A stretch of 64,000 nucleotides of DNA, from contig NZ_JAANTH010000001.1 of the NCBI RefSeq assembly GCF_011734195.1, forward strand, positions 1,364,001 through 1,428,000, given 5' to 3'. The notes under the pieces are model-generated. The model had not been told where the DNA came from. It worked only from the letters and a program-made list of their open reading frames with translations, and ran no database searches. Shown piece by piece: positions 1 through 64,000 of the stretch. This DNA comes from Halobacterium sp. R2-5 (GTDB lineage Archaea; Halobacteriota; Halobacteria; Halobacteriales; Halobacteriaceae). The position numbers were made by a program, and so were the translations under genes. Numbering within the stretch: the stretch's first letter is position 1; every line of letters begins with the position of its first letter.

Positions 1-129
1 GTAGACGTCACGGTCGAGGACGGCCAAGTGTACCTCACGGACGACGACGTGCGGTACCTCCACGACGGCACGAGCAGCGACGACGACGGGGACGACGGCC
101 CGGATTCGACGTCCCACCTCCAGTTCTGA
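1..129 (+). CDS. C-terminal end of a hypothetical protein (partial)
   Basis: Frame 1 is open from the first base to a TGA at 127-129, giving the last 42 residues of a protein that begins outside the window. The visible part is acidic and ends in an Asp-rich tail (runs such as SSDDDGDDGPDS) before a final HLQF. It has codon use and acidity typical of haloarchaeal genes, but there is no recognisable domain in this short piece. Function unknown. It converges with the DoxX-like gene that ends 6 bases downstream on the other strand. Confidence 0.6.
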   Translation, partial: VDVTVEDGQVYLTDDDVRYLHDGTSSDDDGDDGPDSTSHLQF

Positions 130-135
130 GAACGG

Positions 136-531
136 TCAGTCGCCGGACCGATACGCTTCCCGCAGGAAGACGAGTACGCCGCCGAGCATCGCGAGATTCC
201 CGAAGAACGCGAGGCGTTCGCCGCTCTTGTCGTCCTCGTCGGCGTTCCAGAAGTCGTGCATCGTCGCGGTGACGACCGTCAGGAACGTCGCGGCCGCGCC
301 GGTTGCGACGCGAGGGACCCGCCAGAGCGCGATGCCGAGCCCCGCGAACACCATCGTCCCCGAGGCGAGCGGCGCCATGATATCGGGCATCGGCACGCCC
401 GCTGACTCGGCGTACTCGACGCTGTCCTCCACGTCTCGGAAGTCCTCGGAGGCCTGCAGCGCCAGCCCGAGGCCGAGCGCGACGCGACCGAGCGTGGAGA
501 GCGAACGGTCGTCTGCTGTCTCGTCTGCCAT
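136..531 (-). CDS. DoxX-like small integral membrane protein
   Basis: 131 residues with an acidic cytoplasmic N-terminus (MADETADD) and about four hydrophobic segments, including GRVALGLGLALQ, MVFAGLGIALW, GAAATFLTVVTATM and FFGNLAMLGGVLVF. The HDFWN stretch before the last helix is typical of DoxX/DoxD-type proteins. These four-helix proteins have been linked to quinone or thiol redox chemistry in other organisms, but the substrate here is unknown. The ATG at 529-531 has a TATA-like box 25-31 bases upstream. It is transcribed divergently from proC. The family assignment is by helix pattern and is moderately secure. Confidence 0.7.
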   Translation of the reverse strand: MADETADDRSLSTLGRVALGLGLALQASEDFRDVEDSVEYAESAGVPMPDIMAPLASGTMVFAGLGIALWRVPRVATGAAATFLTVVTATMHDFWNADEDDKSGERLAFFGNLAMLGGVLVFLREAYRSGD

Positions 532-555
532 GTGCGACAGTTCGACTCGCCGTCA

Positions 556-562
556 CAAAAAC
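556..562 (-). promoter_or_regulatory. TATA-like box for the DoxX-like gene
   Basis: GTTTTTG on the minus strand lies 25-31 bases upstream of the ATG at 531, the expected distance for a leaderless haloarchaeal transcript. Confidence 0.45.
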
Positions 563-590
563 GTACGTGGGTGGGGCTGGGAACGGTTGG

Positions 591-597
591 CTATTCG
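591..597 (+). promoter_or_regulatory. Candidate TATA-like box for proC-proB-proA
   Basis: CTATTCG lies 20-26 bases before an in-frame ATG at 617 and 50-56 bases before the ATG at 647. If this is the promoter, transcription would begin close to 617. The message would then either be leaderless from 617 or carry a leader of about 30 nt before 647. Confidence 0.3.
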
Positions 598-620
598 TGT
601 CGGAAGCGCAGTTGGTATGT

Positions 621-642
621 CCCCCAATCCCTTCAGTGGGGG
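621..642 (+). promoter_or_regulatory. Perfect inverted repeat just before the proC start
   Basis: CCCCCA (621-626) and TGGGGG (637-642) can form a perfect 6-bp GC-rich stem with a 10-base loop, ending four bases before the ATG at 647. If translation starts at 617, the repeat is inside the coding region. If it starts at 647, a hairpin sits against the start codon. A regulatory role is inference. Confidence 0.35.
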
Positions 643-646
643 TAAG

Positions 647-1423
647 ATGAAACACGTCAGCGTCATCGGCTGCGGCAACATGGGTGGCGCCTTCGTGAAG
701 GGACTCGCGAAGGCCGGCGGCTACAGCGTGACGGCAATCGACCTCGACCCCGACGCGCTCGAACGAGTGGCGGACGCCGCCGACGAGACCAGCGAGGACA
801 GCGCGGCGGCGCGGGACGCGGACGTCGTCGTGCTCGCGGTGAAGCCGGACATCGTCGACCTCGTCCTCGACGACGTGGATCTGCGCCCCGAGCAGACCCT
901 GATCACGCTCGCGGCGGGCGTCCCCCGGCAGTACGTCGCGGACCGGACGGACGCGAGCGTCGTGCGCGTGATGCCGAACGTCGCCGCGGAGACCAACAAC
1001 ATGGCCGCGGCGGCGACCAGCGAGGGGTTCACGGACGAGGTCGGCGGGATTCTCGACGACCTCGGCGAGTACGTCGTCATCGACGAGTCGCTGATGGACA
1101 TCGCGACGGCGGTCAACGGCAGCGGCCCGGCGTTCGCGTTCTACCTCATCGGCGCGATGGCGGAGGCCGGCGTCGAGGGCGGCCTCGAACACGACCAGGC
1201 CGAGCGGCTCGCCGCGCAGACGTTCAAGGGCGCCGCGGAGACGGTGCTGCGGGACGAGCGCAGCGTCGAGGAGCTCGTCGACGCGGTCTGCTCGCCGAAC
1301 GGCACGACCATCGAGGGGATGGAGGTGCTGTGGGACAGCGACGCCGACGAGGCCGTTCAGGGGGCCGTCGGTGCGGCCGAGCGGCGCTCCCGAGAGCTCG
1401 CCGAGGAGTTCGAGGATGAGTGA
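647..1423 (+). CDS. proC: Pyrroline-5-carboxylate reductase
   Basis: Last step of proline synthesis: NAD(P)H reduction of 1-pyrroline-5-carboxylate to L-proline in the cytoplasm. From the ATG at 647 the protein has 258 residues, close to the usual 260-270. It opens directly into the Rossmann motif GCGNMG (residues 8-13), and the C-terminal dimerisation domain carries the family signature NGSGPAFAF near residue 156. An in-frame ATG at 617 would add ten residues (MSPNPFSGGK), and promoter spacing slightly favours it; 647 is preferred because the fold begins there. Its last 8 bases overlap proB, so the three pro genes are probably co-translated. Confidence 0.93.
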
Positions 1424-2264
1424 GCAAGTGCAGGCGCGGGCGGCCGACGAGGACGCCGTCGAGGCGGCCCGCCGGCGCGCCGCGGACGCCGACCTCGTCG
1501 TCGTGAAGGCGGGGACGAACTCGCTGACCGACGACGACTCGCGGCTCGACCGCGAGAAGCTCGACAAGCTCGTCGACGACATCATGGACCTCCGCGAGCG
1601 CGGCAAGGACGTCCTGCTGGTGTCCTCGGGGTCCATCGGCGCCGGGTCCGGTCGAATCGGGAAGGACGGCGACACCATCGAGGAGACGCAGGCGCTGTCG
1701 ACGGTCGGGCAGAGCCTCTTGATGGCACAGTACACCGAGAGCTTCGAGCGCTACGACCAGAAGATCGCCCAACTGCTGCTGACCGAGCACGACCTCGACA
1801 ACCCCGAGCGGTTCACGAACCTCCAGAACACGGTGCGGACGCTGCTCGACTGGGGCATCGTCCCGGTCATCAACGAGAACGACGCGGTCGCCACCGAGGA
1901 GGTCCGCATCGGCGACAACGACATGCTGTCGTCGTCGGTCGCAATCGGCGTGGACGCGGACCTGCTGGTGACGCTGACGGACGTCGGCGGCGTCTACACG
2001 GGGAACCCGAAACACGACGACGACGCCGAGCGCATCGAGGCGGTCGCACAGAACTACGACGAGGTCCAGCAGCTCATCACCGACACCGCGGAGGCGAAGT
2101 TCGGCGGCATCCGCACGAAGGTCGAGCGCGCGCGGGCGGCCGCCGAGCACGACATCCCCGCCATCATCGCGCGGTCGACGGAGCCGTCGGTCCTCGAGAA
2201 GATCGCCACGGCCAAGCCCGTCGGGACGTTATTCGTTCCCGTGAACGGTGACAGCGATGAGTGA
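1416..2264 (+). CDS. proB: Glutamate 5-kinase
   Basis: First step of proline synthesis, phosphorylating L-glutamate to gamma-glutamyl phosphate. The 282 residues form an amino-acid-kinase fold: KAGTNSL (31-37) for ATP binding, the glycine loop VSSGSIGAG, the substrate segment PVINENDAV, the [11 protein letters not shown] segment and a KFGGIRTKV motif near the end. There is no C-terminal PUA domain, unlike the 367-residue E. coli enzyme, so this is the short form. The start ATG overlaps the proC stop in the string ATGAGTGA, and the 3' end overlaps proA in the same way. An open frame upstream of this ATG lies within proC and is not a credible start. Confidence 0.93.
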
Positions 2265-3591
2265 CGACACCGAGACGCAGGTCGCGCAGGCGCAGCGCGC
2301 CGCCCTCGACCTGGCGAACGTCGACGAGGCGACGCGCAACGACGCGCTGCACGCGATTGCGGACGCGATTCGCGCGCGCAGCGACGAGATCCTCGCGGCC
2401 AACGACGAGGACGTGGAGGCCGCCGAGGAGATGCTCGCGGAGGGCGAGTACACCCAGGCGCTCGTCGACCGCCTCAAACTCGACGAGGCGAAACTGGAGA
2501 GCATCGCGGAGATGGTCGAGTCCGTCGCGGGTCAGGACGACCCGCTCGGGGAGACCCTGGAAGCCCGCGAACTCGACGACGACCTCGAACTGTACAAGGT
2601 CGCGGTGCCCATCGGCGTGGTCGCGACGGTGTTCGAGTCGCGGCCGGACGCGCTCGTCCAGATCTCCGCGCTCGCGCTGAAGTCGGGGAACGCCGTCCTG
2701 CTGAAGGGCGGCAGCGAGGCCAGCGAGTCCAACCGCGTGCTCCACGACATCATCCGGGAGGCGACCGCGGACGTGGCCGTACCCGACGGGTGGTCGCAGC
2801 TCATCGAAGCCCGCGAGGACGTCGACCGCGTGCTGGAGATGGACGACGCCGTCGACCTCGTGATGCCGCGTGGCTCCTCGGCGTTCGTGAGCTACGTCCA
2901 GGACAACACCCAGATTCCCGTGCTCGGGCACACGGAGGGCGTCTGCCACGTCTACGTCGACGAGGACGCGGACCTCGACATGGCCGAGGACGTCGCGTTC
3001 GACGCGAAAGTCCAGTACCCCGCCGTGTGTAACGCCGTGGAGACGCTGCTCGTCAGCGAAGTCGTCGCCGATGACTTCCTCCCGGGGATGGTCGAGCGCT
3101 ACGAGGACGCGGGCGTCGAACTGCGCGGCGACGACGCCACCCGCGACATCGTCGACGTCGACCCCGCCACGGAGGAGGACTGGGAGACGGAGTACGGCGA
3201 CCTCGAACTCTCCATCAAGGTCGTCGAGGACGTCTACGACGCCGTCGACCACGTCAACGCGCACGGCTCGAAGCACACCGAGTCCATCGTCACCGAGGAC
3301 GACGACACGGCCGCGGTGTTCATGCAGGGTATCGACGCCGCGAGCGTCTTCCACAACGCGTCGACGCGGTTCGCGGACGGCTACCGCTACGGGCTCGGCG
3401 CCGAGGTCGGCATCTCGACGGGGAAGATTCACGCCCGCGGCCCGGTCGGGCTCGCGGGCCTGACGACGTACAAGTACTACCTGGAGGGCGACGGCCAGCT
3501 CGTCGCGACGTACAGCGGCGAGGACGCCGCACCGTTCAGCCACGAGGACTTCGACGCCGCGTGGAATCCGGGCCGGCTCAGCGACGAGTAG
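2257..3591 (+). CDS. proA: Gamma-glutamyl phosphate reductase
   Basis: Second step of proline synthesis: NADPH-dependent reduction of gamma-glutamyl phosphate to glutamate semialdehyde. 444 residues of the aldehyde dehydrogenase superfamily. The catalytic Cys is expected at residue 258 in [12 protein letters not shown]. The NADP-binding stretch [14 protein letters not shown] and the C-terminal [16 protein letters not shown] block are both typical of ProA. A GTG three codons upstream (2248) is possible, but the ATG at 2257 is preferred because it overlaps the proB stop as ATGAGTGA, the same geometry as proC/proB. Gene order proC-proB-proA completes the pathway from glutamate. Confidence 0.94.
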
Positions 3592-3801
3592 CAGGTGCTG
3601 CGAGCGCGGCTTCTTCGTGCAGAATCAGTCTGAAACTGGAACAGCGGGGTCAGTCAGCAGCGATTCGAACTCACGAGGAAGGGGAGAGTCAGCATCTGAC
3701 ACGGGTAGTGTCCACGCGTTCGCAGAACCGCACACCGGCCCACTCGACGATTGTTCGGGGTATTTGGGCTGTGTCCTCTCGACCAGTGAGAAAAAGAGGG
3801 G
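3592..3801. other. Intergenic region after proA (210 bp)
   Basis: The region lies between proA and the convergent FAD oxidase gene. Short open frames run through it but have no recognisable protein character. A run of A bases at 3790-3795 sits just before the oxidase stop. No RNA gene or clear repeat was recognised. Confidence 0.4.
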
Positions 3802-5226
3802 TCAGGCGTCGTTCGGGTCGACGTTCACGTTCTGCTGGAATACGTTCTCCGGGTCGTACCGGTTCTTGACCGCCGCGAGCCGGTCGTAGCTGGGTCCGTA
3901 GACCTGTTCCGACCAGTCTTCCCAGTCCTGCTCTTCGACGCCAGTGAACCCGGCGTAGGCGCCCTCACCGCCCAGGCTGCGTAATCTCCGCTCGGTTTCA
4001 CGCGCCCACTCGAGATTCGGCGCGGTTGCCAGCTCCTCCCAGTTCCCCTCTATCGTCACCATGTACCGCTTGTCGTCCCACGGGTACGCTGCACCCGCCC
4101 CGTGGCCGATGTTCCCGCCGAGCGGCCAGACACCAATCGCGTCCATCGTCGTTGGTGCGGCCTCCATCTGCTCGGTGATGACGTCGTGGACGTCGTCGGT
4201 CAGCTCGTCGAAGAGGACCGACCGGTGGGTGTACTTCCGGCCCCACGGGTACAGCTGTTTGCCGAGGTCGTGCAGCATCTCGTAGGGCATCTTGTCGCTC
4301 ATGTCGATGAGCGGGTCGGCAACATCACGGAGCGGCGCGATCACGTCCTCGCCGTCGTCGTGGTCGCCGAGATACGCGCCGAGGATGCCGACGGCGGGCG
4401 TGCCGGCGATGTCGTCGGGGATCGGCGGCAGGTTCGGCACCTCGCCACGGATGAGAATCGACGTGAATTCCGCTGGCGCGTCTTCGACCACCTCGCGGTG
4501 CGTCTGGAGTGCGTCTTCGGTGGCGTCGGCGGGGTAGTAGACGCCGAGCGCCTGCACCACGGGCCCGACCTCGTAGAGGTCGAATTCGAAGTTGGTGACG
4601 ACACCGAAGTTGCCGCCGCCGCCACGGACAGCCCAGAACAGGTCTTCGTGCTGGTCCGGGGAAGCGGTCCGGACTTCGCCGTCGGGCGTCACGATCTCGA
4701 CGCTGCGGAGCGCGTCGATGCCGAGGCCGTTCTTGCGGCGCATCCAGCCGATGCCACCACTGAGCGTCGAACCCGGGATGCCGACGTCACCGGCACTGCC
4801 GGTGGGCGGTGCGAGGCCGTACTCCTGTGTTTCGGCGAGGACGTCTTCGGCGCGGGTGCCGGGTTCGACGGTCGCGACCTGCTGGTCCGGGTCGACGTCG
4901 ACCCGGTCCATGTCCGAGAGGTCGACGACGAGGCCCTGGTTGACGAGGGCGCTGCCGGTCTGGTGGTGTGCGCCGCCTCGGATAGCTAGCTCGAGGTCGT
5001 TACGGCGAGCGAACTGGATAGCAGTAGCGACGTCGGTGGCGTTTCGGACGCGGGAGATGACGGCGGGGTATTTGTTGACGAGGCCGTTCCAGACGTTTCG
5101 TGCGTCCGTGTATGTGTCGTCGTCGTCGGGGAGGACGAGGTTACCGTCGAGCGTCGCGGCGAACTCCTCGACGTCCTGCTCGGCGAGCTCTGCAACTGTT
5201 CCCAGCGGATGCTTTTCCGCCGACAT
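3802..5226 (-). CDS. FAD-dependent oxidase of the berberine-bridge (BBE/VAO) family
   Basis: 474 residues with an N-terminal FAD-binding PCMH domain and a C-terminal berberine-bridge segment ending in YDPENVFQQNVN. RGGAHHQTG (83-91) contains the His expected to bind FAD covalently. The Cys that makes bicovalent enzymes is absent, since the matching loop reads GSTLSGGIGWM, so attachment is probably single. GGGGNFGVVT completes the flavin site. Family members oxidise sugars, alcohols or secondary metabolites with O2; the substrate cannot be inferred here. There is no signal peptide, so a cytoplasmic location is likely. It is divergent from a Tat-exported protein across a 213-bp AT-rich gap. Confidence 0.88.
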   Translation of the reverse strand: MSAEKHPLGTVAELAEQDVEEFAATLDGNLVLPDDDDTYTDARNVWNGLVNKYPAVISRVRNATDVATAIQFARRNDLELAIRGGAHHQTGSALVNQGLVVDLSDMDRVDVDPDQQVATVEPGTRAEDVLAETQEYGLAPPTGSAGDVGIPGSTLSGGIGWMRRKNGLGIDALRSVEIVTPDGEVRTASPDQHEDLFWAVRGGGGNFGVVTNFEFDLYEVGPVVQALGVYYPADATEDALQTHREVVEDAPAEFTSILIRGEVPNLPPIPDDIAGTPAVGILGAYLGDHDDGEDVIAPLRDVADPLIDMSDKMPYEMLHDLGKQLYPWGRKYTHRSVLFDELTDDVHDVITEQMEAAPTTMDAIGVWPLGGNIGHGAGAAYPWDDKRYMVTIEGNWEELATAPNLEWARETERRLRSLGGEGAYAGFTGVEEQDWEDWSEQVYGPSYDRLAAVKNRYDPENVFQQNVNVDPNDA

Positions 5227-5439
5227 GTATCAATCAATCCACTAGTAGGTATCCAAAAATGTTTTCTATCAAATCGAGAGACGGGACGACGAGCTACCCG
5301 AATATTACATTATTACAGTGGCGAAATGTATTCGCCGATCTGTCTCGCGACCTCTAAGCCGGGAGATATCATTACGGCCCCGCGAATTTATGTAAGAATT
5401 AGTTACTTTCAATACTTCCAACTCTATTCGTCCGGGTGG
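5227..5439. promoter_or_regulatory. Divergent promoter region, AT-rich
   Basis: This 213-bp gap is clearly richer in AT than its neighbours. On the minus strand a CATTTTTGG-type box lies roughly 30 bases before the oxidase start. On the plus strand GAATTTATG near 5385-5393 lies about 50 bases before the secreted-protein ATG, giving a short leader. No gene is visible in it. Confidence 0.4.
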
Positions 5440-6330
5440 ATGCACGACGAAAATCGTCGCACCTTCCTGAAGAGCGTTGGCGCAGCCACAATCGGGAGTA
5501 TCGCACTCACCGGAGCCACCAGTGCAACCCCGGGGAAGGGAACCGGGCGTGGAAACGGCCGTGGCAGCGGCTTCCCGCCGAAGGGAATCACCGAGTGGGG
5601 GGATTCCATCGAGCTAGGCAACGGCGATATCTCGACGTTCTCCACGGTCACGCCATCGGGGAAGCCGAAGTACGTCGGCATTCACTTCGCCGACGGCACG
5701 CTCGACGACCTCCCGTACGCCGAGGACTTCGAGAGCGGGGACGTCGAAGGCCGGCAGATTCACGGTGTCTGGTCGAAGCCGTTCAACCTCGACTTCCCGG
5801 CGAACACGCCCGACCCGATTAGCTACGCCGGTTGCGGGTGGAACCCGGGCGGCCACACGCCGATTGGCGTCTACGACAAGCCGCACTTCGACGTCCACTA
5901 CCACTTCTACGAACCGGACGTCGTCCGTCAGATCGGGCCGGGCGTCATCGAAGATCTGCCCGACGAGAAGACGCCGGACGGCTATCGGCTCATCGAAGGC
6001 GGGGCAGTCATTCCCGCGATGGGCGCACACCTCGCCCCCGAAGACGCCCCCGAATTCGACGACCGAGACGACGCGAGCGAGTGGGAGGAGACGCTGATCT
6101 GGGGTGTTGCCGACGCGGACGGAGACGGCGAGTACGAGAACAACTACGTCGAGCCGATGATCACGCTGGACTACTTCCGGAACCACCTCGACGGCGTCGA
6201 GAAACAGGACATCGCCCAGCCCGACGTCTACCCCAAGGACGGGCACTACCCGACGACGTACACGGTGCGTGACCTCGGCGATGGCGGCTACGCTGTCCTG
6301 TTAGAGGACTTCGAAGAACAGTCGGCCTGA
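5440..6330 (+). CDS. Tat-exported protein, possibly DUF5602/TTHB210-like
   Basis: 296 residues starting at the ATG at 5440. The N-terminus carries a twin-arginine signal (NRRTFLKSVGAATIG) followed by a Gly/Arg-rich linker (residues about 30-50), so export in folded form is likely. The mature part contains HFDVHYHFYE, a His-rich motif that could bind metal, and a short acidic DADGDGEYENN stretch. The pattern resembles secreted DUF5602/TTHB210-like proteins, from memory and without a search. The open frame extends 77 codons upstream, but that extension is AT-rich intergenic DNA and the signal peptide defines the start. Biochemical function unknown. Confidence 0.75.
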   Translation: MHDENRRTFLKSVGAATIGSIALTGATSATPGKGTGRGNGRGSGFPPKGITEWGDSIELGNGDISTFSTVTPSGKPKYVGIHFADGTLDDLPYAEDFESGDVEGRQIHGVWSKPFNLDFPANTPDPISYAGCGWNPGGHTPIGVYDKPHFDVHYHFYEPDVVRQIGPGVIEDLPDEKTPDGYRLIEGGAVIPAMGAHLAPEDAPEFDDRDDASEWEETLIWGVADADGDGEYENNYVEPMITLDYFRNHLDGVEKQDIAQPDVYPKDGHYPTTYTVRDLGDGGYAVLLEDFEEQSA

Positions 6331-6455
6331 TTCCCGCACCACGGTTCGGCTCACGAATCGGAACTCCCGCTCGGGGTCGTCCGACCGGTTTTCCGGCTAC
6401 CGAGAGGGCGTTGACGCCGAGCGTTTGTTCCACCGCGGCAGCGACTGCTGGAGGT

Positions 6456-6695
6456 CTAGCCGGCCGTCTCGGCCGGCTGGAGCGCCAGGGAGTCCCAGCG
6501 GACGCCGCGGTAGGCGGCGACGCCGCGCTGGACGCCGAGGACGGCGACCGTGGTCGCGGCGACGGTGGCCGCGGTGCGGGGGGCGGACGCCGCGGCGACC
6601 GCGGCGAGCGTGACGGCGACGACCAGCGCCGCGGCCGCGACAGTCGTTCGGATGCTGTGCGAGGCGGCCGGGGCGTGTGAGATACCTGGTCTCAT
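6456..6695 (-). CDS. Small two-helix membrane protein, hypothetical
   Basis: 79 residues from the ATG at 6693-6695. Two hydrophobic Ala/Val-rich segments (about residues 17-36 and 42-57) are followed by a short cytoplasmic tail. The start is supported by a CTTATA box 28-33 bases upstream. The frame stays open far upstream through the GMC dehydrogenase gene, but that extension is antisense-type Arg-rich noise. No family recognised. Confidence 0.55.
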   Translation of the reverse strand: MRPGISHAPAASHSIRTTVAAAALVVAVTLAAVAAASAPRTAATVAATTVAVLGVQRGVAAYRGVRWDSLALQPAETAG

Positions 6696-6722
6696 CACAG
6701 ATAGACGGTGGGCCCCGCCCAC

Positions 6723-6728
6723 TATAAG
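6723..6728 (-). promoter_or_regulatory. TATA box for the 79-residue membrane protein
   Basis: CTTATA on the minus strand lies 28-33 bases upstream of the ATG at 6695. This supports an independent transcript rather than read-through from the GMC dehydrogenase gene. Confidence 0.5.
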
Positions 6729-6751
6729 GGTAATCTGAACTACATTTCTGT

Positions 6752-6775
6752 AAGCGAGTTTGCTGAAATTCGCTT
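6752..6775 (-). terminator. Possible stem-loop after the GMC dehydrogenase gene
   Basis: AAGCGA (6752-6757) and TCGCTT (6770-6775) form a 6-bp stem with a 12-base AT-rich loop, 15 bases past the GMC dehydrogenase stop. No U-tract follows, so a terminator role is only suggested by position. Confidence 0.25.
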
Positions 6776-6790
6776 CTGTACGACCCCGGA

Positions 6791-8386
6791 CTACAGGCGC
6801 TCGGCGACGTGGTCGGCGGCCTTCAGCGCGAGCGCGGCGATCGTGAGTGTGGGGTTCATCGCGCCGCCCGTCGGGAAGACGCTCGACGACGGGATCGTGA
6901 GATTCGCGAGGTCGTGCGTCCGCAGTTGGGGGTTCACGACGCTCGTCTCGGGGTCGTCGCCCATCCGCGTCGTGCCCATGTGGTGGAACGCCGGCCCCGT
7001 CGCGCCCGGGCCGACCGTCCACTGAACGTCCGCGCCGAGTTCGTTCAGGATTTCGTGCTGAATCTCGTTCGCTCGTTCGATAGCGCGGCGCGTGTAGCCG
7101 TCCAGCGACCACACGACGTCCGGCACGGGGTTGCCGTGGTCGTCGGTGCGTTCGGGGTGGAGGCGGATCTGGTTCTCCTCTCGCGGGCGCTGCTCGACGA
7201 GCGCGCCGACCGCGACGTGCGTGCCGTAGCCGTCGCGGATGCGGTCGAGCATCGCGTCCCCCCAGTCGTCGCCCGTGAGCGCCATCTCCACCGGTGACGG
7301 CCCGGCGTAGTTGAGGAACTCTAGCTTGATGGCGCCCCGCTCGTCGTCCTCGCGGTCGTAGAACTGGTGGCTCTCGGTGGTGTTGAACCCGACGTGGTTC
7401 TGGCGCGTGGGCTCGTCGAGCGTGCCGCCGGCGCCCGCGAACAGGTGGTCCATGAAGTACCGGCCGACGAGCCCCGAGGAGTTCGCGAGGCCGTCGGGGT
7501 ACTGCTCGGACTCGGAGAGCAAGAGCAAGCGCGGATTCTCGATGCCGCCCGCCGCGAGCACGAACTCGCGGGCCTCCTGACGGTGCTCGCTGCCGTCCGG
7601 CGTGGCGTAGACGGCCGCCGTCACGCGCTCGCCCGCGTCGTCGTGTTCGAGGCGCTGGACGGGCGCGCGGTCGATAACGCGGGCGCCCCGCTCCTCGGCG
7701 CGCGCGACGTGAACCGTCGCGTCGTACTTCGCGCCCGACGGACACACCGGCTGGCAGGTGCCGTAGCCGACGCAGGCGCTCCGGTCGTTCCGGGCCTCCG
7801 AGAGTCGCGCGTTCGGCACGGAGTGAGTCGTCACGCCGACATCCTCGCAGGCCGCCGCGAACAGCGAGTCCGAGTAGCTCGGCGGGAAGGCGGGCAGCGG
7901 GTGGGGCTGCTCGCGCGGCGGCGCGAACGGGTTGTCGCTCGCGCCAGCGACGCCCAGCTCCTGCTCGGCGTCGGCGTAGTACGGCCGCAGGTCGTCGTAG
8001 CTAATCGGCCAGTCGGCGCCCACGCCCGTCTCGGACTCCAGCCGGAAGTCCTGCTCGTGGAGGCGCATCACCATCCCCTGCCAGTGGAGCGTCGACCCCC
8101 CGACGCCCTTCACGCGCGCCGCGTTCAGCGGGTAGTGGCGGTCGCCCGTCGACGCGTACGCGTCACGCTCACCGCCCATCTCCCAGACGGAGTTCGGGCC
8201 GTGCGCGGGCCGAATCGAGCGCTCCATGCGCTGCTCGCGCTCGTCGTCCTCGAAGCGCGGGCCGGCTTCGAGGACGACCACCTCGTAGCCCTCGGCGGCC
8301 AACCTATCAGCGACGAGGCCGCCCGCGGGGCCGGCGCCCACGACGCAGACGTCCGCGCGCTCTGCGGGCCGGCGGTTCGCTCCCAT
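6791..8386 (-). CDS. GMC-family FAD dehydrogenase, large subunit (gluconate/glucose dehydrogenase type)
   Basis: 531 residues. The N-terminal FAD-binding motif GAGPAG is at 17-22. A second flavin segment is KGVGGSTLHWQG, and the C-terminal catalytic region contains FHHMGTTRMG and GAMNPTLT. Cysteines 205, 211 and 215 in CVGYGTCQPVCPSG resemble the iron-sulfur ligand cluster of the large subunit of membrane FAD sugar dehydrogenases. The protein has no signal peptide but overlaps by one base (TGATG) the gene for a Tat-exported small subunit, so piggy-back export is likely. The ATG at 8386 is preferred over a GTG one codon earlier. Substrate (a sugar, sugar acid or polyol) and electron acceptor are unknown. 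Confidence 0.88.
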   Translation of the reverse strand: MGANRRPAERADVCVVGAGPAGGLVADRLAAEGYEVVVLEAGPRFEDDEREQRMERSIRPAHGPNSVWEMGGERDAYASTGDRHYPLNAARVKGVGGSTLHWQGMVMRLHEQDFRLESETGVGADWPISYDDLRPYYADAEQELGVAGASDNPFAPPREQPHPLPAFPPSYSDSLFAAACEDVGVTTHSVPNARLSEARNDRSACVGYGTCQPVCPSGAKYDATVHVARAEERGARVIDRAPVQRLEHDDAGERVTAAVYATPDGSEHRQEAREFVLAAGGIENPRLLLLSESEQYPDGLANSSGLVGRYFMDHLFAGAGGTLDEPTRQNHVGFNTTESHQFYDREDDERGAIKLEFLNYAGPSPVEMALTGDDWGDAMLDRIRDGYGTHVAVGALVEQRPREENQIRLHPERTDDHGNPVPDVVWSLDGYTRRAIERANEIQHEILNELGADVQWTVGPGATGPAFHHMGTTRMGDDPETSVVNPQLRTHDLANLTIPSSSVFPTGGAMNPTLTIAALALKAADHVAERL

Positions 8387-8916
8387 CACCGTGGCCCCCG
8401 CTGGTAGCTCGCTGTCCCGCCGGGGTGGCCCTGCGGGTTCTCGATGCCCGCGAGCTCGCCGCCGGTCGGCGTGGAGAACAGCGCGTACAGCAGTTCGTTC
8501 ACGAGGTAGTACCGGACGCGCTCGGCTTCGTCGCCGTCCGGGACGGGGTCGGAGATGTCGGCTTCCATCCCGGAGAGCGTCTCCTCGCGGGTCGCTTCAT
8601 CCAGGGCGGCGAAGTCGGCGTCGTGCCAGTGGCGGGTGTACTCGTCGAGCGCGTCGACGGCGTCCGCGACGCCCGCCGCGTACTCGGGACGGTCCGCGAA
8701 GCGTCCGGCGCTGTACTCGCGGACGAACGAGTCGACGCCCTCGACCTCGCTCGGGTAGACGACGCCCGCGACGGCGACCAGCGTCGCTACCTCGTGGTCG
8801 CCGACGGGTCCGTCGTCGTTCTCGTTCTCGGAGAGCGCGAGCGCGCCCGCGCCGGCAGCACCGGCCGCGCCCGCGGCGGCGAGCGCGGCGAGCGTGTCGC
8901 GTCGCGTGAGTTCCAT
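8386..8916 (-). CDS. Gluconate 2-dehydrogenase subunit 3 family protein, Tat-exported
   Basis: 176 residues. The N-terminus has a twin-arginine signal (TRRDTLAALAAAGAAG), followed by a mature domain with VAGVVYPSEVEGVD and LVNELLYALFSTPTGG, which fits the gluconate 2-dehydrogenase subunit 3 family. In related complexes this small subunit carries the catalytic flavoprotein through the Tat pathway and may anchor it. Its stop overlaps the start of the GMC subunit as TGATG, indicating translational coupling. A cytochrome c subunit, common in bacterial complexes, is absent nearby. Confidence 0.88.
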   Translation of the reverse strand: MELTRRDTLAALAAAGAAGAAGAGALALSENENDDGPVGDHEVATLVAVAGVVYPSEVEGVDSFVREYSAGRFADRPEYAAGVADAVDALDEYTRHWHDADFAALDEATREETLSGMEADISDPVPDGDEAERVRYYLVNELLYALFSTPTGGELAGIENPQGHPGGTASYQRGPR

Positions 8917-8960
8917 CCGGCCGCGTCTTAGGCCGGCCTAATCTTCAGCGTTGTCCTTCG

Positions 8961-9689
8961 TCACTCGCGCTCGACGTCGTGGGAGAGCGTGCCGACGCCC
9001 TCGACCTCGACCTCGACGCTGTCGCCGTCCTCCAGCTCGTTCACGCCCTCCGGCGTGCCCGTGATGATGACGTCGCCCGGTTCGAGGGTCATGTACTCCG
9101 TAATCTCGGCGATCAGCTCGGGGACGGAGAAGATGAAGTGCTCGATGGACGAGGACTGCCGCGTCTCGCCGTTCACGCGCAGTTCGACGCTCGCGTCCTC
9201 GGGCACCTCGTCGGGCGTCGCGAGCACCGGGCCGAGCGGGCACGCGCCGTCGAAGGCCTTCCCGCGCACCCAGTTCTGCTCCTCGGACTGGTCGGTGCGG
9301 TTCGAGACGTCGTCGGCGGCCGTGTAGCCCGCGACCACGTCGAAGGCCTCTTCCTCGTCGACGTTCCGACACTGCTCGCCGATGACCACCGCGACCTCCG
9401 CCTCGTGCTCGATGTAGTTGTCGCCCGGCAGCGTCACGGTGTCGCCGTCGCCGGCGACGGCGTTCGGCGGCTTCAGGAACAGCAGCGGACGGTCCGGGAT
9501 CTCTGAGTTGCGCTCCTCTGCGTGCGCGGCGTAGTTCCGGCCGACGCAGACGATCTTCGACGGCTCCGCCGGCGGCAGCACCTCGACGTCGTCGACGTCG
9601 TAGGTCCGTCCGCCGAACGAGACGGTGCCGTCCTCGTACTCGCCGCGTCGTACTGCCCCTGCCGGGTCGCGGAAACGCATCCAGTGCAT
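8961..9689 (-). CDS. Fumarylacetoacetate hydrolase family protein
   Basis: 242 residues, the size of single-domain FAH-family enzymes. The metal-binding acidic residues fall in YIEHEAEVAVVIG (Glu94, Glu96). Further hallmarks are VGRNYAAHAEE, the PPNAVAG loop, GYTAADDVSNRT, KAFDGACPLGP and ITGTPEGV. Members hydrolyse or decarboxylate acylpyruvates and intermediates of aromatic catabolism, or act as oxaloacetate tautomerases or decarboxylases. The substrate here cannot be told from sequence, and no aromatic pathway is adjacent. A GCTTAGG box about 25-31 bases upstream supports the ATG at 9689. A second in-frame Met is three codons in. Confidence 0.88.
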   Translation of the reverse strand: MHWMRFRDPAGAVRRGEYEDGTVSFGGRTYDVDDVEVLPPAEPSKIVCVGRNYAAHAEERNSEIPDRPLLFLKPPNAVAGDGDTVTLPGDNYIEHEAEVAVVIGEQCRNVDEEEAFDVVAGYTAADDVSNRTDQSEEQNWVRGKAFDGACPLGPVLATPDEVPEDASVELRVNGETRQSSSIEHFIFSVPELIAEITEYMTLEPGDVIITGTPEGVNELEDGDSVEVEVEGVGTLSHDVERE

Positions 9690-9748
9690 GCTCGCGGCTT
9701 CCCGCGGTGGCCGCCTAAGCGTTCCGGGTGCGGCAAACCCCCGCCGCC

Positions 9749-10477
9749 CTACGCGTCGTACTCCTCGCGCAGGTACGAACAGAGCTCGTCGACGCGCTCG
9801 GGGTCGTCAGTCCAGAAGCCGAAGTAGCCGCCCGCGCGCTCCTCGGCGACCAGCGCGCACTTGTACATGTCCCCGCCCTGGCCGCCGTCGAAGGCGACGA
9901 ACCAGTACCGGCCGATTTCGGGCTCCTCGGAGCGGACGACCGAGACCGCGTCGTCCAGCGCGGGCGAGTCCCGCCCTCGGAGGAACACCCTGACGTCGAG
10001 ACTGGATTCGTCGGCGAGGCGGTTGTAGACCGACGTCTGCGCGGCGAGCGCGGCCGGCCGCTGGAAGCCGGCGTACAGCCCGCCGGTACCGACCCGCCAC
10101 GCGCGCTCCTCGAACTCCCGGGTGACGGCGAGCAGCTGGCGGCGCTCGAAAGCGGTGAACAGCGTCTTGTCGAAGAAGTCCAGCAGCTCGGCGAGGTTGA
10201 CCTCTGACTGGGCGAGCTCCCACGGCGGGTGGATTTCCGGCGAGGCGAGTTCCGCCAGGCGGCCGACGCCGAGTGCGCCGAGGAACTCGCCGCGGGGGCC
10301 GCGGACCACGACGAACCCCTCGGAGTCGCGGGTGGGGCTGTCCCGCCGCGTGACGTCGACGTGCCGCGTCGAGAACTGCTCGCGGAGGTCCGCGACGACC
10401 GCGTCGTCGTCGCTGTGCACTTCGAGGGTCTTCCGCTGGGCCTCGACCCCGTCGAGGAGGTCGCCGAGCGACTGCAT
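9749..10477 (-). CDS. DICT-like sensory domain protein
   Basis: 242 residues without membrane segments. The N-terminal part ([20 protein letters not shown]) and the central block [24 protein letters not shown] fit the DICT domain, a putative light or redox sensor found next to signalling domains in cyanobacteria and haloarchaea. The C-terminal half contains [21 protein letters not shown]. The gene lies 7 bases downstream of a DUF7344-type winged-helix gene on the same strand, so the two probably form a sensor/regulator unit. Ligand unknown. Confidence 0.75.
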
Positions 10478-10484
10478 CGGCGGC

Positions 10485-10853
10485 TCAGTCCGCGCGCTCC
10501 AGAAGCGCCCACACCGCGTCCGGGACGTCCGCCTCTCTGACGGTGTGGTCGGTGGAGTCGTACTCGACGAACCCGCAGGCGTCGAGCGCCGGGAGCGTCT
10601 CGTGGTGGAGCGCGACCACGTTCGCCCGGTGCCGGCTCGGGCCGGCGATCGAGCCCGTCGCGGCGGCCTCCGAGCCGGTCACTACGTCGCCGAGGTCCGA
10701 CAGCGTCGTCGGCGAGTGGTCGGCGAGATATCGGAGCGCCACGCGCGCCTGCGGGTCGGCGAGCGCTCGAATCTCGCGCTTAGAGAGCCGGTCGAGGGCG
10801 CCGAACCGGGCCTGCCCGGATTCGGTTTCACCCAGCTGTTCCCCGTCGTCCAT
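10485..10853 (-). CDS. DUF7344-type winged-helix regulator
   Basis: 122 residues from the ATG at 10853. The segment [24 protein letters not shown], followed by [10 protein letters not shown] and a later [19 protein letters not shown], is the ArsR-like helix-turn-helix layout of haloarchaeal DUF7344 proteins. A probable DNA-binding regulator. A CTTACG box 27-32 bases upstream supports this start over a longer one that would add 42 Arg-rich residues. It is cotranscribed with the DICT protein, which may be its sensory partner. Confidence 0.78.
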
Positions 10854-11028
10854 GGCCGGTCTTACATGGTCGACCCGTAAGAACCTGACTCTCCGCCCGC
10901 TCGTTCTGTACGTCCCCGCAGTTCCATCCCCAGCGTCGCGTCGAATGCTCGAACGCCCAGCGATTCGGTGCCGAACCACACGTCCAGCAATTCTGCTGCG
11001 GACTGGCTGCGGTTCTCCCGCCCGGCGC

Positions 11029-12012
11029 CTACCAGCGGTGGTGGACGTGCTCCTCGACGTACTTCTCGTAGACGTCGCGGGCGGCGCCGTGGGCCTTGTG
11101 TTCGAGCGGGCGGGCGTTCGACGCGGCGACGTTGCTCCGGATGTGCTCGGGCGTCGTCGACCCGGGAATGACGGTGGAGACGGCGTCGAAGTCGAGGATC
11201 CAGCGGAGCGCGAACTGCGGCAGCGAGAGCGGCTCGGGGACGTACTCGCGGAGCTCGTCGACGGCCGCGACGCCGGGTTCGAGCGGAACGCCCGCGAACG
11301 TCTCGCCGACGTCGAAGGCCTCGCCGTCGCGGTTGAAGTTCCGGTGGTCGTTCTCCGGGAACTCGGTGTCCTCGTCGATGGCGCCGGTGAGCAGGCCGGA
11401 GGCCAGCGGTACGCGCACGATGACGCCGACGTTCTCGCGGGCGGCCGCGTCGAGGAAGCGCTCGGCGGGCCGCTGGCGGAGCGGGTTGAAGATGAGCTGG
11501 ACGGTCTCGACGCCCGGGTACTCGATGGCCTTCATCCCCTCCTCGACCTTCTCGACGCTGACGCCGTAGTGGTCGATTTTGCCGGCGCTCCGCAGGTCCG
11601 CGAGCGCGTCGAACGTCTCCGGCTGGTAGTACGTCTCCGTCGGCGGGCAGTGCAGCTGGAGGAGGTCCAGGGAGTCGACGCCGAGGTTCTCCCGGGAGCG
11701 GTCGACGAACCGTTCGAGGTTCTCGCGGGTGTAGCGGTCGGCCTCGTGGGGGTTGAGGCGGCGGCCCGCCTTCGTCGCGACGACGGGGTCCTCCTCTCGG
11801 TCTTCCAGTACTTCGCGGATGAGGCGCTCGCTGCGGCCGTCGCCGTAGACGTCCGCGGTGTCCAGGAAGTTCACGCCCGCGTCCAGCGCGGCGCGCACGG
11901 CGTCCTTGCCCTCCTCCTCGCCGACGTCGCCCCACTCGCCGCCGATCTCCCACGTGCCGAGGCTCACTTCGCTGACGTCGAAGCCGGTCGAGCCGAGTCG
12001 TCGCTGCTTCAT
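11029..12012 (-). CDS. Aldo/keto reductase
   Basis: 327 residues forming the NAD(P)H-dependent aldo/keto reductase barrel. The N-terminus reads [19 protein letters not shown]. The catalytic Asp/Tyr are in [14 protein letters not shown], the Lys in VVATKAGRR, and the His in LLQLHCPP; the C-terminal cofactor-binding block is [16 protein letters not shown]. The usual length is about 320. Members reduce carbonyl groups of sugars and aldehydes; the substrate is unknown. An upstream in-frame Met would add eight residues, but the family start MKQRRLG is clear. The start codon abuts a T-arm-like hairpin. Confidence 0.9.
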
Positions 12013-12013
12013 A

Positions 12014-12045
12014 CCGGGAGTCGAACCCGGACGCACCTAACGGTG
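12014..12045 (-). other. tRNA-like V-arm/T-arm remnant or chance hairpins
   Basis: On the minus strand a 4-bp hairpin (CACC-GTTA-GGTG, 12045-12034) is followed by a perfect 5-bp stem with a seven-base loop, CCGGG-TTCGACT-CCCGG (12030-12014). The loop matches the tRNA T-loop pattern TTCRANY, and the order mimics the variable arm plus T-arm of a class II tRNA. No acceptor, D or anticodon arm is present, so it is not a working tRNA gene. It may be a relic, a leader hairpin or chance. Confidence 0.25.
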
Positions 12046-12069
12046 TGGGAAGGCCGCGAGGCCGGCCGG

Positions 12070-12294
12070 TTAGTCGAGATTCGGCGCGAGCAGCGCCACT
12101 CCCGCGACGAACGCCGGGAGGCCCACCAGCAACGCGGACGCGTACGCCAGCTGGACGAAGACGCCGGGCGTGTCGAAACTGGCCGCGACGACGAGCGTCA
12201 GCAGTGTCAGCTGGGCGAGTACGAGTGCGAGCAGGCCGTCGCGGTTGCTCGCTACGGAGGACTCGGGGGAAGGTTCGTGAGCGGCGCCGTCCAT
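12070..12294 (-). CDS. Small two-helix membrane protein, hypothetical
   Basis: 74 residues: a polar N-terminus of about 20 residues, then two hydrophobic helices ([19 protein letters not shown] and [25 protein letters not shown]). The start at 12294 gives a sensible membrane topology; the long upstream frame extension is antisense to the metallo-hydrolase gene and implausible. Family not recognised. It may share a transcript with the aldo/keto reductase downstream. Confidence 0.5.
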
Positions 12295-12342
12295 GCTGGC
12301 TCCCGCGTAGCGCTCTCGGAAGTATTCTCTGGGCCGGTAGCT

Positions 12343-12348
12343 TTTATG
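12343..12348 (+). promoter_or_regulatory. TATA box for the UPF0173-like hydrolase
   Basis: TTTATG within CTTTTATGTG lies 28-33 bases before the ATG at 12376, indicating a leaderless or nearly leaderless transcript. Confidence 0.5.
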
Positions 12349-12375
12349 TGTAATTCGCGAGTAGTTCCACTCGCT

Positions 12376-13098
12376 ATGGAACTCACCTGGCACGGCCACT
12401 CCACGTGGCGCGTCGACGTCGGCGAGACGACGCTGCTCATCGACCCGTTCTTCGACAACCCGAAGACCGACACCGACCCGAACGAGCTCGACCCCGACCA
12501 CGTGCTGCTCACGCACGGGCACGCCGACCACATCGGCCACGTCGGCGAATTCCTGGACACGCACACGGTCGCGACGCCCGAACTCGCGGGCTACGTCGCC
12601 GACGAGTACGGCGTCGAGCACACCACGGGGATGAACCTCGGCGGCACCGTCGAGCTCGGCGACGCGTACGTCTCGATGGTGCGCGCCGACCACACGAACG
12701 GCCTCGAGACCGACTACGAGTACTCCGCCGGCACGCCCGCCGGGTACGTGATTTCGGACACGAAGCCGACGCAGGTCGCCGACGAGGAGTCGGAGACGTT
12801 CTACCACGCCGGCGACACCAGCCTCCACACGGAGATGCGGGACGTCATCGCGACGTACCTCGAACCCGACGCCGTCGCCGTCCCCGCTGGCGACCACTTC
12901 ACGATGGGGCCGTGGCAGGCCGCCGTCGCCGTCGACTGGCTCGACGCCGACGTCGCGTTCCCGATGCACTACGACACGTTCCCGCCCATCGAGATCGACA
13001 CCGACGACTTCGTCCGCGAGGTCGAAGCCACCGGCAGCCAGGCCGAGCCCTACGTCATCGACGGCGACGAGACGTTCGACATCTCCGAGGGCTACTGA
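12376..13098 (+). CDS. UPF0173-type metallo-beta-lactamase-fold hydrolase
   Basis: 240 residues, close to the usual 220-250 for UPF0173. The N-terminus [14 protein letters not shown] is a hallmark of the family. The dinuclear metal site is HGHADH (47-52), with further ligands likely in RADHTNG, HAGDT and MHYDTFP. The protein is soluble and cytoplasmic. Substrate unknown; relatives are annotated as metal-dependent hydrolases. The frame is open far upstream, but the start is fixed by the family N-terminus and by the TATA-like box upstream. Confidence 0.92.
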
Positions 13099-13221
13099 CG
13101 ACATCGCGGAACGGCCAGTTTCCGGCCATCCGCGAGGCGTGCCGTGCGCGCTCGACGGCCCCCGTGAGCCCTGCTGAAAGAACAACGCTTACGGCGCGGG
13201 CGAGCGACGTATCGGAACGCA

Positions 13222-13617
13222 ATGACTATCGAAGTTACCAGTACGTCCGAGGAAGGCTACGTCACGCGGTCGCGCGTCGGCGACTTCGAACTGACCATCG
13301 ACGCCACCGACGAGGAGGGCCCGAACCCGAACGCGACGCTGCTCGCGGACTACGCGTCCTGCTTCATCCCGGCGTTCCGCGTCGGCGGCCAGAAGGAGGG
13401 CTTCGACGACCTCGGCCGAATCGACATCGACGTCGAGGGCGACATCGACGACGAGGACGACCTCGAAGCGATTCGCTTCCACATCCTCGTCGAGGCGGAC
13501 CTCGACGACGACGAGCTCGACGCCGTCATCGAGCGCGCAGAGGACATCTGCCACGTCCACAGCGCGCTCCGCGAGGGCCTCCACGCCGAGATCACGGGCG
13601 AGACCGGCGCCTTCTAA
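13222..13617 (+). CDS. OsmC family protein
   Basis: 131 residues. OsmC/Ohr proteins are thiol peroxidases that reduce organic hydroperoxides with a pair of cysteines. Both are visible: Cys47 in DYASCFIPAF and Cys110 in AEDICHVHSAL. The spacing and the helix that carries the first Cys fit the family. The N-terminal strand region MTIEVTSTSEEGYVTRSRVGD is also typical. The sequence is extremely acidic in its middle part. A weak box (GCTTACGG) lies upstream at the expected distance. Confidence 0.88.
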   Translation: MTIEVTSTSEEGYVTRSRVGDFELTIDATDEEGPNPNATLLADYASCFIPAFRVGGQKEGFDDLGRIDIDVEGDIDDEDDLEAIRFHILVEADLDDDELDAVIERAEDICHVHSALREGLHAEITGETGAF

Positions 13618-13702
13618 GCGGCGCGACCGCGCGGACGACACCGCGACTGTCCACGTTTCTTTCGTCGTAGCATACAAGCACGCCGACTGCGTAGCCGCCA
13701 GC

Positions 13703-14149
13703 ATGGCCAACGACTGGCAGGACATGGTGGTCGGCGCGCGCATGACTGTCGACCACGAGTTCTCCGAGCGGGTTCGCGGGTCGTCGCTGTCGAACTCCCA
13801 GTGGGGGCTCGTGATGACTGCGGTCGACCTCGAAATCGAGGACGCCGACGACCCCGAGGCGGCTCGCATCGTCGCGAACACGTCGAAACTAGAGCACGTC
13901 CTCCCGGAGATGGAGAACGCCGGCAGCCAGCCCGCGCTCGGCGGCGGCCGGCAGCCGAGCGAGAACAGCGGCGGGGGCGTCGTCGGCGGTATCAAGGACG
14001 CGCTCGGCCTCGGCAGCGAAGACGACGGCAACGAAGAGCTCGAACAGGAGTCCGTGCAGCTCGCCGAGGAGTACGCGGAAGCGCTCCAGGACCACCTCGA
14101 GTCCGAGGGGAAGTGGGACGAGGTGCGGCGCGCGGCGGTCGGCGACTAG
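13703..14149 (+). CDS. DUF5799-like haloarchaeal protein
   Basis: 148 residues, soluble and acidic. The N-terminal block (VVGARMTVDHEFSERV, then SNSQWGLVMTAVDLEIE) is a conserved haloarchaeal pattern that I recall as DUF5799. A Gly-rich linker (GGGRQPSENSGGGVVGG) follows, and the C-terminus is helical (EYAEALQDHLESEGKWDEV). Function unknown. The last four bases overlap the convergent ribbon-helix-helix-type gene. Confidence 0.72.
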   Translation: MANDWQDMVVGARMTVDHEFSERVRGSSLSNSQWGLVMTAVDLEIEDADDPEAARIVANTSKLEHVLPEMENAGSQPALGGGRQPSENSGGGVVGGIKDALGLGSEDDGNEELEQESVQLAEEYAEALQDHLESEGKWDEVRRAAVGD

Positions 14150-14292
14150 CCGTCCCCGGAGTGGAACAGCGTGAGCTCCTCGGCCTCGTAGATGTTGAGG
14201 AGCTCCTCGACGAGCTCGTCGTAGGACTCGTCGTCCGTCCGGAGCGCATCCAGCCGCTCGACGGTCTCCTCGCTGAGTTGGACTTCCGGCAT
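14146..14292 (-). CDS. 48-residue ribbon-helix-helix-like protein (DUF7557-like)
   Basis: 48 residues beginning MPEVQLSEETVERLDALRTD and ending TLFHSGDG. The short beta strand followed by two helices (SEETVERLDALR, YDELVEELLNIYEA) resembles antitoxin-like ribbon-helix-helix proteins and a conserved haloarchaeal microprotein family. No toxin gene lies next to it. The start is supported by a CTTAAAC-type box about 25-31 bases upstream. It ends with a 4-base convergent overlap onto the DUF5799-like gene. Confidence 0.7.
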   Translation of the reverse strand: MPEVQLSEETVERLDALRTDDESYDELVEELLNIYEAEELTLFHSGDG

Positions 14293-14316
14293 ACTCGAAG
14301 CGACGGCCGCCGCCGG

Positions 14317-14343
14317 CTTAAACCCACGGGCGGGAAGGTTTTT
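14317..14343. promoter_or_regulatory. Back-to-back TATA-like boxes
   Basis: The minus-strand box (complement of CTTAAAC, 14317-14323) is 25-31 bases from the start at 14292. The plus-strand box GTTTTT (14338-14343) is 26-31 bases from the start at 14369. The two divergent small genes therefore share about 30 bp of promoter DNA. Confidence 0.45.
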
Positions 14344-14368
14344 GCCCCGTGACTCCCACGCTCCGAGT

Positions 14369-14662
14369 ATGTCTGACGGGTTCAATCTCGACCTGCGGAA
14401 CGCCGAGGAGGAAATCGACGTCCCCGAATCCTTCGAGGGCGACGTCGTCCTCGGCGTCCTCGACGGCACCACGCCCGACGACGAGTGGCTCGCGGAAGTC
14501 GACGCCGGGAACGTCCTCCTGCTCGCCGTCGAGGGCGACCTGAACGAACTCGCCGCCGGGTTCGCCGGCGACGTCAAGGACGCCGGCGGCACGCTCATGC
14601 ACTTCCGGGAGTTTCTCGTCGTCGCGCCGCCCGGCACCGGCGTGGACGCCGACCGGCTGTAG
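14369..14662 (+). CDS. DUF5779-like haloarchaeal protein
   Basis: 97 residues, very acidic, starting MSDGFNLDLRNAEEEIDVPE. It alternates strands and helices (DVVLGVLDGT, NVLLLAVEGDLNELAAGFAGDVKDAGGTLMHFREFLVVAPPG) without membrane segments. This matches a conserved haloarchaeal small family that I recall as DUF5779. No function known. The nine extra in-frame codons upstream are unlikely because a TATA-like box lies at the right distance from 14369. Confidence 0.7.
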   Translation: MSDGFNLDLRNAEEEIDVPESFEGDVVLGVLDGTTPDDEWLAEVDAGNVLLLAVEGDLNELAAGFAGDVKDAGGTLMHFREFLVVAPPGTGVDADRL

Positions 14663-14698
14663 GACAGCGAGAATGGAATAGAACAGCGTACAGCGCGG

Positions 14699-14822
14699 CT
14701 ACCAGGTCAGTCCTTCGTAGACGATGCCGTCGCGGCGGTCGATGGCGCGCCGCCCGTCGACGACGACGAGCGTCTGCATCGCGTCGAACGCCGCGTCGAG
14801 GGCGGTGATTACTCGGAGTTCA
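14699..14822 (-). pseudogene. C-terminal remnant of a nucleotide-sugar dehydrogenase (UDP-glucose dehydrogenase type)
   Basis: Reading the minus strand to the TAG at 14699-14701 gives about 40 residues ending [22 protein letters not shown], preceded by [11 protein letters not shown]. This is the characteristic C-terminus of haloarchaeal UDP-glucose/UDP-mannose dehydrogenases, which normally run to about 420-440 residues. The rest of the gene is missing: the adjacent DNA upstream is the TRAM-domain gene in another frame. It is therefore a truncated remnant, probably left by a deletion or rearrangement. It may once have belonged to a sugar-nucleotide locus like the one 2 kb downstream. Confidence 0.75.
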
Positions 14823-15170
14823 CGCCCGTCCCTCGTAGATGGCGTCCGCGGACGTCCCGTTCCGGTTGAACGAGGTGACGGTCGCGCGGACGACGTCGCC
14901 CTTCGAGACGCTCTCCGGGACGTCCTCCGTGAACAGCACGAACCCCTCGACTTTCCCGACCGCGACGCGCTCGCCGGAGTGGTGTTCGGTGAACTCCGTG
15001 ACGCCGAACTCGTAGGTCTCGCCCATATCCACGGGCGCGTCCCGCTGCTGGGCCTCGTCGTGCGCGCGCTTCGACGCCGCCTTCTCCGAGGATCGTCGCC
15101 GCCACAGCACCAGTGCGACCAGCACCAGCAGGGCGCCAGCGGCGCCGCCGAAGACTACCGGATTATTCAT
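14820..15170 (-). CDS. Membrane-anchored TRAM domain protein
   Basis: 116 residues. One N-terminal transmembrane helix ([17 protein letters not shown]) followed by basic RRR places the rest in the cytoplasm. A TRAM domain spans about residues 45-113 ([13 protein letters not shown]...[13 protein letters not shown] type, ending [23 protein letters not shown]). TRAM domains bind RNA, for example in tRNA-modifying enzymes and archaeal RNA chaperones; a membrane-tethered version suggests RNA binding near the membrane. Its stop codon touches the nucleotide-sugar dehydrogenase remnant downstream. Confidence 0.85.
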
Positions 15171-15225
15171 AGTCGTCCCCTCGAAGCGGACCGCCTACAA
15201 ACCACCGACTCCCGGATTCCCGGCG

Positions 15226-15909
15226 TCACGGCTCGGTGAACGTCAGGTAGTGGCCGTCGGGGTCGCGGACGCGTACGCCGCCGTCGATGTCCGAGACGCG
15301 ACACGCGCGGTCGGCGACCGCGTCCGCTGCTGCTGCTGGCGATTGCGCGGCGAGCGTGAGGTCTGCGTGGACGGCGCCGCGGGCGTCCGCGATGCCGAGC
15401 TGTGGCTCCCAGAGTTCGAGGTCGACGGGGCCGCCGAGGCGGACGCGCTCGCGGTCGCCGCCGCGGTCCGTCACCGCGAACCCGAGGTCGCGGTAGAACG
15501 CCTCCGCTCGCTCCAGGTCTTCGACTTCGAGGACGACCTCGAAGACGCCCGTGAGCGCGCCGTCGCCGTCCGGACCGCCGGTGCCGATTTCCACGCAGTG
15601 GCCGTCCGGGTCGTCGAAGTAGATCGACTGCGCGCTCCCGAAGTCGAACTCCACGAGGTCGAAGTTATCGCCGAGGCGGTCCCGCCACGCGTCGTACTCG
15701 TCGAGTGTCGTCGAGAACGCGTAGTGGACGTGGACGCCGCCCCGCGGGACTGTCGACGGCTCGCGGAACACGAGTGTCGTGTCGCCGACCTCGTAGACCG
15801 CCTCGTGGTCGCGGCGTTTACCATCCAAGCCGAGATACTGCTCGTAGAACGCCGCCGCGCGGTCGAGAGAGCGGACTTCCAGCGCGAGCGAGTCCAGCGC
15901 GGAGAGCAT
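15226..15909 (-). CDS. Two-domain VOC (glyoxalase/dioxygenase) family protein
   Basis: 227 residues made of two vicinal-oxygen-chelate modules: LDSLALEVRSLDRAAAFYEQYLG to VEIGTGG, and FEVVLEVEDLERAEAFYRDLGF to the C-terminal DPDGHYLTFTEP. Metal-ligand candidates are the His in VHVHYAF and the Glu in HCVEIG of the first module, and His and Glu positions in the second. Members include glyoxalases and catechol dioxygenases; the reaction here is unknown. The start at 15909 is chosen because it opens the first module. The gene is divergent from the next one. Confidence 0.85.
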   Translation of the reverse strand: MLSALDSLALEVRSLDRAAAFYEQYLGLDGKRRDHEAVYEVGDTTLVFREPSTVPRGGVHVHYAFSTTLDEYDAWRDRLGDNFDLVEFDFGSAQSIYFDDPDGHCVEIGTGGPDGDGALTGVFEVVLEVEDLERAEAFYRDLGFAVTDRGGDRERVRLGGPVDLELWEPQLGIADARGAVHADLTLAAQSPAAAADAVADRACRVSDIDGGVRVRDPDGHYLTFTEP

Positions 15910-15947
15910 ACCGCGTCGTTCGCCGGCCACGTGCAAAGGCCTACCCC

Positions 15948-15953
15948 GTTTTT
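15948..15953 (+). promoter_or_regulatory. TATA-like box for the gene at 15979
   Basis: GTTTTT lies 26-31 bases before the ATG at 15979. A weaker CCTTTG box on the other strand near 15935 could serve the VOC gene. Confidence 0.4.
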
Positions 15954-15978
15954 GGTGCTGGTCGCCGTAGGTGGTCGT

Positions 15979-16641
15979 ATGCCGATGAAAGTCACCGGCC
16001 GCGCCGCCGACTACCGAGAGATAGACAGGTTCGACGACGGCGTCGGCTGGATCGCCCACCCCGACGAGAAGATGCAGCGCGCGAGCCACGCCATCCGCAC
16101 GGGAGACGACGATGTCTGGATCGTCGACCCCGTGGACGCCGACGGCGTCGACGACCTGTTCGAGGAGTTCGGAGACGTCCAGGGCGTCGTCGTGCTGATG
16201 GACCGCCACGCGCGGGCCGCCGCCGCGGTTGCAGAGCGCCACGACGTCCCGATTCACGTGCCGTCGTTCGTCGACCCCGGCATCGACGCGCGCACGCTCC
16301 CGGTGACCGACGAGCTCCCCGGCACGGACTTCGAAGTCGTGCGCGTCCTCGACCTGCCGGGCTGGGACGAAGCCGCGCTCTACGACGGCGAGACGCTCGT
16401 CCTCGGTGACGTGCTCGGCACCGCGGACTACTTCACCGTCGACGACGAGCGCATCGGCGTTCACCCGATGCTGCGCGTGAAGCCGCCGCAGGCGCTCGAA
16501 CAGTTCCGCCCCGAGCGTATCCTCGTCGGTCACGGCGACGGCGTGATGTACGAGGCGACCGACGCGCTCCGGGACGCGCTCGACGGCGCACGCCGGCGCG
16601 CGCCGAAAGCGTGGCTGGACGCCGTGCGGTCGATGTTCTGA
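15979..16641 (+). CDS. Metallo-beta-lactamase-like protein lacking the HxHxDH motif
   Basis: 220 residues, soluble. The order of elements follows a metallo-beta-lactamase-like fold: GVGWIAHPDEKMQRASHAI, VWIVDPVDADGVDDLF, VVVLMDRHARAA, GETLVLGDVLGTADYF and the terminal ILVGHGDGVMYEATDALRDAL. The classical HxHxDH metal motif is replaced by LMDRHARAAAAVAERHDV, so metal binding may be lost or different. Function unknown. MPMKV offers two starts (15979 and 15985), the first being preferred by promoter spacing. It is convergent with aglJ at one base distance. Confidence 0.7.
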   Translation: MPMKVTGRAADYREIDRFDDGVGWIAHPDEKMQRASHAIRTGDDDVWIVDPVDADGVDDLFEEFGDVQGVVVLMDRHARAAAAVAERHDVPIHVPSFVDPGIDARTLPVTDELPGTDFEVVRVLDLPGWDEAALYDGETLVLGDVLGTADYFTVDDERIGVHPMLRVKPPQALEQFRPERILVGHGDGVMYEATDALRDALDGARRRAPKAWLDAVRSMF

Positions 16642-16642
16642 A

Positions 16643-17560
16643 CTAGTCGTCGTCGAGCTGGTCGATGCGGCGGCGCTGCTCGCGGTGGAGGGTGACCACG
16701 AGGTCCGAGAGCACGCCGAACATCGCCAGCTGGACGCCCAGCAGGACGAGGACGCCCGCGACCATCGTCAATGCCTCGTGGGAGATTCCCTTCGCAAACC
16801 AGTCGTAGCCGACGTACGCCGCGAGTACGGCGCCCGAAATCCCGGAGACGGCGCCGACGCTGCCGAAGTAGAACATCGGGTTCGACGTCTTCGCGAGGCT
16901 GTACAGCGTGAGGATGATGCGCCCGCCGTCCGAAATCGGGTGGAGGTTCGTCTCCGAGCCCTCCGGTCGCGCGCGGTACGTGGTAGGGACGACCGCGACG
17001 GGAATGTTGTGGCGCGCACACTCCACGGCCATTTCGGTCTCGATGCCGAACCCCTCCGCCGAGAGGAACATCTTCTCGAAGGAGTCTCGGGTGAACGCGC
17101 GGTACCCGGAGAGGATGTCGCCGTAGTCCTCGCCGTGGATGCGGTGGAACGCCGCGTTGATGAGGCGGTTCCCCACCTGATTGAGCTTCGTCATCGCGCC
17201 CGGCTGCATGTCCGCCGTTCGGTCGCCCACGACGTGCTCGGCGTTTCCGGAGACGAGCGGGTCGAGGAGGCGGGGGGCCTGTTCGGGTGGATTCGTGGCG
17301 TCGCCGTCGAGCAGGAGAACGTACTCGTGGTCGATGTGCTCGACGCCCTGGCGGACCGCTTGACCCTTTCCGGTGCCGGACTGTTCGATGACTTCCGCGT
17401 CGTGGTCTTCGGCGATGTCTGCGGTGTCGTCCTCGGAGTGGCCGTCGACGACGAGTACGTGGCCGATGCCGACGTCGTAGAGGCCGTCTATCACGTCCGC
17501 GATCGTGGCGGCCTCGTTGCGCGTCGGCACGAGCGCGCACACGTCCTCGTAGTCGGTCAT
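16643..17560 (-). CDS. aglJ: AglJ-like dolichyl-phosphate hexosyltransferase
   Basis: 305 residues. An N-terminal GT2 domain has CALVPTRNEAATI, VVDGHSEDDT and the donor-binding DGDATNPP. A C-terminal pair of membrane helices (GISGAVLAAYVGYDWFA and ALTMVAGVLVLLGVQLAMFGVL) follows. This layout and length match AglJ, which in Haloferax adds the first hexose to dolichyl phosphate in S-layer N-glycosylation, on the cytoplasmic membrane face. It stands at the left edge of a glycosylation region that includes aglB. A GTTTTTG box 26-32 bases upstream supports the start. Other dolichyl-phosphate sugar synthases are the main alternative. Confidence 0.75.
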   Translation of the reverse strand: MTDYEDVCALVPTRNEAATIADVIDGLYDVGIGHVLVVDGHSEDDTADIAEDHDAEVIEQSGTGKGQAVRQGVEHIDHEYVLLLDGDATNPPEQAPRLLDPLVSGNAEHVVGDRTADMQPGAMTKLNQVGNRLINAAFHRIHGEDYGDILSGYRAFTRDSFEKMFLSAEGFGIETEMAVECARHNIPVAVVPTTYRARPEGSETNLHPISDGGRIILTLYSLAKTSNPMFYFGSVGAVSGISGAVLAAYVGYDWFAKGISHEALTMVAGVLVLLGVQLAMFGVLSDLVVTLHREQRRRIDQLDDD

Positions 17561-17585
17561 TAGATTTGGGTGGACGGCCGGGGCG

Positions 17586-17626
17586 CAAAAACGTATTCCT
17601 TTCGCGGATTGCCGGAGGGGTTATAC
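17586..17626. promoter_or_regulatory. Divergent TATA-like boxes for aglJ and the membrane GT2
   Basis: Minus-strand GTTTTTG (17586-17592) lies 26-32 bases before the aglJ start at 17560. Plus-strand TTATAC (17621-17626) lies 24-29 bases before the ATG at 17650. Confidence 0.45.
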
Positions 17627-17649
17627 CACGACGCGTGCAACGCCGCAGT

Positions 17650-18792
17650 ATGAACGTGCTTGCGGCGGCCGCGCTCGCGCTCCTCGCGGTGACGGCCGCG
17701 CCCTACGTCGGCTATCTCGCGCTCTACGCGTGGATTCGGCCGTCGGGGTCGCCGGCAGACAAGCAGGACTGGGAGCCATCGGTCAGCATCGTGCTCCCGA
17801 CGTACAACGAGGAGAAGATCGTCGAGACGAAACTCGACGACGTCCTCGAACTCGACTACCCGATGGAGAAAGTGGAGCTAGTGGTCGTCGACTCCTCGAC
17901 GGACGACACGCGAGAGATCATCCGCGACTACTTCGGGGACTTGGACGCTCCTGAGCTGGTGTTGCTGGAGGAGGACGAGCGCCGCGGGCTCGCGCCCGCG
18001 CTCAACGACGCCTACGAGGCGGCGTCCAACGAGATGGTCGTGAAGACCGACTGCGACTCGAAGCTCCCGCCGGACGTCCTCCGTGAGGCCGCCGCGAACC
18101 TCGCAGACGACGACGTTGCTGCAGTGACCGGACGAAACGTAGAAGTCTTGGGTGGCAGCGAAGTTGAGTCCGGGTATCGCGGCGTGCAGTCGCACATCCA
18201 GCAGTTGGAGTCGCACCTCGACTCGACGCTCATCTTCCACGGGCCGTTCTCCGCGTTCGAGAACGACGCGCTGTTGCCGATCGACCCGAACTCGCTGGCC
18301 GATGATACGGAGCTGGCGTTGAAGATTCGGCGGCAGGGCGGCCGCGTAATCTTCGACCCCACCGTGCAGTACATGGAAGCCAGCTTCTCGGACTTCGTGA
18401 AGCGCCGCAAGCAGAAAGATCGGCGAGGAATGGGGCTGATTCGGCTGTTGGTTCAGCACCGGGACGCGCTGGGGAAGTACGGGAACTACGGCAAGGTCGT
18501 GCTCCCGTTCAACTGGTGGTTCATGATCGTCTCGCCGTGGCTGCTGGCCGCGACGCTCGTCGTCGGGACTGTTGGGGCGGTGTCGGTGTTCGGTGTGGGT
18601 GGGCTGGTGTTGCCCGCTGCAGTTGCGGCGTTCGCGTACCTCGGGCAGAAAGACGTGCTCGGACCAGTGCAGGCGCTGTACTCGATTTTCGACACGCAGG
18701 TGTCGTTGCTGCGGGCGAGCGTGGAGTTGCTGGTCGGGGATTCGGACGGGACGTGGGACGTGGATGCCGAGTTGCGGGAGGAATTCGAGTGA
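17650..18792 (+). CDS. Membrane-bound GT2 glycosyltransferase
   Basis: 380 residues. An N-terminal helix (LAAAALALLAVTAAPYVGYLAL) is followed by a processive-type GT2 catalytic domain with VSIVLPTYNEEKIVE, VVVDSSTDDT, the donor-binding TDCDSKL, acceptor-side ADDTELALK and a basic KRRKQKDRRG in the position of QxxRW. Two or three C-terminal membrane helices follow (VLPFNWWFMIVSPWLLAATLVV, VSVFGVGGLVLPAAVAAFAYL). It probably builds lipid-linked or surface glycans at the cytoplasmic membrane face. The sugar is unknown. It is divergent from aglJ. Confidence 0.85.
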   Translation: MNVLAAAALALLAVTAAPYVGYLALYAWIRPSGSPADKQDWEPSVSIVLPTYNEEKIVETKLDDVLELDYPMEKVELVVVDSSTDDTREIIRDYFGDLDAPELVLLEEDERRGLAPALNDAYEAASNEMVVKTDCDSKLPPDVLREAAANLADDDVAAVTGRNVEVLGGSEVESGYRGVQSHIQQLESHLDSTLIFHGPFSAFENDALLPIDPNSLADDTELALKIRRQGGRVIFDPTVQYMEASFSDFVKRRKQKDRRGMGLIRLLVQHRDALGKYGNYGKVVLPFNWWFMIVSPWLLAATLVVGTVGAVSVFGVGGLVLPAAVAAFAYLGQKDVLGPVQALYSIFDTQVSLLRASVELLVGDSDGTWDVDAELREEFE

Positions 18793-18904
18793 AGGTTCGA
18801 TCTGTTACATATATATTGAACGCTATTGATTGGGTTTCCAGTAGAAATTCCTTCCTATCGTAGTATGGTATGTGCGTGGCCTTTTCATATGGACAGAGTA
18901 CGAT

Positions 18905-18950
18905 AACCCCTCCCAGATACGTGATATTTTATCTGGAAGATATGGGGGTT
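18905..18950. terminator. Nested inverted repeat between convergent genes
   Basis: CCAGATA (18913-18919) pairs with TATCTGG (18930-18936), enclosing an AT-rich loop. Outer arms AACCCC (18905-18910) and GGGGTT (18945-18950) can extend the structure. It lies in the AT-rich 163-bp gap between the convergent GT2 and rfbB genes, 6 bases from the rfbB stop, so a two-way terminator is plausible. Confidence 0.4.
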
Positions 18951-18955
18951 TAGAA

Positions 18956-19879
18956 CTAGTTGAGATAGTACTCGATGGTCCGTTCCAAGCCTTCATCGAA
19001 AGAGGTGGTCGGCTCCCAGCCGAGGGACTCGATTTTGCCGGTATCTAGTGCGTATCGTTGGTCGTGGCCGGGGCGATCCTCCACGAACTCGATAAGGTCT
19101 TCCGAAGCGGCGACTTCCTCGATAATACGCTCAGCAACTCCCTTATTCTCAAACTCGTTGCCACTCCCAATATTATAGACCTCTCCGTCCTGTCCCTTCT
19201 CGAGTGCGGTCAGAATTGCTCGGCAATTATCCTTGACGTAAATCCACTCACGAACGTTCGTTCCGTCACCGTACAACGGGAGCGACTTCCCTTCGGCAGC
19301 GCGAGTGGTGAACTTTGGAATTAACTTCTCCTCGTGCTGTCGAGGTCCGTAGTTGTTAGAGGAACGTGTAATAACGACTGGAATGTCGTGCGTCGTATAG
19401 TAGCTCTTCGCGAGCAAGTCCGCGCTGGCCTTAGTCGCAGCGTAGGGATTTCGGGGATTCAACGGGTCCCCCTCGTCAAACACGCCCTCAGCCGTCTCAC
19501 CGTATACTTCATCGGTCGAGACCTGGAGAAAACGGTCGATACCGGCTTCCAGTACCGCGTCAAGAAGCACCTGCGTCCCGCGAATGTTCGTCTCGACAAA
19601 CGGACCTGCACCATTAATGGAGCGGTCAACGTGTGACTCTGCGGCAAAATTCAGGACCACATCCGCGTCGGCAACGAGATCGGAAACGAGCCCCTCGTCA
19701 CTAATGTTCCCCTCAACGAATTCGTGACGGGGATGGTCAAGAACACCCTCAAGGTTGTCGAGCGAGCCCGCATATGTGAGCGCGTCGAGTGTCGTCACTT
19801 CGTGATCGGTCTCCCGCAAGACGAGTCGAACAAAGTTCGATCCGATGAAGCCAGCGCCACCGGTAACGAGTAATTGCAT
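18956..19879 (-). CDS. rfbB: dTDP-glucose 4,6-dehydratase
   Basis: 307 residues of the extended SDR family. Converts dTDP-glucose to dTDP-4-keto-6-deoxyglucose, the second step of dTDP-rhamnose synthesis. NAD motif GGAGFIGS (7-14), catalytic STDEVYGE, active-site Tyr-Lys in PYAATKAS, and substrate stretches SSNNYGPRQHEEKLIPKF and GDGTNVREWIYVKDNC are all present. The length is slightly below the bacterial 340-360, as usual for archaeal forms. The start at 19879 gives the canonical MQLLVTGGAGFIG N-terminus; the long upstream frame runs into rfbD and is rejected. It is divergent from rfbD with a shared 54-bp promoter. Confidence 0.93.
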   Translation of the reverse strand: MQLLVTGGAGFIGSNFVRLVLRETDHEVTTLDALTYAGSLDNLEGVLDHPRHEFVEGNISDEGLVSDLVADADVVLNFAAESHVDRSINGAGPFVETNIRGTQVLLDAVLEAGIDRFLQVSTDEVYGETAEGVFDEGDPLNPRNPYAATKASADLLAKSYYTTHDIPVVITRSSNNYGPRQHEEKLIPKFTTRAAEGKSLPLYGDGTNVREWIYVKDNCRAILTALEKGQDGEVYNIGSGNEFENKGVAERIIEEVAASEDLIEFVEDRPGHDQRYALDTGKIESLGWEPTTSFDEGLERTIEYYLN

Positions 19880-19902
19880 ATCTACATATCCGGATGGCCA
19901 CG

Positions 19903-19908
19903 TTAATT
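19903..19908. promoter_or_regulatory. Symmetric TATA core between rfbB and rfbD
   Basis: TTAATT within CGTTAATTGCC lies 26-31 bases before the rfbD ATG (19934) and 24-29 bases before the rfbB ATG (19879) on the other strand. No second AT-rich core at a suitable distance is obvious in the 54-bp gap, so one TBP site could serve both genes. Confidence 0.45.
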
Positions 19909-19933
19909 GCCTTTCGTCGCCCACTCCTTGAGT

Positions 19934-20836
19934 ATGCAACTCCTGGTCACCGGTGCAGGCGGCCTCCTCGGGAGCAATATTGTTTCGACAGCCGTTCAGG
20001 CTGGCCACGACGTCCTTGGAACTTATCACACAGATAAACCCGACCTGATGGCTCCGCACCGGCGGCTTGATATCACCCACCACGAAACGTTTCGCAAGCT
20101 GGTGAACGAATCTGCTCCCGATGTCGTGGTGAACTGTGCCGCAATGACGGACGTGGATAGCTGCGAATCTAAACCGACCCACGCCGAAAAGGTGAACGGA
20201 CAGGCACCGGGGAATATAGCAGCTATATGTGCCGAACGAAATATCGCATTCGTTCAAGTCTCAACCGATTACGTATTCGACGGCAAGCGCGAGACGAAGT
20301 ATAGAGAAGACATCACTCCGAATCCAATACAGACATACGGTCAGACGAAACTCACCGGGGAACGCCGCGTTTTCGAGTGTCATCCTTCGGCACTCATCAT
20401 TCGGCTCTCATTCGTCTACGGCGTCCATGAGGATACCAGCGATCTCGAAGGATTCCCCGCTTGGGTTGTATCGCGACTCGGCACTGGAGAAGAAGTCCCG
20501 CTATTTGTCGATCAACATATTACTCCTACTCGAGCAGGGCAGGCTGCAGAGACGATTCTCACACTCGTCTCTGATGATGCCGCTGGAACCTATCATATCG
20601 CATGTAGCGAGTGCGTCACCCCCTATAAGTTCGGCGAGGGAATTTGTAACCAGCTCGATATAGATACTTCACTGCTGATGGAGTCGACAACAGCCGATGT
20701 CTCCCGTTCTGCTTCTCGTCCGACACACACTTGCCTCGATGTCGACCGAGTCGAGGCACGACTCGGTCGTCCGCAACCGGATCTCGCGGAGGATCTCCAA
20801 GCGATTCGTTCCTCGCTGGAAGCGGGCGTCAGGTAA
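19934..20836 (+). CDS. rfbD: dTDP-4-dehydrorhamnose reductase
   Basis: 300 residues, RmlD-type SDR. Final step of dTDP-L-rhamnose synthesis, reducing dTDP-4-keto-rhamnose with NAD(P)H. NAD motif GAGGLLGS (7-14), NCAAMTDVDSCE, STDYVFDG, the catalytic Tyr-Lys in YGQTKLTGE and RLSFVYG are in place. The length is normal. It starts at the ATG at 19934, nine codons into a longer open frame, giving an N-terminus parallel to RfbB. It is convergent with the zinc-ribbon gene, 6 bases apart. GC content is lower than the window average. Confidence 0.92.
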   Translation: MQLLVTGAGGLLGSNIVSTAVQAGHDVLGTYHTDKPDLMAPHRRLDITHHETFRKLVNESAPDVVVNCAAMTDVDSCESKPTHAEKVNGQAPGNIAAICAERNIAFVQVSTDYVFDGKRETKYREDITPNPIQTYGQTKLTGERRVFECHPSALIIRLSFVYGVHEDTSDLEGFPAWVVSRLGTGEEVPLFVDQHITPTRAGQAAETILTLVSDDAAGTYHIACSECVTPYKFGEGICNQLDIDTSLLMESTTADVSRSASRPTHTCLDVDRVEARLGRPQPDLAEDLQAIRSSLEAGVR

Positions 20837-20842
20837 TCAGCC

Positions 20843-21025
20843 CTAATCTATCCGGTACTGCTCACGGTGCTCTAAGAAATACTCTTGTTCGTCCTCCGAA
20901 AGGTCCTCAAACCGGAGAATCTCTTCGCAGTTCAGGCCGGGGCACTTCATTACGCGGCGTTTTTCCAGTTCGTTCGCTGCCTCGATAGTTCCACAGTTCG
21001 GACAGGTGAGGGTAATAATGCGCAT
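20843..21025 (-). CDS. 60-residue zinc-ribbon protein
   Basis: 60 residues with TCPNCGTIEAAN and KCPGLNCEEIL, four or five cysteines arranged as a zinc ribbon, followed by an acidic helix (DLSEDEQEYFLEHREQY). Haloarchaea encode many such CPxCG microproteins, some of which affect biofilm or stress behaviour; a specific role is not evident. It begins two bases after the rfbA stop on the same strand, so it is the last gene of an rfbC-rfbA operon. Why a zinc-finger microprotein is coupled to dTDP-sugar synthesis is unclear. Confidence 0.8.
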   Translation of the reverse strand: MRIITLTCPNCGTIEAANELEKRRVMKCPGLNCEEILRFEDLSEDEQEYFLEHREQYRID

Positions 21026-21027
21026 GG

Positions 21028-22101
21028 TTAAAGCTTGAGATTGGAATTCTCACCGATAGTCAGGCGCCGTCCCTCAGGGAGAAGCCCCTCCGAGCTGCTG
21101 ATTGTTGCTCCGCGTCCTACGAGACTGTCGACAATTTTCCCATTCGTGGTCACCTCTGAATCGCCAATAACGACACTGTTCTCGATATGCACGTTTTTGA
21201 TGGTCGTGTTTGGTCCGATCGAAGTGTACGGTCCGACATAGGCTCCTCCCATGACGGTGGATCCTGAAGCGATGGAAATTGGACCGCGAACCACGGCTCC
21301 ATCCTCGATGACCGCGTCGTCCGCTAGGTCAATATGGCCCGACACTTCTGCGCCGTCCTCTATTTCCCCGTCGCGGCTCCCAGGTCGCTCATCGAGCGCC
21401 AGGCGATTGGCATCGAGGATATCCGCTGGTTTGCCTGTATCTTTCCACCACCCTTCAACGACGTGAGAGTCTATTTGATGGCCGCTATCGAGAAGCGACT
21501 GGATGGCATCCGTGATTTCGAGTTCCCCCCGCCAGGATGGCTCCAACTCCTCGATAGCAGCGAAAACTTCGTTAGAAAACACGTACACACCGATGAGCGC
21601 GAGGTCAGTTGGTGGCTGATCCGGCTTTTCGATAAGTTGGACGACGTTTCCACCATCGTCAACGTCGGCGATACCGAACTGAGTCGGATTTTCGACATGC
21701 TGGAGCGCAATACCGGCGCCGTAGTCGCCTGCTTGGAAGCTTTCGACGAGGTCCTCGATGCCCTGGTTGAGAATATTGTCTCCCAAATACATCACGAAAT
21801 CGTCATCGCCGACAAAGTCTCGAGCGCAGCCAGCGGCGTGTGCGAGCCCTAATGGTTCACCTTGGACGATGTACGTGATATCGACGCCGAAGCGAGACCC
21901 GTTACCCAAATATTCCTGAATTTCGTCGCGCCCCTTGTTCCCGAGAATAATCGCGATTTCGGTAATTCCTGCCTCTTTCAGGTCCTCAATACCGTACTGA
22001 AGCACCGGCTTGTTTGCGACGGGCACGAGCTGCTTCGGTCCCGTGTGGGTGATAGGGCGTAGACGCGTCCCAGTTCCACCAGACAATAGCACTCCTTTCA
22101 T
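21028..22101 (-). CDS. rfbA: Glucose-1-phosphate thymidylyltransferase, long form
   Basis: 357 residues. Makes dTDP-glucose from dTTP and glucose-1-phosphate. The nucleotidyltransferase signature LSGGTGTRLRPITHTGPKQL begins at residue 6. DNILNQGIE and GEPLGLAHA (substrate loops) follow, and residues after about 245 form a left-handed beta-helix of hexapeptide repeats (IDLADDAVIEDGAVVRGP). Short bacterial RmlA enzymes lack this tail; the long form is usual in archaea. It lies three bases downstream of rfbC and two upstream of the zinc-ribbon gene. Confidence 0.92.
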   Translation of the reverse strand: MKGVLLSGGTGTRLRPITHTGPKQLVPVANKPVLQYGIEDLKEAGITEIAIILGNKGRDEIQEYLGNGSRFGVDITYIVQGEPLGLAHAAGCARDFVGDDDFVMYLGDNILNQGIEDLVESFQAGDYGAGIALQHVENPTQFGIADVDDGGNVVQLIEKPDQPPTDLALIGVYVFSNEVFAAIEELEPSWRGELEITDAIQSLLDSGHQIDSHVVEGWWKDTGKPADILDANRLALDERPGSRDGEIEDGAEVSGHIDLADDAVIEDGAVVRGPISIASGSTVMGGAYVGPYTSIGPNTTIKNVHIENSVVIGDSEVTTNGKIVDSLVGRGATISSSEGLLPEGRRLTIGENSNLKL

Positions 22102-22104
22102 GAA

Positions 22105-22569
22105 CTATTCGTGGGGTTCCGCGTGCCAGTCAAAAGGTATTTCGTCTGAGTCGTGGGGAATCCGCTCTTCGTCGGGCTCATCATAGTCATACAGCTTCGA
22201 GGGGAAGTTGAGGAGGAATGCTGGCTCGTCGCCGATGGCCTTGAAACCGTGCCAGCAATCGCCGGGGATGCGAACGGCTACCTGATTATGCTCGCCGACG
22301 ACCAACGTGTTTAGTTCACCTTGTGTCGGTGAGTCCTCGCGGTCGTCGTAGATTCCGATTTTGATACGGCCTTTCGGACAGACGAAATGGTCAATCTGAC
22401 CTTCCATATGGCGATGCCACGCGCGCACGATGCCTGGGTAGGTCATTGAGTAGTAAGACATGGCCGGTTCCGGCTCGTAAAGGTCCCAGTCCTCCCGGAA
22501 GACCTCGACTAAGTGACCGCGCTCGTCAGCGTTGACCTGGAGTTCGCGGGTTTCGACGCCTTCAATCAT
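22105..22569 (-). CDS. rfbC: dTDP-4-dehydrorhamnose 3,5-epimerase family protein
   Basis: 154 residues with an RmlC-like cupin core: RGHLVEVFREDWDLYE, the GIVRAWHRH strand (His as candidate catalytic base), HFVCPKGRIKIGIYDD, and VRIPGDCWHGFKAI. Canonical RmlC has about 180 residues and reads RGLHYQ at the His, so this is a shorter, divergent member. Still, its place before rfbA and the presence of rfbB and rfbD make the 3,5-epimerase role of dTDP-rhamnose synthesis the best reading. It starts at the ATG at 22569, the left border of the AT-rich island. Confidence 0.82.
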   Translation of the reverse strand: MIEGVETRELQVNADERGHLVEVFREDWDLYEPEPAMSYYSMTYPGIVRAWHRHMEGQIDHFVCPKGRIKIGIYDDREDSPTQGELNTLVVGEHNQVAVRIPGDCWHGFKAIGDEPAFLLNFPSKLYDYDEPDEERIPHDSDEIPFDWHAEPHE

Positions 22570-22608
22570 AATTAGGTATTATTCTGTTTTGCTGTTAAGG
22601 ATTTGTAC

Positions 22609-23592
22609 TCAACCACGATACCAGTCAGAAAAGTTATCACGTAATGCAAGTATCTTTCGTCCCAAGGATAAGTCCCCCGTTACCATATCTAGGGCACTTA
22701 AGATAAGGAGAAGGTGAGGCCTTAAACCAATCTCATCGGGCAAAGACGTGTTATAGCCAAAAGTCCTCAAGATATATTCAATCACTTGGCGTTCCTTTTC
22801 TTCTTGATAGAGACCCCAAGCCCGTCTGAAATTCTGCCTTCGGCATACTTGGGTTATGTATTCCGAACTTACTCCAGGATAATAAATTGACATTTTCTGG
22901 GCAATATACAACACTTCATTGTACTCTAAGTGATGGTTAGACGAAAAGTTGGAGTCGTGAGTCCTCTTTTTTGCTAAGGCAGACTCAATATGTTCGAATT
23001 CAGCAATTTCAGCAGCTCGAAGCCAGAAGTCATAATCGCCCGCTAATTGAAGCAACTTATCAAAGCCACCCAATCGCTCCCAACAAGACTTTCTGACGGT
23101 TGCATTGGTCATGCTCCTTATGAAATTGTGGCTGAGAAGAAGTTGTTGGATCAATTGGTCTCCCGAAGGTTCAGAATCTGGAAGGGGAATGTCACGTATT
23201 CTTTTCCCAGAAGAGTCAATTCCTTTGAGGTCAGAATAGACCACATCAGCACATTCTTTTTCGTGGCGTCTTTTATGCTCTAGGAGTTTTCCCTCCCCCC
23301 ATTCATCATCTTGATCTAAAAAAGCAAGGTACCTACCATCTGAAGTGTCCACTGCGTCATTAAGATTCTGTGCGATACCAACGTTGTAGTCCTGACTAAT
23401 TAGGATATCTGGCTCAACTGAATGCTGTGAAATAATATCTAAAGTTGCATCATCACTATAATCATCGGAAATTATGAGCTCATAGTCATTGAAATTTTGT
23501 TGTTCGATACTGTCCAGAGCACTTTTTATGAACTGTTCGCCGTTAAATGTTGGCAAGATTATTGAGAAAGTTGGGTCCGCTTCTTTTTGCAT
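22609..23592 (-). CDS. GT2 family glycosyltransferase
   Basis: 327 residues, soluble. FSIILPTFNGEQFIKSALDSI opens a GT2 GT-A domain; ISDDYSDDAT and the donor-binding LDQDDEW follow, then VRKSCWERLGGFDKLLQLAGDYDFWLRA, the usual acceptor-side ED/GDYD element. The C-terminal 80 residues are helical and unassigned. The start MQKEAD (23592) is preferred; a frame extension of 27 residues reaches 23673 but lies in the divergent promoter gap. It lies 39 bases upstream of rfbC on the same strand, so it may head the rfbC-rfbA operon. Base composition is strongly AT-rich. Confidence 0.85.
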   Translation of the reverse strand: MQKEADPTFSIILPTFNGEQFIKSALDSIEQQNFNDYELIISDDYSDDATLDIISQHSVEPDILISQDYNVGIAQNLNDAVDTSDGRYLAFLDQDDEWGEGKLLEHKRRHEKECADVVYSDLKGIDSSGKRIRDIPLPDSEPSGDQLIQQLLLSHNFIRSMTNATVRKSCWERLGGFDKLLQLAGDYDFWLRAAEIAEFEHIESALAKKRTHDSNFSSNHHLEYNEVLYIAQKMSIYYPGVSSEYITQVCRRQNFRRAWGLYQEEKERQVIEYILRTFGYNTSLPDEIGLRPHLLLILSALDMVTGDLSLGRKILALRDNFSDWYRG

Positions 23593-23703
23593 ATCTATAA
23601 ACCCTGACCACATTGACATCCAGAACGTGCATAAGTGCTCCGGAATGATTCTGGCAAAACAAGAAAGAAACACTCAAAACCTAGGGCCATTATTTTCACA
23701 CTA

Positions 23704-24507
23704 ATGGAAGAAAACACCGAATTCGTCTACTCCCTCTCTAGTCAACCCTATCCAAACCACATGGTGAAAGATGCAGTACGGTCAATCATGTCGTTAAAAA
23801 ATTGGGTTAGCCCCGGACAAATTACAGTATATTACACACCTCCGAGGAACGAGCATGATCTAAATGCTCTCCGTGAATTAGAGGTGAATATTGAACTCGT
23901 TGAGAACGAGGTAGAACCCTTCTCATTAAATATTTTAGGTAAGTCAACCCCATATGGGGAGATGTGGCATCTATGTAAGTCGGATGCCGACACCGTCGTT
24001 TGGTTAGATAATGATACTATAGTGACCCGAAACATTTGGGAGGTTATTGAAGGTAATTATGACTTTAAAGCTCGGTCCGAGGAAGACAAATCTACTGATC
24101 CAGGGTGGTATGAAATGTTCGAAAAATTTGACCGGAAACCCATGGATTGGCGGTTTAATGCTGGTTTTCTAGTATTCAAGAACGGCATCCATAAAGAAAT
24201 AAAAGAGGAGTGGAAGATTCTCATGGAATCGGATTTGGGGTATTACAACGCACCCACAATGCAAGATGCACATGCCCTAGCCCTGTGTGTATCAAAATTT
24301 AGATGTGAGAAAATGTCTCCTGAAGAGCACATAATGGAATGGGGAGACAAACCGAAGCCCAACGGATATGTTTACCATTACATTACGGGCTATGATGCTA
24401 AAACTCAGATCAGAAATGCCGTTCGAAGACGTATTCCTGAACCTTTGAAGAAAAAAATCAGAAAGTGGAAATCTCAGGGAACCCCCTCAATGTTTTCTCA
24501 TAAATAA
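23704..24507 (+). CDS. GT-A-fold glycosyltransferase, GT8-like
   Basis: 267 residues. The pattern FVYSLSSQPYPNHMVKDAVRSI, then PGQITVYYTPP, a DADTVVWLDNDTIVTRNIWE block with the metal-binding DxD (LDNDT), and a WRFNAGFLVFKNG segment follow the order of GT8-type or related retaining transferases. The C-terminus is basic (PLKKKIRKWKSQGT), possibly a membrane-surface contact. No sugar can be assigned. Its stop overlaps the next ATG as TAATG, so the four genes that follow form one transcription unit. AT-rich codon use. Confidence 0.7.
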   Translation: MEENTEFVYSLSSQPYPNHMVKDAVRSIMSLKNWVSPGQITVYYTPPRNEHDLNALRELEVNIELVENEVEPFSLNILGKSTPYGEMWHLCKSDADTVVWLDNDTIVTRNIWEVIEGNYDFKARSEEDKSTDPGWYEMFEKFDRKPMDWRFNAGFLVFKNGIHKEIKEEWKILMESDLGYYNAPTMQDAHALALCVSKFRCEKMSPEEHIMEWGDKPKPNGYVYHYITGYDAKTQIRNAVRRRIPEPLKKKIRKWKSQGTPSMFSHK

Positions 24508-25475
24508 TGGAAACCCCTGTCATGCTATACCTGAAACCCCATCACGCACACCGCTCCATGGGGGAGTCAATTGGAGCCGATTTTGTGGAATTAGAACGTG
24601 GAAATCCCCTCAAAAGAATTGTTGCAGCGAAGAATCTTGATCTGGATAACAAGCCGATAATCACAGAAGGCGGTAAACCACTTTTTCAAGCAGTTTGGAT
24701 GAAATTCTTCGGGAATTGCGGTCCGATTATTCACCTTGCGGCGGACGAGACGCTCCCCAATATATTCGATAAATATCCGCATTATAAACATCACGAACGC
24801 TTCATCCACTATTTAGAACATAAATATGTAGACGGAGTGATTGGGATCTCAGACAAAATTTGTGAAAGTGCGAGGCGGTTAGGGATATGTAATGTTCAAA
24901 AGACATATCCATTTACTGAGGAGTGGAAGTTTGAAAAGCTTACAGATACGACCCCAAATCTGGACTCTGACAAGATTTTGGTTGTCGGGCATAATTCAGA
25001 CAAAAATAACCTCCAAACCTTAGAGGAAATAGCCAAGTCCTGCTCCTCAGAGGTGTCTATCGACGTTATCGGTGGTGGGACTGAAACGCTTGATAGTGAA
25101 CACGTTCAGGGTCACGGATTCATAGGGGATGAAGATAGGTTCGTGCAATTCTTTTCGAATGCGAGCTGTTTTCTCTTTCCGGCGGTCTCTCAGATGTTCG
25201 GCGTTGTCGTTCTCGAGGCTATGCATGCTGGCCTCCCTCCCATAGTTACCGAGGATGTCGGAGCCAAAGAGGTGTTGTCGCCCGTGGACGATAGACTGAT
25301 AGCCAAAACCACTCCAGAAGATCTCGCACGGAGTATCGACTGGTATATGAGCCTCCCCCGATCTCAGAAGAAATCATTATCCGGTCAGGTCCGAACGGTC
25401 TCTAAGGAGCATTCACCAATGGAAGGGATTAAGCGGTTTGAGAAGTCCTACGAGAACGTAATCAATGACCTTTAG
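24507..25475 (+). CDS. GT4-type glycosyltransferase (GT-B fold)
   Basis: 322 residues. The C-terminal nucleotide-sugar site is evident: KILVVGHNSDKNN, VQGHGFIGDEDRFVQFFSNASCFLFPA, then FGVVVLEAMHAGLPPIVTEDVGAKEVL, which contains the EX7E-type pattern of GT4 enzymes. The N-terminus (MLYLKPHHAHRSMGESIGAD, then ITEGGKPLFQA) closely parallels the GT encoded at 29266-30282 (FLYYDPHPVHEKMAECVGAE, ILEGGVPLAEG), so the two are paralogues. It overlaps the following phosphatase-superfamily gene by 11 bases. Cytoplasmic; sugar unknown. Confidence 0.85.
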   Translation: METPVMLYLKPHHAHRSMGESIGADFVELERGNPLKRIVAAKNLDLDNKPIITEGGKPLFQAVWMKFFGNCGPIIHLAADETLPNIFDKYPHYKHHERFIHYLEHKYVDGVIGISDKICESARRLGICNVQKTYPFTEEWKFEKLTDTTPNLDSDKILVVGHNSDKNNLQTLEEIAKSCSSEVSIDVIGGGTETLDSEHVQGHGFIGDEDRFVQFFSNASCFLFPAVSQMFGVVVLEAMHAGLPPIVTEDVGAKEVLSPVDDRLIAKTTPEDLARSIDWYMSLPRSQKKSLSGQVRTVSKEHSPMEGIKRFEKSYENVINDL

Positions 25476-26448
25476 CGATTTTCTTGAGGAAGCCCGGACA
25501 GATTACGAAAAATACGGGTTCGAGTCGTTCAAATTTACTGCCCAGGAATTATTCCACGGCCTTCTGAGTCGAGGCGGGTATTGGGTCAATTATGGCGATA
25601 ACTTCTATGACTACGAGTGGGATTTGCTAATTCTCCTTGATGCTTGTAGGTGGGACTTGATGGAGGAGGTCGTAGACGAATATGACTTTGTAGAGGCTCA
25701 CGATAATTTCATGGGTCACTCCTCACATTCCCGGGAATGGCTCCATAAAACATTCATGCAGAATGATAACAGTGGGGTTGGGAAATTACAGGTCTGGAAA
25801 GAAATTATGCAGGATCCAGACAATATTGACATTTTTAAAGAGCACTACAGTATGAAGGAGACCGAGGAGATTGATGAAACGGCCTATATTACCTGGAATT
25901 TCTTTGCGGAAATGCTGGATGGGGACCAATTCGATGAATATGTTCCGGTCGGTAGAGCAAAGTGGGGTGACGGAACCGGGATTCTTGATCCCCGAGAAAT
26001 TACTGACAGAACTATTGAGGTAATGAGGGAACATTCTCCGGAAAGAACGATTGCTCACTATATGCAACCTCATACCCCGTTACGGAAGGAGGCGGAACCA
26101 GACGTTTCTGGGAGCGTCTGGGAACGAATTCAGCGAGGAGAGAAGGATTACGACGAGGCGTGGTCGGAATACAAAGATAATCTGCGGTGGGTCATGGATG
26201 ACGTGGAGCTTCTTCTAGAAAACGTTGACGCAGAAACGGTCGTAATTTCCGCTGACCACGGAAACGTTATTGGGGAATGGGGATGTTACGGTCATCGTCC
26301 ATATGCCCCGATTCCCGCAGTGAAGCGGGTTCCGTGGATCGAAGCTACTGCGAACGACGAAGGAACTTACGAGCCTGAAATAGACGATAAAGAGGAGGCG
26401 AATCAGGAGGAAATAGAGGACAGACTTGAAGCCCTCGGGTATAAATGA
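25465..26448 (+). CDS. Alkaline-phosphatase/sulfatase superfamily enzyme, cytoplasmic
   Basis: 327 residues without signal or membrane helices. Metal-site elements are the N-terminal WDLLILLDACRWD and the C-terminal VVISADHGNVIGEWGCYGHRPYAP, typical of the superfamily. The usual sulfatase CxPSR nucleophile is not present; GHSSHSREWLHKTF occupies the region and supplies Ser residues. It ends EDRLEALGYK, the same closing pattern as the sulfatase at 27918-29273 (EERLRELGYIE). It could hydrolyse or transfer a phosphate- or sulfate-linked group on a glycan precursor. It is between a GT4 and a flippase with overlaps at both ends. Function inferred only. Confidence 0.75.
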   Translation: MTFSDFLEEARTDYEKYGFESFKFTAQELFHGLLSRGGYWVNYGDNFYDYEWDLLILLDACRWDLMEEVVDEYDFVEAHDNFMGHSSHSREWLHKTFMQNDNSGVGKLQVWKEIMQDPDNIDIFKEHYSMKETEEIDETAYITWNFFAEMLDGDQFDEYVPVGRAKWGDGTGILDPREITDRTIEVMREHSPERTIAHYMQPHTPLRKEAEPDVSGSVWERIQRGEKDYDEAWSEYKDNLRWVMDDVELLLENVDAETVVISADHGNVIGEWGCYGHRPYAPIPAVKRVPWIEATANDEGTYEPEIDDKEEANQEEIEDRLEALGYK

Positions 26449-27878
26449 GTGCTGGTAATCTCAGCTTGGGGCTGGAGGCTGCCAAAGCTTTCTCCGCAAA
26501 CCTGATTCAGGCTATTGTTGGATTTGCAGGGACTGTAATCTTTGCGCGGGTTCTTGGTCCGACATCATTCGGTGGTTACTACTTTCTCCTCTCAATCATT
26601 TTCCTGATTAATCGCCCTATCTGGGGTTTTGGGAGTGCTGCGAAGAAACGGTTTTCAGAAAAGAATGCCCCGAGGGGTGAGATTGTATCGGCAATCACTG
26701 TCATCAATTTCATATTGATAGCAATTACCGGGACAGTCCTTTTATTAACCAATACTATTAAATCTCAATCAAACGTTCCTTCCGCGGAGTTAGTCTTCCT
26801 CACGATTCTGGGGAGCATCATCTTCTTCTTCCCCTTCCAGATGCTGATTGGAGCGAAGGGAATGCCAGGGCGTTCGACTTGGCTCGACACACTCCGTTCA
26901 GTACTCACGTTGCCTCTCCAGCTATTGTTTGTTATTTCGGGATTTGGTGCAGCGGGGATGGGATATGGTCTAGCTAGTGCAACACTCCTTACAATTCCTG
27001 TCACGTACTATACTGTTGGTACGAAGCCGACGTTACCGACCCGCGAGACGTTCGCCTCCCTGTGGGAGTTCGCGCGATACAGCATTCCGGGAGCCTTCGT
27101 CGGCAAAGCCTACGACCGATTCGACATCCTCCTCCTGGGAACCATTCTCACCACGGGTGTTGCCGGCCACTACGAGGTCGCGAACAAGCTCACCGTCCCA
27201 GCACTGTTCCTCTCGGGTGCGATTACCTCAGGACTCATGCCGAAGGTGTCGAACCTCCAGAGTAAATCGGAGGACCCCACCACGGATATCTCGAACGCGC
27301 TGTCCTTCGCGAGCCTCCTCGCAATTCCTATCTTCTTCGGTTCGCTTGCCCTCTCGCAGAAACTGGTTGTGACCGCGTACGGCGCGGACTACGCTATGGC
27401 TGCGCCGTACTTGGTGGGTCTCGCGTTCTACAAAGTAATCTCGTCACAGACGTCGGTCCACCGCTCAACGCTCTCTGGTCTCGACCTTCCAAGAATCAAC
27501 CTGAAGTTCTCGACGCTTGCGTTACTCGTAAACGTGGTCCTCGGGGTTGCCCTTGTCTTCGTTATCGGGGGCATCGGCGTGGTCATCGCGACTATCATAG
27601 CCGAAGCAGTGCAGTACTTCGGAGCGATGTACACCGTCAAACGGGAGCTTCCAGCCGTCGAGATCTTTCCAACGACTTTCCTCCAGCAGGTAGGTGCTGG
27701 AGTTGCGATGCTTTTCGCGCTTTATGGTCTCCGAGGTCTCTTTGTTCTCGACTCATTATACTCTGTAGGGCTCATTGTCGGATGTGGAGCGGCGGTGTAC
27801 GGTACTGTGCTTCTGGTAGTGAGTCCCCAACTCCGAGTTACCCTAATGGGTGTTTACGGAGACGTAGCAGGAAAATAG
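26445..27878 (+). CDS. Wzx-like oligosaccharide-lipid flippase
   Basis: 477 residues, about 12-14 hydrophobic helices, polysaccharide-synthase/MATE-like superfamily (Wzx, AglR type). The N-terminus SLGLEAAKAFSANLIQAIVGFAGTVIFARVLGP is characteristic. Probable role: moving the lipid-linked glycan to the outer face before AglB acts. It overlaps the preceding gene by four bases. Unusually, its 5' part (to about codon 180) is AT-rich like the island, whereas the rest is GC-rich like the host chromosome, suggesting a mosaic gene produced by homologous recombination. The frame is intact throughout. Confidence 0.88.
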   Translation: MSAGNLSLGLEAAKAFSANLIQAIVGFAGTVIFARVLGPTSFGGYYFLLSIIFLINRPIWGFGSAAKKRFSEKNAPRGEIVSAITVINFILIAITGTVLLLTNTIKSQSNVPSAELVFLTILGSIIFFFPFQMLIGAKGMPGRSTWLDTLRSVLTLPLQLLFVISGFGAAGMGYGLASATLLTIPVTYYTVGTKPTLPTRETFASLWEFARYSIPGAFVGKAYDRFDILLLGTILTTGVAGHYEVANKLTVPALFLSGAITSGLMPKVSNLQSKSEDPTTDISNALSFASLLAIPIFFGSLALSQKLVVTAYGADYAMAAPYLVGLAFYKVISSQTSVHRSTLSGLDLPRINLKFSTLALLVNVVLGVALVFVIGGIGVVIATIIAEAVQYFGAMYTVKRELPAVEIFPTTFLQQVGAGVAMLFALYGLRGLFVLDSLYSVGLIVGCGAAVYGTVLLVVSPQLRVTLMGVYGDVAGK

Positions 27879-27917
27879 CCGAGCGGCTAGTTTCACGGAG
27901 GGAACAACTAACGTGGG

Positions 27918-29273
27918 TTACTCGATGTATCCCAATTCACGAAGCCGTTCCTCTGTATTTTCATCGAGGTTGTCGTCCCCGCTCCCCACAGCCTCTAGTT
28001 CCGCACGCAACTGTTCCATCAGCGCCTCTTCCAGTTCGACCGGATGCTCTCCCCACCGATTCTCGAGTTCCATCGGGTCATTCGGCCGGTAGTACGCCTC
28101 CCAGCTTTCCTCCGGGAAGTTCTTCGCGCCCCAGTCACCTTCGGGATGGTAGAGAACTTTCCACTCCTCTCCGACGGCCGCAGCCATCCGCTCACCGGCT
28201 TCCATCACGTTCTGGACGGTGACTGTATCGCGATCAGCTCGTTCATCAAATAGTAGAGACGGCCGACCTCCGGGACGCTCCTCCGAACCTGCTAGGTCGA
28301 GAATCGTACTCCCGAGGTTGAGAAGCGACGTCGGCCCGTGGACGCGACCGGTCTCGCCGACGTTCTCCATTACCATAGGAACGCGCGTGACTGTGTCGTA
28401 CATGAGTGGACGATGCCCGTAGTTTGCGTGTTCGCCGAACTCGTCACCGTGATCGCTATGTACGATTAACGGTTCGTCGCCGTAGCCTTCCACGGCAAGT
28501 TTCTCCCGTAGTTGATCGACGAACGCATCCGCGTACCGAATCGTGTTGTCGTAGGCATTCACGATAGAGGGTCGTCGTTCGCCGACGAGTCCGCGGTACC
28601 GGCGCATCGCGTAGTTCAACGCGTACGTCGAACGGATACCAGGCTGGTCCCACTCCTGATATTCAGGTGGGGGGTAGTAGGGATGGTGGGTGTCGATCAG
28701 CAGTACCCAAAGGAAGAATGGCTCCGGCGCATCCTCGACGAACTCGGCGATGTCGTCCCACATCTTCTCCCAGTGGGGCGGCTTCTTCCCGGCAGCCGTT
28801 CGCTTGAGGTCGACAGCGAAGTTCGCCATGTCTACCTTCTGGAGCGCCTCGTAGATGCGCTTCTTCCAGCCGGAGTCGGTGCTGTCGTCCTCGTCCCACA
28901 TGTGGTCCTCGTAGACGTCCCAGCCGCGGTCCCAGCCGAACGAGGAGCTCACGAGCGCGTTGAAGTGGAAACCACCCGTATAGTACCCCTCGTTTTGAAG
29001 GTACTCTTGGAGGAGTTTCCGGTCCGCATTTGCCTCCCGCCAGTGTTGGGGGTTCGGGTACTCCATGCTTCCGCTGGCGTGCTTGCCGGAGAACATTCCG
29101 GTGAAACTCGCTGGCGTCCCGACAGCCGGCACTTGCGGGTCGTCGAACACCAGGCCGTCCTCGGCCATCGCGCTGAGCGTCGGCGTCGTCTCCCGGTCGT
29201 ACCCGTACAGCGGCAAGTGGTCTGCACGGACGCTGTCCCACGAAACCAGAACGATGTTTTGTTTTTCAGTCAT
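27918..29273 (-). CDS. Sulfatase family protein, cytoplasmic
   Basis: 451 residues. N-terminal metal site NIVLVSWDSVRADHLPLYGY; nucleophile region VPAVGTPASFTGMFSGKHA, where a Thr takes the place of the Cys or Ser of CxPSR; VLLIDTHHPYYPP; and a C-terminal metal site VHSDHGDEFGEHANYGHRPLMYD. No signal peptide is present, so it acts in the cytoplasm and may not be a degradative sulfatase. The ending EERLRELGYIE matches the paralogue on the other side of the flippase. It overlaps the upstream GT by eight bases (ATGACTGA). A role in glycan decoration or carrier chemistry is inference. Confidence 0.85.
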   Translation of the reverse strand: MTEKQNIVLVSWDSVRADHLPLYGYDRETTPTLSAMAEDGLVFDDPQVPAVGTPASFTGMFSGKHASGSMEYPNPQHWREANADRKLLQEYLQNEGYYTGGFHFNALVSSSFGWDRGWDVYEDHMWDEDDSTDSGWKKRIYEALQKVDMANFAVDLKRTAAGKKPPHWEKMWDDIAEFVEDAPEPFFLWVLLIDTHHPYYPPPEYQEWDQPGIRSTYALNYAMRRYRGLVGERRPSIVNAYDNTIRYADAFVDQLREKLAVEGYGDEPLIVHSDHGDEFGEHANYGHRPLMYDTVTRVPMVMENVGETGRVHGPTSLLNLGSTILDLAGSEERPGGRPSLLFDERADRDTVTVQNVMEAGERMAAAVGEEWKVLYHPEGDWGAKNFPEESWEAYYRPNDPMELENRWGEHPVELEEALMEQLRAELEAVGSGDDNLDENTEERLRELGYIE

Positions 29274-30282
29274 TTGTGGTGGTGTCGTATCCCAGGTCGG
29301 CGAGGAGGTTTCTCAGCTGGAACGCAAACAAGTCCAGTCCCGTCTCCTCGTCGAACCCAGAGCCGTAGTTTGCTGCACGACGACCGAGCTCAGCGCGCCG
29401 CTCCTGTGGGAGCGAGAAGTACCAGTCGATGGCGTCCGCCACGTCCACCGATGTCGGGTCCGCAAGGAGGCGCCCGTTCACGCCCCGTACGAGCGTAGCC
29501 GTGCCGACACCCGGCGTTGTGACGACAGGTAGGCCCGCGCAGAGTCCCTCTAGGGTCGCCACTGGGAACGCTCCGACTGGCGCTGGGAATACCATCAGCG
29601 CCGCGGACTCGAACAGTTCGACGAGCCGCTGTTCGCTCACGAACCCGTGGGTCGTTATCTGGTCCGTTTCGCTGATCTCCGTCGTGTCGGGACCGACGAA
29701 GTCAACAGTCACGTCGGCGTCGACTCGCGGCATCGCGTCCACGAGGATGTCCTGTCCGTTCTTCTCTCGGTACTTCCCGACACAGAGTATCCGAGTTCCA
29801 TCGAGCGATGAATCGAGTTCGCGAAGTAGCGAGTACCGATTGGCTTCGATGAACGGGTGCGTTACTCGAACTGGGCCGTCAGTGAATCGTTCGGCAATGG
29901 TGGCGATGCGCTCACTCACCGCAAGTGTACCATCGACGAACCGTTGCGCGAATCGATGCGTGAACCGACTCGTTCGACTACGACTCGGCAGCGGGTCGAC
30001 GATGTCGTGGTACGTCGAATCAGCACCGAGTGCGATCACCGGCCCCGACGTTCCCAGCGCCTTCAGGACGGTGCCTTCGGCGAGTGGAACGCCTCCTTCG
30101 AGAATGACCGGCCGGTCACCGAAATCATGGCTTCGGCCTGCGAGAATCCGGTCAATCGGGCTGCCAGTCTGACACTGTACCATCTCGGCGCCCACGCACT
30201 CCGCCATCTTCTCGTGGACTGGATGGGGGTCGTAGTATAGGAAGACTGGCTCTGGTTGTATTTCGAAGTCCGATCGGACCAT
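29266..30282 (-). CDS. GT4-type glycosyltransferase, paralogue of the gene at 24507
   Basis: 338 residues from the ATG at 30282. GT-B fold with RILCVGKYREKNGQDILVDA, ITTHGFVSEQRLVELFESAALMVFPAPVGAFPVATLEGLCAGLPVVTT (GT4 acidic pattern) and the N-terminal EPVFLYYDPHPVHEKMAECVGAE. The frame extends 31 residues upstream, but that piece overlaps the previous gene and lacks family character. It is translationally coupled to the sulfatase gene. Together with the AT-rich GT/phosphatase pair it forms a duplicated module around the flippase. GC-rich codon use like the host. Sugar unknown. Confidence 0.85.
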   Translation of the reverse strand: MVRSDFEIQPEPVFLYYDPHPVHEKMAECVGAEMVQCQTGSPIDRILAGRSHDFGDRPVILEGGVPLAEGTVLKALGTSGPVIALGADSTYHDIVDPLPSRSRTSRFTHRFAQRFVDGTLAVSERIATIAERFTDGPVRVTHPFIEANRYSLLRELDSSLDGTRILCVGKYREKNGQDILVDAMPRVDADVTVDFVGPDTTEISETDQITTHGFVSEQRLVELFESAALMVFPAPVGAFPVATLEGLCAGLPVVTTPGVGTATLVRGVNGRLLADPTSVDVADAIDWYFSLPQERRAELGRRAANYGSGFDEETGLDLFAFQLRNLLADLGYDTTTND

Positions 30283-30310
30283 TCGACGGCCTAGCTCTGG
30301 CAAGGAATCG

Positions 30311-31336
30311 TTAAAAGTACACCGTTTCGACGAACTCGCGCAAGTCCGCGCGGAACCGCTCCGTACTGTAGTCATATGAACGGTTCCGGAGCACTTGTCG
30401 GTCCCAGTCTCCCCGAAGCACGTCCTGGATTCCGGTCACGACGGCTTCGGGTGTCGGTTCGACTAGGACGCCAGTGTCCTCGTCAACCTGATTGTTCGTG
30501 TTCGGTTCGTCAACACCCACCACCGGCGTGCCTGCGGCCATGTATTCGATTGGCGTGATGCCAAAATCCTCTCGCTCCGCCAAGAAAACTCCTGCAGCGC
30601 TTTCCTCAATAGTTGACCTGAGGGTCTGGTCGTCGACGTACCCGAGGATGTCGACGTTCGACGGAGCGGTCCGTTCGATTTCCTCGCGCAGCGGGCCGTC
30701 GCCGACCAGCTTGAGTGTACAGTCCGGTAGTTCTTGCATCGCGTTGACAGCCACACGCGGGCGCTTTCGGTCTTCAAGTCGGCCGACCATCACGAGCTGT
30801 GACTCGACTCGTTCGGTGTCCGACGAGAATTGCTCCACGTCCACCGGTGGTGGAATTACACGGTCGACGCCTTGACCGTACTGCCGGAAGACGCGGGTAG
30901 ACGTGAGCTCGCTGTTCGCGATCAGGTGTGGGATTGCGGACGTTTCGATCCGGTCAACTATCTTGACGAGATAGGAGAACAGGCCGCCAGTGAACCACAG
31001 TGATGCCAGCGGCGGATGGTGGAGGTAGTGGACGTGGAGTTGGTCATCGTACGGCTGGAAGAATTTCGTGGCCGGACCACTCGATAGCACGAGATCGTAT
31101 TCTCGCAGGTCGAGGTTGAGAATCGACCGGGCAGTCCTGATATCGTTGAGCGTGCCGCTCCGTGATGTTTTCCGGAGAAGCGTAACCTCGTTTGGAACCC
31201 GAGTTTCCCACCAACTCCAGTCCTTTCCGGAGAATCCGATGTAGAGGTCCGCGTCGAGGGCGTGAGCAGCCTCCGTGACGACGTTCACCGCACCGCCCGG
31301 GTGGATGGTTCCGTCGTGAACTACCGCAGTCTCCAT
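30311..31336 (-). CDS. GT4 family glycosyltransferase
   Basis: 341 residues, GT-B fold. N-terminal acceptor domain has METAVVHDGTIHPGGAVNVV and VHYLHHPP. C-terminal donor domain has QLVMVGRLEDRKRPRVAVNAM, LKLVGDGPLREEIE, ILGYVDDQTLRSTIEESAAGVFLAEREDFGITPIEYMAAGTPVVG, with the GT4 acidic motif, and the Asn/Gln-rich NTNNQVDEDTG loop. It is probably the first gene of a three-gene minus-strand unit with the next GT and the sulfatase. It is divergent from aglB. Likely builds the lipid-linked glycan in the cytoplasm. Confidence 0.88.
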   Translation of the reverse strand: METAVVHDGTIHPGGAVNVVTEAAHALDADLYIGFSGKDWSWWETRVPNEVTLLRKTSRSGTLNDIRTARSILNLDLREYDLVLSSGPATKFFQPYDDQLHVHYLHHPPLASLWFTGGLFSYLVKIVDRIETSAIPHLIANSELTSTRVFRQYGQGVDRVIPPPVDVEQFSSDTERVESQLVMVGRLEDRKRPRVAVNAMQELPDCTLKLVGDGPLREEIERTAPSNVDILGYVDDQTLRSTIEESAAGVFLAEREDFGITPIEYMAAGTPVVGVDEPNTNNQVDEDTGVLVEPTPEAVVTGIQDVLRGDWDRQVLRNRSYDYSTERFRADLREFVETVYF

Positions 31337-31411
31337 TGATTCCGGTATCTACCTCGGGTACTGCTAAAACCATCGATGTTGGCGGTTACCCAGTTCCACA
31401 ACTTCACAAGG

Positions 31412-31417
31412 CTTATT
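31412..31417 (+). promoter_or_regulatory. TATA-like box for aglB
   Basis: CTTATT within AAGGCTTATTCGC lies 26-31 bases before the ATG at 31443, so aglB is probably leaderless, with DUF368 on the same message. Confidence 0.5.
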
Positions 31418-31442
31418 CGCCCGCTGTCAGTCCCTACCACCA

Positions 31443-34400
31443 ATGAGCGAGACGAACGAGGCATCGAGGGATTCCTCCACGACGCCCGATTCAGCCCTCG
31501 ACGCTCTCGAAAACTGGTACCACGTACCCGTGCTGGGCGCTGTCCTCGCGTTCATGTTCTGGGTGCGCGTGCAGGCGTGGGAGAACTTCACGCAGAACGG
31601 CGAAGTGTACTTCTCCGGGAACGACGCGTACTACCACTTCCGGCAGGTTATGTACACGGTCCAGAACTGGCCGTCGACGATGCCATACGATATTTGGACC
31701 GGGTTCCCAACCGGAGTGGGCGTCGGTCAGTTCGGGACGCTGTTCGACCAAATCGTCGCGACAGTCGCACTTCTCGTCGGGCTCGGCAGCCCCTCCCAAG
31801 AGACCGTCTCGATGACACTGCTGTTCGCTCCGCCGGTCTTCGCCGCACTACTCACGATTCCGACGTACCTCATCGGGAAGCGTCTGGGCGGCCGGCTCGG
31901 CGGCGTCTTCGCCGCAGTCATTCTCGGACTCCTTCCAGGTTACTTCCTCTCGCGGAGCCTCGTCGGCGCTGCGGACCACAACGGCGCGGAGCCGCTGTTC
32001 CAGGCGTTCGCAGTCCTCGCGACGATGGTCGCGCTCGCCGTCGCGGAACGCGAGAAACCCGTCTACGAGCAGTTCCTCGACCGTGACGTCGCAGGCCTCC
32101 GCCGTGTCGTCGGCTGGAGCGTCCTCGCCGGCGCCGCCACCGCGGCCTACATGTGGGTGTGGCCGCCCGGCATCCTGCTGGTCGGCATCTTCGGCGTGTT
32201 CTACCTCGTGAAGCTGACAAGCGACTACTACAGCGGCACGAGCCCAGACCACGTTGCCGTCGTCGGCGCCGTCAGCTCGGTGACAACCGGCCTCCTGATG
32301 CTGGTGCCGCTGTCGACGCTCTCCTTCTCTCCGTCCCAGTTCTCTATCCTCCAGCCGCTGTTCTCGATCGCAGTCGGTGTCGGCGCGGTGTTCCTGGCGT
32401 GGCTCGCCCGCGAGTGGGACAACCGTGAACTCGACGCCACTACGTACCCGCTCGCAGTGTTGGGTATCCTCGTCGTCGCGCTCGGTGTGACGACGGTCGT
32501 GCTCCCCAACTTCTGGGGGATGCTCCAGTCGAATCTCCTGCGCTTCGTCGGCTTCAGTGCCGGCGCAGCGACCCGCACCATCGGCGAGGCGCAGCCGTTC
32601 CTTTCGCGGACGGGCCGCTACGGCCTGGGAATGTTCGGCGTCATCTTCCTCGAGTACGGACTCGCGTTCTTCACGGCGCTCCTCGGCGCGGCGTGGATTC
32701 TCCTCCGACCGCACTTCCGCAGCGGCAACCCGCGACGCATCGGCGGTGCGGCGGCCGCAGTCCTCGTGGTCGGTCTCGTGTTCGCGGTGCCGGGCATCGG
32801 TGACGCGGTCGGCACGCTCTTCGGCGTGGACGGCCAGCTCGGCTCGCTCGCCATCGTCGGCGTCACGCTGCTCGCGGTCACGGTGACCGGCGAGTACGAC
32901 GCGGAGAAACTGCTCGTGGTCGTCTGGGGTGCGTTCATCGCCTCGGCGGCGTTCACGCAGGTGCGGTTCAACTACTACCTCGTCGTGCCGGTCGTCGTGC
33001 TGAACGCGTACGTGCTCAAAGTCGTGCTCGGCTTCGTGAGCCTCGACAAGCCGGCCTCCCAGGTCGAGGACGTCGACTGGTACCAGGTCGGCACGGTCGT
33101 CGCGGTCGTCCTGCTGGTGCTCGTCCCCATTGCGGCACCCGTAGCTGCGTCCGCGACCGGCGGCGGCGCCAGCCCGGTTCGACTGACGAACAACCAGGGC
33201 CAGCAGGTGCCCCTGCAGTCGGCGACGACAGTCGGCGCGTCGAACGGTCCCGGCGCGGTGACAGTGTGGGACGACGCGATGGAGTGGATGGACGAGAACA
33301 CGCCCGACCAGGGTACCTACGGCGGCGCGGACAACGCCGACCAGATGGAGTACTACGGGACGTACAGCCAGACCGACGACTACGACTACCCCGAGGGTGC
33401 GTACGGCGTGATGTCGTGGTGGGACTACGGCCACTGGATGACCGTCGAGGGCCACACCATCCCGGTCGCGAACCCGTTCCAGCAGCACGCGAGTGAGGCC
33501 GCGAACTTCCTGCTCGCGCAGAACGAGACGGAGGCCGCGAACGCGCTCGAAGTCGTCAACGAGGACGACGCGAAGACGCGCTACGTCGCGGTGGATTCCC
33601 AGATGGTCTCGCCCCAGGAGAAGTTCAGCGCGCCGACGGTCTTCTACGACGGCCCGCGAGATCTCACCTACCGTGACTACGTCACGCAGACGTACGCCGG
33701 CCAGTTCTCCGACGGGCAGCTCCAGCGGCAGCCCCAGCCCTACTTCCAGCTCCGGGAGCAGCCGTACTACGAGTCGCTGATGGTGCGGCTCTACCAGTAC
33801 CACGGCAGCGCGAAGCAGCCCGACCCGCTGGTCGTCGACTGGGAGTCCGACCCCGGCGCGCCGGTCTTCGACGCGAGCCAGCAGAGCCCGTTCCGGCAGT
33901 TCGACACGCTGAGTGAGGCCGAAGCGTACGTGGCGAACGACTCCACGTCCCAGATCGGTGGGTACGGGCGCAGCCCGCCGGAGTACGTCGACGCCCTCCA
34001 GCACTACCGGCTCATCGGGTCGAGCGACGACACCGGCGTGAAGCTCTTCGAGCGCGTCGAGGGCGCGACCGTCGAGGGCACCGGGCCCGCGAACACGACG
34101 GTGACCGCGTCGGTCACGCTGAACATGACCGACCTCTCGCAGGGCGGGCAGACGCCGCAGTTCACGTACACGCAGCGCGCCGAGACCGGGCCGGACGGCG
34201 AGTTCACGATGACGCTCCCGTACTCGACGACCGGCTACGACGAGTACGGCCCCGAGAACGGCTACACGAACACGTCCGTCCGCGGCGCGGGCCCCTACGA
34301 GTTCACGACGGGGCCGACGACCTCGGAGGACCTGACGACCGTCGAGTGGAACGCGACTGCCGACGTCACCGAGGGACAGGTCCTCGGCACTGAGGAGACC

Positions 34401-34634
34401 ACGACCGAGGTCGACCTGGAGCGCCACGTCGTCGACCGCCCGGAAGGCGCGGAGCAGAACGACACGAGCAACGAGACGCAGTCGCTGGCGTCGCCGGACG
34501 CGGTGACGACCGAGACGTCCACTGCGTCCGCGGACTCGGGTAGCGCGCCGGTCGACGCGCAGTCGCCGTTCGGCGCGGCCGCAGCGCTCGCGGCGCCAGC
34601 GGTCGTCGGCGCGCTCGCCCGCCGGTACGCCTGA
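31443..34634 (+). CDS. aglB: Dolichyl-monophosphooligosaccharide-protein transferase AglB
   Basis: 1063 residues, near the length of Haloferax AglB. The archaeal STT3 enzyme transfers the glycan from its dolichyl phosphate carrier to Asn in N-X-S/T sites of exported proteins such as the S-layer glycoprotein. The N-terminal half is a multi-helix membrane domain; its first loop has SGNDAYYHFRQ (catalytic, metal-binding) and a later GAADHNGAEPLFQ. The catalytic WWDYG motif is at 659-663. The C-terminal extracellular part is acidic and ends in a helix (AAALAAPAVVGALARRYA). Start by TATA-like box spacing. Its stop overlaps the next start. Confidence 0.96.
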   Translation: MSETNEASRDSSTTPDSALDALENWYHVPVLGAVLAFMFWVRVQAWENFTQNGEVYFSGNDAYYHFRQVMYTVQNWPSTMPYDIWTGFPTGVGVGQFGTLFDQIVATVALLVGLGSPSQETVSMTLLFAPPVFAALLTIPTYLIGKRLGGRLGGVFAAVILGLLPGYFLSRSLVGAADHNGAEPLFQAFAVLATMVALAVAEREKPVYEQFLDRDVAGLRRVVGWSVLAGAATAAYMWVWPPGILLVGIFGVFYLVKLTSDYYSGTSPDHVAVVGAVSSVTTGLLMLVPLSTLSFSPSQFSILQPLFSIAVGVGAVFLAWLAREWDNRELDATTYPLAVLGILVVALGVTTVVLPNFWGMLQSNLLRFVGFSAGAATRTIGEAQPFLSRTGRYGLGMFGVIFLEYGLAFFTALLGAAWILLRPHFRSGNPRRIGGAAAAVLVVGLVFAVPGIGDAVGTLFGVDGQLGSLAIVGVTLLAVTVTGEYDAEKLLVVVWGAFIASAAFTQVRFNYYLVVPVVVLNAYVLKVVLGFVSLDKPASQVEDVDWYQVGTVVAVVLLVLVPIAAPVAASATGGGASPVRLTNNQGQQVPLQSATTVGASNGPGAVTVWDDAMEWMDENTPDQGTYGGADNADQMEYYGTYSQTDDYDYPEGAYGVMSWWDYGHWMTVEGHTIPVANPFQQHASEAANFLLAQNETEAANALEVVNEDDAKTRYVAVDSQMVSPQEKFSAPTVFYDGPRDLTYRDYVTQTYAGQFSDGQLQRQPQPYFQLREQPYYESLMVRLYQYHGSAKQPDPLVVDWESDPGAPVFDASQQSPFRQFDTLSEAEAYVANDSTSQIGGYGRSPPEYVDALQHYRLIGSSDDTGVKLFERVEGATVEGTGPANTTVTASVTLNMTDLSQGGQTPQFTYTQRAETGPDGEFTMTLPYSTTGYDEYGPENGYTNTSVRGAGPYEFTTGPTTSEDLTTVEWNATADVTEGQVLGTEETTTEVDLERHVVDRPEGAEQNDTSNETQSLASPDAVTTETSTASADSGSAPVDAQSPFGAAAALAAPAVVGALARRYA

Positions 34635-35569
34635 TGGCGGGACGCGACTGGCTGGCGGTCTACCTGAAGGGCGCGGCGATGGGCGCCGCCGACGCCGTCC
34701 CCGGCGTCTCCGGTGGGACGATCGCGCTCATCACGGGCATCTACGAACGCCTCGTCGGCGCCATCGCGGCGCTCGACCCGGTGGACGCGCTCGGCCTGCT
34801 CGCACTCGTGCCGAAACTCGGCAGCCGTGACGCCCGCGAGGAGTTCGCGGAGACGCTCGTCCGGATGGACGTGCCGTTCCTCGCACTGCTCGGATTCGGC
34901 GTCGTGACCGCGGTCGTCACGGTCGCGAACCTCGTCCACGTCGCCATCGCGGACTTCCCGGGCGTGACGTTCGCGTTCTTCTTCGGGCTCATCGCGGCGT
35001 CGGTCGTCGTGCTGCTCAGTGAGGTGTCCGTCGACACGCCCCGCCGAATCGCGGCCGGCGTCGTCGGGTTCGTGCTCGCGTTCGTCCTGAGCGGGCAGGC
35101 CCAGTCCGGCGCGCTCCCCGAGGTCCTCCCCGTGGTCTTCCTCGCGGGCGCCGTCGCCATCTGCGCGATGGTGCTGCCGGGCGTCTCGGGGTCGCTGCTG
35201 CTGTTGACGTTCGGGATGTACGACACGATGACGTCGGCGGTCAGCGACGTCACGAGCGCCGCGCTCGACGGCGACGTCGCCGCGAGCGTAGAGCCGTTGA
35301 CGACGCTCGTGGTGTTCACGGGGGGCGCGGTCGTCGGCGTGCTGTCGTTCGCGCGCGTCGTCGAGTGGGCGCTCGAACACTACCGCGCGGCGACGCTGAC
35401 GTTCCTCGTCGCGCTCATGGCGGGCGCGCTGCGGGCGCCGGCCATCCAGATCACCGACGCGACCCCCGAGTGGACTGCGACCCGGGCGGGCGTCCTGCTC
35501 GCCTCCGCGGTCGTCGGCGCGGCGGCCGTGCTCGTCATCGACGCGACGACGGACGACCTCGACTACTGA
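34634..35569 (+). CDS. DUF368 polytopic membrane protein, candidate polyprenyl-phosphate translocase
   Basis: 311 residues with about eight or more hydrophobic helices. Two symmetrical PGVSG motifs (23-27 in ADAVPGVSGGTIALITGIYE, and about 182-186 in VLPGVSGSLLLLTFGMYD) are the DUF368 signature. Bacterial DUF368 proteins have been shown to recycle undecaprenyl phosphate across the membrane. Here the ATG overlaps the aglB stop as TGATG, so the protein is made in step with the oligosaccharyltransferase. Return of dolichyl phosphate to the cytoplasmic face after glycan transfer is the obvious hypothesis, but it is not proven for archaea by anything in this sequence. Confidence 0.9.
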   Translation: MAGRDWLAVYLKGAAMGAADAVPGVSGGTIALITGIYERLVGAIAALDPVDALGLLALVPKLGSRDAREEFAETLVRMDVPFLALLGFGVVTAVVTVANLVHVAIADFPGVTFAFFFGLIAASVVVLLSEVSVDTPRRIAAGVVGFVLAFVLSGQAQSGALPEVLPVVFLAGAVAICAMVLPGVSGSLLLLTFGMYDTMTSAVSDVTSAALDGDVAASVEPLTTLVVFTGGAVVGVLSFARVVEWALEHYRAATLTFLVALMAGALRAPAIQITDATPEWTATRAGVLLASAVVGAAAVLVIDATTDDLDY

Positions 35570-35628
35570 CGGCGACAGCTCCCGCCGGAGTGCGTAGCGT
35601 TTTCCTCACGGCCGCCGAACACGCAGGC

Positions 35629-35973
35629 GTGACTCCGTTCGACGACGAGACCGTCGCGCACGTGGCCGCCGGCAGTGGCGTCGCCACGGAGGCGCTGCGC
35701 GAGGCGGCCGAGGACGTCCAGGCGACCATCGGAGACTACCCCGGGCTGACGGTGGACGGCCTCGTCTACGAGTGGCGCCAGGCGTTCCGCGACGACCCGC
35801 TGGTCGAGCGGCGGCCGGACGCGTGGGTGCTCTCGGTCCCCGAGCGCGTCTGGGTCGACGTCTGCGAGCGCGCGGAAATCAGCGAGGAAACGGCGGCCGC
35901 GCTCGCGGCGCTGTACGCGACGGAGGTCGAGGGGGAACGAGACGGCGTACCGCTGGTCCTGCTGCGAGAGTAA
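35629..35973 (+). CDS. Hypothetical haloarchaeal protein
   Basis: 114 residues from a GTG at 35629 (first residues MTPFDDETVAHVAAGSGV). The start is chosen because GTTTTCC lies about 27-33 bases upstream; an alternative GTG at 35590 would add 13 residues. The protein is soluble and mostly helical: TEALREAAEDVQATIGDYPGL, LVYEWRQAFRDDPLVERR, RVWVDVCERAEISEETAAALAALYA. No domain recognised. It lies 60 bases after the DUF368 gene on the same strand and might ride on the aglB transcript. Confidence 0.6.
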   Translation: MTPFDDETVAHVAAGSGVATEALREAAEDVQATIGDYPGLTVDGLVYEWRQAFRDDPLVERRPDAWVLSVPERVWVDVCERAEISEETAAALAALYATEVEGERDGVPLVLLRE

Positions 35974-35995
35974 TCAGAGACGGCGGTCGTCGCGG

Positions 35996-36430
35996 CTAGA
36001 AGTCCCGTCCTGGACCCGGCCCGGGACCGCCCTCGGGCTCGGGTTCGGGCTCCGGTTCCGGCTCGGGGTCGAAGTCGTCCTCGTACGCGAGGTTCATAAT
36101 CCACTGCGAGAAGGCGTCGCTCTGCGCGTCGACTTCCTCCTCGCCGACGAACGGCGACAGCATCTGCCCGGCCATCAGCAGCGAGAAGTCGAGGTCGCGC
36201 TCCTTGATGACGGGCGTGATGAGGTAGGTGGTGTTGCCGTTGTGGACGCTCTCCTCGCGCTCCACGAACCCCTTCTCCTCGAGTTTCGACGCGATGCGGC
36301 TCCCCTTCCGCGAGGAGACGTCGAGTTCCTTCCAGAACTCGCTCTGGTGGATGCCCCGGGTCTCGCGGACGAGCTCCAGCGCGCTTCGCTCGTCCTCCGA
36401 GAGGTCCGCCTCGGTGACTTCGGCGCTCAT
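35996..36430 (-). CDS. Winged-helix transcriptional regulator with Pro/Glu tail
   Basis: 144 residues. The N-terminal 80 residues form a MarR/Lrs14-like winged helix: LSEDERSALELVRETRGIHQ, FWKELDVSSRKGSRIASKLEEKGFVERE (recognition helix), then a wing HNGNTTYLITPV. A central helix SLLMAGQMLSPFV follows. The tail alternates Glu-Pro and then Gly-Pro (FDPEPEPEPEPEPEGGPGPGPG), probably a stiff, acidic spacer. Likely a DNA-binding regulator with unknown targets. A TTTAAA box 25-30 bases upstream supports the start. Confidence 0.8.
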   Translation of the reverse strand: MSAEVTEADLSEDERSALELVRETRGIHQSEFWKELDVSSRKGSRIASKLEEKGFVEREESVHNGNTTYLITPVIKERDLDFSLLMAGQMLSPFVGEEEVDAQSDAFSQWIMNLAYEDDFDPEPEPEPEPEPEGGPGPGPGRDF

Positions 36431-36454
36431 GTACGAACAACCGGGTGCGCGCGG

Positions 36455-36460
36455 TTTAAA
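36455..36460 (-). promoter_or_regulatory. TATA box for the winged-helix regulator
   Basis: TTTAAA lies 25-30 bases upstream of the ATG at 36430 and overlaps the stop of the NRDE gene, so the regulator can be expressed on its own as well as by read-through. Confidence 0.5.
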
Positions 36461-37178
36461 GTTGACCGTCTCCTCGTTGCTCGCCGCGGGGGAGGGCTGC
36501 GTCCACGTCCCGGTACTCGGTTTCGCACGGCGGGCCGTCCGCGAACTCGTAGCGCACGCCGCCGTCCGCGCGGACCGTCACGAGCGACGACGAGCGCGTG
36601 CCGAAGCCGTCGCGGTGGACACACGCGTCGGTCTCGTGGTCGGCGAGCGCCTCGCGCGCGGCGTCACGCCACGCCGCGGCGCTGTCGTGACCACGCAGCG
36701 CGTCCCGAATCGCAGTCGACTTCTCCGTTCCGTCGTCGAAGCCGGCGTTCACGACGACGTGCGTTCCGGGGTCGAAGGCGTGCGTCCGCAGCACGCCGTC
36801 CCACTCGACGAGCACGCACTCGTTCTCGTCGGCGACGACGAGGTTGAACCCCGCGTACGCGCGGTCGGCGACCTCGCGCTCGACGACCTCGATAGCGTCG
36901 TCGGCGCTCCCCGCGGCGAGCGCGTCGGTGACGAGGAGGCCGCGCGAGCGCTCGCCTTCGAGGTCGACGCGGCGGTTCGTCACGCCGACGAACACGCGGT
37001 GCTCGTTCACGCCGATCCACGTCCCGCCCGCGTCTTCGTCTCTCGGCATCAGTACCTCGGGATTCGCGCCGCGGACGGCGGGCGGCGAGGACGGTCTGCC
37101 GACGGCTTCGTCGCGGTTCGCCCCGACCACGAGCGGCGCCTCGTCGAACGCCTGCCACGCGAATGCCAGCGTACACAC
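36456..37178 (-). CDS. NRDE (TANGO2-like) family protein
   Basis: 240 residues beginning MCTLAFAWQAFDEAPLVVGANRDE, containing the NRDE motif at about residues 21-24 and the N-terminal Cys2 that is conserved in this family. GGTWIGVNEHRVFVGVTNRR and a C-terminal GTRSSSLVTVRADGGVRYEF also fit. TANGO2-type proteins have been linked to heme transport and Golgi organisation in eukaryotes; the role in archaea is unknown. It lies 25 bases after menE on the same strand and may be part of the men operon. Confidence 0.88.
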   Translation of the reverse strand: MCTLAFAWQAFDEAPLVVGANRDEAVGRPSSPPAVRGANPEVLMPRDEDAGGTWIGVNEHRVFVGVTNRRVDLEGERSRGLLVTDALAAGSADDAIEVVEREVADRAYAGFNLVVADENECVLVEWDGVLRTHAFDPGTHVVVNAGFDDGTEKSTAIRDALRGHDSAAAWRDAAREALADHETDACVHRDGFGTRSSSLVTVRADGGVRYEFADGPPCETEYRDVDAALPRGEQRGDGQL

Positions 37179-37203
37179 GCCCCGGGCTACGGCGCGCCGC
37201 CAC

Positions 37204-38670
37204 TTAGTTCTCGCCGGCGAGCTCGTCCCGGACGGCCTCGCGGTCGACGGTCCCGGAGGCAGTTCGAGGTAGCTCGTCGGCGAACGCGACGGTCCGCGGG
37301 TGCTTGTAGCCCGCGAGGCGGTCCTCGCAGAACGCGCGGAGGTCCTCGGCGGTCACGCCGTCGCTCTCTCGGACGACGAGCGCAGCGACGCGCTCGCCCC
37401 ACTCCTCGTCCGGGAGGCCGACGACCGCGGCGTCCGCGACGCCCGGGTGGTCGCGGAGCGCGTCGGTGACCTCCTCGGGGTGGACGTTCTCGCCGCCCGT
37501 GACGATCTGGTCGGTCTGCCGGCCGCCGACGTGGAGGAAGCCATCGGCGTCCACGAACCCGAAGTCGCCCGTGCGGAGGCCGTGCTCGCAGAACCGCTCC
37601 CCGTTCGCGTCCGCGGAGAGGTAGCCGGGCGTGACCGTCGGCCCGGAGACGACGAGTTCGCCGGTCTCGCCCCGAGACAGCACCTCGCCGTCGTCGCCGA
37701 GGACGGTCACGTCCGTGCCGAGCAGCGGCCGGCCGACGCTGTCGGGCCGGTCGGCGGCCTCCGTCGCGTGCAGCGTCGCGACCTGCGAGGTGGTCTCGGT
37801 CATCCCGAACGTCGGGCAGACCGGAACGCCGGCGTCGAGCGCGCGCTCCACGAGTTCGGGCGGCGTGGGCGCGCCGCCGACGAGCGCGAAACGCAGACTG
37901 TCTGGGAGTCCGCCGGCATCGAGCAGCCGGGTGAGCATCGTCGGGACGAGGGAGACGCCCGTGCAGTCGTAGTCGGCGAGCGCCGCGCGCGTCTCGTCGG
38001 CGTCGAACCCGCGCGCGAGCACCGCAGTCGTCCCGTAGAGCGCCGAGCGAAGGACGACCGACAGCCCGCCCATGTGGTACAGCGACAGCGGGCAGAGCCA
38101 GCGGTCCCCGGGGAGCACGCCGAGGCGGAACGCGCTCGCGACGGCGCTCGCGGCGAAGTTCGCGTACGTCAGCCGGACGGCCTTCGGGTCGCCCGTGGTC
38201 CCCGAGGTGAACATCACGGCACGCGTGTCCGTCCACGACAGGTCCGCGGGCTCGACGGCCTCCGGCGAGTGCGCGGCGAATCGCTCGACGTCACTCGAAG
38301 CGTCGACGCTCACCGCCGGCACGGGGAGCGCTCGGGCAGCGTCCTCGGTGTCGCTCTCGCAGACGACGAGCGCGGGGCCGACGCGCTCGGCCTGCGCGCG
38401 GAGTTCGGGACCGGCGAGCCTGGCGTTCAGCGGCACGAGCACGGCGCCGAGGCGGGCACACGCGAACACCAGCCGGACGAACGCGGGGCGGTTCTCCATC
38501 AACACCGCGACGCGGTCGCCACCTCGGACGCCACACGCGGCGAGCCGTCCCGCGGTCTCCTCGACGTCAGCGTCGAGCTCGCGGAACGTCCACGACGAGC
38601 CAGTGGCGGCGTCGACGAGCGCGGTCCCGCCGGGATTGCTCCGTGCCTGGAGCGCGACGGCGTCACGCAT
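37204..38670 (-). CDS. menE: o-Succinylbenzoate-CoA ligase
   Basis: 488 residues, acyl-adenylate-forming (ANL) family. Activates o-succinylbenzoate to its CoA thioester in menaquinone synthesis. The P-loop-like VMFTSGTTGDPKAV, CPTFGMTETTSQVA, the GDFGFVDADGFLHVGG hinge region and the C-terminal GYKHPRTVAFADELPRTASGTVDR with catalytic Lys are all present. The start MRDAVAL (38670) is preferred to a frame extension of 14 residues because the ATG overlaps the menC stop by eight bases (ATGCGTGA). Identity as MenE rather than another acyl-CoA synthetase rests on the menC and menA neighbours. Confidence 0.9.
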   Translation of the reverse strand: MRDAVALQARSNPGGTALVDAATGSSWTFRELDADVEETAGRLAACGVRGGDRVAVLMENRPAFVRLVFACARLGAVLVPLNARLAGPELRAQAERVGPALVVCESDTEDAARALPVPAVSVDASSDVERFAAHSPEAVEPADLSWTDTRAVMFTSGTTGDPKAVRLTYANFAASAVASAFRLGVLPGDRWLCPLSLYHMGGLSVVLRSALYGTTAVLARGFDADETRAALADYDCTGVSLVPTMLTRLLDAGGLPDSLRFALVGGAPTPPELVERALDAGVPVCPTFGMTETTSQVATLHATEAADRPDSVGRPLLGTDVTVLGDDGEVLSRGETGELVVSGPTVTPGYLSADANGERFCEHGLRTGDFGFVDADGFLHVGGRQTDQIVTGGENVHPEEVTDALRDHPGVADAAVVGLPDEEWGERVAALVVRESDGVTAEDLRAFCEDRLAGYKHPRTVAFADELPRTASGTVDREAVRDELAGEN

Positions 38671-39664
38671 CCGCGTCCACCTCCGCGGGGTCGACCCCGT
38701 GACCGGGCGCATCGGGCACGCGAATCCGGCCGCTCACGACGGGCGCGGGGTCGGGTGCGAGGTCGTCGGCGAGCCTGTCGGCCGTCGCGATCCCGCACGC
38801 CGACACGTCGGGAATCGCGGCAGCGAGGTGGACGGCGGCCGTGCGAGCGACGACCGCGTCGACCGTCGTCGTCACGACGGGGTCGACGCCCACATCGCGG
38901 GCTTCGCGAGCGGCGGTGAGCGCGCGGTCGACGCCCCCGAGCGCCATCGGTTTCAGAATCACGTAATCCGCGGCGCCGAGGGCGTCTGCGAGCGCGTGCT
39001 CGGTCAGCGACTCGTCGAGTGCGAGGCCGACGTCGCCGCCCCGGAGTTCGGCGTGGCCCGCGAGGTCTGGGGCCGGCAGCGGCTGTTCGACGTACTCGAC
39101 GCCGAGGTCGGCGAACGCGTCGAAGGCGTCGGTGGCCTGTTCGCGCGTCCACGCGCCGTTCGCGTCTGTGCGGAGGGTCACGTCGGTCGCGTCCCAGACT
39201 GCGCGCAGGCGCTCGACGTCCGCTTCGACGGAGCGCGCGCCGACTTTCACTTTCACCGTCTCGAACCCGCGCTCCGCGGCCGCTCGCGCCTCGTCGGCGG
39301 TCTGCTCCGGTGAGCCGTCGCCGACAGTAGCGTTCACCGGGACGGAGCCGGCGGGGTCGTCGGCGAGGTAGCGGGCGAGCGAGGCGTCCGCGTCGCGGGC
39401 CTCCGAGTCGAGTTTCGCGAGCGAGACGGCGTGTCTGGCCGCCGGCGCGTCCTCGCAGGCGGATAGGGCGGCGTTCCAGTCCGCCGCTTCGTCGGCGACT
39501 TCGAGTGCTCGCTCGCACTCGTCCAGTGACTCGGTCCAGCCCGGGAGCGGGGTCGCTTCGCCGACACCACTGTTGCGAGCGAAGACGAACCCGCGGCGCT
39601 CGTCGATGGCGCCGCGGGCGGTCTCCAGCGGCCGCGCGAGCGGGAGCGCGAAGCGCCGGATCAT
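38663..39664 (-). CDS. menC: o-Succinylbenzoate synthase
   Basis: 333 residues, enolase superfamily. Dehydrates SHCHC to o-succinylbenzoate. The N-terminal capping domain begins MIRRFALPLARPLETARGAIDERRG. The barrel has the KxK acid-base motif in FETVKVKVG, metal ligands in RTDANGAWT (Asp), VEQPLPAPD (Glu) and ALDESLTEH (Asp), and a second Lys in DYVILKPMALGG. The length is within the family range of 320-370. It overlaps menA by four bases (ATGA) and menE by eight, so all three are translationally coupled. Confidence 0.92.
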   Translation of the reverse strand: MIRRFALPLARPLETARGAIDERRGFVFARNSGVGEATPLPGWTESLDECERALEVADEAADWNAALSACEDAPAARHAVSLAKLDSEARDADASLARYLADDPAGSVPVNATVGDGSPEQTADEARAAAERGFETVKVKVGARSVEADVERLRAVWDATDVTLRTDANGAWTREQATDAFDAFADLGVEYVEQPLPAPDLAGHAELRGGDVGLALDESLTEHALADALGAADYVILKPMALGGVDRALTAAREARDVGVDPVVTTTVDAVVARTAAVHLAAAIPDVSACGIATADRLADDLAPDPAPVVSGRIRVPDAPGHGVDPAEVDADA

Positions 39665-40593
39665 GCGGCGAGGCCGACGCCGAACAGGAGCGCGTACAGC
39701 GCGAGCAACTGTCCGGTGCGCGTGAGCGCGGGGTTGAGCGCGTCGCCGTCCGTCCGCGTGAAGATGGTCTTCGTGACGCTCGCGGCGAGCGGGAGCGAGA
39801 GGTACGGCAGGAACACCGCGGGGCTGCCGTTACGAGCGAAGAACCAGACGGGGACGGCGTACGCGAGCACGAGCAGCGCGGCGAACTGGACGCGGGAGAA
39901 CGTGTAGCCGAACCGCACGGCGAGCGTGCGCTTGCCCGTGGTGGCGTCCTCGTCGCGGTCGCGGACGTTGTTCACGACGAGGATGTTCGTCGCGATAGCC
40001 GCGATGGGGAGGCTCGCGACGAACGAGACGAGCGTCACCGAGCCCTCGGGGATGCCGACCGGGACGCCGGCGACGAAGCTCGCGGCCTGCACGTAGTACG
40101 CGCCGGTGACGGCGACGACGCCGAAGAAGACGAACACGAAGAGGTCGCCGAGGCCGTGGTAGCCAAGGGGGTACGGGCCGCCGGTGTACGCGATGCCGGA
40201 CGCGACGCTCACGAGACCGACGACGAGGATGGGGACGCCGCCCACCCAGACGAGGTACGTGCCGACGAGGATGGCGGCGGCGAACGTGAGGTACATCGCG
40301 CGCTTGACCTCGCCGGGTTCGATGAGCCCGCCCGCCGTGACGCGCGTGAACCCCTCGCGGTCCTCGGTGTCGGCGCCCTGCACGGCGTCGTAGTAGTCGT
40401 TCGCGAAGTTCGTACCGATCTGGATGAGCGCCGCGCCGACGAACGCGGCGAACGCGGGCAGCGGCGCGAACACGCCGTCGCGGACCGCCAGCCCGACTGC
40501 GACCAGGATGGGGGCGGCCGCGACCGGGAGCGTGTGCGGGCGCGCGGCGATGAGCCACGCCTCCCGCCGGGAGACGTCAGCCGTGTCGGTCAT
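39661..40593 (-). CDS. menA: 1,4-Dihydroxy-2-naphthoate polyprenyltransferase
   Basis: 310 residues, UbiA superfamily with about eight or nine membrane helices. Attaches the polyprenyl chain to 1,4-dihydroxy-2-naphthoate, making demethylmenaquinone in the membrane. The first Asp-rich prenyl-diphosphate motif is NFANDYYDAVQGADTEDREG; the second is VVNNVRDRDEDATTGKRTLAV. ARPHTLPVAAAPILVAVG near the N-terminus is typical of MenA. The start at 40593 (MTDTADVSRRE) is preferred; nine upstream residues are open but not family-like. First gene of menA-menC-menE. Confidence 0.92.
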   Translation of the reverse strand: MTDTADVSRREAWLIAARPHTLPVAAAPILVAVGLAVRDGVFAPLPAFAAFVGAALIQIGTNFANDYYDAVQGADTEDREGFTRVTAGGLIEPGEVKRAMYLTFAAAILVGTYLVWVGGVPILVVGLVSVASGIAYTGGPYPLGYHGLGDLFVFVFFGVVAVTGAYYVQAASFVAGVPVGIPEGSVTLVSFVASLPIAAIATNILVVNNVRDRDEDATTGKRTLAVRFGYTFSRVQFAALLVLAYAVPVWFFARNGSPAVFLPYLSLPLAASVTKTIFTRTDGDALNPALTRTGQLLALYALLFGVGLAA

Positions 40594-40688
40594 GTCCCGG
40601 GGTTGGGCGAGCGCTCCCATAGCGGTGGCGGTCCCGGCCGTTCCGTGCGGAGGGCCCCGGTTATCACGTTAGATACCGCGAGCCTCAC

Positions 40689-40694
40689 GTATAA
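40689..40694 (+). promoter_or_regulatory. TATA-like box for the histidine kinase at 40721
   Basis: GTATAA within ACGTATAAGTC lies 27-32 bases before the ATG at 40721. Confidence 0.5.
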
Positions 40695-40720
40695 GTCTCC
40701 GAAGCGTCGTGGTCGGGTAG

Positions 40721-42385
40721 ATGACGCTACCTAGTGGGTCGGTTTTCGCGGTGTACGTCGCCGCGTTCGGCGCCGCGGTGCTCGGCTGCGCTATCGCGTT
40801 CCGGCGCGCGCTCCGGGTCGCGGACGCGGACACGCGGCGCGGGCTCGCGGGCGTAGTGGCGGGTAGCGGCGGGTGGGCGCTGTTCGAGCTCGGCTTCCTC
40901 GTCGCGCCGTCGCGGCTCCTGAAGTACGTCGCGTACGACCTCAGCCTCGTCGTCGGGCTGTCGACGGTGGGCGCGTGGCTGTACTTCTGCTCGGCGTACA
41001 CGGGGCGGTCGTTCCACCGCAACCCCACGTACCGCCGGGCGGCCGTCGGCGCGTACGTCGGCATCGTCGCGGTGAAGCTCACGAACCACGTCCACGGGCT
41101 CTACTTCACGACGACGGCCGTCCAGTCGCCGTTCCCGCACCTCGCGGTCCAGCACGGCACCATCCACTGGGTCGTCGCGGGGCTGTCGTACGCGCTCGTG
41201 GCGGTCGGCTTCTTCATGCTGTTCGAGCTGTTCCTCGAAGCGGACTACGACACGCGCCCGCTCGGCGCGCTCGTCGCGCTGACCGCGCTCCCCGTGCTCT
41301 TCGACATCGTCGGGTTCGCGTCGCCGCTGCTCGTCGACGTCAACTACGAGCCGCTCGGCGTCGCGGCGTTCGCCATCGGCGTCCTGTACGTCCACGAGGA
41401 GGCGTTCCTCGCCGTCCAGCTCACCGACGGCGTCGACGACGCGGTCGTCTATCTGGACGACGCCGACAGAATCCGGGGGTACAACGGCCGCGCCCGCGAG
41501 CTGTTCGACGCCCTCGACGGCGCGAAGGGCGGCCGGTTCGCGGACGTCCTCCCCGAAGTCGAGGCGGCGCTGGGCGACGAGCACTCGGTCGTCGAGCGCG
41601 CGGTGGACGGCGAGACGCGGTACTTCCTCGCGACGGCCACGTCGTTCTCGCTCGGGCAGTCGGACATCGGCCGGATGGTCGTGTTCAGCGACGTCACCGA
41701 CACCGAGCGCAAGCGCCGCGAGCTCGAACGCCAGAACGAGCAGCTGGAGGGGTTCGCGGCCGCCATCCGCCACGAGCTGCTGAACACGCTCCAGATCGTC
41801 GACGGCCGCGTCACGGTCGCGGGCAACGCGCTCGACAGCGGGAACGTGGAGACGGCCCGCGACTCGCTGCGGACGGCCTCGGAGACCGCCGACCGGATGG
41901 CCGAGGTCGTCGACGACCTCTCCGTGCTCGCGCGCCACGGGAAGACGCTCGACGGCGCCGAGCGCGTTGATTTCGGTGTCGTCGTCGACGGCGCGTGGAC
42001 GGACGCCGACGTGGACGACCTGACGCTGTCCGTCGACGGCGAGGGGACCGTCGTCGCGAACCCGGCTCGGCTCCGCGAACTGCTGGCGAGCGCGTTCGAG
42101 TTCGCGGCGCACAACGGCGCCAGCGAGGTCACCGTCGAGCGCGGCGACGAGTGGTTCGCGGTCGCCGGCGACGGCCGGCCGCCCGGAGACGCGGACTCGG
42201 AGCAGTACTTCGAGTACGGGAGCGCCGTCCCGGACGCCGAGGCCGGCATTCTGCTGCCGAACGTGCGGATGCTCGCGGCCGTCCACGGCTGGTCGGCGGG
42301 TCTCGACGAAGAGTACGAGAACGGCGTGCGCGTCGTCGTCTCCGGGACCGACAGCGTCGTCGCGCCCGCAGAGTCGCCCGCGTAG
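40721..42385 (+). CDS. 7TM sensor histidine kinase with degenerate ATPase domain
   Basis: 554 residues. About seven N-terminal helices (residues 10-230) form a histidine-kinase-type 7TM sensor, followed by a PAS domain (DGVDDAVVYLDDADRIRGYNGRA) and a HisKA-type helix with phosphoacceptor His351 in AAAIRHELLNTLQIVDG. The C-terminal catalytic domain is odd: the N-box reads LRELLASAFEFAAHNGA (about 446-466) without the two Asn of the usual NxxxNA pattern, and the G1 box is AGDGRPPGD. ATP binding is probably weak or lost. No response regulator is adjacent. It abuts a convergent BCCT transporter gene. Confidence 0.88.
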   Translation: MTLPSGSVFAVYVAAFGAAVLGCAIAFRRALRVADADTRRGLAGVVAGSGGWALFELGFLVAPSRLLKYVAYDLSLVVGLSTVGAWLYFCSAYTGRSFHRNPTYRRAAVGAYVGIVAVKLTNHVHGLYFTTTAVQSPFPHLAVQHGTIHWVVAGLSYALVAVGFFMLFELFLEADYDTRPLGALVALTALPVLFDIVGFASPLLVDVNYEPLGVAAFAIGVLYVHEEAFLAVQLTDGVDDAVVYLDDADRIRGYNGRARELFDALDGAKGGRFADVLPEVEAALGDEHSVVERAVDGETRYFLATATSFSLGQSDIGRMVVFSDVTDTERKRRELERQNEQLEGFAAAIRHELLNTLQIVDGRVTVAGNALDSGNVETARDSLRTASETADRMAEVVDDLSVLARHGKTLDGAERVDFGVVVDGAWTDADVDDLTLSVDGEGTVVANPARLRELLASAFEFAAHNGASEVTVERGDEWFAVAGDGRPPGDADSEQYFEYGSAVPDAEAGILLPNVRMLAAVHGWSAGLDEEYENGVRVVVSGTDSVVAPAESPA

Positions 42386-43990
42386 TCAGTCGTCGTCGGC
42401 GGGCTGGATGTCGCTGTCGCGGTCCTGCTCGGAGAGCAGCGACTCGGGGTCGACGTCGACGCGGTCGTGGCCGCGGGCGTAGTCGCGGGCGGCGACGTAG
42501 CTCGCGTAGACGACCGCCACGAGGAACAGCGTGAACGGGAGCGCGAGTATCGGGGACAGCGCCTCGATGGCCTGGAAGCTCTGCAGTTCGAGAGACATCA
42601 TCCCGAAGCCGGCGAGCAGCGCGCCCCACCACGCGCGGTTGCGGGCGTTGGGGTTCTCGTCGCCCAGCGTGATGGCGGAGATCATGAACACCGCCGAGTC
42701 CAGGGACGTGATGATGTAGCCAGCGATGACGAGCACGAACAGCACCGCCAGCAGCGTGCCGTACGGCGTGATGTTCAGCGCGGTCGCGATGGCGGCGGGG
42801 ATGCCGTCGGCGGCCCACGCCTCGCTGACCGGGCCGACGTAGCTGGGGGAGAGCACCCAGCCCCCGATGATGAGGTGTTGAATCCAGGAGAGGAACGCGG
42901 GCGCGACGACGAGCACGACGAACATCTCGCGGATGGTCCGGCCCTTCGAGACGCGGGCGACGAAGCTCCCGACGAAGATGCTCCACGCGGCCCACCACGC
43001 CCACCAGAACCCGGTCCAGTTGGCGGCCCAGTTGCCCGCGGACATCGGGTCCGTGTACAGCATCAGCCGTGTGAGGTTGCCGAGCCAGACGCCCGTGGCG
43101 TCGAGACCGAGCTCGAACATGAACAGGGTCGGCCCGACGGCGACCAGCAGCGCCATCGCGGCGACGATGAACACCATCGTCGCGCGGGCGGCGTTCCGGA
43201 TGCCCTTCCGGAGGCCGAGCCAGACGTCCGTGAGGAAGACGGCGCCGATGAGCGCGAAGATGCCGTACGTGAGCGCGCGGGCTTCGAGCCCGAAGACGCC
43301 GCCGAGGATGGCGGCCATCGTCTGCGAACTGAACCCGAGCGTGGTGGCGATGCCGCCGATGCTCGCGACGATAGCGGCGAGGTCGACGGTCCAGTGGAAG
43401 CCCGGGTAGGAGTCGGGGTCGACGATGCCCGACAGCATCGAGGAGACCTTGTACTGGCCGACGCCCTGCGTGTAGACGATGATGCCGAACGCGAGCGCGA
43501 CGGGCAGGTACCACATCGCCAGCCCGGGGAACGCCTCGTGGACGAACATGAACGCGAGGGCGAGCGACTCGATGGACGCGCCCTCGACGGGGTAGGGCTT
43601 AGGCGGCGGGTTCTGGACGATGGAGATGGGTTCGCCGACCCCCCAGATGAGGATGGAGGCGCCGAACCCGACGGTGAACACCATCGAGAGCCACGAGAAC
43701 GTGTCGAACTCGGGCTCGGCGTCCGGGCCGCCGATGCGGAGGCGGCCGTACCGGGAGAACGTCACGCCGAGCACGAGCAACAGCAACACGAACCCGAGGA
43801 GGATGAACCACCAGCCGAAGTACGTGAGCACCCAGTCGAAGGCGCCGTTCAGTATCGACGTGAGCGCGCTCGGGCGTGCGAACCCGAACGCGGCCAGCGC
43901 CACCATCGCGGCCATCGTCACGCCGAACAGCGCGCGCTCGGGCCACGTCGCGTCGTCCAGACCGAGGAGGTACCAGAAGCGTCCAGTCAT
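42386..43990 (-). CDS. BCCT family betaine/choline/carnitine transporter
   Basis: 534 residues, twelve predicted helices. Typical BCCT elements: SWLSMVFTVGFGASILIWGVGEPI, HEAFPGLAMWYLPVALAFGIIVY, and the Trp-rich helix NWTGFWWAWWAAWSIFVGSFVARVSKGRTIREM, whose aromatic residues form the quaternary-amine site. Such carriers import glycine betaine or related compatible solutes, driven by Na+ or H+. In a salt-in haloarchaeon this may aid osmotic adjustment or nutrient uptake. The acidic C-terminal tail (DVDPESLLSEQDRDSD) could sense ionic strength. Flanked by two histidine kinase genes. Confidence 0.92.
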   Translation of the reverse strand: MTGRFWYLLGLDDATWPERALFGVTMAAMVALAAFGFARPSALTSILNGAFDWVLTYFGWWFILLGFVLLLLVLGVTFSRYGRLRIGGPDAEPEFDTFSWLSMVFTVGFGASILIWGVGEPISIVQNPPPKPYPVEGASIESLALAFMFVHEAFPGLAMWYLPVALAFGIIVYTQGVGQYKVSSMLSGIVDPDSYPGFHWTVDLAAIVASIGGIATTLGFSSQTMAAILGGVFGLEARALTYGIFALIGAVFLTDVWLGLRKGIRNAARATMVFIVAAMALLVAVGPTLFMFELGLDATGVWLGNLTRLMLYTDPMSAGNWAANWTGFWWAWWAAWSIFVGSFVARVSKGRTIREMFVVLVVAPAFLSWIQHLIIGGWVLSPSYVGPVSEAWAADGIPAAIATALNITPYGTLLAVLFVLVIAGYIITSLDSAVFMISAITLGDENPNARNRAWWGALLAGFGMMSLELQSFQAIEALSPILALPFTLFLVAVVYASYVAARDYARGHDRVDVDPESLLSEQDRDSDIQPADDD

Positions 43991-44200
43991 GAGAACGGTG
44001 CAGTCGTCACAGCGTCGGCTCCGCAGCTATCGTGTGCGCGATGCCGAGCACCGCCGCTCGGCCGTCGAAGCACTGCTCCGTACATCTTGCCTGCGCTCAG
44101 CGGTGGGCTACGGAAAAATTCGTCGTCTCGGCCGGCAACCGAAACCCTCAGCGCGTCCGTTCGTCGCTCGCGTTCCCGGGTCGTGGAGACGAACCGGGAA

Positions 44201-44206
44201 TTTATG
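44201..44206 (+). promoter_or_regulatory. TATA box for the histidine kinase at 44232
   Basis: TTTATG within GGAATTTATGATAC lies 26-31 bases before the ATG at 44232. The rest of the 241-bp gap from the BCCT start (43991-44231) holds no gene that I can recognise. Confidence 0.5.
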
Positions 44207-44231
44207 ATACGGGCCGCTCGTTTCTGACGGA

Positions 44232-45443
44232 ATGACAGCGCTGTCGCTGCGCTCGCGCCGCTCGGTTCCCGACCTGCTGCGCGCGCTGAGCGGTGCGCTA
44301 GTGCTGGTCGTCGTCTGCGAGGTCGCCGTGCGGATCTGGGCCGGCAGCCTGACGAACACGACTGCGACGGTTTTCGCGGGCGAGTTCGTCGTTGGCGTGC
44401 TGACGACCGTGCCGTTCGTCGCCGGTGTCGCGTACGCCGGCGGCTGGCTCGAACGCAGCGCCGTCGAGGAGAGCCGCTACGAGCGCGTGTGGCGGTGGAC
44501 CATCGCCGGCACCGCCGCGTTCTTCCTCCTGAACGTCGCGCTGATGGCGGTCCTGCCGGTCGCGTCGGCGCTGCTGGCCGTCGGGTGGCTGCGGTGGGCG
44601 GTCGCCGTGGGAGCGGGCGTCGGCGTCGTCGTCGGCGTGACCGAGGCGCGCGCCATCCAGCAGGCGACGGCGGCCGAGCGAAGCGCCGTCCGCGCCGAAC
44701 ACCTCGAAGTCCAGCGGGACTTGCTGGACTACCTCAACAGCCTGCTGCGCCACGAGGTGCTGAACGCGTCGAACGTCATCTCCGGCTACGCGGAACTGCT
44801 GCGCGACGAACACGACCCGGGCACGCCCGGGTACGAGTACAGCGAGACGATACACCGCAAGAGCGAGGAAGTGACCCGGGTCGTCCAGGACGTCCGCGTG
44901 CTGTTGCACGCGACCGAGGAGCGCACGGACTTCGAGCGCGTGGACGCCGCCGAGGTCGTCCGCGAGGAAGCCGCGAAGCTCTCGGACCTCGATCGCGGTG
45001 TCGTCGTCGAGACGGACCTCCCGGACGCCGCGTACGTCCACGCGGACGCCCTGCTCCCGCGCGTGTTCGGGAACGTGCTCGCGAACGCGGTCGAACACAA
45101 CGACAGCGACACGCCGCACGTCGAGATTCGTGGGCGAGTGGACGACGACTCGGTCACCGTCGAGGTAGCCGACGACGGCCCGGGCGTCCCCGACGACGAG
45201 GTGGCGACGCTGTTCGAGCGGCCGTCACGCCGCGCCGCGGACCACGGCCTCGGCCTCTACCTCGTCAAACGGCTCCTCGACCACTACTGCGGTGACATCG
45301 AGCTCGTGGAGACGGGGCCGGACGGCTCGACGTTCCGCATCGTGCTCCCCCGGGAGCCCCCAGTCGAGACTACGGGCTCGCCGTTCGTCGACCCGACCGG
45401 CGACCAGCGCACCGATTCCGCGGTGGCGGGCGACGGGCGATGA
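44232..45443 (+). CDS. Membrane sensor histidine kinase
   Basis: 403 residues. About four N-terminal helices (residues 15-145) are followed by a HisKA-like helix with phosphoacceptor His174 in NSLLRHEVLNASNVISGYAEL. An intact HATPase domain comes next: N-box PRVFGNVLANAVEHND, G1 box VADDGPGVPDDE and G2 box HGLGLYLVKRLL. No PAS domain is obvious. The C-terminal 30 residues are polar and disordered. Orphan: no response regulator in the window. Its nearness to the BCCT gene suggests, but does not show, a role in osmotic or solute sensing. Confidence 0.9.
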   Translation: MTALSLRSRRSVPDLLRALSGALVLVVVCEVAVRIWAGSLTNTTATVFAGEFVVGVLTTVPFVAGVAYAGGWLERSAVEESRYERVWRWTIAGTAAFFLLNVALMAVLPVASALLAVGWLRWAVAVGAGVGVVVGVTEARAIQQATAAERSAVRAEHLEVQRDLLDYLNSLLRHEVLNASNVISGYAELLRDEHDPGTPGYEYSETIHRKSEEVTRVVQDVRVLLHATEERTDFERVDAAEVVREEAAKLSDLDRGVVVETDLPDAAYVHADALLPRVFGNVLANAVEHNDSDTPHVEIRGRVDDDSVTVEVADDGPGVPDDEVATLFERPSRRAADHGLGLYLVKRLLDHYCGDIELVETGPDGSTFRIVLPREPPVETTGSPFVDPTGDQRTDSAVAGDGR

Positions 45444-45725
45444 GGCTTCGACACTGGCCGTGGAGAAGTCGGTCGCCGGCCCTCGCTACTGCTGGCACGG
45501 TGGGGCTGTCGTCACCACCCACTGCAGACGAGTAAGTGACAGTTAGGCGTTCGCCAGGCGCGGAAAAGACCGGTCTAGTCGATTCCAGTCCCGCGAATAT
45601 CGCGCCGGTCGACGGATCGGCCGGTAGGCGGCATCCAGCGGAAACAAAGCCAGTGCTACTCGCACAACTATCTAGGCGCCTTTTCCGGCTCGCAGTCGAA
45701 CTGATACTCGCGGGTGTTCCGACTT
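45444..45725. other. Intergenic region of 282 bp
   Basis: This is the gap between the histidine kinase and the Tat-exported protein. The reading frames crossing it lack recognisable protein character. A possible promoter element (GATACT, near 45700) lies about 26 bases before the ATG at 45726. No RNA gene or repeat was recognised. Confidence 0.35.
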
Positions 45726-46544
45726 ATGACCCGAAACAACCAGTCAGCGGAGAATCTCGCGAGCTCGCGTCGTTCAGTACTCAGAGCCGGCGGTGCAGCG
45801 ACCGTCGCTTCCCTGCTCGGGCTCTCGGGGAGCGCGGTGGCCCAGGAGGGCGACGGCAACGGTGGCGGCAGCCAGGACGGCATGGACGCGTGGATGTTCA
45901 ACGACGAAGCGCGGCCGGACACCGTCTTCCGCGTCAAGTCGCCGGAGCTGGAGGACCAGCCGGCTCTCCAGGGCGACTCCGGAGCCCCCCTGGAGAACGC
46001 CTCCGTGCGGATCGTCGAGTACTTCAACACCAACGAGGAGGTCATCCTCTTCGTTCCCGACGGCGTGCAGGTCGAGGAGGGGGAACTCTACCAGCTGAAC
46101 GAGAACCTCCAGTTCGTCGACGGCGGTAGCGCCGAGGGGATCGTCCAAGTTCAGTTCCAGCCGCTCGGCGACGAGGAGTTCCCGTTCGACCTCGTGGACG
46201 ACGACGACATCGAGATCCTCGAAGAGGGCGGCGAGGGCGCCATCCGTCCGCGGAACTTCTCGGGCGGGTCGATCTTCCGGGTCACGTCCGGCCCCCAGGG
46301 GTGGGTGCCCGAGGACATCGACGAGAGCGGCATGTTCACCGACTACAACACCAGGCACGCCGAGTACCTCGGGACCGACGACGAGTTCCTCTTCTTCCCG
46401 CAGGCGGACGCCGAAGTGGAGACTGACGCCCTCTACACGGTTCAGAGCGAGTGGGAACTGCTGGACCCTGTCGGGAACCTCACCGCCGTCGAGTTCAATC
46501 GCGTGAACGAGGACAGCATCCCGGTCGACGACGAGTACCTGTAG
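45726..46544 (+). CDS. Tat-exported hypothetical protein
   Basis: 272 residues. The N-terminus has a twin-arginine signal (SSRRSVLRAGGAATVASLLG) ending near SAVAQEG, then a Gly-rich linker and a very acidic mature domain. Two similar blocks are visible: FNDEARPDTVFRVKSPELED with EEVILFVPDGVQVEEGELYQL, and RPRNFSGGSIFRVTSG with DEFLFFPQADAEVETDALYTV, suggesting an internal duplication of a beta-rich domain. The start is the Met four residues into the open frame. No family recognised; probably an extracellular or surface protein. Confidence 0.72.
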   Translation: MTRNNQSAENLASSRRSVLRAGGAATVASLLGLSGSAVAQEGDGNGGGSQDGMDAWMFNDEARPDTVFRVKSPELEDQPALQGDSGAPLENASVRIVEYFNTNEEVILFVPDGVQVEEGELYQLNENLQFVDGGSAEGIVQVQFQPLGDEEFPFDLVDDDDIEILEEGGEGAIRPRNFSGGSIFRVTSGPQGWVPEDIDESGMFTDYNTRHAEYLGTDDEFLFFPQADAEVETDALYTVQSEWELLDPVGNLTAVEFNRVNEDSIPVDDEYL

Positions 46545-46648
46545 TCGCCCCGCTCCGGGGACACTCGAACCGCCACTGACGAACGACCGATCCCTCTCCT
46601 CTCATTTTCCGTCGCCGAAGCACGACCACAGCGGTCGGTGCCGCGCGG

Positions 46649-47563
46649 TCAGTAGTACCAGGGGTAGTCCGAGAAGTCCGGGTCGCGGCCCTCCATGAAC
46701 GCCTCCCGGCCCTCCTTCGCCTCGTCGGTCATGTAGCCGAGGCGGGTGGCCTCACCCGCGAACACCTGCTGGTCGACGAGGCCGTCGTCGGCCATGTTGA
46801 ACGCGTACTTCAGCATCCGGACCGCAGTCGGGGACTTCGACGACACCTCGTCGGCCCACTCCAGCGCGACGTCCTCCAGGTCGTCGTGGGCGACGACCTC
46901 GTTGACCATCCCCATGTCTGCGGCTTCCTCGGCGGAGTACGTCTTCCCGCGGAAGAAGACCTCTCGGGCCTTCTTCTGGCCGACCTGCTTGGCGAGGTAC
47001 GCCGACCCGAACCCCGCGTCGAAGGAGGCGACGTCGGGGTCGGTCTGGAGGAACTTCGCGTGCTCGCCGCTCGCGAGCGTCATGTCGCAGACGACGTGCA
47101 GCGAGTGCCCGCCGCCGACCGCCCAGCCCGGGACCACGGCGATGACGGGCTTGGGCATGAAGCGAATCGCGCGCTGCACTTCGAGGATGTGGAGGCGGCC
47201 CGCCTTCGCCTTCCGCACCGTCTCGTCCTCCTCGGTGGCGGCCTCGTCGTCGCCGCGGTACTCGTAGCCCGAATCGCCGCGCACGGACTGGTCGCCGCCG
47301 GAGCAGAACGCCCAGCCGCCGTCCTTCTCGCTCGGGCCGTTCCCCGTGAGGAGCACGCAGCCGACGTCCGTCTGGCGCTTCGCGTGGTCGAGCGCCTCGT
47401 GGAGCTCGTCGACGGTGCCCGGGCGGAACGCGTTCCGCACCTCGGGGCGGTCGAACGCGATGCGGACCGCGTCGACGTCCGTCCCGCGGTGGTAGGTGAT
47501 GTCCTCGAAGTCGCAGTCCGCGACCGGCTCCCAGCGGTCGGCGTCGAAGATGTCCGAGACCAT
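46649..47563 (-). CDS. menB: 1,4-Dihydroxy-2-naphthoyl-CoA synthase
   Basis: 304 residues, crotonase superfamily. Cyclises o-succinylbenzoyl-CoA to DHNA-CoA. VRIAFDRPEVRNAFRPGTV, CSGGDQSVRG, the oxyanion-hole segment PGWAVGGGHSLHVVCDMTLAS and the MenB-specific FDAGFGSAYLAKQVGQKKAREVFF and C-terminal EGRDPDFSDYPWYY are present. The ATG at 47563 (MVSDIF) is chosen over a nine-codon longer frame because a CAAAAA-type (TTTTTG) box lies 25-30 bases upstream. It therefore has its own promoter although it follows menF, menD and a small gene on the same strand. Confidence 0.94.
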   Translation of the reverse strand: MVSDIFDADRWEPVADCDFEDITYHRGTDVDAVRIAFDRPEVRNAFRPGTVDELHEALDHAKRQTDVGCVLLTGNGPSEKDGGWAFCSGGDQSVRGDSGYEYRGDDEAATEEDETVRKAKAGRLHILEVQRAIRFMPKPVIAVVPGWAVGGGHSLHVVCDMTLASGEHAKFLQTDPDVASFDAGFGSAYLAKQVGQKKAREVFFRGKTYSAEEAADMGMVNEVVAHDDLEDVALEWADEVSSKSPTAVRMLKYAFNMADDGLVDQQVFAGEATRLGYMTDEAKEGREAFMEGRDPDFSDYPWYY

Positions 47564-47587
47564 ACCGGAGAACGGGCGCGGACGGCG

Positions 47588-47593
47588 CAAAAA
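47588..47593 (-). promoter_or_regulatory. TATA-like box for menB
   Basis: TTTTTG on the minus strand lies 25-30 bases before the ATG at 47563, just inside the 36-bp gap and the end of the preceding small gene. Confidence 0.45.
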
Positions 47594-47599
47594 GGTTCC

Positions 47600-47980
47600 T
47601 TACTCGGCGGGCTCGCCGTCTCGTCCGGCGGCTCCGTCGCCGTCGTCGAGCGCCTGCTCGGGGATGATAGCGGGCGGCGTGGCGTCGAACGGGCCGTCCT
47701 CGTCGGTGACCCACAGCGTGAGGTAGACGACACAGGCCGCGACGACCGCCGTCGGGAACTGGAGCGTGAACACGCCGTAGACGACGCACGCGCCCATCGT
47801 CACCGCGGCGACGGTCTCGCGGTTCGTCCCACCCGCGTAGAGGAGGACGGCGACTACCCCGCAGGCGACTGCGAACCCGAAACCGACGATGATTTCGTTG
47901 GCGATAGCACCGACGTACAGCAGTCCGAGCACGCCGACGAGGACGGCGAGCGCGGCGAGTTGCGTCGTCGTGGAGGGCAT
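47600..47980 (-). CDS. Small four-helix membrane protein between menD and menB
   Basis: 126 residues. Four hydrophobic helices (QLAALAVLVGVLGLLYVGAI, EIIVGFGFAVACGVVAVLLYAG, TVAAVTMGACVVYGVFTLQF, AVVAACVVYLTLWVT) are followed by an acidic cytoplasmic tail (DDGDGAAGRDGEPAE). The ATG at 47980 follows the menD stop by 26 bases. No family recognised. Its position suggests a link with menaquinone synthesis or use, for example as a membrane partner, but nothing in the sequence shows a catalytic role. Confidence 0.68.
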   Translation of the reverse strand: MPSTTTQLAALAVLVGVLGLLYVGAIANEIIVGFGFAVACGVVAVLLYAGGTNRETVAAVTMGACVVYGVFTLQFPTAVVAACVVYLTLWVTDEDGPFDATPPAIIPEQALDDGDGAAGRDGEPAE

Positions 47981-48006
47981 CGCCCGGACCTGCTCGGAGG
48001 AGCGCC

Positions 48007-49755
48007 TTAGTCGTTTAGGTCGTCGGCGACGGCGGCTTCCAGGCGCTCGCGCTCCCGGTGGCTGGCCTCGCCGTCCGTCGCGACTTCGACGACCTGCGTG
48101 CCGCCGCTGCCGACGGACTCCCGGTAGGCGTTCCGGAAGTCGTCGAGCGTGTCCACACGCGCGAATTCGAAGCCGTAGACGTCCCCGAGCGGCTCGAAGT
48201 CGAGGCCGTGTGGCGTCACGAACTGCTCGGTGAACGGCGGCTCGAACTCCTCGATGGGGAGCATGTGGAAGATGCCGCCGCCGTCGTTGTTCACGACGAC
48301 GACGGTGGCGTCCACCTCGCAGCGGTCGAGCGCGAGCAGGCCGTTCGAGTCGTGGTAGTACGCGAGGTCGCCCGTGAGCACCACGAGCGGGTCGTCCGTG
48401 GCGCTGCCCGCGCCCAATCCCGTCGACGTGATGCCGTCGATGCCGGACGCGCCGCGGTTTCCGAGCACGGTCAGCTCCGCCTCCCGCGGCCGCGCGAACC
48501 TGTCGAGGTCCCGGACCGGCATGCTGTTCGAGACCATGATCGTGGCGGAGTCCGGCGCGTCGTGGGCCGCCGCGGCGACCACGTCGCCCTCCAGCAGCGC
48601 GTCGCGTTCGACGCGGTCGACGGCGTCCCAGTAGTCGGCTTCGAGAGAGCTGACTCGGTCTGCCCAGTCGCCCGCGGAGCGGTTCACGCGCTCGGCGAGT
48701 GCGTAAGCGGTCTCGGTCGGGTCGGCCACGACGAGGTCCGACGCCGCGAACGTCGCCTCTCGCCACCCGCCTGCGGGGTCGACGAGGAACTGGCGGGCGC
48801 CGCTGTCACGGAGGTAGTTCCGCAGCGGCTTCGACGTCGGCGACGCGCCGAAGCGCACGACGACGTCCGGCGCCGGCACGTCGGCAGCGAGGAAGCCGTC
48901 GTAGCCGCCGACCACCGAGGTGTCGGGGACGTGCTCACCGAACCGAACGTCCGAGAGCGGGTCCGCGAATACCGGGAAGCCGGTCGCGTCGGCCAGTTCT
49001 GCGGCCGCGTCCGCGGTCAGCCCGTGGGCGTCGTCCGGGCCGGCCACGACGAGGCCGCGGTCAGCCGACTCCACGGCGCCCGCGAGCGCGTCGAGCGTCG
49101 CGGCGTCGGGGGCTGTGGGGTTCTGGTGGACGGAGACGTAGGGACCGTCGCGGCCCTCCGCAGCGAGCGGGAAGCCGTCCGCGAAGTTCTCGGGCACGTC
49201 GCCCGGCACCTCGACGGGTTCGAGGGGCTTCGCGAACGGGACGTTGAGGTGGACGGGTCCCGGGTTCGCGCCCGTCGTCTCGCCGATTGCGCGGCAGACC
49301 GACGTCCGAAGCGACCGGAGCTTCCGGTCGTCGGCCTCGGGTTCGGGAAGCTCTCGGAAGTGACGGACGGCGTCGCCGTAGAGCTTCGTCTGGTCGACGG
49401 TCTGGTTCGCGCCCGAGTCACGGAGCTCCGGCGGGCGGTCCGCCGTGAGGACGAGCAGCGGGTCCCGCGCCTGGTTGGCCTCCATCACTGCGGGGTGGAA
49501 GTTCGCCGTCGCGGTGCCGGACGTCGAGACCACGGGCGTCGGCTCGCCAGTGCGCTTCCCGCGGCCGAGCGCGAAGAACGCCGCCGAGCGCTCGTCGAGG
49601 TGCGAGAACACCCGTACGTCGTCGTGTTCGGCGAGCGCGACGGTCAGCGGCGTCGAGCGGCTCCCCGGGCAGACGCAGACGGCGTCGACGCCCGCGCGGA
49701 CGAGCTCCTCGACGATAGCGCGCGCCCACAGCGCGTTCCGGTTCGGCGCGGTCAT
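48007..49755 (-). CDS. menD: 2-Succinyl-5-enolpyruvyl-6-hydroxy-3-cyclohexene-1-carboxylate synthase
   Basis: 582 residues, thiamine-diphosphate enzyme. Joins isochorismate and 2-oxoglutarate. N-terminal pyrimidine-binding domain with VCPGSRSTPLTVAL and HLDERSAAFFALG, where a Glu activates ThDP. Middle domain and the C-terminal cofactor motif GDLAYYHDSNGLLAL through VVVNNDGGGIFHMLPIEEF, containing the GDX(n)NN signature, are complete. The length is typical (550-600). It overlaps menF by four bases (ATGA), so the two enzymes that act one after the other are translationally coupled. Confidence 0.94.
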   Translation of the reverse strand: MTAPNRNALWARAIVEELVRAGVDAVCVCPGSRSTPLTVALAEHDDVRVFSHLDERSAAFFALGRGKRTGEPTPVVSTSGTATANFHPAVMEANQARDPLLVLTADRPPELRDSGANQTVDQTKLYGDAVRHFRELPEPEADDRKLRSLRTSVCRAIGETTGANPGPVHLNVPFAKPLEPVEVPGDVPENFADGFPLAAEGRDGPYVSVHQNPTAPDAATLDALAGAVESADRGLVVAGPDDAHGLTADAAAELADATGFPVFADPLSDVRFGEHVPDTSVVGGYDGFLAADVPAPDVVVRFGASPTSKPLRNYLRDSGARQFLVDPAGGWREATFAASDLVVADPTETAYALAERVNRSAGDWADRVSSLEADYWDAVDRVERDALLEGDVVAAAAHDAPDSATIMVSNSMPVRDLDRFARPREAELTVLGNRGASGIDGITSTGLGAGSATDDPLVVLTGDLAYYHDSNGLLALDRCEVDATVVVVNNDGGGIFHMLPIEEFEPPFTEQFVTPHGLDFEPLGDVYGFEFARVDTLDDFRNAYRESVGSGGTQVVEVATDGEASHRERERLEAAVADDLND

Positions 49756-51080
49756 CGGCGGAGCTCGTCGAGAATCGGCTGGTACTTGAGCTGGACCTCC
49801 TCGTACTCCTCGCCGGGGTCGCTGTCCGCGACGATGCCGTTGCCCGCGAACATCGTCACCGAGCGGTCGCGGGCGACCGCCGAGCGCAGCGCGACCGCGA
49901 ACGTGCCGTCGCCGTCGGCGTCGAACCAGCCGACGGGCGCGGCGTACCAGCCGCGGTCGAACGTCTCCGTCTCCCGAATCACGTCCAGGGCGGCCTCCGG
50001 CGGCAGTCCGCCGACGGCCGGCGTCGGGTGGAGCGCCTCGGCGACGTCGAGCACGTGCGTGTCGGCGCCGACGTCGGCCTCGATGGGCGTGCTCAGGTGC
50101 TGGATGTTCGAGAGCTTGCGGACGCTGCGCTCGCCCACGGAAACGTCGCCGAACGCGGCGACGCTGTCGGCGACGGTGTCCGTGACGAGGCGCTGCTCGT
50201 GGCGGAGCTTCTCGCTGTTCCGGAGCTCCGCGGCGAGGTCGGCGTCCGCCTCGGGCGTGTCACCGCGGCCGACCGAGCCCGCGAGTCCGACCGTCTCCAC
50301 GCTCCCGTCCTGGAGCGTCACGAGGCGCTCGGGCGTCGCGCCGAGGAACGCGGCGTCGCCGATCGGCTCCACGAGGAAGCGGAAACACGACGGGTACGAC
50401 TGGCGCAGCCGCTCCAGCAGGTCGCGGGGGTCGAGGTCGCCGTCGAGGTCCGCGCGCAGCGCGGTCGCCAGTACGACTTTCCGCAGGTCGCCGGCCTCGA
50501 TGCGCTCGACGGCGTGCTCGACCTGCTCGCGCCACGACGCTTCGTCGCTGGTCGGCGTGGTCGCCTCGACGCCCGGACGCGGACCGCTGGGCCGCATCGC
50601 TGGTAACGACTCCACTTGCTCGCGGGCGTCGTCGAGGGCGGCGTCGACGGCTTCGGGGTCGACGGCCTCGCCCGCTCGCGTCACCGTCAGCCACGTCTCC
50701 TCGCCCGCGCTCGCCAGCTGGACTTCCGGGAGCACGAACTGCGCGGCCGGGAACCCCGCCCACGTGCCCTCGGCCGTGTGGTCGTCGTGGAACGCGAACC
50801 CGCCGAGCAGTCGGGGGCGGGCGACCGCGGGGCCGTCGTGGTCGCGGTCGTCGAACAGCGCCGTCGCCCACTCGCGCACGTCGCCGAAGCGGTCGCTGCC
50901 GGCCGCCGTCACCGTCGCGGCGGCGCCACAGCCGGACAGCTCCAGGCCGTCCGGGTCCGCCCAGTGGATGCGGGGCGCGTCCCGGGCCGCGAGGAACGCC
51001 CGATAGGAGACGTCTGCCACCCGGCAGCTCCTGCTCACGGCCGCCCCGCGGGCGGCCGCTTCGCCGGACAGAGAACTCAT
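49752..51080 (-). CDS. menF: Isochorismate synthase
   Basis: 442 residues, chorismate-utilising enzyme family. Converts chorismate to isochorismate at the entry of menaquinone synthesis. The C-terminal catalytic block contains EAGDLRKVVLATALRADLDG, FRFLVEPIGDAAFLGATPERLV, GLAGSVGRGDTPEAD and the metal-binding HPTPAVGGLPPEAALDVIRE with AVALRSAV and NGIVADSDPGEEYEE. The N-terminal 150 residues are less conserved. First gene of the menF-menD unit; a TATTAG box lies 25-30 bases upstream of the start. Confidence 0.93.
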   Translation of the reverse strand: MSSLSGEAAARGAAVSRSCRVADVSYRAFLAARDAPRIHWADPDGLELSGCGAAATVTAAGSDRFGDVREWATALFDDRDHDGPAVARPRLLGGFAFHDDHTAEGTWAGFPAAQFVLPEVQLASAGEETWLTVTRAGEAVDPEAVDAALDDAREQVESLPAMRPSGPRPGVEATTPTSDEASWREQVEHAVERIEAGDLRKVVLATALRADLDGDLDPRDLLERLRQSYPSCFRFLVEPIGDAAFLGATPERLVTLQDGSVETVGLAGSVGRGDTPEADADLAAELRNSEKLRHEQRLVTDTVADSVAAFGDVSVGERSVRKLSNIQHLSTPIEADVGADTHVLDVAEALHPTPAVGGLPPEAALDVIRETETFDRGWYAAPVGWFDADGDGTFAVALRSAVARDRSVTMFAGNGIVADSDPGEEYEEVQLKYQPILDELRR

Positions 51081-51104
51081 TGGTCGTGGTTCAGGACGCT
51101 GCGA

Positions 51105-51110
51105 CTAATA
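51105..51110 (-). promoter_or_regulatory. TATA-like box for menF-menD
   Basis: TATTAG on the minus strand lies 25-30 bases before the menF ATG at 51080. Confidence 0.45.
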
Positions 51111-51136
51111 GCCTGTTCCTTCGGCGGCGCCGGCCC

Positions 51137-51733
51137 CTAGCTGTACCGGTCCTCGGCCCACGGGTCGGCGGTGTTCGAGTAGCCGCGCTTCTCCCAGTAG
51201 CCGCGCTCCGGCTCCGTGAGGAACTCCACGCCGTCGACCCACTTCGCGCCCTTGTACGCGTACTTGTGGGGCGTGACGACGCGCAGCGGGCCGCCGTGCT
51301 CGGCCGGCAGGTCATCGCCGTCGAACGCCCACGTGAACAGGACCTCGTCGCGCATGCAGTCCTCCAGGGGGAGGTTGGTCGTGTACCCGTCGAGCGCGTG
51401 GAACATCACCGTCGTCACGTCGCCGTGGACGCCCGCGAGCTCCGCGAGGTGGGGGAACGTGACGCCAGTGAACTCGCAGTCGAACTTCGACCAGCCGGTG
51501 ACGCAGTGGAAGTCCTGGCGCTGCGTGACGCTGTCGAGGCCGCGGAACTCCTCGTAGGAGAGCGAGAGCTCCTCGTCGACGGCGCCCGTGACCGTGAACG
51601 TCCAGTCCTCGCGGTCCCACTTCGGCGTGCCGCCCTTCGACAGCACGGGGAACTTCGAGGTCTCGCGCTGGCCGGGCGGCAGCCGGTCGTCGCCGAACTC
51701 CTCGTAGAGGTCCGTGACGTCCTCGACACTCAT
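51137..51733 (-). CDS. Sulfite-oxidase-like molybdopterin-dependent oxidoreductase
   Basis: 198 residues, the size of stand-alone oxidoreductase molybdopterin-binding domains. QDFHCVTGWSKFDCEFTGV contains the Cys expected to ligate molybdenum. VMFHALDGYTTNLPLEDCM and PLRVVTPHKYAYKGAKWVDGVEFL supply further pterin contacts. No signal peptide, dimerisation domain or heme domain is present, so this is a cytoplasmic short form. Substrate unknown. The start at 51733 is supported by a GTATTC-type box 26-31 bases upstream. Confidence 0.88.
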   Translation of the reverse strand: MSVEDVTDLYEEFGDDRLPPGQRETSKFPVLSKGGTPKWDREDWTFTVTGAVDEELSLSYEEFRGLDSVTQRQDFHCVTGWSKFDCEFTGVTFPHLAELAGVHGDVTTVMFHALDGYTTNLPLEDCMRDEVLFTWAFDGDDLPAEHGGPLRVVTPHKYAYKGAKWVDGVEFLTEPERGYWEKRGYSNTADPWAEDRYS

Positions 51734-51758
51734 GGACCGCAGTAGGCGTCGCGGCCAC

Positions 51759-51764
51759 GTATTC
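51759..51764 (-). promoter_or_regulatory. TATA-like box for the molybdopterin oxidoreductase
   Basis: GAATAC on the minus strand lies 26-31 bases before the ATG at 51733. Confidence 0.4.
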
Positions 51765-51892
51765 CTACCGACTCGGGCCGAGGCGGCCGGTTTCGGGAAT
51801 TCAGCCGAGGGAGGGGCTGATTCGCAGGGACGGCCGCGGGCCCGCCCCCCGTCAGGCTTAAGAACAGTGGCGGCGAAGCCCCGGCCAGAACA

Positions 51893-52111
51893 ATGCCCCA
51901 GATAGAAGTCAACATCCCGGACCAGATCGAGATGCAGATCGCACAGCTCGTCGAACAGGGGGAGTTCGTCAGCCAGGAGGAGGCCGTCGAGCAGCTGCTG
52001 TCCTCGGGCATCCGCGCGTACAAGACCAGCGGCCCGAGCGACGAGGAGGACGGCGCGGGCCTGGAGAGCGAGGGCGGCATGATGGGCCACGAAGACGAGT
52101 ACGTCTTCTGA
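51893..52111 (+). CDS. Ribbon-helix-helix (CopG-like) protein, DUF7120-like
   Basis: 72 residues. An N-terminal beta strand (PQIEVNIPDQIEMQIAQLV) and helices (SQEEAVEQLLSSGIRAY) form the CopG-like ribbon-helix-helix fold, probably DNA-binding as a dimer. The C-terminal 25 residues are acidic and Gly-rich and end in HEDEYVF. A conserved haloarchaeal family that I recall as DUF7120. A CTTAAG box lies 31-36 bases upstream (51857-51862), leaving a very short leader. Targets unknown; no toxin gene is adjacent. Confidence 0.82.
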   Translation: MPQIEVNIPDQIEMQIAQLVEQGEFVSQEEAVEQLLSSGIRAYKTSGPSDEEDGAGLESEGGMMGHEDEYVF

Positions 52112-52198
52112 TTCGGCGCCGCTCGCGGATGGCTCGTTCGTCTCCCCCTTCTCCCGCGTCGCTCGCGCGGCGCGCGTGGTACGCAGTCGCGGACAACG

Positions 52199-52204
52199 CT
52201 TAAA
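52199..52204 (+). promoter_or_regulatory. TATA-like box for the UPF0058 gene
   Basis: CTTAAA lies 28-33 bases before the ATG at 52232. Confidence 0.45.
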
Positions 52205-52231
52205 CCCCCGAATTCCCTATCTCGACCAACC

Positions 52232-52510
52232 ATGCACAAGGACGAGCTCCTCGACCTCCACGAACAGATGGTCCAGATCAAAGACCAGTTCCTCCAGTTC
52301 GACAACGTCGACGACGACGCCTTCGCGGCGTACGAGGAACTCGAGGTCGAGCCCTCTCACGTCCACAAGTCCAAGAGCGAGCACAAGCACGCCGTCTTCC
52401 TGCTCGGGAACGCGCTCGCGGCCGCGATGAGCGAGGACGAGTTCTCGAACGCCGGCCGGCTCAGCAAGCGGATGCAGGAGCTCGCGGACGACGCTTCGAG
52501 CAAGCTGTAA
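52232..52510 (+). CDS. UPF0058 family protein
   Basis: 92 residues, helical, starting MHKDELLDLHEQMVQIKDQF, the hallmark of archaeal UPF0058. SKSEHKHAVFLLGNALAAAMSEDEFSNAGRLSKRMQEL completes the conserved core. His residues in the first helix and in SEHKHA could bind metal. Function unknown despite wide conservation in Euryarchaeota. The length is normal. Confidence 0.92.
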   Translation: MHKDELLDLHEQMVQIKDQFLQFDNVDDDAFAAYEELEVEPSHVHKSKSEHKHAVFLLGNALAAAMSEDEFSNAGRLSKRMQELADDASSKL

Positions 52511-52580
52511 CTGTACTCGGTCGACGTCGTCGGCTCGTCTGACAGAACGGTTGCGTAGCGGCTCGTCCGCCCCGGAAAGT

Positions 52581-52586
52581 CTTATA
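52581..52586 (+). promoter_or_regulatory. TATA box for the DUF7527-like gene
   Basis: CTTATA within GTCTTATACGCG lies 25-30 bases before the ATG at 52611, close to the haloarchaeal consensus. Confidence 0.55.
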
Positions 52587-52610
52587 CGCGCTCCTTGCGT
52601 TCCACTGAGT

Positions 52611-54707
52611 ATGCAGGCACACACGGTCGAGCGGGTGGAGTCCTGGGACTCCCGACCGTTCTCGGGTGGCTTCCGCGAGCTCCAGGACCTCGCGGACGGG
52701 GAGTTCTCGGGAGCGGTCGTCGCCGACGACACGTGGTTGTTCATGTTGAACGGCCGCGTCATCGGCGTCTTCGAGGGCGACGTCGCGGACTTCGGGGACG
52801 CCTCCGGGACCGTCTACGAGGCCCCCCACCCCAGTCTCGCGCTGCTGTTCTCGATGCAGGAGCGCGGCGGCGAGACGCAGGCGAAGTACTACACGAACGA
52901 CACGCCGCTGTCGGAGGCCGCGCAGACGCTCGAGGACGCGAACTTCACGGGCTACATCGAGCTCTCCGAGAACGTCCTCTCCGGGGACTACTACGTGGTC
53001 TACTACGGCGGGCGCTCGATGAGCGCGGCGTTCGTCGGCGCCAGCGAGGAACTCGTCACGGGCGACGAGGCGTTCGAGCGGGCCGACGACGAGGTCGGCC
53101 TCTACGAGGTGAAGAAGTCCCCAGTGAACGTCACGAGCCTCCCGACCCCGGAAGGCGACGGGGACGACGGCGCGGACGCCGCGGCCGGAGCCGGGGCCGT
53201 GGGTGGGGCGACCGCCAGCGAGGAGCCGGCAGAACCCGACGCGGACGAGCGTGAGCCGGAGCCACAGGCCGAGGACAGCGAGCCGGCAGCGACGGACGAC
53301 GAGCCGACGACCGAACCGAGAGACCGCGCGACTACGCAATCCCCGTCACCGACGGAACCCGTGGACGCGGCCGCGGAGCGTGAGTCGTCCGAGTCCGCGG
53401 CCGACAGCGCCGACGCGTCGGCGAGCGCGGGAGCGGCGTCGAAATCACAGCCGAACACGTCGGAGCCGGAACCGGACGCTCCCGAGTCGCAGCCGGATGC
53501 ACGAGCGCAGCGCGAAGGGAGCGCGGCCGAGAACGGAGCCGAAGCGGACGCGCCGCAGCCGGGCGACGAGGGCGTCTTCGACCAGGAGGAGGAGTGGCGG
53601 AACGCGAAGTCCGTGCCGACGCTCGACCCCGAGAAGAGCGAGTCCACGGACGGCGGCGCGACCAAATCCCAGCCCTCGCAGTCCGAGCGCTCGCAGCCCG
53701 CTCCGTCCAAGCGGTCCACGCAGTCGTCGAGCAACGTGAGCAAGGGCGGGTCCGGCGGGAAGCGCCGGTCGACCGTCGAGAAGCTCAAGCGCGCGGTCAA
53801 GCAGCGCGACGCGAAGCTGGAGGAGGCTGCCGAGCGAATCGACAGCCTCGAAGGCGAACGCGCGGACCTCCGCGAGCGCGTGGAGACACTGGAGGCCGAG
53901 CGCGACGAACTCCGGGAGCGCGCGAACGAGCTCGAAGCGGAACTGGAGGCGGCCGAGGCCGCGGGCGGCGATGAAGAGCCGGCACCGCAGAACGACCTCG
54001 CGCCAGCTGCGGCGCTGTCCGGGACGAACCTCTTCGTGCGGTACGGGTCGAAGGGCAAGCCGACGCTGGACGACCTCGGGCCGGAGACGGACCTCGAAGC
54101 CGTCAACGAGAACCTCCGCATCGACCACCACACGCAGTTCGAGGCGGCGGACGCGACCGTCGACGGCGAGGGCTACGAGTCGTTCCTCGAGTCGTCGGCG
54201 TCCTACCGCTTCGTCTCGTGGGCGGTCCGGGAGCTCCCGTTCGAGATTCGGGACGCCGGCCACGCGGACGGCCTCGGGGAGCTCTACGACGCGCTGCCGG
54301 ACGTCGACCGCGCGGAGCTCGACGGCACGGTCGAGATGGAAACCGAGGAAGGGGCGACGTCGCGGACGTTCGACGTGGTGCTCCGCGACCGGATGGGCGA
54401 GCCGCTGGTCGTCGCGGAGCTGAACGCCGAACGCGAGCCCGTCACGGGCGAGGAGATGGACGCGCTCGTCGACGCCGCCACGGCCGTCCGGGAGGGCGTC
54501 GACGAGCTCAGCGCTGCGATGTACGTGACGGCGTCGTTCTTCGAGCCGGCGGCCCTGGAGACGGCCAACGAGGAGACGGGCGGCGGCGGCTTCCTCAGCC
54601 GTAACGACAGGGAGAGTTACGTGAGAGTCGGCCGGAAGTCCGGCTACCACCTCTGTCTCGTCGAGGACAGGAACGACGCGTTCCACCTCACCGTCCCGGA
54701 ACTGTAA
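52611..54707 (+). CDS. DUF7527-like protein with acidic linker and coiled coil
   Basis: 698 residues, soluble. Residues 1-165 form a conserved N-terminal domain (VERVESWDSRPFSGGFRELQDLADGEFSGAV, later YTNDTPLSEAAQTLEDANFTGYIELSENVLSGDYYVVYY). Residues about 166-395 are a disordered region rich in Ser, Ala, Pro, Glu and Asp. Residues about 395-465 are a coiled coil (VEKLKRAVKQRDAKLEEAAERIDSLE and heptads after it). From about 475 a globular C-terminal domain begins (GTNLFVRYGSKGKPTLDDLG) and runs to the end. The layout suggests a scaffold or adaptor. Family name from memory. The start is fixed by the TATA box; an upstream frame extension is rejected. Confidence 0.8.
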   Translation: MQAHTVERVESWDSRPFSGGFRELQDLADGEFSGAVVADDTWLFMLNGRVIGVFEGDVADFGDASGTVYEAPHPSLALLFSMQERGGETQAKYYTNDTPLSEAAQTLEDANFTGYIELSENVLSGDYYVVYYGGRSMSAAFVGASEELVTGDEAFERADDEVGLYEVKKSPVNVTSLPTPEGDGDDGADAAAGAGAVGGATASEEPAEPDADEREPEPQAEDSEPAATDDEPTTEPRDRATTQSPSPTEPVDAAAERESSESAADSADASASAGAASKSQPNTSEPEPDAPESQPDARAQREGSAAENGAEADAPQPGDEGVFDQEEEWRNAKSVPTLDPEKSESTDGGATKSQPSQSERSQPAPSKRSTQSSSNVSKGGSGGKRRSTVEKLKRAVKQRDAKLEEAAERIDSLEGERADLRERVETLEAERDELRERANELEAELEAAEAAGGDEEPAPQNDLAPAAALSGTNLFVRYGSKGKPTLDDLGPETDLEAVNENLRIDHHTQFEAADATVDGEGYESFLESSASYRFVSWAVRELPFEIRDAGHADGLGELYDALPDVDRAELDGTVEMETEEGATSRTFDVVLRDRMGEPLVVAELNAEREPVTGEEMDALVDAATAVREGVDELSAAMYVTASFFEPAALETANEETGGGGFLSRNDRESYVRVGRKSGYHLCLVEDRNDAFHLTVPEL

Positions 54708-54725
54708 GCGGGACGAGTCGGTACG

Positions 54726-55028
54726 TTACTCGGCTTCGGCGGCGGCGTCGATCTTCATCGCTTCCATCTTGTCGACGAGGTTGTCGACCTTCTCGTCGAG
54801 CTCGCCGACGAACTCGCTGGTGCGCTCGGTCGTGATCGCTCCCTGCGAGGACGGCTCGATGAGGTTCTCCTCCTCGAGGACGCGCAGCGAGTACCGGACC
54901 TTGTGGTGGGGGTAGCCGGTCTCGTTGGACATCTTCACGATGCCGATGGGTTCGTTCTCGATGACCATGCGGAGGACCTGCAGATGGCGCTCCAGCATAT
55001 CGACTTCCTTCTCAAGCCGGTCTATCAT
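54726..55028 (-). CDS. Winged-helix transcriptional regulator
   Basis: 100 residues from the ATG at 55028. A first helix MIDRLEKEVDMLERHLQVLRMVIEN is followed by a helix-turn-helix GIVKMSNETGYPHHKVRYSLRVLEEENLIEP and a C-terminal coiled coil ELDEKVDNLVDKMEAMKID, likely for dimerisation. A longer frame starting at 55169 would add 47 residues without family character; the TTTAAA box 29-34 bases upstream of 55028 decides the start. It is divergent from purA and might regulate it or itself. Targets unknown. Confidence 0.82.
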   Translation of the reverse strand: MIDRLEKEVDMLERHLQVLRMVIENEPIGIVKMSNETGYPHHKVRYSLRVLEEENLIEPSSQGAITTERTSEFVGELDEKVDNLVDKMEAMKIDAAAEAE

Positions 55029-55056
55029 GGCATTTGTTAACTTGTCTTGGCGGGCT

Positions 55057-55062
55057 TTTAAA
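55057..55062 (-). promoter_or_regulatory. TATA box for the regulator at 54726-55028
   Basis: The palindromic TTTAAA in GCTTTTAAATG lies 29-34 bases before the ATG at 55028. Confidence 0.5.
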
Positions 55063-55265
55063 TGTTGTCGTAGAAGTCGGCCGCACGGCGACACCGTCTG
55101 CTTCTCATTGAGAACAGTTAACGCTTGCGTCCAGGGCGCCAGCGGCCCCCACACTGGTCGTTCGTCCAACTGAGGGTGGTACTCGCGACCGACCTATGCG
55201 AATTCGTGTACATATCGGGCGACGAGACCGTAACCGGTTTGACGACGCTGGTGGAAGCCACGGGT

Positions 55266-56591
55266 ATGACCGTCACCATCGTCGGGTCGCAACTCGGCGA
55301 CGAAGGCAAGGGCGGCGTCGTCGACCTGTTCGGCGACGCGGCCGACGTCGTCGTCCGGTACCAGGGCGGGGACAACGCAGGCCACACCGTCGTCGTCGGC
55401 GGCGACGAGTACAAGCTCTCGCTGGTCCCATCCGGAGCCGTCCGCGGGAAGACCGGCGTGCTCGGGAACGGCTGCGTCGTCAACCCCGAGACGCTGTTCG
55501 AGGAGATCGACGCGCTCCGCGAGCGCGGCCTCGACCCGGACGTCCGCGTCGCCCGACGCGCCCACGTCATCTTGCCGTACCACCGCGTGCTCGACGGCAT
55601 CGAGGAGGAGGCCAAGTCCGACTCCGACCTCGACGCCGGCACCACGGGACGGGGCATCGGCCCCACGTACGAGGACAAGGCCGGCCGCCGCGGCGTCCGC
55701 ATCGGCGACCTGCTCGACCCCGAGGTGCTCCGCGAGCGCCTGGAGTACGCCGTCCCGCAGAAGCGCGCGCTCTACGAGGACGTCTACGGCGGCGACGCCG
55801 GCGAGGAGTTCGACGTCGACGCGCTGTTCGAGCAGTACCGCGCGTTCGGCGAGCGCATCGCCGAGGAGGGCATGGACGTCAACGCCGGCGACTACCTCGC
55901 CGACCGCATCGACGACGGCGACAGCGTGATGCTGGAGGGCGCGCAGGGCACCAGCCTCGACATCGACCACGGCGTCTACCCCTACGTCACGTCCTCGAAC
56001 CCGACAGCGGGCTACGCCGCCACCGGCACCGGCCTCGGACCCACGACGGTCGGCCAGGGCGAGGTCGTCGGCGTCGTGAAGGCGTACCTCTCCCGCGTCG
56101 GCACCGGCCCGCTCCCCACCGAGCTCACGGGCGACGACGAGGACCTCGCGGAGTACATCCGCGAGGAGGGCGGCGAGTACGGCACTGTCACCGGCCGCCC
56201 GCGCCGCGTCGGCTGGCTCGACCTCCCGATGCTCCGCCACGCCTCGCGCGCGAACGGCTTCACCGGCCTCGCCATCAACCACCTCGACGTGCTCGCCGGC
56301 CTCGACGAGGTGAAAGTCGGCCACGCCTACGAGCTCGACGGCGAGACCGTCTACTCGATGCCCGCGACGACCGAGCGCTGGGGCGACTGCGAGCCCGTCT
56401 TCGAGAGCTTCGACGGCTGGCCGGAGTTCGACCCCGAGGAGGTCGCCGCCGAGGGCTACGACGCGCTCCCCGCGGAGGCCCGCGAGTACGTCGAGTACGT
56501 CGAGGACGAACTCGAGACGCCCGCGTACGCGCTCGGCGTCGGCCCCGGCCGCGAGGAGACCGTCGTCCAGCAGAACCCCTTCGAGCAGTAA
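55266..56591 (+). CDS. purA: Adenylosuccinate synthetase
   Basis: 441 residues. GTP-dependent condensation of IMP and aspartate, the first committed step to AMP. The signature starts at residue 1: MTVTIVGSQLGDEGKGGVVD. GGDNAGHTVVVGG, GTTGRGIGPTYEDKAGRRGVR, the EGAQGTSLDIDHGVYPYVTSSN loop and GRPRRVGWLDLPML complete the active site. The length is normal. The frame is open 47 codons upstream, but the family N-terminus fixes the ATG at 55266. A leader is likely because no TATA-like box sits at the leaderless distance. Confidence 0.96.
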   Translation: MTVTIVGSQLGDEGKGGVVDLFGDAADVVVRYQGGDNAGHTVVVGGDEYKLSLVPSGAVRGKTGVLGNGCVVNPETLFEEIDALRERGLDPDVRVARRAHVILPYHRVLDGIEEEAKSDSDLDAGTTGRGIGPTYEDKAGRRGVRIGDLLDPEVLRERLEYAVPQKRALYEDVYGGDAGEEFDVDALFEQYRAFGERIAEEGMDVNAGDYLADRIDDGDSVMLEGAQGTSLDIDHGVYPYVTSSNPTAGYAATGTGLGPTTVGQGEVVGVVKAYLSRVGTGPLPTELTGDDEDLAEYIREEGGEYGTVTGRPRRVGWLDLPMLRHASRANGFTGLAINHLDVLAGLDEVKVGHAYELDGETVYSMPATTERWGDCEPVFESFDGWPEFDPEEVAAEGYDALPAEAREYVEYVEDELETPAYALGVGPGREETVVQQNPFEQ

Positions 56592-56608
56592 CGCCGGGCA
56601 ACCCGCAC

Positions 56609-56614
56609 GCTTTT
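56609..56614 (+). promoter_or_regulatory. TATA-like box for trm112
   Basis: GCTTTT within CACGCTTTTTGCC lies 26-31 bases before the ATG at 56640, just after the purA stop. Confidence 0.45.
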
Positions 56615-56639
56615 TGCCCGCGCCGTCCTCGGTCCGCGC

Positions 56640-56834
56640 ATGAAAGAAGACCTCGTGGACATCGTCTGCTGCCCGCTGGACAAACACGACCTCGAACTCG
56701 ACGCCGCGGAGCGCGAGGACGGCGAAATCCTCGCCGGGACGCTGACGTGCACGGAGTGCGGCGAGACGTACCCCATCGAAGACGGCATCCCGAACCTCCT
56801 GCCGCCGGACATGCGCGAGGAAGCGCCGGCCTGA
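56640..56834 (+). CDS. trm112: Trm112-like methyltransferase activator
   Basis: 64 residues. Trm112 is a small zinc-binding partner that activates several methyltransferases acting on tRNA, rRNA and release factor. VDIVCCPLDKHDLELD and TLTCTECGETYPIEDGIPNLLPPDM give the zinc-ribbon cysteines and the conserved C-terminal EDGIPNLLP element. The length and order match archaeal Trm112. It follows purA by 48 bases and has its own promoter-like box. Confidence 0.92.
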   Translation: MKEDLVDIVCCPLDKHDLELDAAEREDGEILAGTLTCTECGETYPIEDGIPNLLPPDMREEAPA

Positions 56835-56844
56835 CCTCGGGAAG

Positions 56845-56850
56845 CTTTTT
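56845..56850 (+). promoter_or_regulatory. TATA-like box for the gene at 56876
   Basis: CTTTTT lies 26-31 bases before the GTG at 56876 and supports that GTG as the start codon. Confidence 0.45.
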
Positions 56851-56875
56851 CTAACCCCGCGACAATCCATCGGTC

Positions 56876-57436
56876 GTGCCCGAACGGCTGTCCGTCCACC
56901 TCAACCGCGATCACCCGCGAGACCTGCAGCCGGAAGCGGCGTCGCTGGAGACGGACCGGTCGTTCGTCCTCGTGTTCGAGAACCACGGCGGCCCGATTCA
57001 CGTCCACCTCCAGCTTGACGACGCGCTCGCCGCGGTCGCGGACGTCGCCGCGACCCAGGTGTACGTCGACGAGGGCCAGACCCGCGGCGTCGAAGTCGCG
57101 ATACGGCCCGACCACCCGCCGGCGAAGGGCTACGTCGAGCTGTCGACGGGCTACGGCGCCGAGCAGGCGCGCGTGAACGTCACGGTGACCGACGAGCGCA
57201 AGGACGGCGGGCCGGACGTCGCCGTCGACGAGTCGCTCACCGAGAAGACCACCCCCGAGCCCGACGAGGAGTCGCTGGCGCTCGCGGACGTCGCGCTCCC
57301 GGCGGCCGCCGCGGTCGCCGCGGTCGCGTTCGCGCTCGCCATCGCGCTCGCCGGCTCCGACGCGCTCGCCGTGGCCGTCGGCGCGCTCGCGGTGCTCGGC
57401 GGCGTCGGCGTCGCGGGATACGTGCTGAGAACGTAG
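56876..57436 (+). CDS. DUF7524-like membrane-anchored protein
   Basis: 186 residues from a GTG start. The N-terminal 115 residues form a beta-rich domain (ERLSVHLNRDHPRDLQPEAASLETDRSFVLVFENHGGPIHVHLQLDD is abbreviated here by its key parts RSFVLVFENHGG and VHVHLQ-type strands), resembling an immunoglobulin-like fold. An acidic linker (KTTPEPDEESLA) leads to two C-terminal helices (ALPAAAAVAAVAFALAIALA, ALAVAVGALAVLGGVGVAGYV). A conserved haloarchaeal family that I recall as DUF7524. Function unknown. The 3' end converges with the DR2241-like gene, 6 bases apart. Confidence 0.7.
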   Translation: MPERLSVHLNRDHPRDLQPEAASLETDRSFVLVFENHGGPIHVHLQLDDALAAVADVAATQVYVDEGQTRGVEVAIRPDHPPAKGYVELSTGYGAEQARVNVTVTDERKDGGPDVAVDESLTEKTTPEPDEESLALADVALPAAAAVAAVAFALAIALAGSDALAVAVGALAVLGGVGVAGYVLRT

Positions 57437-57442
57437 GAACCG

Positions 57443-58522
57443 CTACTCGTGGTCCTCGGGGTACGTCGGCGTCCCCGAGAGGCCGTGCTCGTCCATGCGC
57501 TTCGCGCGCAGGAAGCGCGCGCGGTAGCGGTTCGCGCCCTCGTTGACGTCCGCTTCGCGTATCTCGTCCGTGCGGCCGTCGGCGACCGCGTCGACGATGT
57601 CCTCGACCTGTTCTTTCTCCGCGGGCGTGAGCTCGAACGTGTACTCCCGTGTCTCCTCGCGTTCGAGCGTCGTGAACTTCCGGGCCGCGGCGATGAACAG
57701 CGAGCACGGCTCCCGGCACGGGAACTCGCCGTCGCCGCGCGGCACGTCGAGTTCCTCGTCCTCGCTTCGGTCCCACTCGCGGCGCTTCAGGCACTGGGAG
57801 TCCACGCAGCAGGCCTCCGCGGCCCACTCGAGGGCTTCGTCGTCGAGCTGTTCGACGATGCTGTAGATGCCGGACTGGCGGCCCGCGACCTCGCTCCAGT
57901 GGTCGACGTCGAGGTCGCCCTCGCGCTCGCGGTGCCAGTTCGACACCGTCGCCGGGTAGATGTAGTCGACCGTCTGCACGAGGGCGGAACCGTCCAAGTC
58001 GACGAACGCCCAGCCGTGCGGGAGCGTCGGCGCGGTCGAGAGCGGTCGGTAGCGCCCCTCGTCGTCGTGTTTCACGAGGTGGCGCGCTTCGAGGGGATCC
58101 GTGTACGCGTCTACGTCGTCACCGACGTCGTCCTCGTGGCGGACCTCGTAGCGCCGGCTGCCGCCCTCGCTGAGCACTGCCGTGACTGCGAGCTCTCCCC
58201 ACGAGCGTGTGTGGCCGCCCCGGAGCTCGTCGTATCGCTCGGGGACCGACAGGTCGTCGGCGGCTTCGAGCCACCGCAGGAACGCCCGTCGCGGCGTGTC
58301 GCGGCCCTCGACGACGCGCTCCCAGTAGTACCAGTTCGTCGCGTACGGGTCGTCGGCGCGCTCGCGCAGGCCGTCCTCGTCGACCGTGGCCTGCCCGTCG
58401 GGAGTCTCCCAGCGGTAGCCGTCATCTACGCGCTCGACGACGAGGCCGTCGAAGTCGATGCCGTCGTCGGCGGCGTCGACGAGCGCCGCCTCGACGGCGT
58501 CGAGGTGGCTGGTCGCCGCCAT
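57443..58522 (-). CDS. DR2241 family protein, putative iron-sulfur protein
   Basis: 359 residues. The C-terminal part has a Cys cluster (EACCVDSQCLKRREW and EFPCREPCSLF) suited to an iron-sulfur centre. Upstream parts include DPYATNWYYWERVV and PTLPHGWAFVDLDGSALVQTVDYIYPATVSNWHRE. The family is usually found beside CbiX/SirB-like chelatase genes, as here: its ATG overlaps the CbiX gene stop by one base (TGATG). It may assist metal insertion or tetrapyrrole chemistry; the exact reaction is unknown. No cobalamin or heme pathway gene is nearby. Confidence 0.8.
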   Translation of the reverse strand: MAATSHLDAVEAALVDAADDGIDFDGLVVERVDDGYRWETPDGQATVDEDGLRERADDPYATNWYYWERVVEGRDTPRRAFLRWLEAADDLSVPERYDELRGGHTRSWGELAVTAVLSEGGSRRYEVRHEDDVGDDVDAYTDPLEARHLVKHDDEGRYRPLSTAPTLPHGWAFVDLDGSALVQTVDYIYPATVSNWHREREGDLDVDHWSEVAGRQSGIYSIVEQLDDEALEWAAEACCVDSQCLKRREWDRSEDEELDVPRGDGEFPCREPCSLFIAAARKFTTLEREETREYTFELTPAEKEQVEDIVDAVADGRTDEIREADVNEGANRYRARFLRAKRMDEHGLSGTPTYPEDHE

Positions 58523-59403
58523 CAGTCCCCCGCGCTCTCGACGGTCGTGCCGCCGGTCTCCTCTCGCACTCGCTCGATCGCGTCCGCGACGTCCGCGCCC
58601 GCGTCGGCGGCGCGTTCGAGAACGACGTCCGCGACCAGCGGCTCCGTCCCCACGGCGCCCGAGTACCAGATACGGTGGCCGTCGACCTCGCTGGGCACGT
58701 CGTAGCCCGTGCGGTAGTCGTCGGTCAGGCCCATGTCCTCGGGGATGTCCTCCTGCGTGTGGAAGCCGTCCGCGACGAACAGCGGCACGACGACGACGTC
58801 CTCCGCCTCGAAGAAGTCGGTGACGTCGTCGACTTCGGGGTCCTCGTCCATGAAGACGGCCTTCACCTCCTCGAAGCGCCCCGAGTCGCCGATGCGGTCG
58901 GCGTGGTAGTGGATGGCCTTCGCGGAGTTCTCGTTGCGCTCCGTGCCGTGGCCGACGACCGCGAGCCCGAACCCGTCCCCGACGTCCGGGTCGTCGGTGA
59001 CGGACTTCGCGCGCTGGACGATGACGTCGCTCATCGAGTCGTGGGTGCCGACCGGCCCGCAGTAGTGGACCGTCTTGTCGACGTCCTCGGCGCGCACGGT
59101 GACGTGGTCGGCGTCAGTGCCGTCCGAATCCCAGTCCTCGGGGTCCCAGTCGTCGAGGCGGAGCTCGCGGGGGATGACCTGTTCGGTGAAGTAGCCCTCG
59201 GAGATGAACAGCGGGACGACGAACACCTCCTCGGACTCCAGAGTGCGCAGCACTTCCCGGAACGACGGTTCCTCCTTCCAGAACGCCTCCCGGACCTCGT
59301 CGAAGGCGCCGGAGGCGCGGATGGTATCGGCGTGGGAGAACGCCGGGTCCGAGGAACCCGGGTTGAGGTGCGAACCGTGGCCGACGATGACCAGCGCTTG
59401 CAT
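58522..59403 (-). CDS. Two-domain CbiX/SirB-like chelatase
   Basis: 293 residues with two tandem CbiX domains. The first has LVIVGHGSHLNPGS (His for metal and tetrapyrrole), FVVPLFISEGYFTEQVIP; the second has GLAVVGHGTERNENS, VVVPLFVADGFHTQEDIPE. Such class II chelatases insert Co2+, Fe2+ or Ni2+ into sirohydrochlorin or related rings. Two-domain forms are fusions of the ancestral short CbiX. Both His-containing motifs are intact. It is translationally coupled with the DR2241-like protein, which could be its redox or delivery partner. The metal cannot be told from sequence. Confidence 0.88.
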   Translation of the reverse strand: MQALVIVGHGSHLNPGSSDPAFSHADTIRASGAFDEVREAFWKEEPSFREVLRTLESEEVFVVPLFISEGYFTEQVIPRELRLDDWDPEDWDSDGTDADHVTVRAEDVDKTVHYCGPVGTHDSMSDVIVQRAKSVTDDPDVGDGFGLAVVGHGTERNENSAKAIHYHADRIGDSGRFEEVKAVFMDEDPEVDDVTDFFEAEDVVVVPLFVADGFHTQEDIPEDMGLTDDYRTGYDVPSEVDGHRIWYSGAVGTEPLVADVVLERAADAGADVADAIERVREETGGTTVESAGD

Positions 59404-59484
59404 GGCCGGGAGTTAGGAGGAGACGCCCTTAGGAACTTCGCAACCGGCGGCTCGGGTGCGCAGGTAGGGGAGAGTTTCGCCTCC

Positions 59485-59490
59485 TTTATT
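59485..59490 (+). promoter_or_regulatory. TATA-like box for the lipoprotein at 59518
   Basis: TTTATT within CCTTTATTTTC lies 28-33 bases before the ATG at 59518. The sequence GTAGGAGA between them also resembles a ribosome binding site, but it would be at the very start of the message. Confidence 0.45.
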
Positions 59491-59517
59491 TTCTAGTAGG
59501 AGAACCGTCAGGTACGA

Positions 59518-60684
59518 ATGGAGCGCTCCACGCTGGTCACCGCGGCCGTCGCCGCCCTCCTCGTGACGAGCGGCTGCGCCGGCATCGACGCCCTCGCCGG
59601 CGACGCGGAGTCCCCGCCCGACGACGACGTCGTGCGGCGGTTCGCGTCCCTGGAGACTGTCGAGGCGTCCCAGGTGACCAGCGTCGACGCCGGTGACGGC
59701 GTCAACGAGACGCGCGCCCACGTCCGTATCGACCTCACTGGCGACCGGTACCGGCAGTACCAGCGCGTCGTTTCACCGGAGTCGCGGGCGGGCGACGTCA
59801 CGGTCTTCAACGAGACGGGCTCGATGCTGTACGACGCCGACGAGAACACGGTTACGCGCGTCCCGTGGACCCGCAGGAACGCCGAGTGGAATCAGTCGGC
59901 GTACCTCGCGCGCATCGTCGAGGCCGCCCGCGAGGACGAAGTCGCAGAGCCCTCGGACGGCGTCTCGCCGCTCCCCGTCGTCCCGGCGACCGGGACGGGG
60001 CCGTCGATTCCCGAGAACGCCATCGAGGGCTTCGAGGTGGAGTACCTCGGAACGGAGACCGTCGCCGACCGGACCGCGTACGGCTTCGAACTGACCGCCG
60101 TCTCGGAGGCCGCGCTCACCGGGAACCAGACGCTGTGGCTGGACAGCGAGTACTACTACCCGCTGAAGACGTCCCGGAAGTTCGACTACGGGAACCGCAC
60201 CATCGAGACGACCGCGCGGCTGACGAACGTCACGTTCAACGGCGGCCTCCCCGAGGACGCCTTCGAGTTCGACGCCCCGGAGAACGCGACGGTGGAGACG
60301 CTGAACGTCTCCTCGGAGACGTTCGACTCCCCGAGCGCGCTCCGGGAGCGCGCGAACTTCACGGTGCCCGAGCCCGAGGTCCCCGAGGGCTACGAGTTCG
60401 ACCAGGCGCAGTTCCTCGGCGGGAACACCACGCGAGCGAGCCTCGAGTACGTCGACGGCGACGGCGAGCGCCTCACCGTCACCAAGATGGCGTACGTGTC
60501 GAACACCTCGAACGGCCTCTCCGGGGAGGCCGTCACCGTCGCCGGCCAGGAGGGCGAGTACGTCACCACCTCGCGGGCGAAGCTGGTGCTGTGGTCCTGT
60601 GGAGACACGCGGTACTCGGTGGTCGCGACAGACCTCGACGAGGAAGCCGTCCTCGACGTGGCGGAGTCCGTCGGCTGCGGGTAG
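59518..60684 (+). CDS. Lipoprotein with LolA/RseB-like fold
   Basis: 388 residues. Signal peptide with lipobox LVTSGCAG, Cys20 being the expected lipid attachment site, so the protein is anchored on the outer face. The mature part follows the LolA-like pattern: THVRIDLTGDRYRQYQRVVSP-like strands, DVTVFNETGSMLYDADENTVTR, LWLDSEYYYPLKTSRKFDYG and VTFNGGLPEDAFEFDAPENA. A second half from about residue 270 (VPEGYEFDQAQFLGGN, GQEGEYVTTSRAKLVLWSCGDTRYSVV) resembles DUF4367-type domains. It may bind a lipid or other hydrophobic ligand. Conserved N-X-S/T sites suggest N-glycosylation. Confidence 0.82.
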   Translation: MERSTLVTAAVAALLVTSGCAGIDALAGDAESPPDDDVVRRFASLETVEASQVTSVDAGDGVNETRAHVRIDLTGDRYRQYQRVVSPESRAGDVTVFNETGSMLYDADENTVTRVPWTRRNAEWNQSAYLARIVEAAREDEVAEPSDGVSPLPVVPATGTGPSIPENAIEGFEVEYLGTETVADRTAYGFELTAVSEAALTGNQTLWLDSEYYYPLKTSRKFDYGNRTIETTARLTNVTFNGGLPEDAFEFDAPENATVETLNVSSETFDSPSALRERANFTVPEPEVPEGYEFDQAQFLGGNTTRASLEYVDGDGERLTVTKMAYVSNTSNGLSGEAVTVAGQEGEYVTTSRAKLVLWSCGDTRYSVVATDLDEEAVLDVAESVGCG

Positions 60685-60987
60685 CTACGACGGCCGGCGG
60701 TACAGCGAGTACGCGATACAGAGCAGACCCGCGAGCTGGAGCATCCGAACGACCAGCCGGAACGGCGACTCGAGGCTCGCGTCGACGTAGCCGTACCGCA
60801 GCAGCGCGGTGCCGACGAACGTGGCCGTGTACGTCACCGCGGTCAGGAGGATGAGCCCCGCGGAGAGGTACTGCATCGCGGTGCTCTGGTGGCGCCGGAA
60901 GCCGCGGTAGGCGTGGTAGCCGATGAACAGGCCGACCGCCGTCGAGGCGAACGACGCGGCGACGTTGACGATGTAGAGCGCGTCCAT
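60685..60987 (-). CDS. DUF7521-like small membrane protein
   Basis: 100 residues. Three hydrophobic helices: LYIVNVAASFASTAVGLFIGYHAYRGF, YLSAGLILLTAVTYTATFVGTALL and RMLQLAGLLCIAYSLY. The ATG overlaps the stop of the winged-helix gene by one base (TGATG). Haloarchaea often pair such membrane proteins with ArsR-like regulators. The membrane protein may modulate the regulator, but its action is unknown. A frame extension of 18 residues upstream lies inside the regulator gene and is rejected. Confidence 0.75.
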   Translation of the reverse strand: MDALYIVNVAASFASTAVGLFIGYHAYRGFRRHQSTAMQYLSAGLILLTAVTYTATFVGTALLRYGYVDASLESPFRLVVRMLQLAGLLCIAYSLYRRPS

Positions 60988-61331
60988 CACAGTCCCTCCC
61001 ACATTCTGGTGAAGCGGTCGGCGACGTCCTCGCTCTCGCACTCGACCTCGGAGGTGTACTCGCCGTCGTCGAGTTCGAGCGTGAACCGGCGGAACGTCGC
61101 GCGGTACACGCGGTGGTGGTTGCCGTCCGACCGGACGTTGATGGACTCCTCGAGTAGCTCGTGGTCGGTGAGGTCGTCGATTCGCCGATACACCGTCGCC
61201 GTCGACGCGTCACAGGCCTCGCTCAGTTGGCTGGCGGACATGGGTTCCGTGCTCGCCGCTGCGAGGATGTCGCGGGCGTGCTCGTCGTCGAGCAACGAGA
61301 GCACCGACGTCGGGTCGCTGTCCTCGCTCAC
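60987..61331 (-). CDS. ArsR-type winged-helix transcriptional regulator
   Basis: 114 residues from a GTG at 61331. VLSLLDDEHARDILAAASTEPMSASQLSEACDASTATVYRRIDDLTDHELLEESINV is the winged helix; the middle of this stretch (SACDASTATVYRRI-type recognition helix) would contact DNA. The wing includes HHRVYRATFRRFTLEL. The GTG is chosen because TTTAAA lies 25-30 bases upstream and because the longer frame adds 95 residues of antisense type. It is translationally coupled to a membrane protein. Targets unknown. Confidence 0.82.
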   Translation of the reverse strand: MSEDSDPTSVLSLLDDEHARDILAAASTEPMSASQLSEACDASTATVYRRIDDLTDHELLEESINVRSDGNHHRVYRATFRRFTLELDDGEYTSEVECESEDVADRFTRMWEGL

Positions 61332-61355
61332 GTCGACGCGTACTCGCCACGGGGG

Positions 61356-61361
61356 TTTAAA
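61356..61361 (-). promoter_or_regulatory. TATA box for the winged-helix/membrane-protein pair
   Basis: TTTAAA lies 25-30 bases before the GTG at 61331 and decides that start codon. Confidence 0.55.
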
Positions 61362-61388
61362 GCAGGGGTGTCCTCGCAGTCGCTGAAA

Positions 61389-61394
61389 CTTATG
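61389..61394 (+). promoter_or_regulatory. TATA-like box for the DUF7523-like gene
   Basis: CTTATG lies 25-30 bases before the ATG at 61419, back to back with the divergent box at 61356-61361. Confidence 0.5.
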
Positions 61395-61418
61395 CTCCCA
61401 CGGGGCCGTTCTCCACGC

Positions 61419-61895
61419 ATGACACAGGCGGCGGCGACGCGAGCGGCGGTCGACGACCACCCGTTCCTGCGGCGGGCGTTGCGCGCGGGCGTCGTCAACC
61501 ACGCGGCGGCCGCGCGCTTCCTCGACGTGGACGGCGACGAGGACGCGGTCGCGGCGGCGATTCGGCGCTACAGCGAGGATCTCCCCGAGTACGAGGCCGC
61601 CGGGCGGGACGCCCACGTCTCCATGGAGTCGGGGCTCGGCGCGAGCGACGACGGCCTGCTGGTCGTCGGCGGCGAGGGGTTCGCGCCCGGCGAGGGCGAC
61701 CTGACGGCGCTGCTCGCGAGCGGCGACGTCGACACGCGCACGCTCGCCGCCGCGCTCGAACGGTTACACGCCGATGGCGTCGAACCGGTGGCCGCGGGCG
61801 TCGCCGACGAGTCGCTCGCGGTGGTCGTCGAGCGCCGGGACGGCGCGGACGCGCTCCGCGTCGTCGAGGACGCCCTCGACGGCGTGCCCGCCTGA
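61419..61895 (+). CDS. DUF7523-like haloarchaeal protein
   Basis: 158 residues, soluble. The N-terminus (TRAAVDDHPFLRRALRAGVVNHAAAARFLDVDGDEDAVAAAIRRY, given in short) is a helical bundle that resembles a winged helix. The C-terminal half (GLLVVGGEGFAPGEGDLTALLASGDVDT, SLAVVVERRDGADALRVVEDAL) has an ACT-like strand-helix arrangement. I recall the family as DUF7523. It could be a regulator, but no ligand is known. The start at 61419 is supported by the TATA-like box; the frame upstream is antisense to the regulator gene. cysS follows 60 bases downstream. Confidence 0.72.
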   Translation: MTQAAATRAAVDDHPFLRRALRAGVVNHAAAARFLDVDGDEDAVAAAIRRYSEDLPEYEAAGRDAHVSMESGLGASDDGLLVVGGEGFAPGEGDLTALLASGDVDTRTLAAALERLHADGVEPVAAGVADESLAVVVERRDGADALRVVEDALDGVPA

Positions 61896-61955
61896 CGGCG
61901 TCACGTGCCGTCGGTTCCGACGCTTTGAAACGCTGGCGCCCGTACGTTCGGCCGT

Positions 61956-63437
61956 ATGACTCTCTACGTGTCGAACACCCGCTCCGGCGAGCGGGAGGTC
62001 TTCGAGCCCCACGACCCCGAGGACGTCCTCGTGTACACGTGCGGGCTCACCGTCTCCGACGACTCCCACCTCGGTCACGCTCGCCTGTGGGTGCAGTCGG
62101 ACGTGATGTCCCGGTGGCTCTCCCACGTCGGCTACGACGTCCGTCACGTCCAGAACTTCACGGACGTCAACGAGAAGATCGTCGCGCGCACCGGCGAGGA
62201 CGGCCTCGGCGACACCGAGGCGACGGTCGCCCGCCACTACATCGACTCCGTCATCGAGGACATGCGCGACCTCAACCTCGAACGGGCGGAGGTGTACCCG
62301 CGGGTCTCCGAGCACGTCCCCGAGATCATCGACCTCGTGGAGACGCTCGTCGAGGAGGGGTACGCCTACGAGTCGAACGGCTCGGTCTACTTCGACGTCA
62401 CGTCCTTCGAGGACTACGGGAAACTCTCCGGCCAGCAGGTCGACGAGGTCGAAGCCCAGGGCCCCGAGTCCGAGCAGTCCGAGAAGCGCCACCCCGCGGA
62501 CTTCGCGCTCTGGAAGGCGGGCGCCGTCGCCCCCGAGGACGCCAACCAGCACCGCAGCGACGACCTGCCGCCGCTCGAAGAGCCCGCGGGCCAGACGTGG
62601 GAGTCGCCGTGGAGCGAGGGGCGGCCGGGCTGGCACATCGAGTGCTCGGCGATGAGCACGACTCACCTCGACGACCACATCGACGTCCACGTCGGCGGAC
62701 AGGACCTCGTCTTCCCCCACCACGAGAACGAGGTCGCGCAGAGCGAGGCCGCGGCGGGCGGCCCGTTCGCGAAGTACTGGCTGCACGTCCGCCTGCTGGA
62801 GACGGAGGGCGAGAAGATGAGCTCCAGCCTGGGGAACTTCTTCACGACGAAGAACGCCATCGAGGAGTTCGGGCCGAACGTCGTCCGGATGTTCCTCGTC
62901 TCTACCTCCTACACGCAGCGCCAGACGTACTCCGAGGAGACCATCTCGGAGGCCGAGCAGCGCTGGGAGCGCCTCCAGCGGGCGTACGAGCGCGCGACCG
63001 ACGCCGCGGACAGCCCGGACGCGTACGCGAAAGTCGCGGACGACGACCTCCGGCAGGCGGTTCGGGACGCCCGCGAGGGCTTCGAGTCCGCGATGAACGA
63101 CGACTTCAACACGCGCGCGGCGGTGAGCGCGCTGCTCGAACTCGCCTCCAGCGTTCACAAGTACGTCGACGGCGCCGAGCGCTACGACTACCGCGCGCTC
63201 GTCGACGCGGTCGAACTCTTCGAGGAGTTCGGCGGCGACGTGCTCGGCTTCCAGTTCGGCACCGCCGACGGCGGGGACGCCGCGCTCGCCGACGACCTCG
63301 TCGAACTCGTCCTGGACATCCGAGAAGAAGCGCGGGACGCGGGCAACTACGAGCGCGCCGACCAGCTCCGCGACCGCCTCGAGTCGCTCGGCGTCACCGT
63401 CGAGGACACCGACGACGGAGCGACCTTCCGGCGCTGA
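61956..63437 (+). CDS. cysS: Cysteinyl-tRNA synthetase
   Basis: 493 residues, class I aminoacyl-tRNA synthetase charging tRNA-Cys. The zinc ligand Cys29 is in YTCGLTVSDDSHLGHARLWV, which also holds the HIGH-like HLGH (38-41). WHIECSAM and FPHHENE supply the remaining zinc ligands. GEKMSSSLGNF has the KMSKS-like motif starting near residue 286. The C-terminal DALR region (FESAMNDDFNTRAAVSALLEL) and an acidic tail are normal. The length is usual for the family. A weak CTTTGA box lies about 28-33 bases upstream. Confidence 0.96.
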   Translation: MTLYVSNTRSGEREVFEPHDPEDVLVYTCGLTVSDDSHLGHARLWVQSDVMSRWLSHVGYDVRHVQNFTDVNEKIVARTGEDGLGDTEATVARHYIDSVIEDMRDLNLERAEVYPRVSEHVPEIIDLVETLVEEGYAYESNGSVYFDVTSFEDYGKLSGQQVDEVEAQGPESEQSEKRHPADFALWKAGAVAPEDANQHRSDDLPPLEEPAGQTWESPWSEGRPGWHIECSAMSTTHLDDHIDVHVGGQDLVFPHHENEVAQSEAAAGGPFAKYWLHVRLLETEGEKMSSSLGNFFTTKNAIEEFGPNVVRMFLVSTSYTQRQTYSEETISEAEQRWERLQRAYERATDAADSPDAYAKVADDDLRQAVRDAREGFESAMNDDFNTRAAVSALLELASSVHKYVDGAERYDYRALVDAVELFEEFGGDVLGFQFGTADGGDAALADDLVELVLDIREEARDAGNYERADQLRDRLESLGVTVEDTDDGATFRR

Positions 63438-63485
63438 ATCCTCTGTAACCGCGGAGTTGAGCGTCTGACACGACGAGCCACCAAG

Positions 63486-63491
63486 CTTATT
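63486..63491 (+). promoter_or_regulatory. TATA-like box for the lipoprotein at 63516
   Basis: CTTATT within AAGCTTATTCCC lies 25-30 bases before the ATG at 63516. Confidence 0.5.
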
Positions 63492-63515
63492 CCCGCCGGC
63501 TGGTTCCACTCGCCC

Positions 63516-64000
63516 ATGCAACGACGAACGGTAGTCGCCGTCGCGGTCGCCGCCCTGCTCGCGACTAGCGGCTGTCTCGGTGTTCTCGGCGGCGACGGCG
63601 TGGAGGTCTCGGCCTCGCAGGCGACCGTCTCCGACAGCGCGCTCGAAGAGAGCGGCTACGAGGAAGTGAGCGTGAACGAGTCGGAGGTCACACGGGAGTT
63701 CTCCGCGGCCGGCCAGTCCCGGAACGTCACGGTGACGAACTGGGTGGCGATGTACGAGCGCACGGTCAGCGTGCCCCTCGTCGGCGAGCAGCGCGCCGCC
63801 GTCTTCGGCGCGTTCGCCAGTCCCGAGGTGGGCGTGCTCGGGCAGTCGTTCAACCCCATCAGCGACTACTCCGACCGCGAGCTCGCGGCGCTCGCCCAGC
63901 AGCAGTACGACGGCCTCAGCATCGGCGAGGCGGTCGGCACGCGGAACGCGACCGTCCTCGGCGAGTCCACGGAAGTCACGAAGTTCGACGGCACCGCCAG
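63516..64000 (+). CDS. DUF6517-like lipoprotein (partial)
   Basis: The first 161 codons are in the window, and the gene runs off the right end. The signal peptide MQRRTVVAVAVAALLATSGCLG has a lipobox with Cys20 as the expected lipid attachment site. The mature part includes EESGYEEVSVNESEVTREFSA, TNWVAMYERTV, AVFGAFASPEVGVLGQSFNPIS and ELAALAQQQYDGL, a layout I recall for haloarchaeal DUF6517 proteins. Probably anchored on the outer membrane face. Function unknown. The start is supported by the promoter-like box at 63486. Confidence 0.78.
   Translation, partial: MQRRTVVAVAVAALLATSGCLGVLGGDGVEVSASQATVSDSALEESGYEEVSVNESEVTREFSAAGQSRNVTVTNWVAMYERTVSVPLVGEQRAAVFGAFASPEVGVLGQSFNPISDYSDRELAALAQQQYDGLSIGEAVGTRNATVLGESTEVTKFDGTA

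Follow-up and report, generated by a model that had tools for sequence, protein, structure and literature searches.

The N-glycosylation locus of Halobacterium sp. R2-5 raises the question of what two cytoplasmic enzymes of the alkaline-phosphatase superfamily, each encoded in overlap with a GT4 glycosyltransferase, do on either side of a flippase, and whether the two halves arose by duplication. The first N-glycans to be discovered outside eukaryotes were sulfated ones of archaea, whose sulfotransferases were, to our knowledge, named only in 2025. We analyzed a window of 64,000 nucleotides at 1,364,001-1,428,000 of contig 1 of this 2.98 Mb genome, in which both glycosyltransferase–enzyme pairs are sited in the locus aglJ-rmlBDAC-aglB. 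From its left border at aglJ the locus runs through rmlB-rmlD-rmlA-rmlC and more glycosyltransferases to the flippase and the studied genes, and on to aglB. Its features, in window positions, are as follows.

16643..17560, - strand: AglJ, first of the N-glycan glycosyltransferases, at the left end of the locus (TIGR04182, 439 bits, above cut-off)
18956..22569, mixed strands: rmlB(-) rmlD(+) rmlA(-) rmlC(-), dTDP-rhamnose cassette (RmlD by Pfam PF04321; RmlA, RmlB and RmlC named from sequence)
23635-24507: glycosyltransferase-8-like protein, directly 5' of GTa (no curated family above cut-off)
24507..25475, + strand: GTa, GT4 glycosyltransferase of the GTb subfamily (PF00534, E 7.7e-16; PF13692)
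25465..26448, + strand: ENZa, 327 aa, cytoplasmic alkaline-phosphatase-superfamily enzyme, likely glycan sulfotransferase
26445..27878, + strand: Wzx/MOP-type flippase (PF13440, E 7.8e-15; PF01943, E 5.9e-13)
27918..29273, - strand: ENZb, 451 aa, cytoplasmic S1-sulfatase-fold enzyme, likely glycan sulfotransferase (PF00884, E 1.6e-39)
29266..30282, - strand: GTb, GT4 glycosyltransferase (Pfam PF00534 / PF13692)
30311..31336, - strand: GT4c, a further GT4, upstream of GTb
31443..34634, + strand: AglB oligosaccharyltransferase, anchor of the locus (TIGR04154, 865.8 bits)

The five central genes (GTa, ENZa, flippase, ENZb and GTb) have the coordinates and strands that an earlier note on this DNA had given them. 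Their coding regions overlap by 11 bp (GTa/ENZa), 4 bp (ENZa/flippase) and 8 bp (ENZb/GTb). Both glycosyltransferases carry the glycosyl transferases group 1 domain (PF00534 / PF13692) above the Pfam cut-off, and both superfamily proteins are encoded between aglJ (TIGR04182) and aglB (TIGR04154). Flippase homologues 42-47% identical are present in other agl loci, and GT4c is kept together with GTb-ENZb in another Halobacterium (86%). GC content is about 67% in aglJ and aglB, drops to 42-47% between 22.6 and 26.4 kb and stands at 60-61% for ENZb and GTb, steps that make the locus a mosaic. The order rmlB(-) rmlD(+) rmlA(-) rmlC(-) also occurs in two Haloferax clusters (L273 and L274, with homologues 50-80% identical), both of which also contain several sulfatase-like enzymes. 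The shared cassette and enzymes suggest a rhamnose-containing, sulfated glycan comparable to the low-salt glycan of Hfx. volcanii.

Membership of both enzymes in the alkaline-phosphatase superfamily, as first proposed from the letters, is borne out by the superfamily fold of their AF2 models (pLDDT 84 for ENZa and 85 for ENZb) and by conserved metal-binding Asp and His residues. The ENZb model matches sulfatases best (6HR5, Z 37.7, rmsd 2.6 over 336 residues; 6HHM, Z 37.0; BT1596, Z 36; 5G2U, Z 35.8). The best match of ENZa is 4KAY, among the EptA/MCR phosphoethanolamine transferases (Z 15.0, rmsd 4.0 over 218 residues), with the top sulfatase structures at Z 14.4-14.7, within 1 of EptA/MCR (6HHM 14.4), and 5G2U at 13.4. 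Against the Pfam sulfatase family PF00884, with its cut-off of 25 bits, ENZb scores 136.5 bits and ENZa 14.4 bits. Among 102 relatives of ENZb the metal ligands D13, D274 and H275 are kept in 101/102 and H287 in 98/102; in the relatives of ENZa, D59, R62, D264, H265 and H277 are kept in 61/61. The absence of a CxPSR nucleophile was correctly noticed and is family-wide: the formylglycine Cys position of ENZb (T53) holds T in 81 and S in 21 relatives, hence T/S in 102/102, and S89 of ENZa is S/T in 61/61. Placed at a helix start in the model and always S/T in the alignment, S89 is the likely nucleophile of ENZa. Neither protein has a transmembrane-like segment (top 19-residue mean hydropathy 0.81 and 1.19), in agreement with the reported lack of an export signal. 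Two Haloferax species encode ENZa-type proteins with an inserted, zinc-ribbon-like CxC...CxxCxxC (L174 4610-5662 and L191 5498-6496).

Homology between the two enzymes is seen only by profile–profile comparison (99.3%, E 9e-21, 137 columns); BLASTP aligns a single 53-aa stretch around DHG...YGHRP (E 2e-6). On these comparisons they are distant superfamily relatives of different subfamilies and form no matched pair. The common R/L-L-x-x-LGY ending is present as described, but it is near-universal among such enzymes in haloarchaeal agl loci, and we rejected it as a special tie of ENZa to ENZb.

This way of decorating glycans had been called little-described, a view that does not survive the recent literature. 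For Agl30 (VNG1056C) and Agl31 (VNG1057C), alkaline-phosphatase-superfamily proteins from the aglB cluster of Hbt. salinarum strain NRC-1, N-glycan sulfotransferase activity was established in 2025 through deletion strains, mass spectrometry and expression in a foreign host (PMC11980604). Both are required for sulfating sugars three and four of the N-glycan, and expression of either in Hfx. volcanii brings about sulfation (PMC11980604). In addition, such enzymes occur in at least 34 of 67 aglJ loci (profile search, loci of at least 15 kb), 87 enzymes in all. Compared by description, Agl30/Agl31 resemble ENZa and ENZb in the genus, in being a superfamily pair, there with consecutive locus numbers, and in belonging to an aglB-anchored cluster. 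Agl30 has no InterPro family and Agl31 is an arylsulfatase-family member (PMC11980604), just as ENZa has no Pfam call and ENZb belongs to PF00884. The best PDB fold matches of Agl30/Agl31, 5G2U and 6HHM (PMC11980604), are also among the top ones for ENZb and present for ENZa. There are also differences, in that Agl30 is membrane-associated whereas ENZa lacks a membrane segment, and no GT4 partner next to Agl30/Agl31 is described in PMC11980604. Recent work on this genus accounts for most of what the present GT–enzyme pairs show, and they are a fresh instance of a system already known in kind. In the Hbt. salinarum type strain DSM 3754, whose genome encodes the exact salinarum bacteriorhodopsin, the agl region lies on broken contigs with a cluster unlike that of NRC-1; one contig (L101, 1125-8525) carries three sulfatase-like enzymes among glycosyltransferases, one with an N-terminal membrane segment, and also an AglG-like gene, apparently a second copy.

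A second precedent concerns the step at which sulfate is added. Agl7 of Hfx. volcanii, encoded in the agl5-agl15 low-salt cluster, has a role in sulfating the lipid-linked hexose, and in its absence dolichol phosphate carries unsulfated glycan while Asn-498 carries none (PMC3871713). Rhamnose synthesis and a flippase (Agl15) are encoded in this cluster too. The glycan differs, and the likeness of Agl7 to ENZa/ENZb is one of function (dolichol-linked glycan sulfation). The earlier proposal that a lipid-linked glycan is decorated before flipping agrees with the Agl7 phenotype, and a sulfate-type group agrees with both precedents.

Taken together, the sulfatase and EptA folds and the Agl30/Agl31 and Agl7 precedents point to cytoplasmic glycan sulfotransferases acting before flipping. 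We consider it probable, from sequence, models and analogy, that in both GTa-ENZa and GTb-ENZb a glycosyltransferase is paired with a sulfotransferase, and that the pairs work on the dolichol-linked N-glycan. Each GT4 would extend the growing glycan on dolichol phosphate by a sugar at the cytoplasmic face; the enzyme paired with it, likewise cytoplasmic and using a bimetal site and a Thr/Ser nucleophile, would then sulfate that sugar or a neighboring one; the flippase would move the finished glycan across the membrane, and AglB would attach it to protein. That ENZa and ENZb transfer rather than remove sulfate is something we infer, and the same holds for the donor of the sulfate, the sugars that accept it and the sequence in which the steps follow. 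VNG1063H, the third superfamily protein of the Hbt. salinarum cluster, is without a sulfation phenotype (PMC11980604), so superfamily membership is no proof of sulfating activity. Moreover, sulfation in Hbt. salinarum seems to come after completion of the tetrasaccharide (PMC11980604), and a strict order of adding a sugar and then sulfating that same sugar is therefore not assured. Should sulfatase-fold proteins be the way in which haloarchaea generally sulfate their glycans, the common annotation "sulfatase" in such loci would be misleading, and the adjoining GT4 would be a clue to which sugar carries the sulfate.

The same folds allow other chemistries. ENZa, and perhaps ENZb, might transfer a phosphoethanolamine- or phosphoglycerol-like group to the lipid-linked glycan in the manner of EptA. 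The EptA/MCR enzymes share with them the fold, a Thr/Ser-type nucleophile (here in place of the formylglycine Cys) and a lipid-linked saccharide as acceptor; they are the best fold matches of ENZa at Z 15.0, and EptA models of NCBIfam match part of ENZb. We nevertheless consider this reading unlikely: the sulfatase Z values for ENZa are tied with that match within 1 (14.4-14.7), EptA-type enzymes are membrane-anchored and external whereas ENZa and ENZb have no membrane anchor (maximum 0.81 and 1.19), and the characterized relatives in the genus sulfate.

It is quite unlikely that ENZa and ENZb are hydrolases taking sulfate or phosphate off the lipid-linked glycan or its precursors in an editing or phosphatase role. 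Their fold is equally compatible with hydrolases, the metal site is complete in both, and ENZb shares fold and metal ligands with the S1 sulfatases (PF00884; BT1596 and FA22070) at Z of about 36-37. ENZa and ENZb differ from S1 sulfatases in being intracellular, in sitting in biosynthetic loci and in having Thr/Ser instead of the formylglycine Cys. Against a hydrolase role, this Cys is found in 0/102 relatives of ENZb and 0/61 of ENZa, and the proven relatives add sulfate rather than remove it.

The sulfotransferase reading gives each enzyme a glycosyltransferase partner, and this partnership can be counted. In loci collected without regard to the ENZa family, a superfamily gene lies within 300 bp of 20/26 members of the GT subfamily, as against 7/27 other GT4 genes of the same loci (Fisher p 3e-4) and 19/77 other GT4 genes over all loci (p 4e-6), both p values being optimistic since many of the loci are related and thus not independent. 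Separate GT clades show the adjacency again, and it occurs with the two genes on one strand, divergent or convergent. On a Haladaptatus salinisoli plasmid the order is GT, "sulfatase-like hydrolase/transferase", methyltransferase and flippase, with GT and enzyme overlapping by 1 bp. That this GT4 subfamily is coupled to enzymes of the alkaline-phosphatase superfamily, as the earlier note had put forward from one locus, is borne out by the neighborhood survey and by this plasmid, and the link is real. We found no description of a conserved GT4 partnership with such enzymes in the open-licence papers searched, and this partnership is the part of the finding worth following.

Shuffling of haloarchaeal glycan loci rich in both gene types could in principle place functionally uncoupled GT and enzyme genes side by side. 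The enzymes are indeed frequent in agl loci, with 87 of them in 67 loci, many surveyed loci are related to each other, and GT-subfamily members in L116, on a Halomarina plasmid and on a Natrinema plasmid have no adjoining superfamily enzyme. We regard such uncoupled adjacency as very unlikely, as adjacency is far rarer for the remaining GT4 genes of these loci (7/27 against 20/26), the GT/enzyme overlaps in the source locus are 8-11 bp, and the pair is found again on the Haladaptatus plasmid with its 1 bp overlap. ENZa-type genes also lie no more than 150 bp from another superfamily enzyme in 30/55 cases, and tandem arrays of three or four ENZa-type genes occur in Haloferax marisrubri and Halorussus ruber (L169 3684-7589 and L135 3694-6628). 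The source genome itself has a second ENZa-type/ENZb-type pair on contig 2 (L256, 910000-929900, at about 9702-14942), together with an extra ENZa-type gene, a glycosyltransferase and an AglD-like membrane protein.

If ENZa and ENZb sulfate glycans, a sulfate donor is required, and the usual route to PAPS is not evident in this genome, in which no PF01747 match to ATP sulfurylase and no convincing APS kinase was found. The PF01583 matches are weak or unrelated, and we rejected them as APS kinase as their ORFs by eye resemble FtsY, HerA-type and P-loop kinase genes. The PAPS-reductase family PF01507 gives only weak partial matches, similar in number and strength in the salinarum genome. PAPS is also absent from the main text of the 2025 Agl30/Agl31 paper (PMC11980604). 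The locus, for all this, appears geared to glycan sulfation. With neither enzyme recognizable, one may tentatively think of a widespread, exchangeable haloarchaeal cassette, made of the GT4 subfamily and sulfatase-fold sulfotransferases, that would add and sulfate a sugar with a donor other than PAPS, a proposal that in its entirety we hold as possible rather than likely. The locus makes the question of the sulfate donor testable.

There remains the origin of the two halves. The glycosyltransferases are clearly related, as had been seen by eye (GTa against GTb, 34% identity over 320 aa, E 1e-71), and the two sides had been called a duplicated module. In the GT tree GTa is a long branch, sister to the GTb clade with support 100/99, and this full support speaks for a single GT–enzyme unit having been duplicated around the flippase, with later divergence. 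Such a history is nevertheless highly improbable, as across families GTb orthologues (L104 and L095) keep 62-88% identity, against 34% between GTa and GTb, ENZa and ENZb belong to different subfamilies, and the halves differ in GC (46-47% on the GTa/ENZa side and 60-61% on the GTb/ENZb side). The operons of relatives speak against it as well. Three of them, from another Halobacterium (L095), a member of another family (L104) and Halobellus clavatus (L158), have the order GTb, ENZb and ENZa-type gene, and no GTa is seen in these loci. In the source locus the ENZa-type gene is instead found on the far side of the flippase, after GTa and in DNA of lower GC. We reject a recent local duplication on the tree, on GTb-ENZb moving with its own ENZa-type third gene and on the unlike GC. 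The simplest account of the halves is that two cassettes of different history were brought together; an ancient duplication of the GT is possible. In L095 the ENZb orthologue (12787-14138, 80-90% identity) is broken into two overlapping frames, which is a frameshift or an assembly error.

Follow-up and report, generated by a model that had tools for sequence, protein, structure and literature searches.

A conserved aglB-DUF368 gene pair in haloarchaea and a candidate flippase for the return of dolichyl phosphate

The membrane protein VCA0040 of Vibrio cholerae and its Staphylococcus aureus relative, both DUF368 proteins, recycle undecaprenyl phosphate, as described by Sit et al. (2022, PMC9876793). 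The same study describes a Haloferax volcanii DUF368 protein, HVO_RS12060, that rescues V. cholerae dvca0040 at least partly, and it reports that the family is seemingly enriched in Halobacteria, suggesting a relevance to dolichol phosphate translocation. The bacterial proteins are described there as needed only in some conditions, alkaline pH and high Na+ (PMC9876793), and an archaeal role may thus be conditional too. The passages of Sit et al. that deal with archaea (PMC9876793) mention neither aglB nor N-glycosylation. In the literature on DUF368/COG2035 and archaea that we searched (much subscription literature, including the parallel PopT paper, lay outside this scope), we found no report of an aglB-DUF368 pair and no assay of any haloarchaeal DUF368 protein in its own host.

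In Halobacterium salinarum and H. volcanii, dolichyl phosphate is the carrier of the glycan donor for AglB (PMC11980604, PMC3871713). Flippases have been proposed for the outward step: Agl29 in H. salinarum (PMC11980604), and AglR and Agl15 in H. volcanii (PMC3871713). The descriptions of archaeal N-glycosylation that we consulted do not settle how the carrier gets back to the cytoplasmic side. The studied N-glycosylation cluster of H. salinarum, VNG1048G-VNG1068G, is bounded by aglB (PMC4335974), so that a gene just past aglB would escape that survey.

We analyzed 64,000 nucleotides of Halobacterium sp. R2-5 DNA (the window), in which aglB and a DUF368 gene lie end to end within a glycosylation island:

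16643..17560, minus strand: aglJ, the enzyme charging dolichyl phosphate with the first sugar (TIGR04182, 439.1 bits against a cut-off of 325)
26445..27878, plus strand: MOP/Wzx-type flippase gene, probably for outward transfer of the carrier once it bears its glycan (above the cut-offs of PF13440 and PF01943)
31408..31419, plus strand: possible TATA-like element of haloarchaeal type (AAGGCTTATTCG), some 25-35 nt 5' of the aglB start (read from the sequence only)
31443..34634, plus strand: aglB, archaeal oligosaccharyltransferase (STT3 family), 1063 aa (TIGR04154, Pfam, WWDYG)
34632..34636, plus strand: TGATG, aglB stop and DUF368 start in a one-base overlap (-1 spacing; sequence)
34634..35569, plus strand: membrane protein of 311 aa from the DUF368/PF04018 family (PopT, VCA0040-like), proposed to translocate dolichyl phosphate inward (PF04018 and structure model)

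The identity of AglB is clear from its profile scores: it reaches 865.8 bits with TIGR04154 against a cut-off of 450, which places it in the archaeal STT3 subfamily, it scores above the cut-offs of the Pfam profiles PF22627, PF02516 and PF18079, and it carries WWDYG at residue 659. The island also holds sugar-nucleotide and glycosyltransferase genes, so that with aglJ, the Wzx-type flippase gene and aglB it offers a candidate for each other step of the carrier cycle. The aglB stop codon (TGA, 34632-34634) and the DUF368 start codon (ATG, 34634-34636) have base 34634 in common. The original prediction, made from the sequence alone, had placed a shared base in TGATG here and two PGVSG motifs in the protein; on re-reading, the coordinates proved exact, and the motifs lie at residues 23-27 and 182-186. 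The nearest named loci, all from Halobacterium species, are 72-85% identical across the DUF368 protein.

A spacing of -1 nt on the same strand lies within the range of about -8 to +10 nt that we took as allowing termination-reinitiation. By eye, no GGAGG-like motif was found within 30 nt 5' of the DUF368 start, which is compatible with this mode of translation. The TATA-like element would possibly fit a leaderless bicistronic aglB-DUF368 mRNA; a scan with a sigma-70 promoter model, which is bacterial and unsuited to archaea, found nothing. All nine overlapping pairs tested in H. volcanii showed strict translational coupling (PMC6728339), and by analogy we predict coupling of aglB and DUF368 in this species. 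Re-initiation pairs of H. volcanii are also enriched for subunits of complexes (45% versus 6%, PMC10666635), so a physical AglB-DUF368 complex is conceivable. Such a complex would hand freed dolichyl phosphate directly to the translocase, coupled translation would fix the stoichiometry, and the outer-face pool would stay low; we regard this extension as unlikely.

The DUF368 protein scores 219.3 bits with PF04018 (cut-off 26), its sole Pfam match, and Pfam currently describes this family as undecaprenyl phosphate translocase-like. No match to PF09335, the DedA/UptA VTT domain, was found in it. With NF052564 and NF052563, the NCBIfam models of named polyprenyl-phosphate transporters, it scores 195.8 and 96.8 bits, below the equivalog cut-off of 400 bits. 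Judged by these profiles it is a PF04018 family member, and we do not call it an equivalog. Its two halves are homologous (E 6.9e-12), with one PGVSG-type motif each, and both motif positions are mostly invariant among 72 archaeal sequences. At about 38% identity over 274 aligned residues, a Vibrio sp. homologue keeps 25 of the 25 positions that are invariant among these 72 sequences and 19 of the 24 that are nearly so. The AlphaFold2 model is all-helical and confident (mean pLDDT 94), and each PGVSG motif sits in it at a break between helices. No PDB chain matched the protein or its alignment by sequence, and Foldseek with the model gave no match better than E 0.28. A second structure comparison brought up a ZIP transporter with a best Z of only 9.4 over 161 residues; a middling Z for a helical protein may reflect a common arrangement only, and we make no claim about the fold.

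Short overlaps are frequent in these genomes: in H. volcanii, the spacing of about 30% of gene pairs on the same strand would permit re-initiation (PMC10666635). An overlap alone is thus weak evidence, and we therefore surveyed the pair across Halobacteriota, sampling 59 genomes from the haloarchaeal class (31 genera, 8 families) and 163 other genomes. The AglB family was present in all 59 haloarchaeal genomes and DUF368 in 58. In 40 of the 59, aglB was closely followed by a co-oriented DUF368 gene, with no intervening gene in 38. These 40 genomes span 20 of the 31 genera and 7 of the 8 families, although the surveyed genomes are related and the counts are not independent events. Lack of conservation beyond close relatives had been set beforehand as the result that would refute the prediction, and the pair came through this test. 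Adjacency kept in 40 of 59 genomes is what chance cannot give, and the pair is more than a local accident.

With DUF368 starts picked by eye from the conserved N terminus, the spacing was -4 to +6 nt in 27 of the 38 immediate pairs, 12 of these being true -1 or -4 overlaps. This spacing lies in the termination-reinitiation range found in H. volcanii (PMC6728339, PMC10666635). The other 11 pairs have gaps of at least 38 nt, too long for re-initiation (one locus has no clear start). The surroundings vary much more than the pair does. The gene called 3' of DUF368 was of 14 kinds, none common to more than three genera, a variety somewhat inflated because neighbours were called by similarity among loci and lone genes can be missed. 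Before aglB, the commonest gene was a divergent aglG, in 10 genera. Flanks thus vary while aglB-DUF368 stays, and the pair outlives its surroundings.

In the remaining 19 haloarchaeal genomes aglB and DUF368 are not paired. We had considered decay in place and found no DUF368 remnants at the unpaired aglB loci. At several of them a neighbor that lies 3' of DUF368 in relatives (family c15, c13 or c32) is now directly 3' of aglB. DUF368 is kept elsewhere in 18 of the 19 genomes, the exception, G021 (a draft of 120 contigs, 98% complete), having AglB and DedA without DUF368. Of 82 DUF368 proteins placed in a tree, the 62 from haloarchaea all fell into one clade with full support. Linked copies occur in each of its deep haloarchaeal branches, which suggests that the pairing is old within haloarchaea. 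One clade of 18 sequences is entirely unlinked to aglB, and three genomes carry both linked and unlinked copies. Since remnants were absent and an unlinked copy was present in 18 of 19 unpaired genomes, it looks as if the linked copy was repeatedly replaced by another and the function of DUF368 thus retained. Lineages that have an unlinked DUF368 without a linked one are ready comparison strains.

Outside haloarchaea the pair disappears. Among the 163 other Halobacteriota genomes, 152 had an STT3 match and 28 had DUF368, and in none of these 28 did DUF368 adjoin STT3. At about half of 20 non-haloarchaeal loci read, DUF368 adjoins a sugar-nucleotide epimerase/dehydratase-type gene. Three genomes of one non-haloarchaeal family have STT3 and DUF368 13-14 kb apart; the DUF368 neighbors checked in that family were uracil permease and uracil phosphoribosyltransferase, so we did not take this as linkage and rejected it. 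We found no relatives of the DUF368 protein on viral contigs. The original prediction had addressed archaeal N-glycosylation at large. That scope was too wide: within the Halobacteriota surveyed, only haloarchaea had the pair, and DUF368 is absent from most of the other genomes with an STT3, so we limit the coupling claim to haloarchaea.

Taken together, these results make it likely that the DUF368 protein is a PopT/VCA0040-type translocase that returns AglB-freed dolichyl phosphate inward and is usually bicistronic with aglB. In the proposed cycle, AglB would work on the outer face, transferring the glycan to protein from its dolichyl-phosphate carrier. Because it uses dolichyl-phosphate-borne glycans, bare dolichyl phosphate would be left outside. 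The DUF368 protein would return this lipid to the cytoplasmic face, AglJ-type enzymes could recharge it there, and the Wzx-type flippase encoded at 26445-27878 would export it again once charged with glycan. In haloarchaea the pair would usually be bicistronic and in many species spaced for termination-reinitiation; re-initiation after aglB would tie the amount of the recycler to that of AglB, the source of its substrate. The pair thus probably couples carrier use to carrier recycling. We infer which lipid is carried in haloarchaea, which way it moves and any contact between AglB and DUF368, and a return flippase for dolichyl phosphate is our best reading of the predicted function.

Several other accounts must be weighed against this reading. 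The DUF368 protein could be a general polyprenyl-phosphate recycler, serving N-glycans, mannose carriers and exopolysaccharide, and lie beside aglB because most free carrier comes from AglB, not because the two are dedicated partners. The unlinked clade that remains in many genomes lacking a linked copy fits this account, as do the DUF368 genes away from aglB outside haloarchaea and the bacterial relatives, described as serving undecaprenyl-phosphate recycling in general (PMC9876793). The pairing is nevertheless specific to aglB and was retained through many flank rearrangements, and we consider a general recycler a real possibility, short of probable. Its activity would be that of the return flippase, with a wider clientele. 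A greater departure would be to assign most haloarchaeal dolichyl-phosphate recycling to DedA, with DUF368 stepping in as a back-up only when conditions are alkaline or sodium is high. DedA-domain proteins (PF09335) occur in 59 of 59 haloarchaeal genomes, a count that pools the subfamilies of PMC10127716, so DUF368 is not the only candidate recycler. G021 lives with AglB and DedA alone of the three families, most DUF368-free Halobacteriota still have STT3, and both families are described as conditional in bacteria (PMC9876793). We nonetheless doubt this division of labor: 58 of 59 haloarchaea retain DUF368, it is this family that pairs with aglB, and halophiles live in permanently high sodium, where a back-up of this kind would be in constant use.

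The position of the gene could also mislead. DUF368 lies next to the gene whose product consumes the lipid-linked glycan once it is exported, as might be expected of an export flippase moving glycan-charged dolichyl phosphate outward, not the empty carrier inward. However, Wzx-type proteins have already been proposed for that step (Agl29, PMC11980604; AglR and Agl15, PMC3871713), a Wzx-type gene is already present in the window at 26445-27878, and the bacterial DUF368 relatives act on bare carrier phosphate, all of which makes export highly improbable. Nor do we favor the view that the pairing means nothing functionally and persists by inertia from an ancestral haloarchaeal gene order. The tree does suggest that the pair was present early in haloarchaea, and genes in these genomes commonly overlap by a short stretch (PMC10666635), yet genes on both flanks were replaced many times while the pair stayed, and short spacing was kept in 27 of 38 immediate pairs; inertia therefore seems quite improbable.

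The return flippase reading thus builds on earlier work. That bacterial DUF368 proteins return undecaprenyl phosphate, as the original prediction stated, is borne out for VCA0040 and its S. aureus relative in the account of Sit et al. (PMC9876793). The prediction had further called the protein a strong candidate for the recycling step: family, conserved aglB pairing and the cross-domain complementation described with the H. volcanii protein (PMC9876793) uphold the candidacy, but with DedA-domain proteins in all 59 haloarchaea it is not the sole candidate. Complementation of a bacterial mutant, proposed as a check, has already been published, since the same account (PMC9876793) describes partial rescue with the H. 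volcanii DUF368 protein and mentions dolichol phosphate, so the idea is not wholly new. What was already known is thus the translocase family and the archaeal complementation; what appears new is the conserved, often overlapping pair with aglB in haloarchaea. A haloarchaeal aglB partner from a proven bacterial translocase family makes the return step testable in tractable organisms.

Compared with VCA0040 of V. cholerae and PopT of S. aureus, the protein described here belongs to the same Pfam family and shares the invariant residues, including both PGVSG-type motifs (the comparison was made with the Vibrio sp. homologue). Those proteins handle undecaprenyl phosphate for peptidoglycan, whereas dolichyl phosphate is the substrate expected here, and the partner gene encodes an oligosaccharyltransferase. 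HVO_RS12060 of H. volcanii is likewise a haloarchaeal DUF368 protein, and the 62 haloarchaeal sequences sampled form one clade. DedA/UptA proteins (PF09335) are also polyprenyl-phosphate translocases, with overlapping function in bacteria, but constitute a separate family. AglR, Agl15 and Agl29, which we take to be of the Wzx/MOP type and of a family other than DUF368, are membrane proteins that act on dolichyl-phosphate carriers in the same pathway; unlike the inward return of bare carrier proposed here, theirs is a proposed outward movement of the glycan-charged carrier.

We compared the aglB loci without DUF368 (L118, L123, L124, L126, L127 and L128) with those of relatives (L057, L071 and L075). 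The downstream neighbours of aglB were the same as in the relatives, and no DUF368 remnant was found between aglB and these neighbours at any of the six loci. Where the linked DUF368 was gone, a DUF368 of the unlinked clade was found elsewhere in the genome. The linked copy has apparently been replaced repeatedly by the unlinked clade.

Among the 59 haloarchaeal genomes, G021 (locus L094) was the sole genome with AglB and no DUF368 match, its assembly being a draft of 120 contigs and 1.9 Mb. DedA-domain proteins, the rival recycler family, are encoded in G021.

Genes for a uracil permease and a uracil phosphoribosyltransferase precede DUF368 in one family of non-halophiles (L046:8474-10442; relatives L044 and L049), and an STT3 gene lies 13-14 kb from DUF368 (L046, L044 and L049).

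Past its last recognised domain (window 34470-34634; residues about 1010-1063), AglB carries a Thr/Ser-rich stretch and ends in a short hydrophobic tail with the final residues Arg-Arg-Tyr-Ala (SPFGAAAALAAPAVVGALARRYA). This tail resembles a C-terminal anchor or sorting-type tail.

The N-glycosylation island includes two sulfatase/alkaline-phosphatase-like ORFs:

16643-35569, N-glycosylation island: aglJ, rmlA-like, rmlB-like, several glycosyltransferases, Wzx-type flippase, aglB, DUF368
25465-26448, first sulfatase/alkaline-phosphatase-like ORF, recognised by eye only
27918-29273, second sulfatase/alkaline-phosphatase-like ORF, PF00884

Similarly annotated genes of the aglB cluster in Halobacterium salinarum act as glycan sulfotransferases (PMC11980604).
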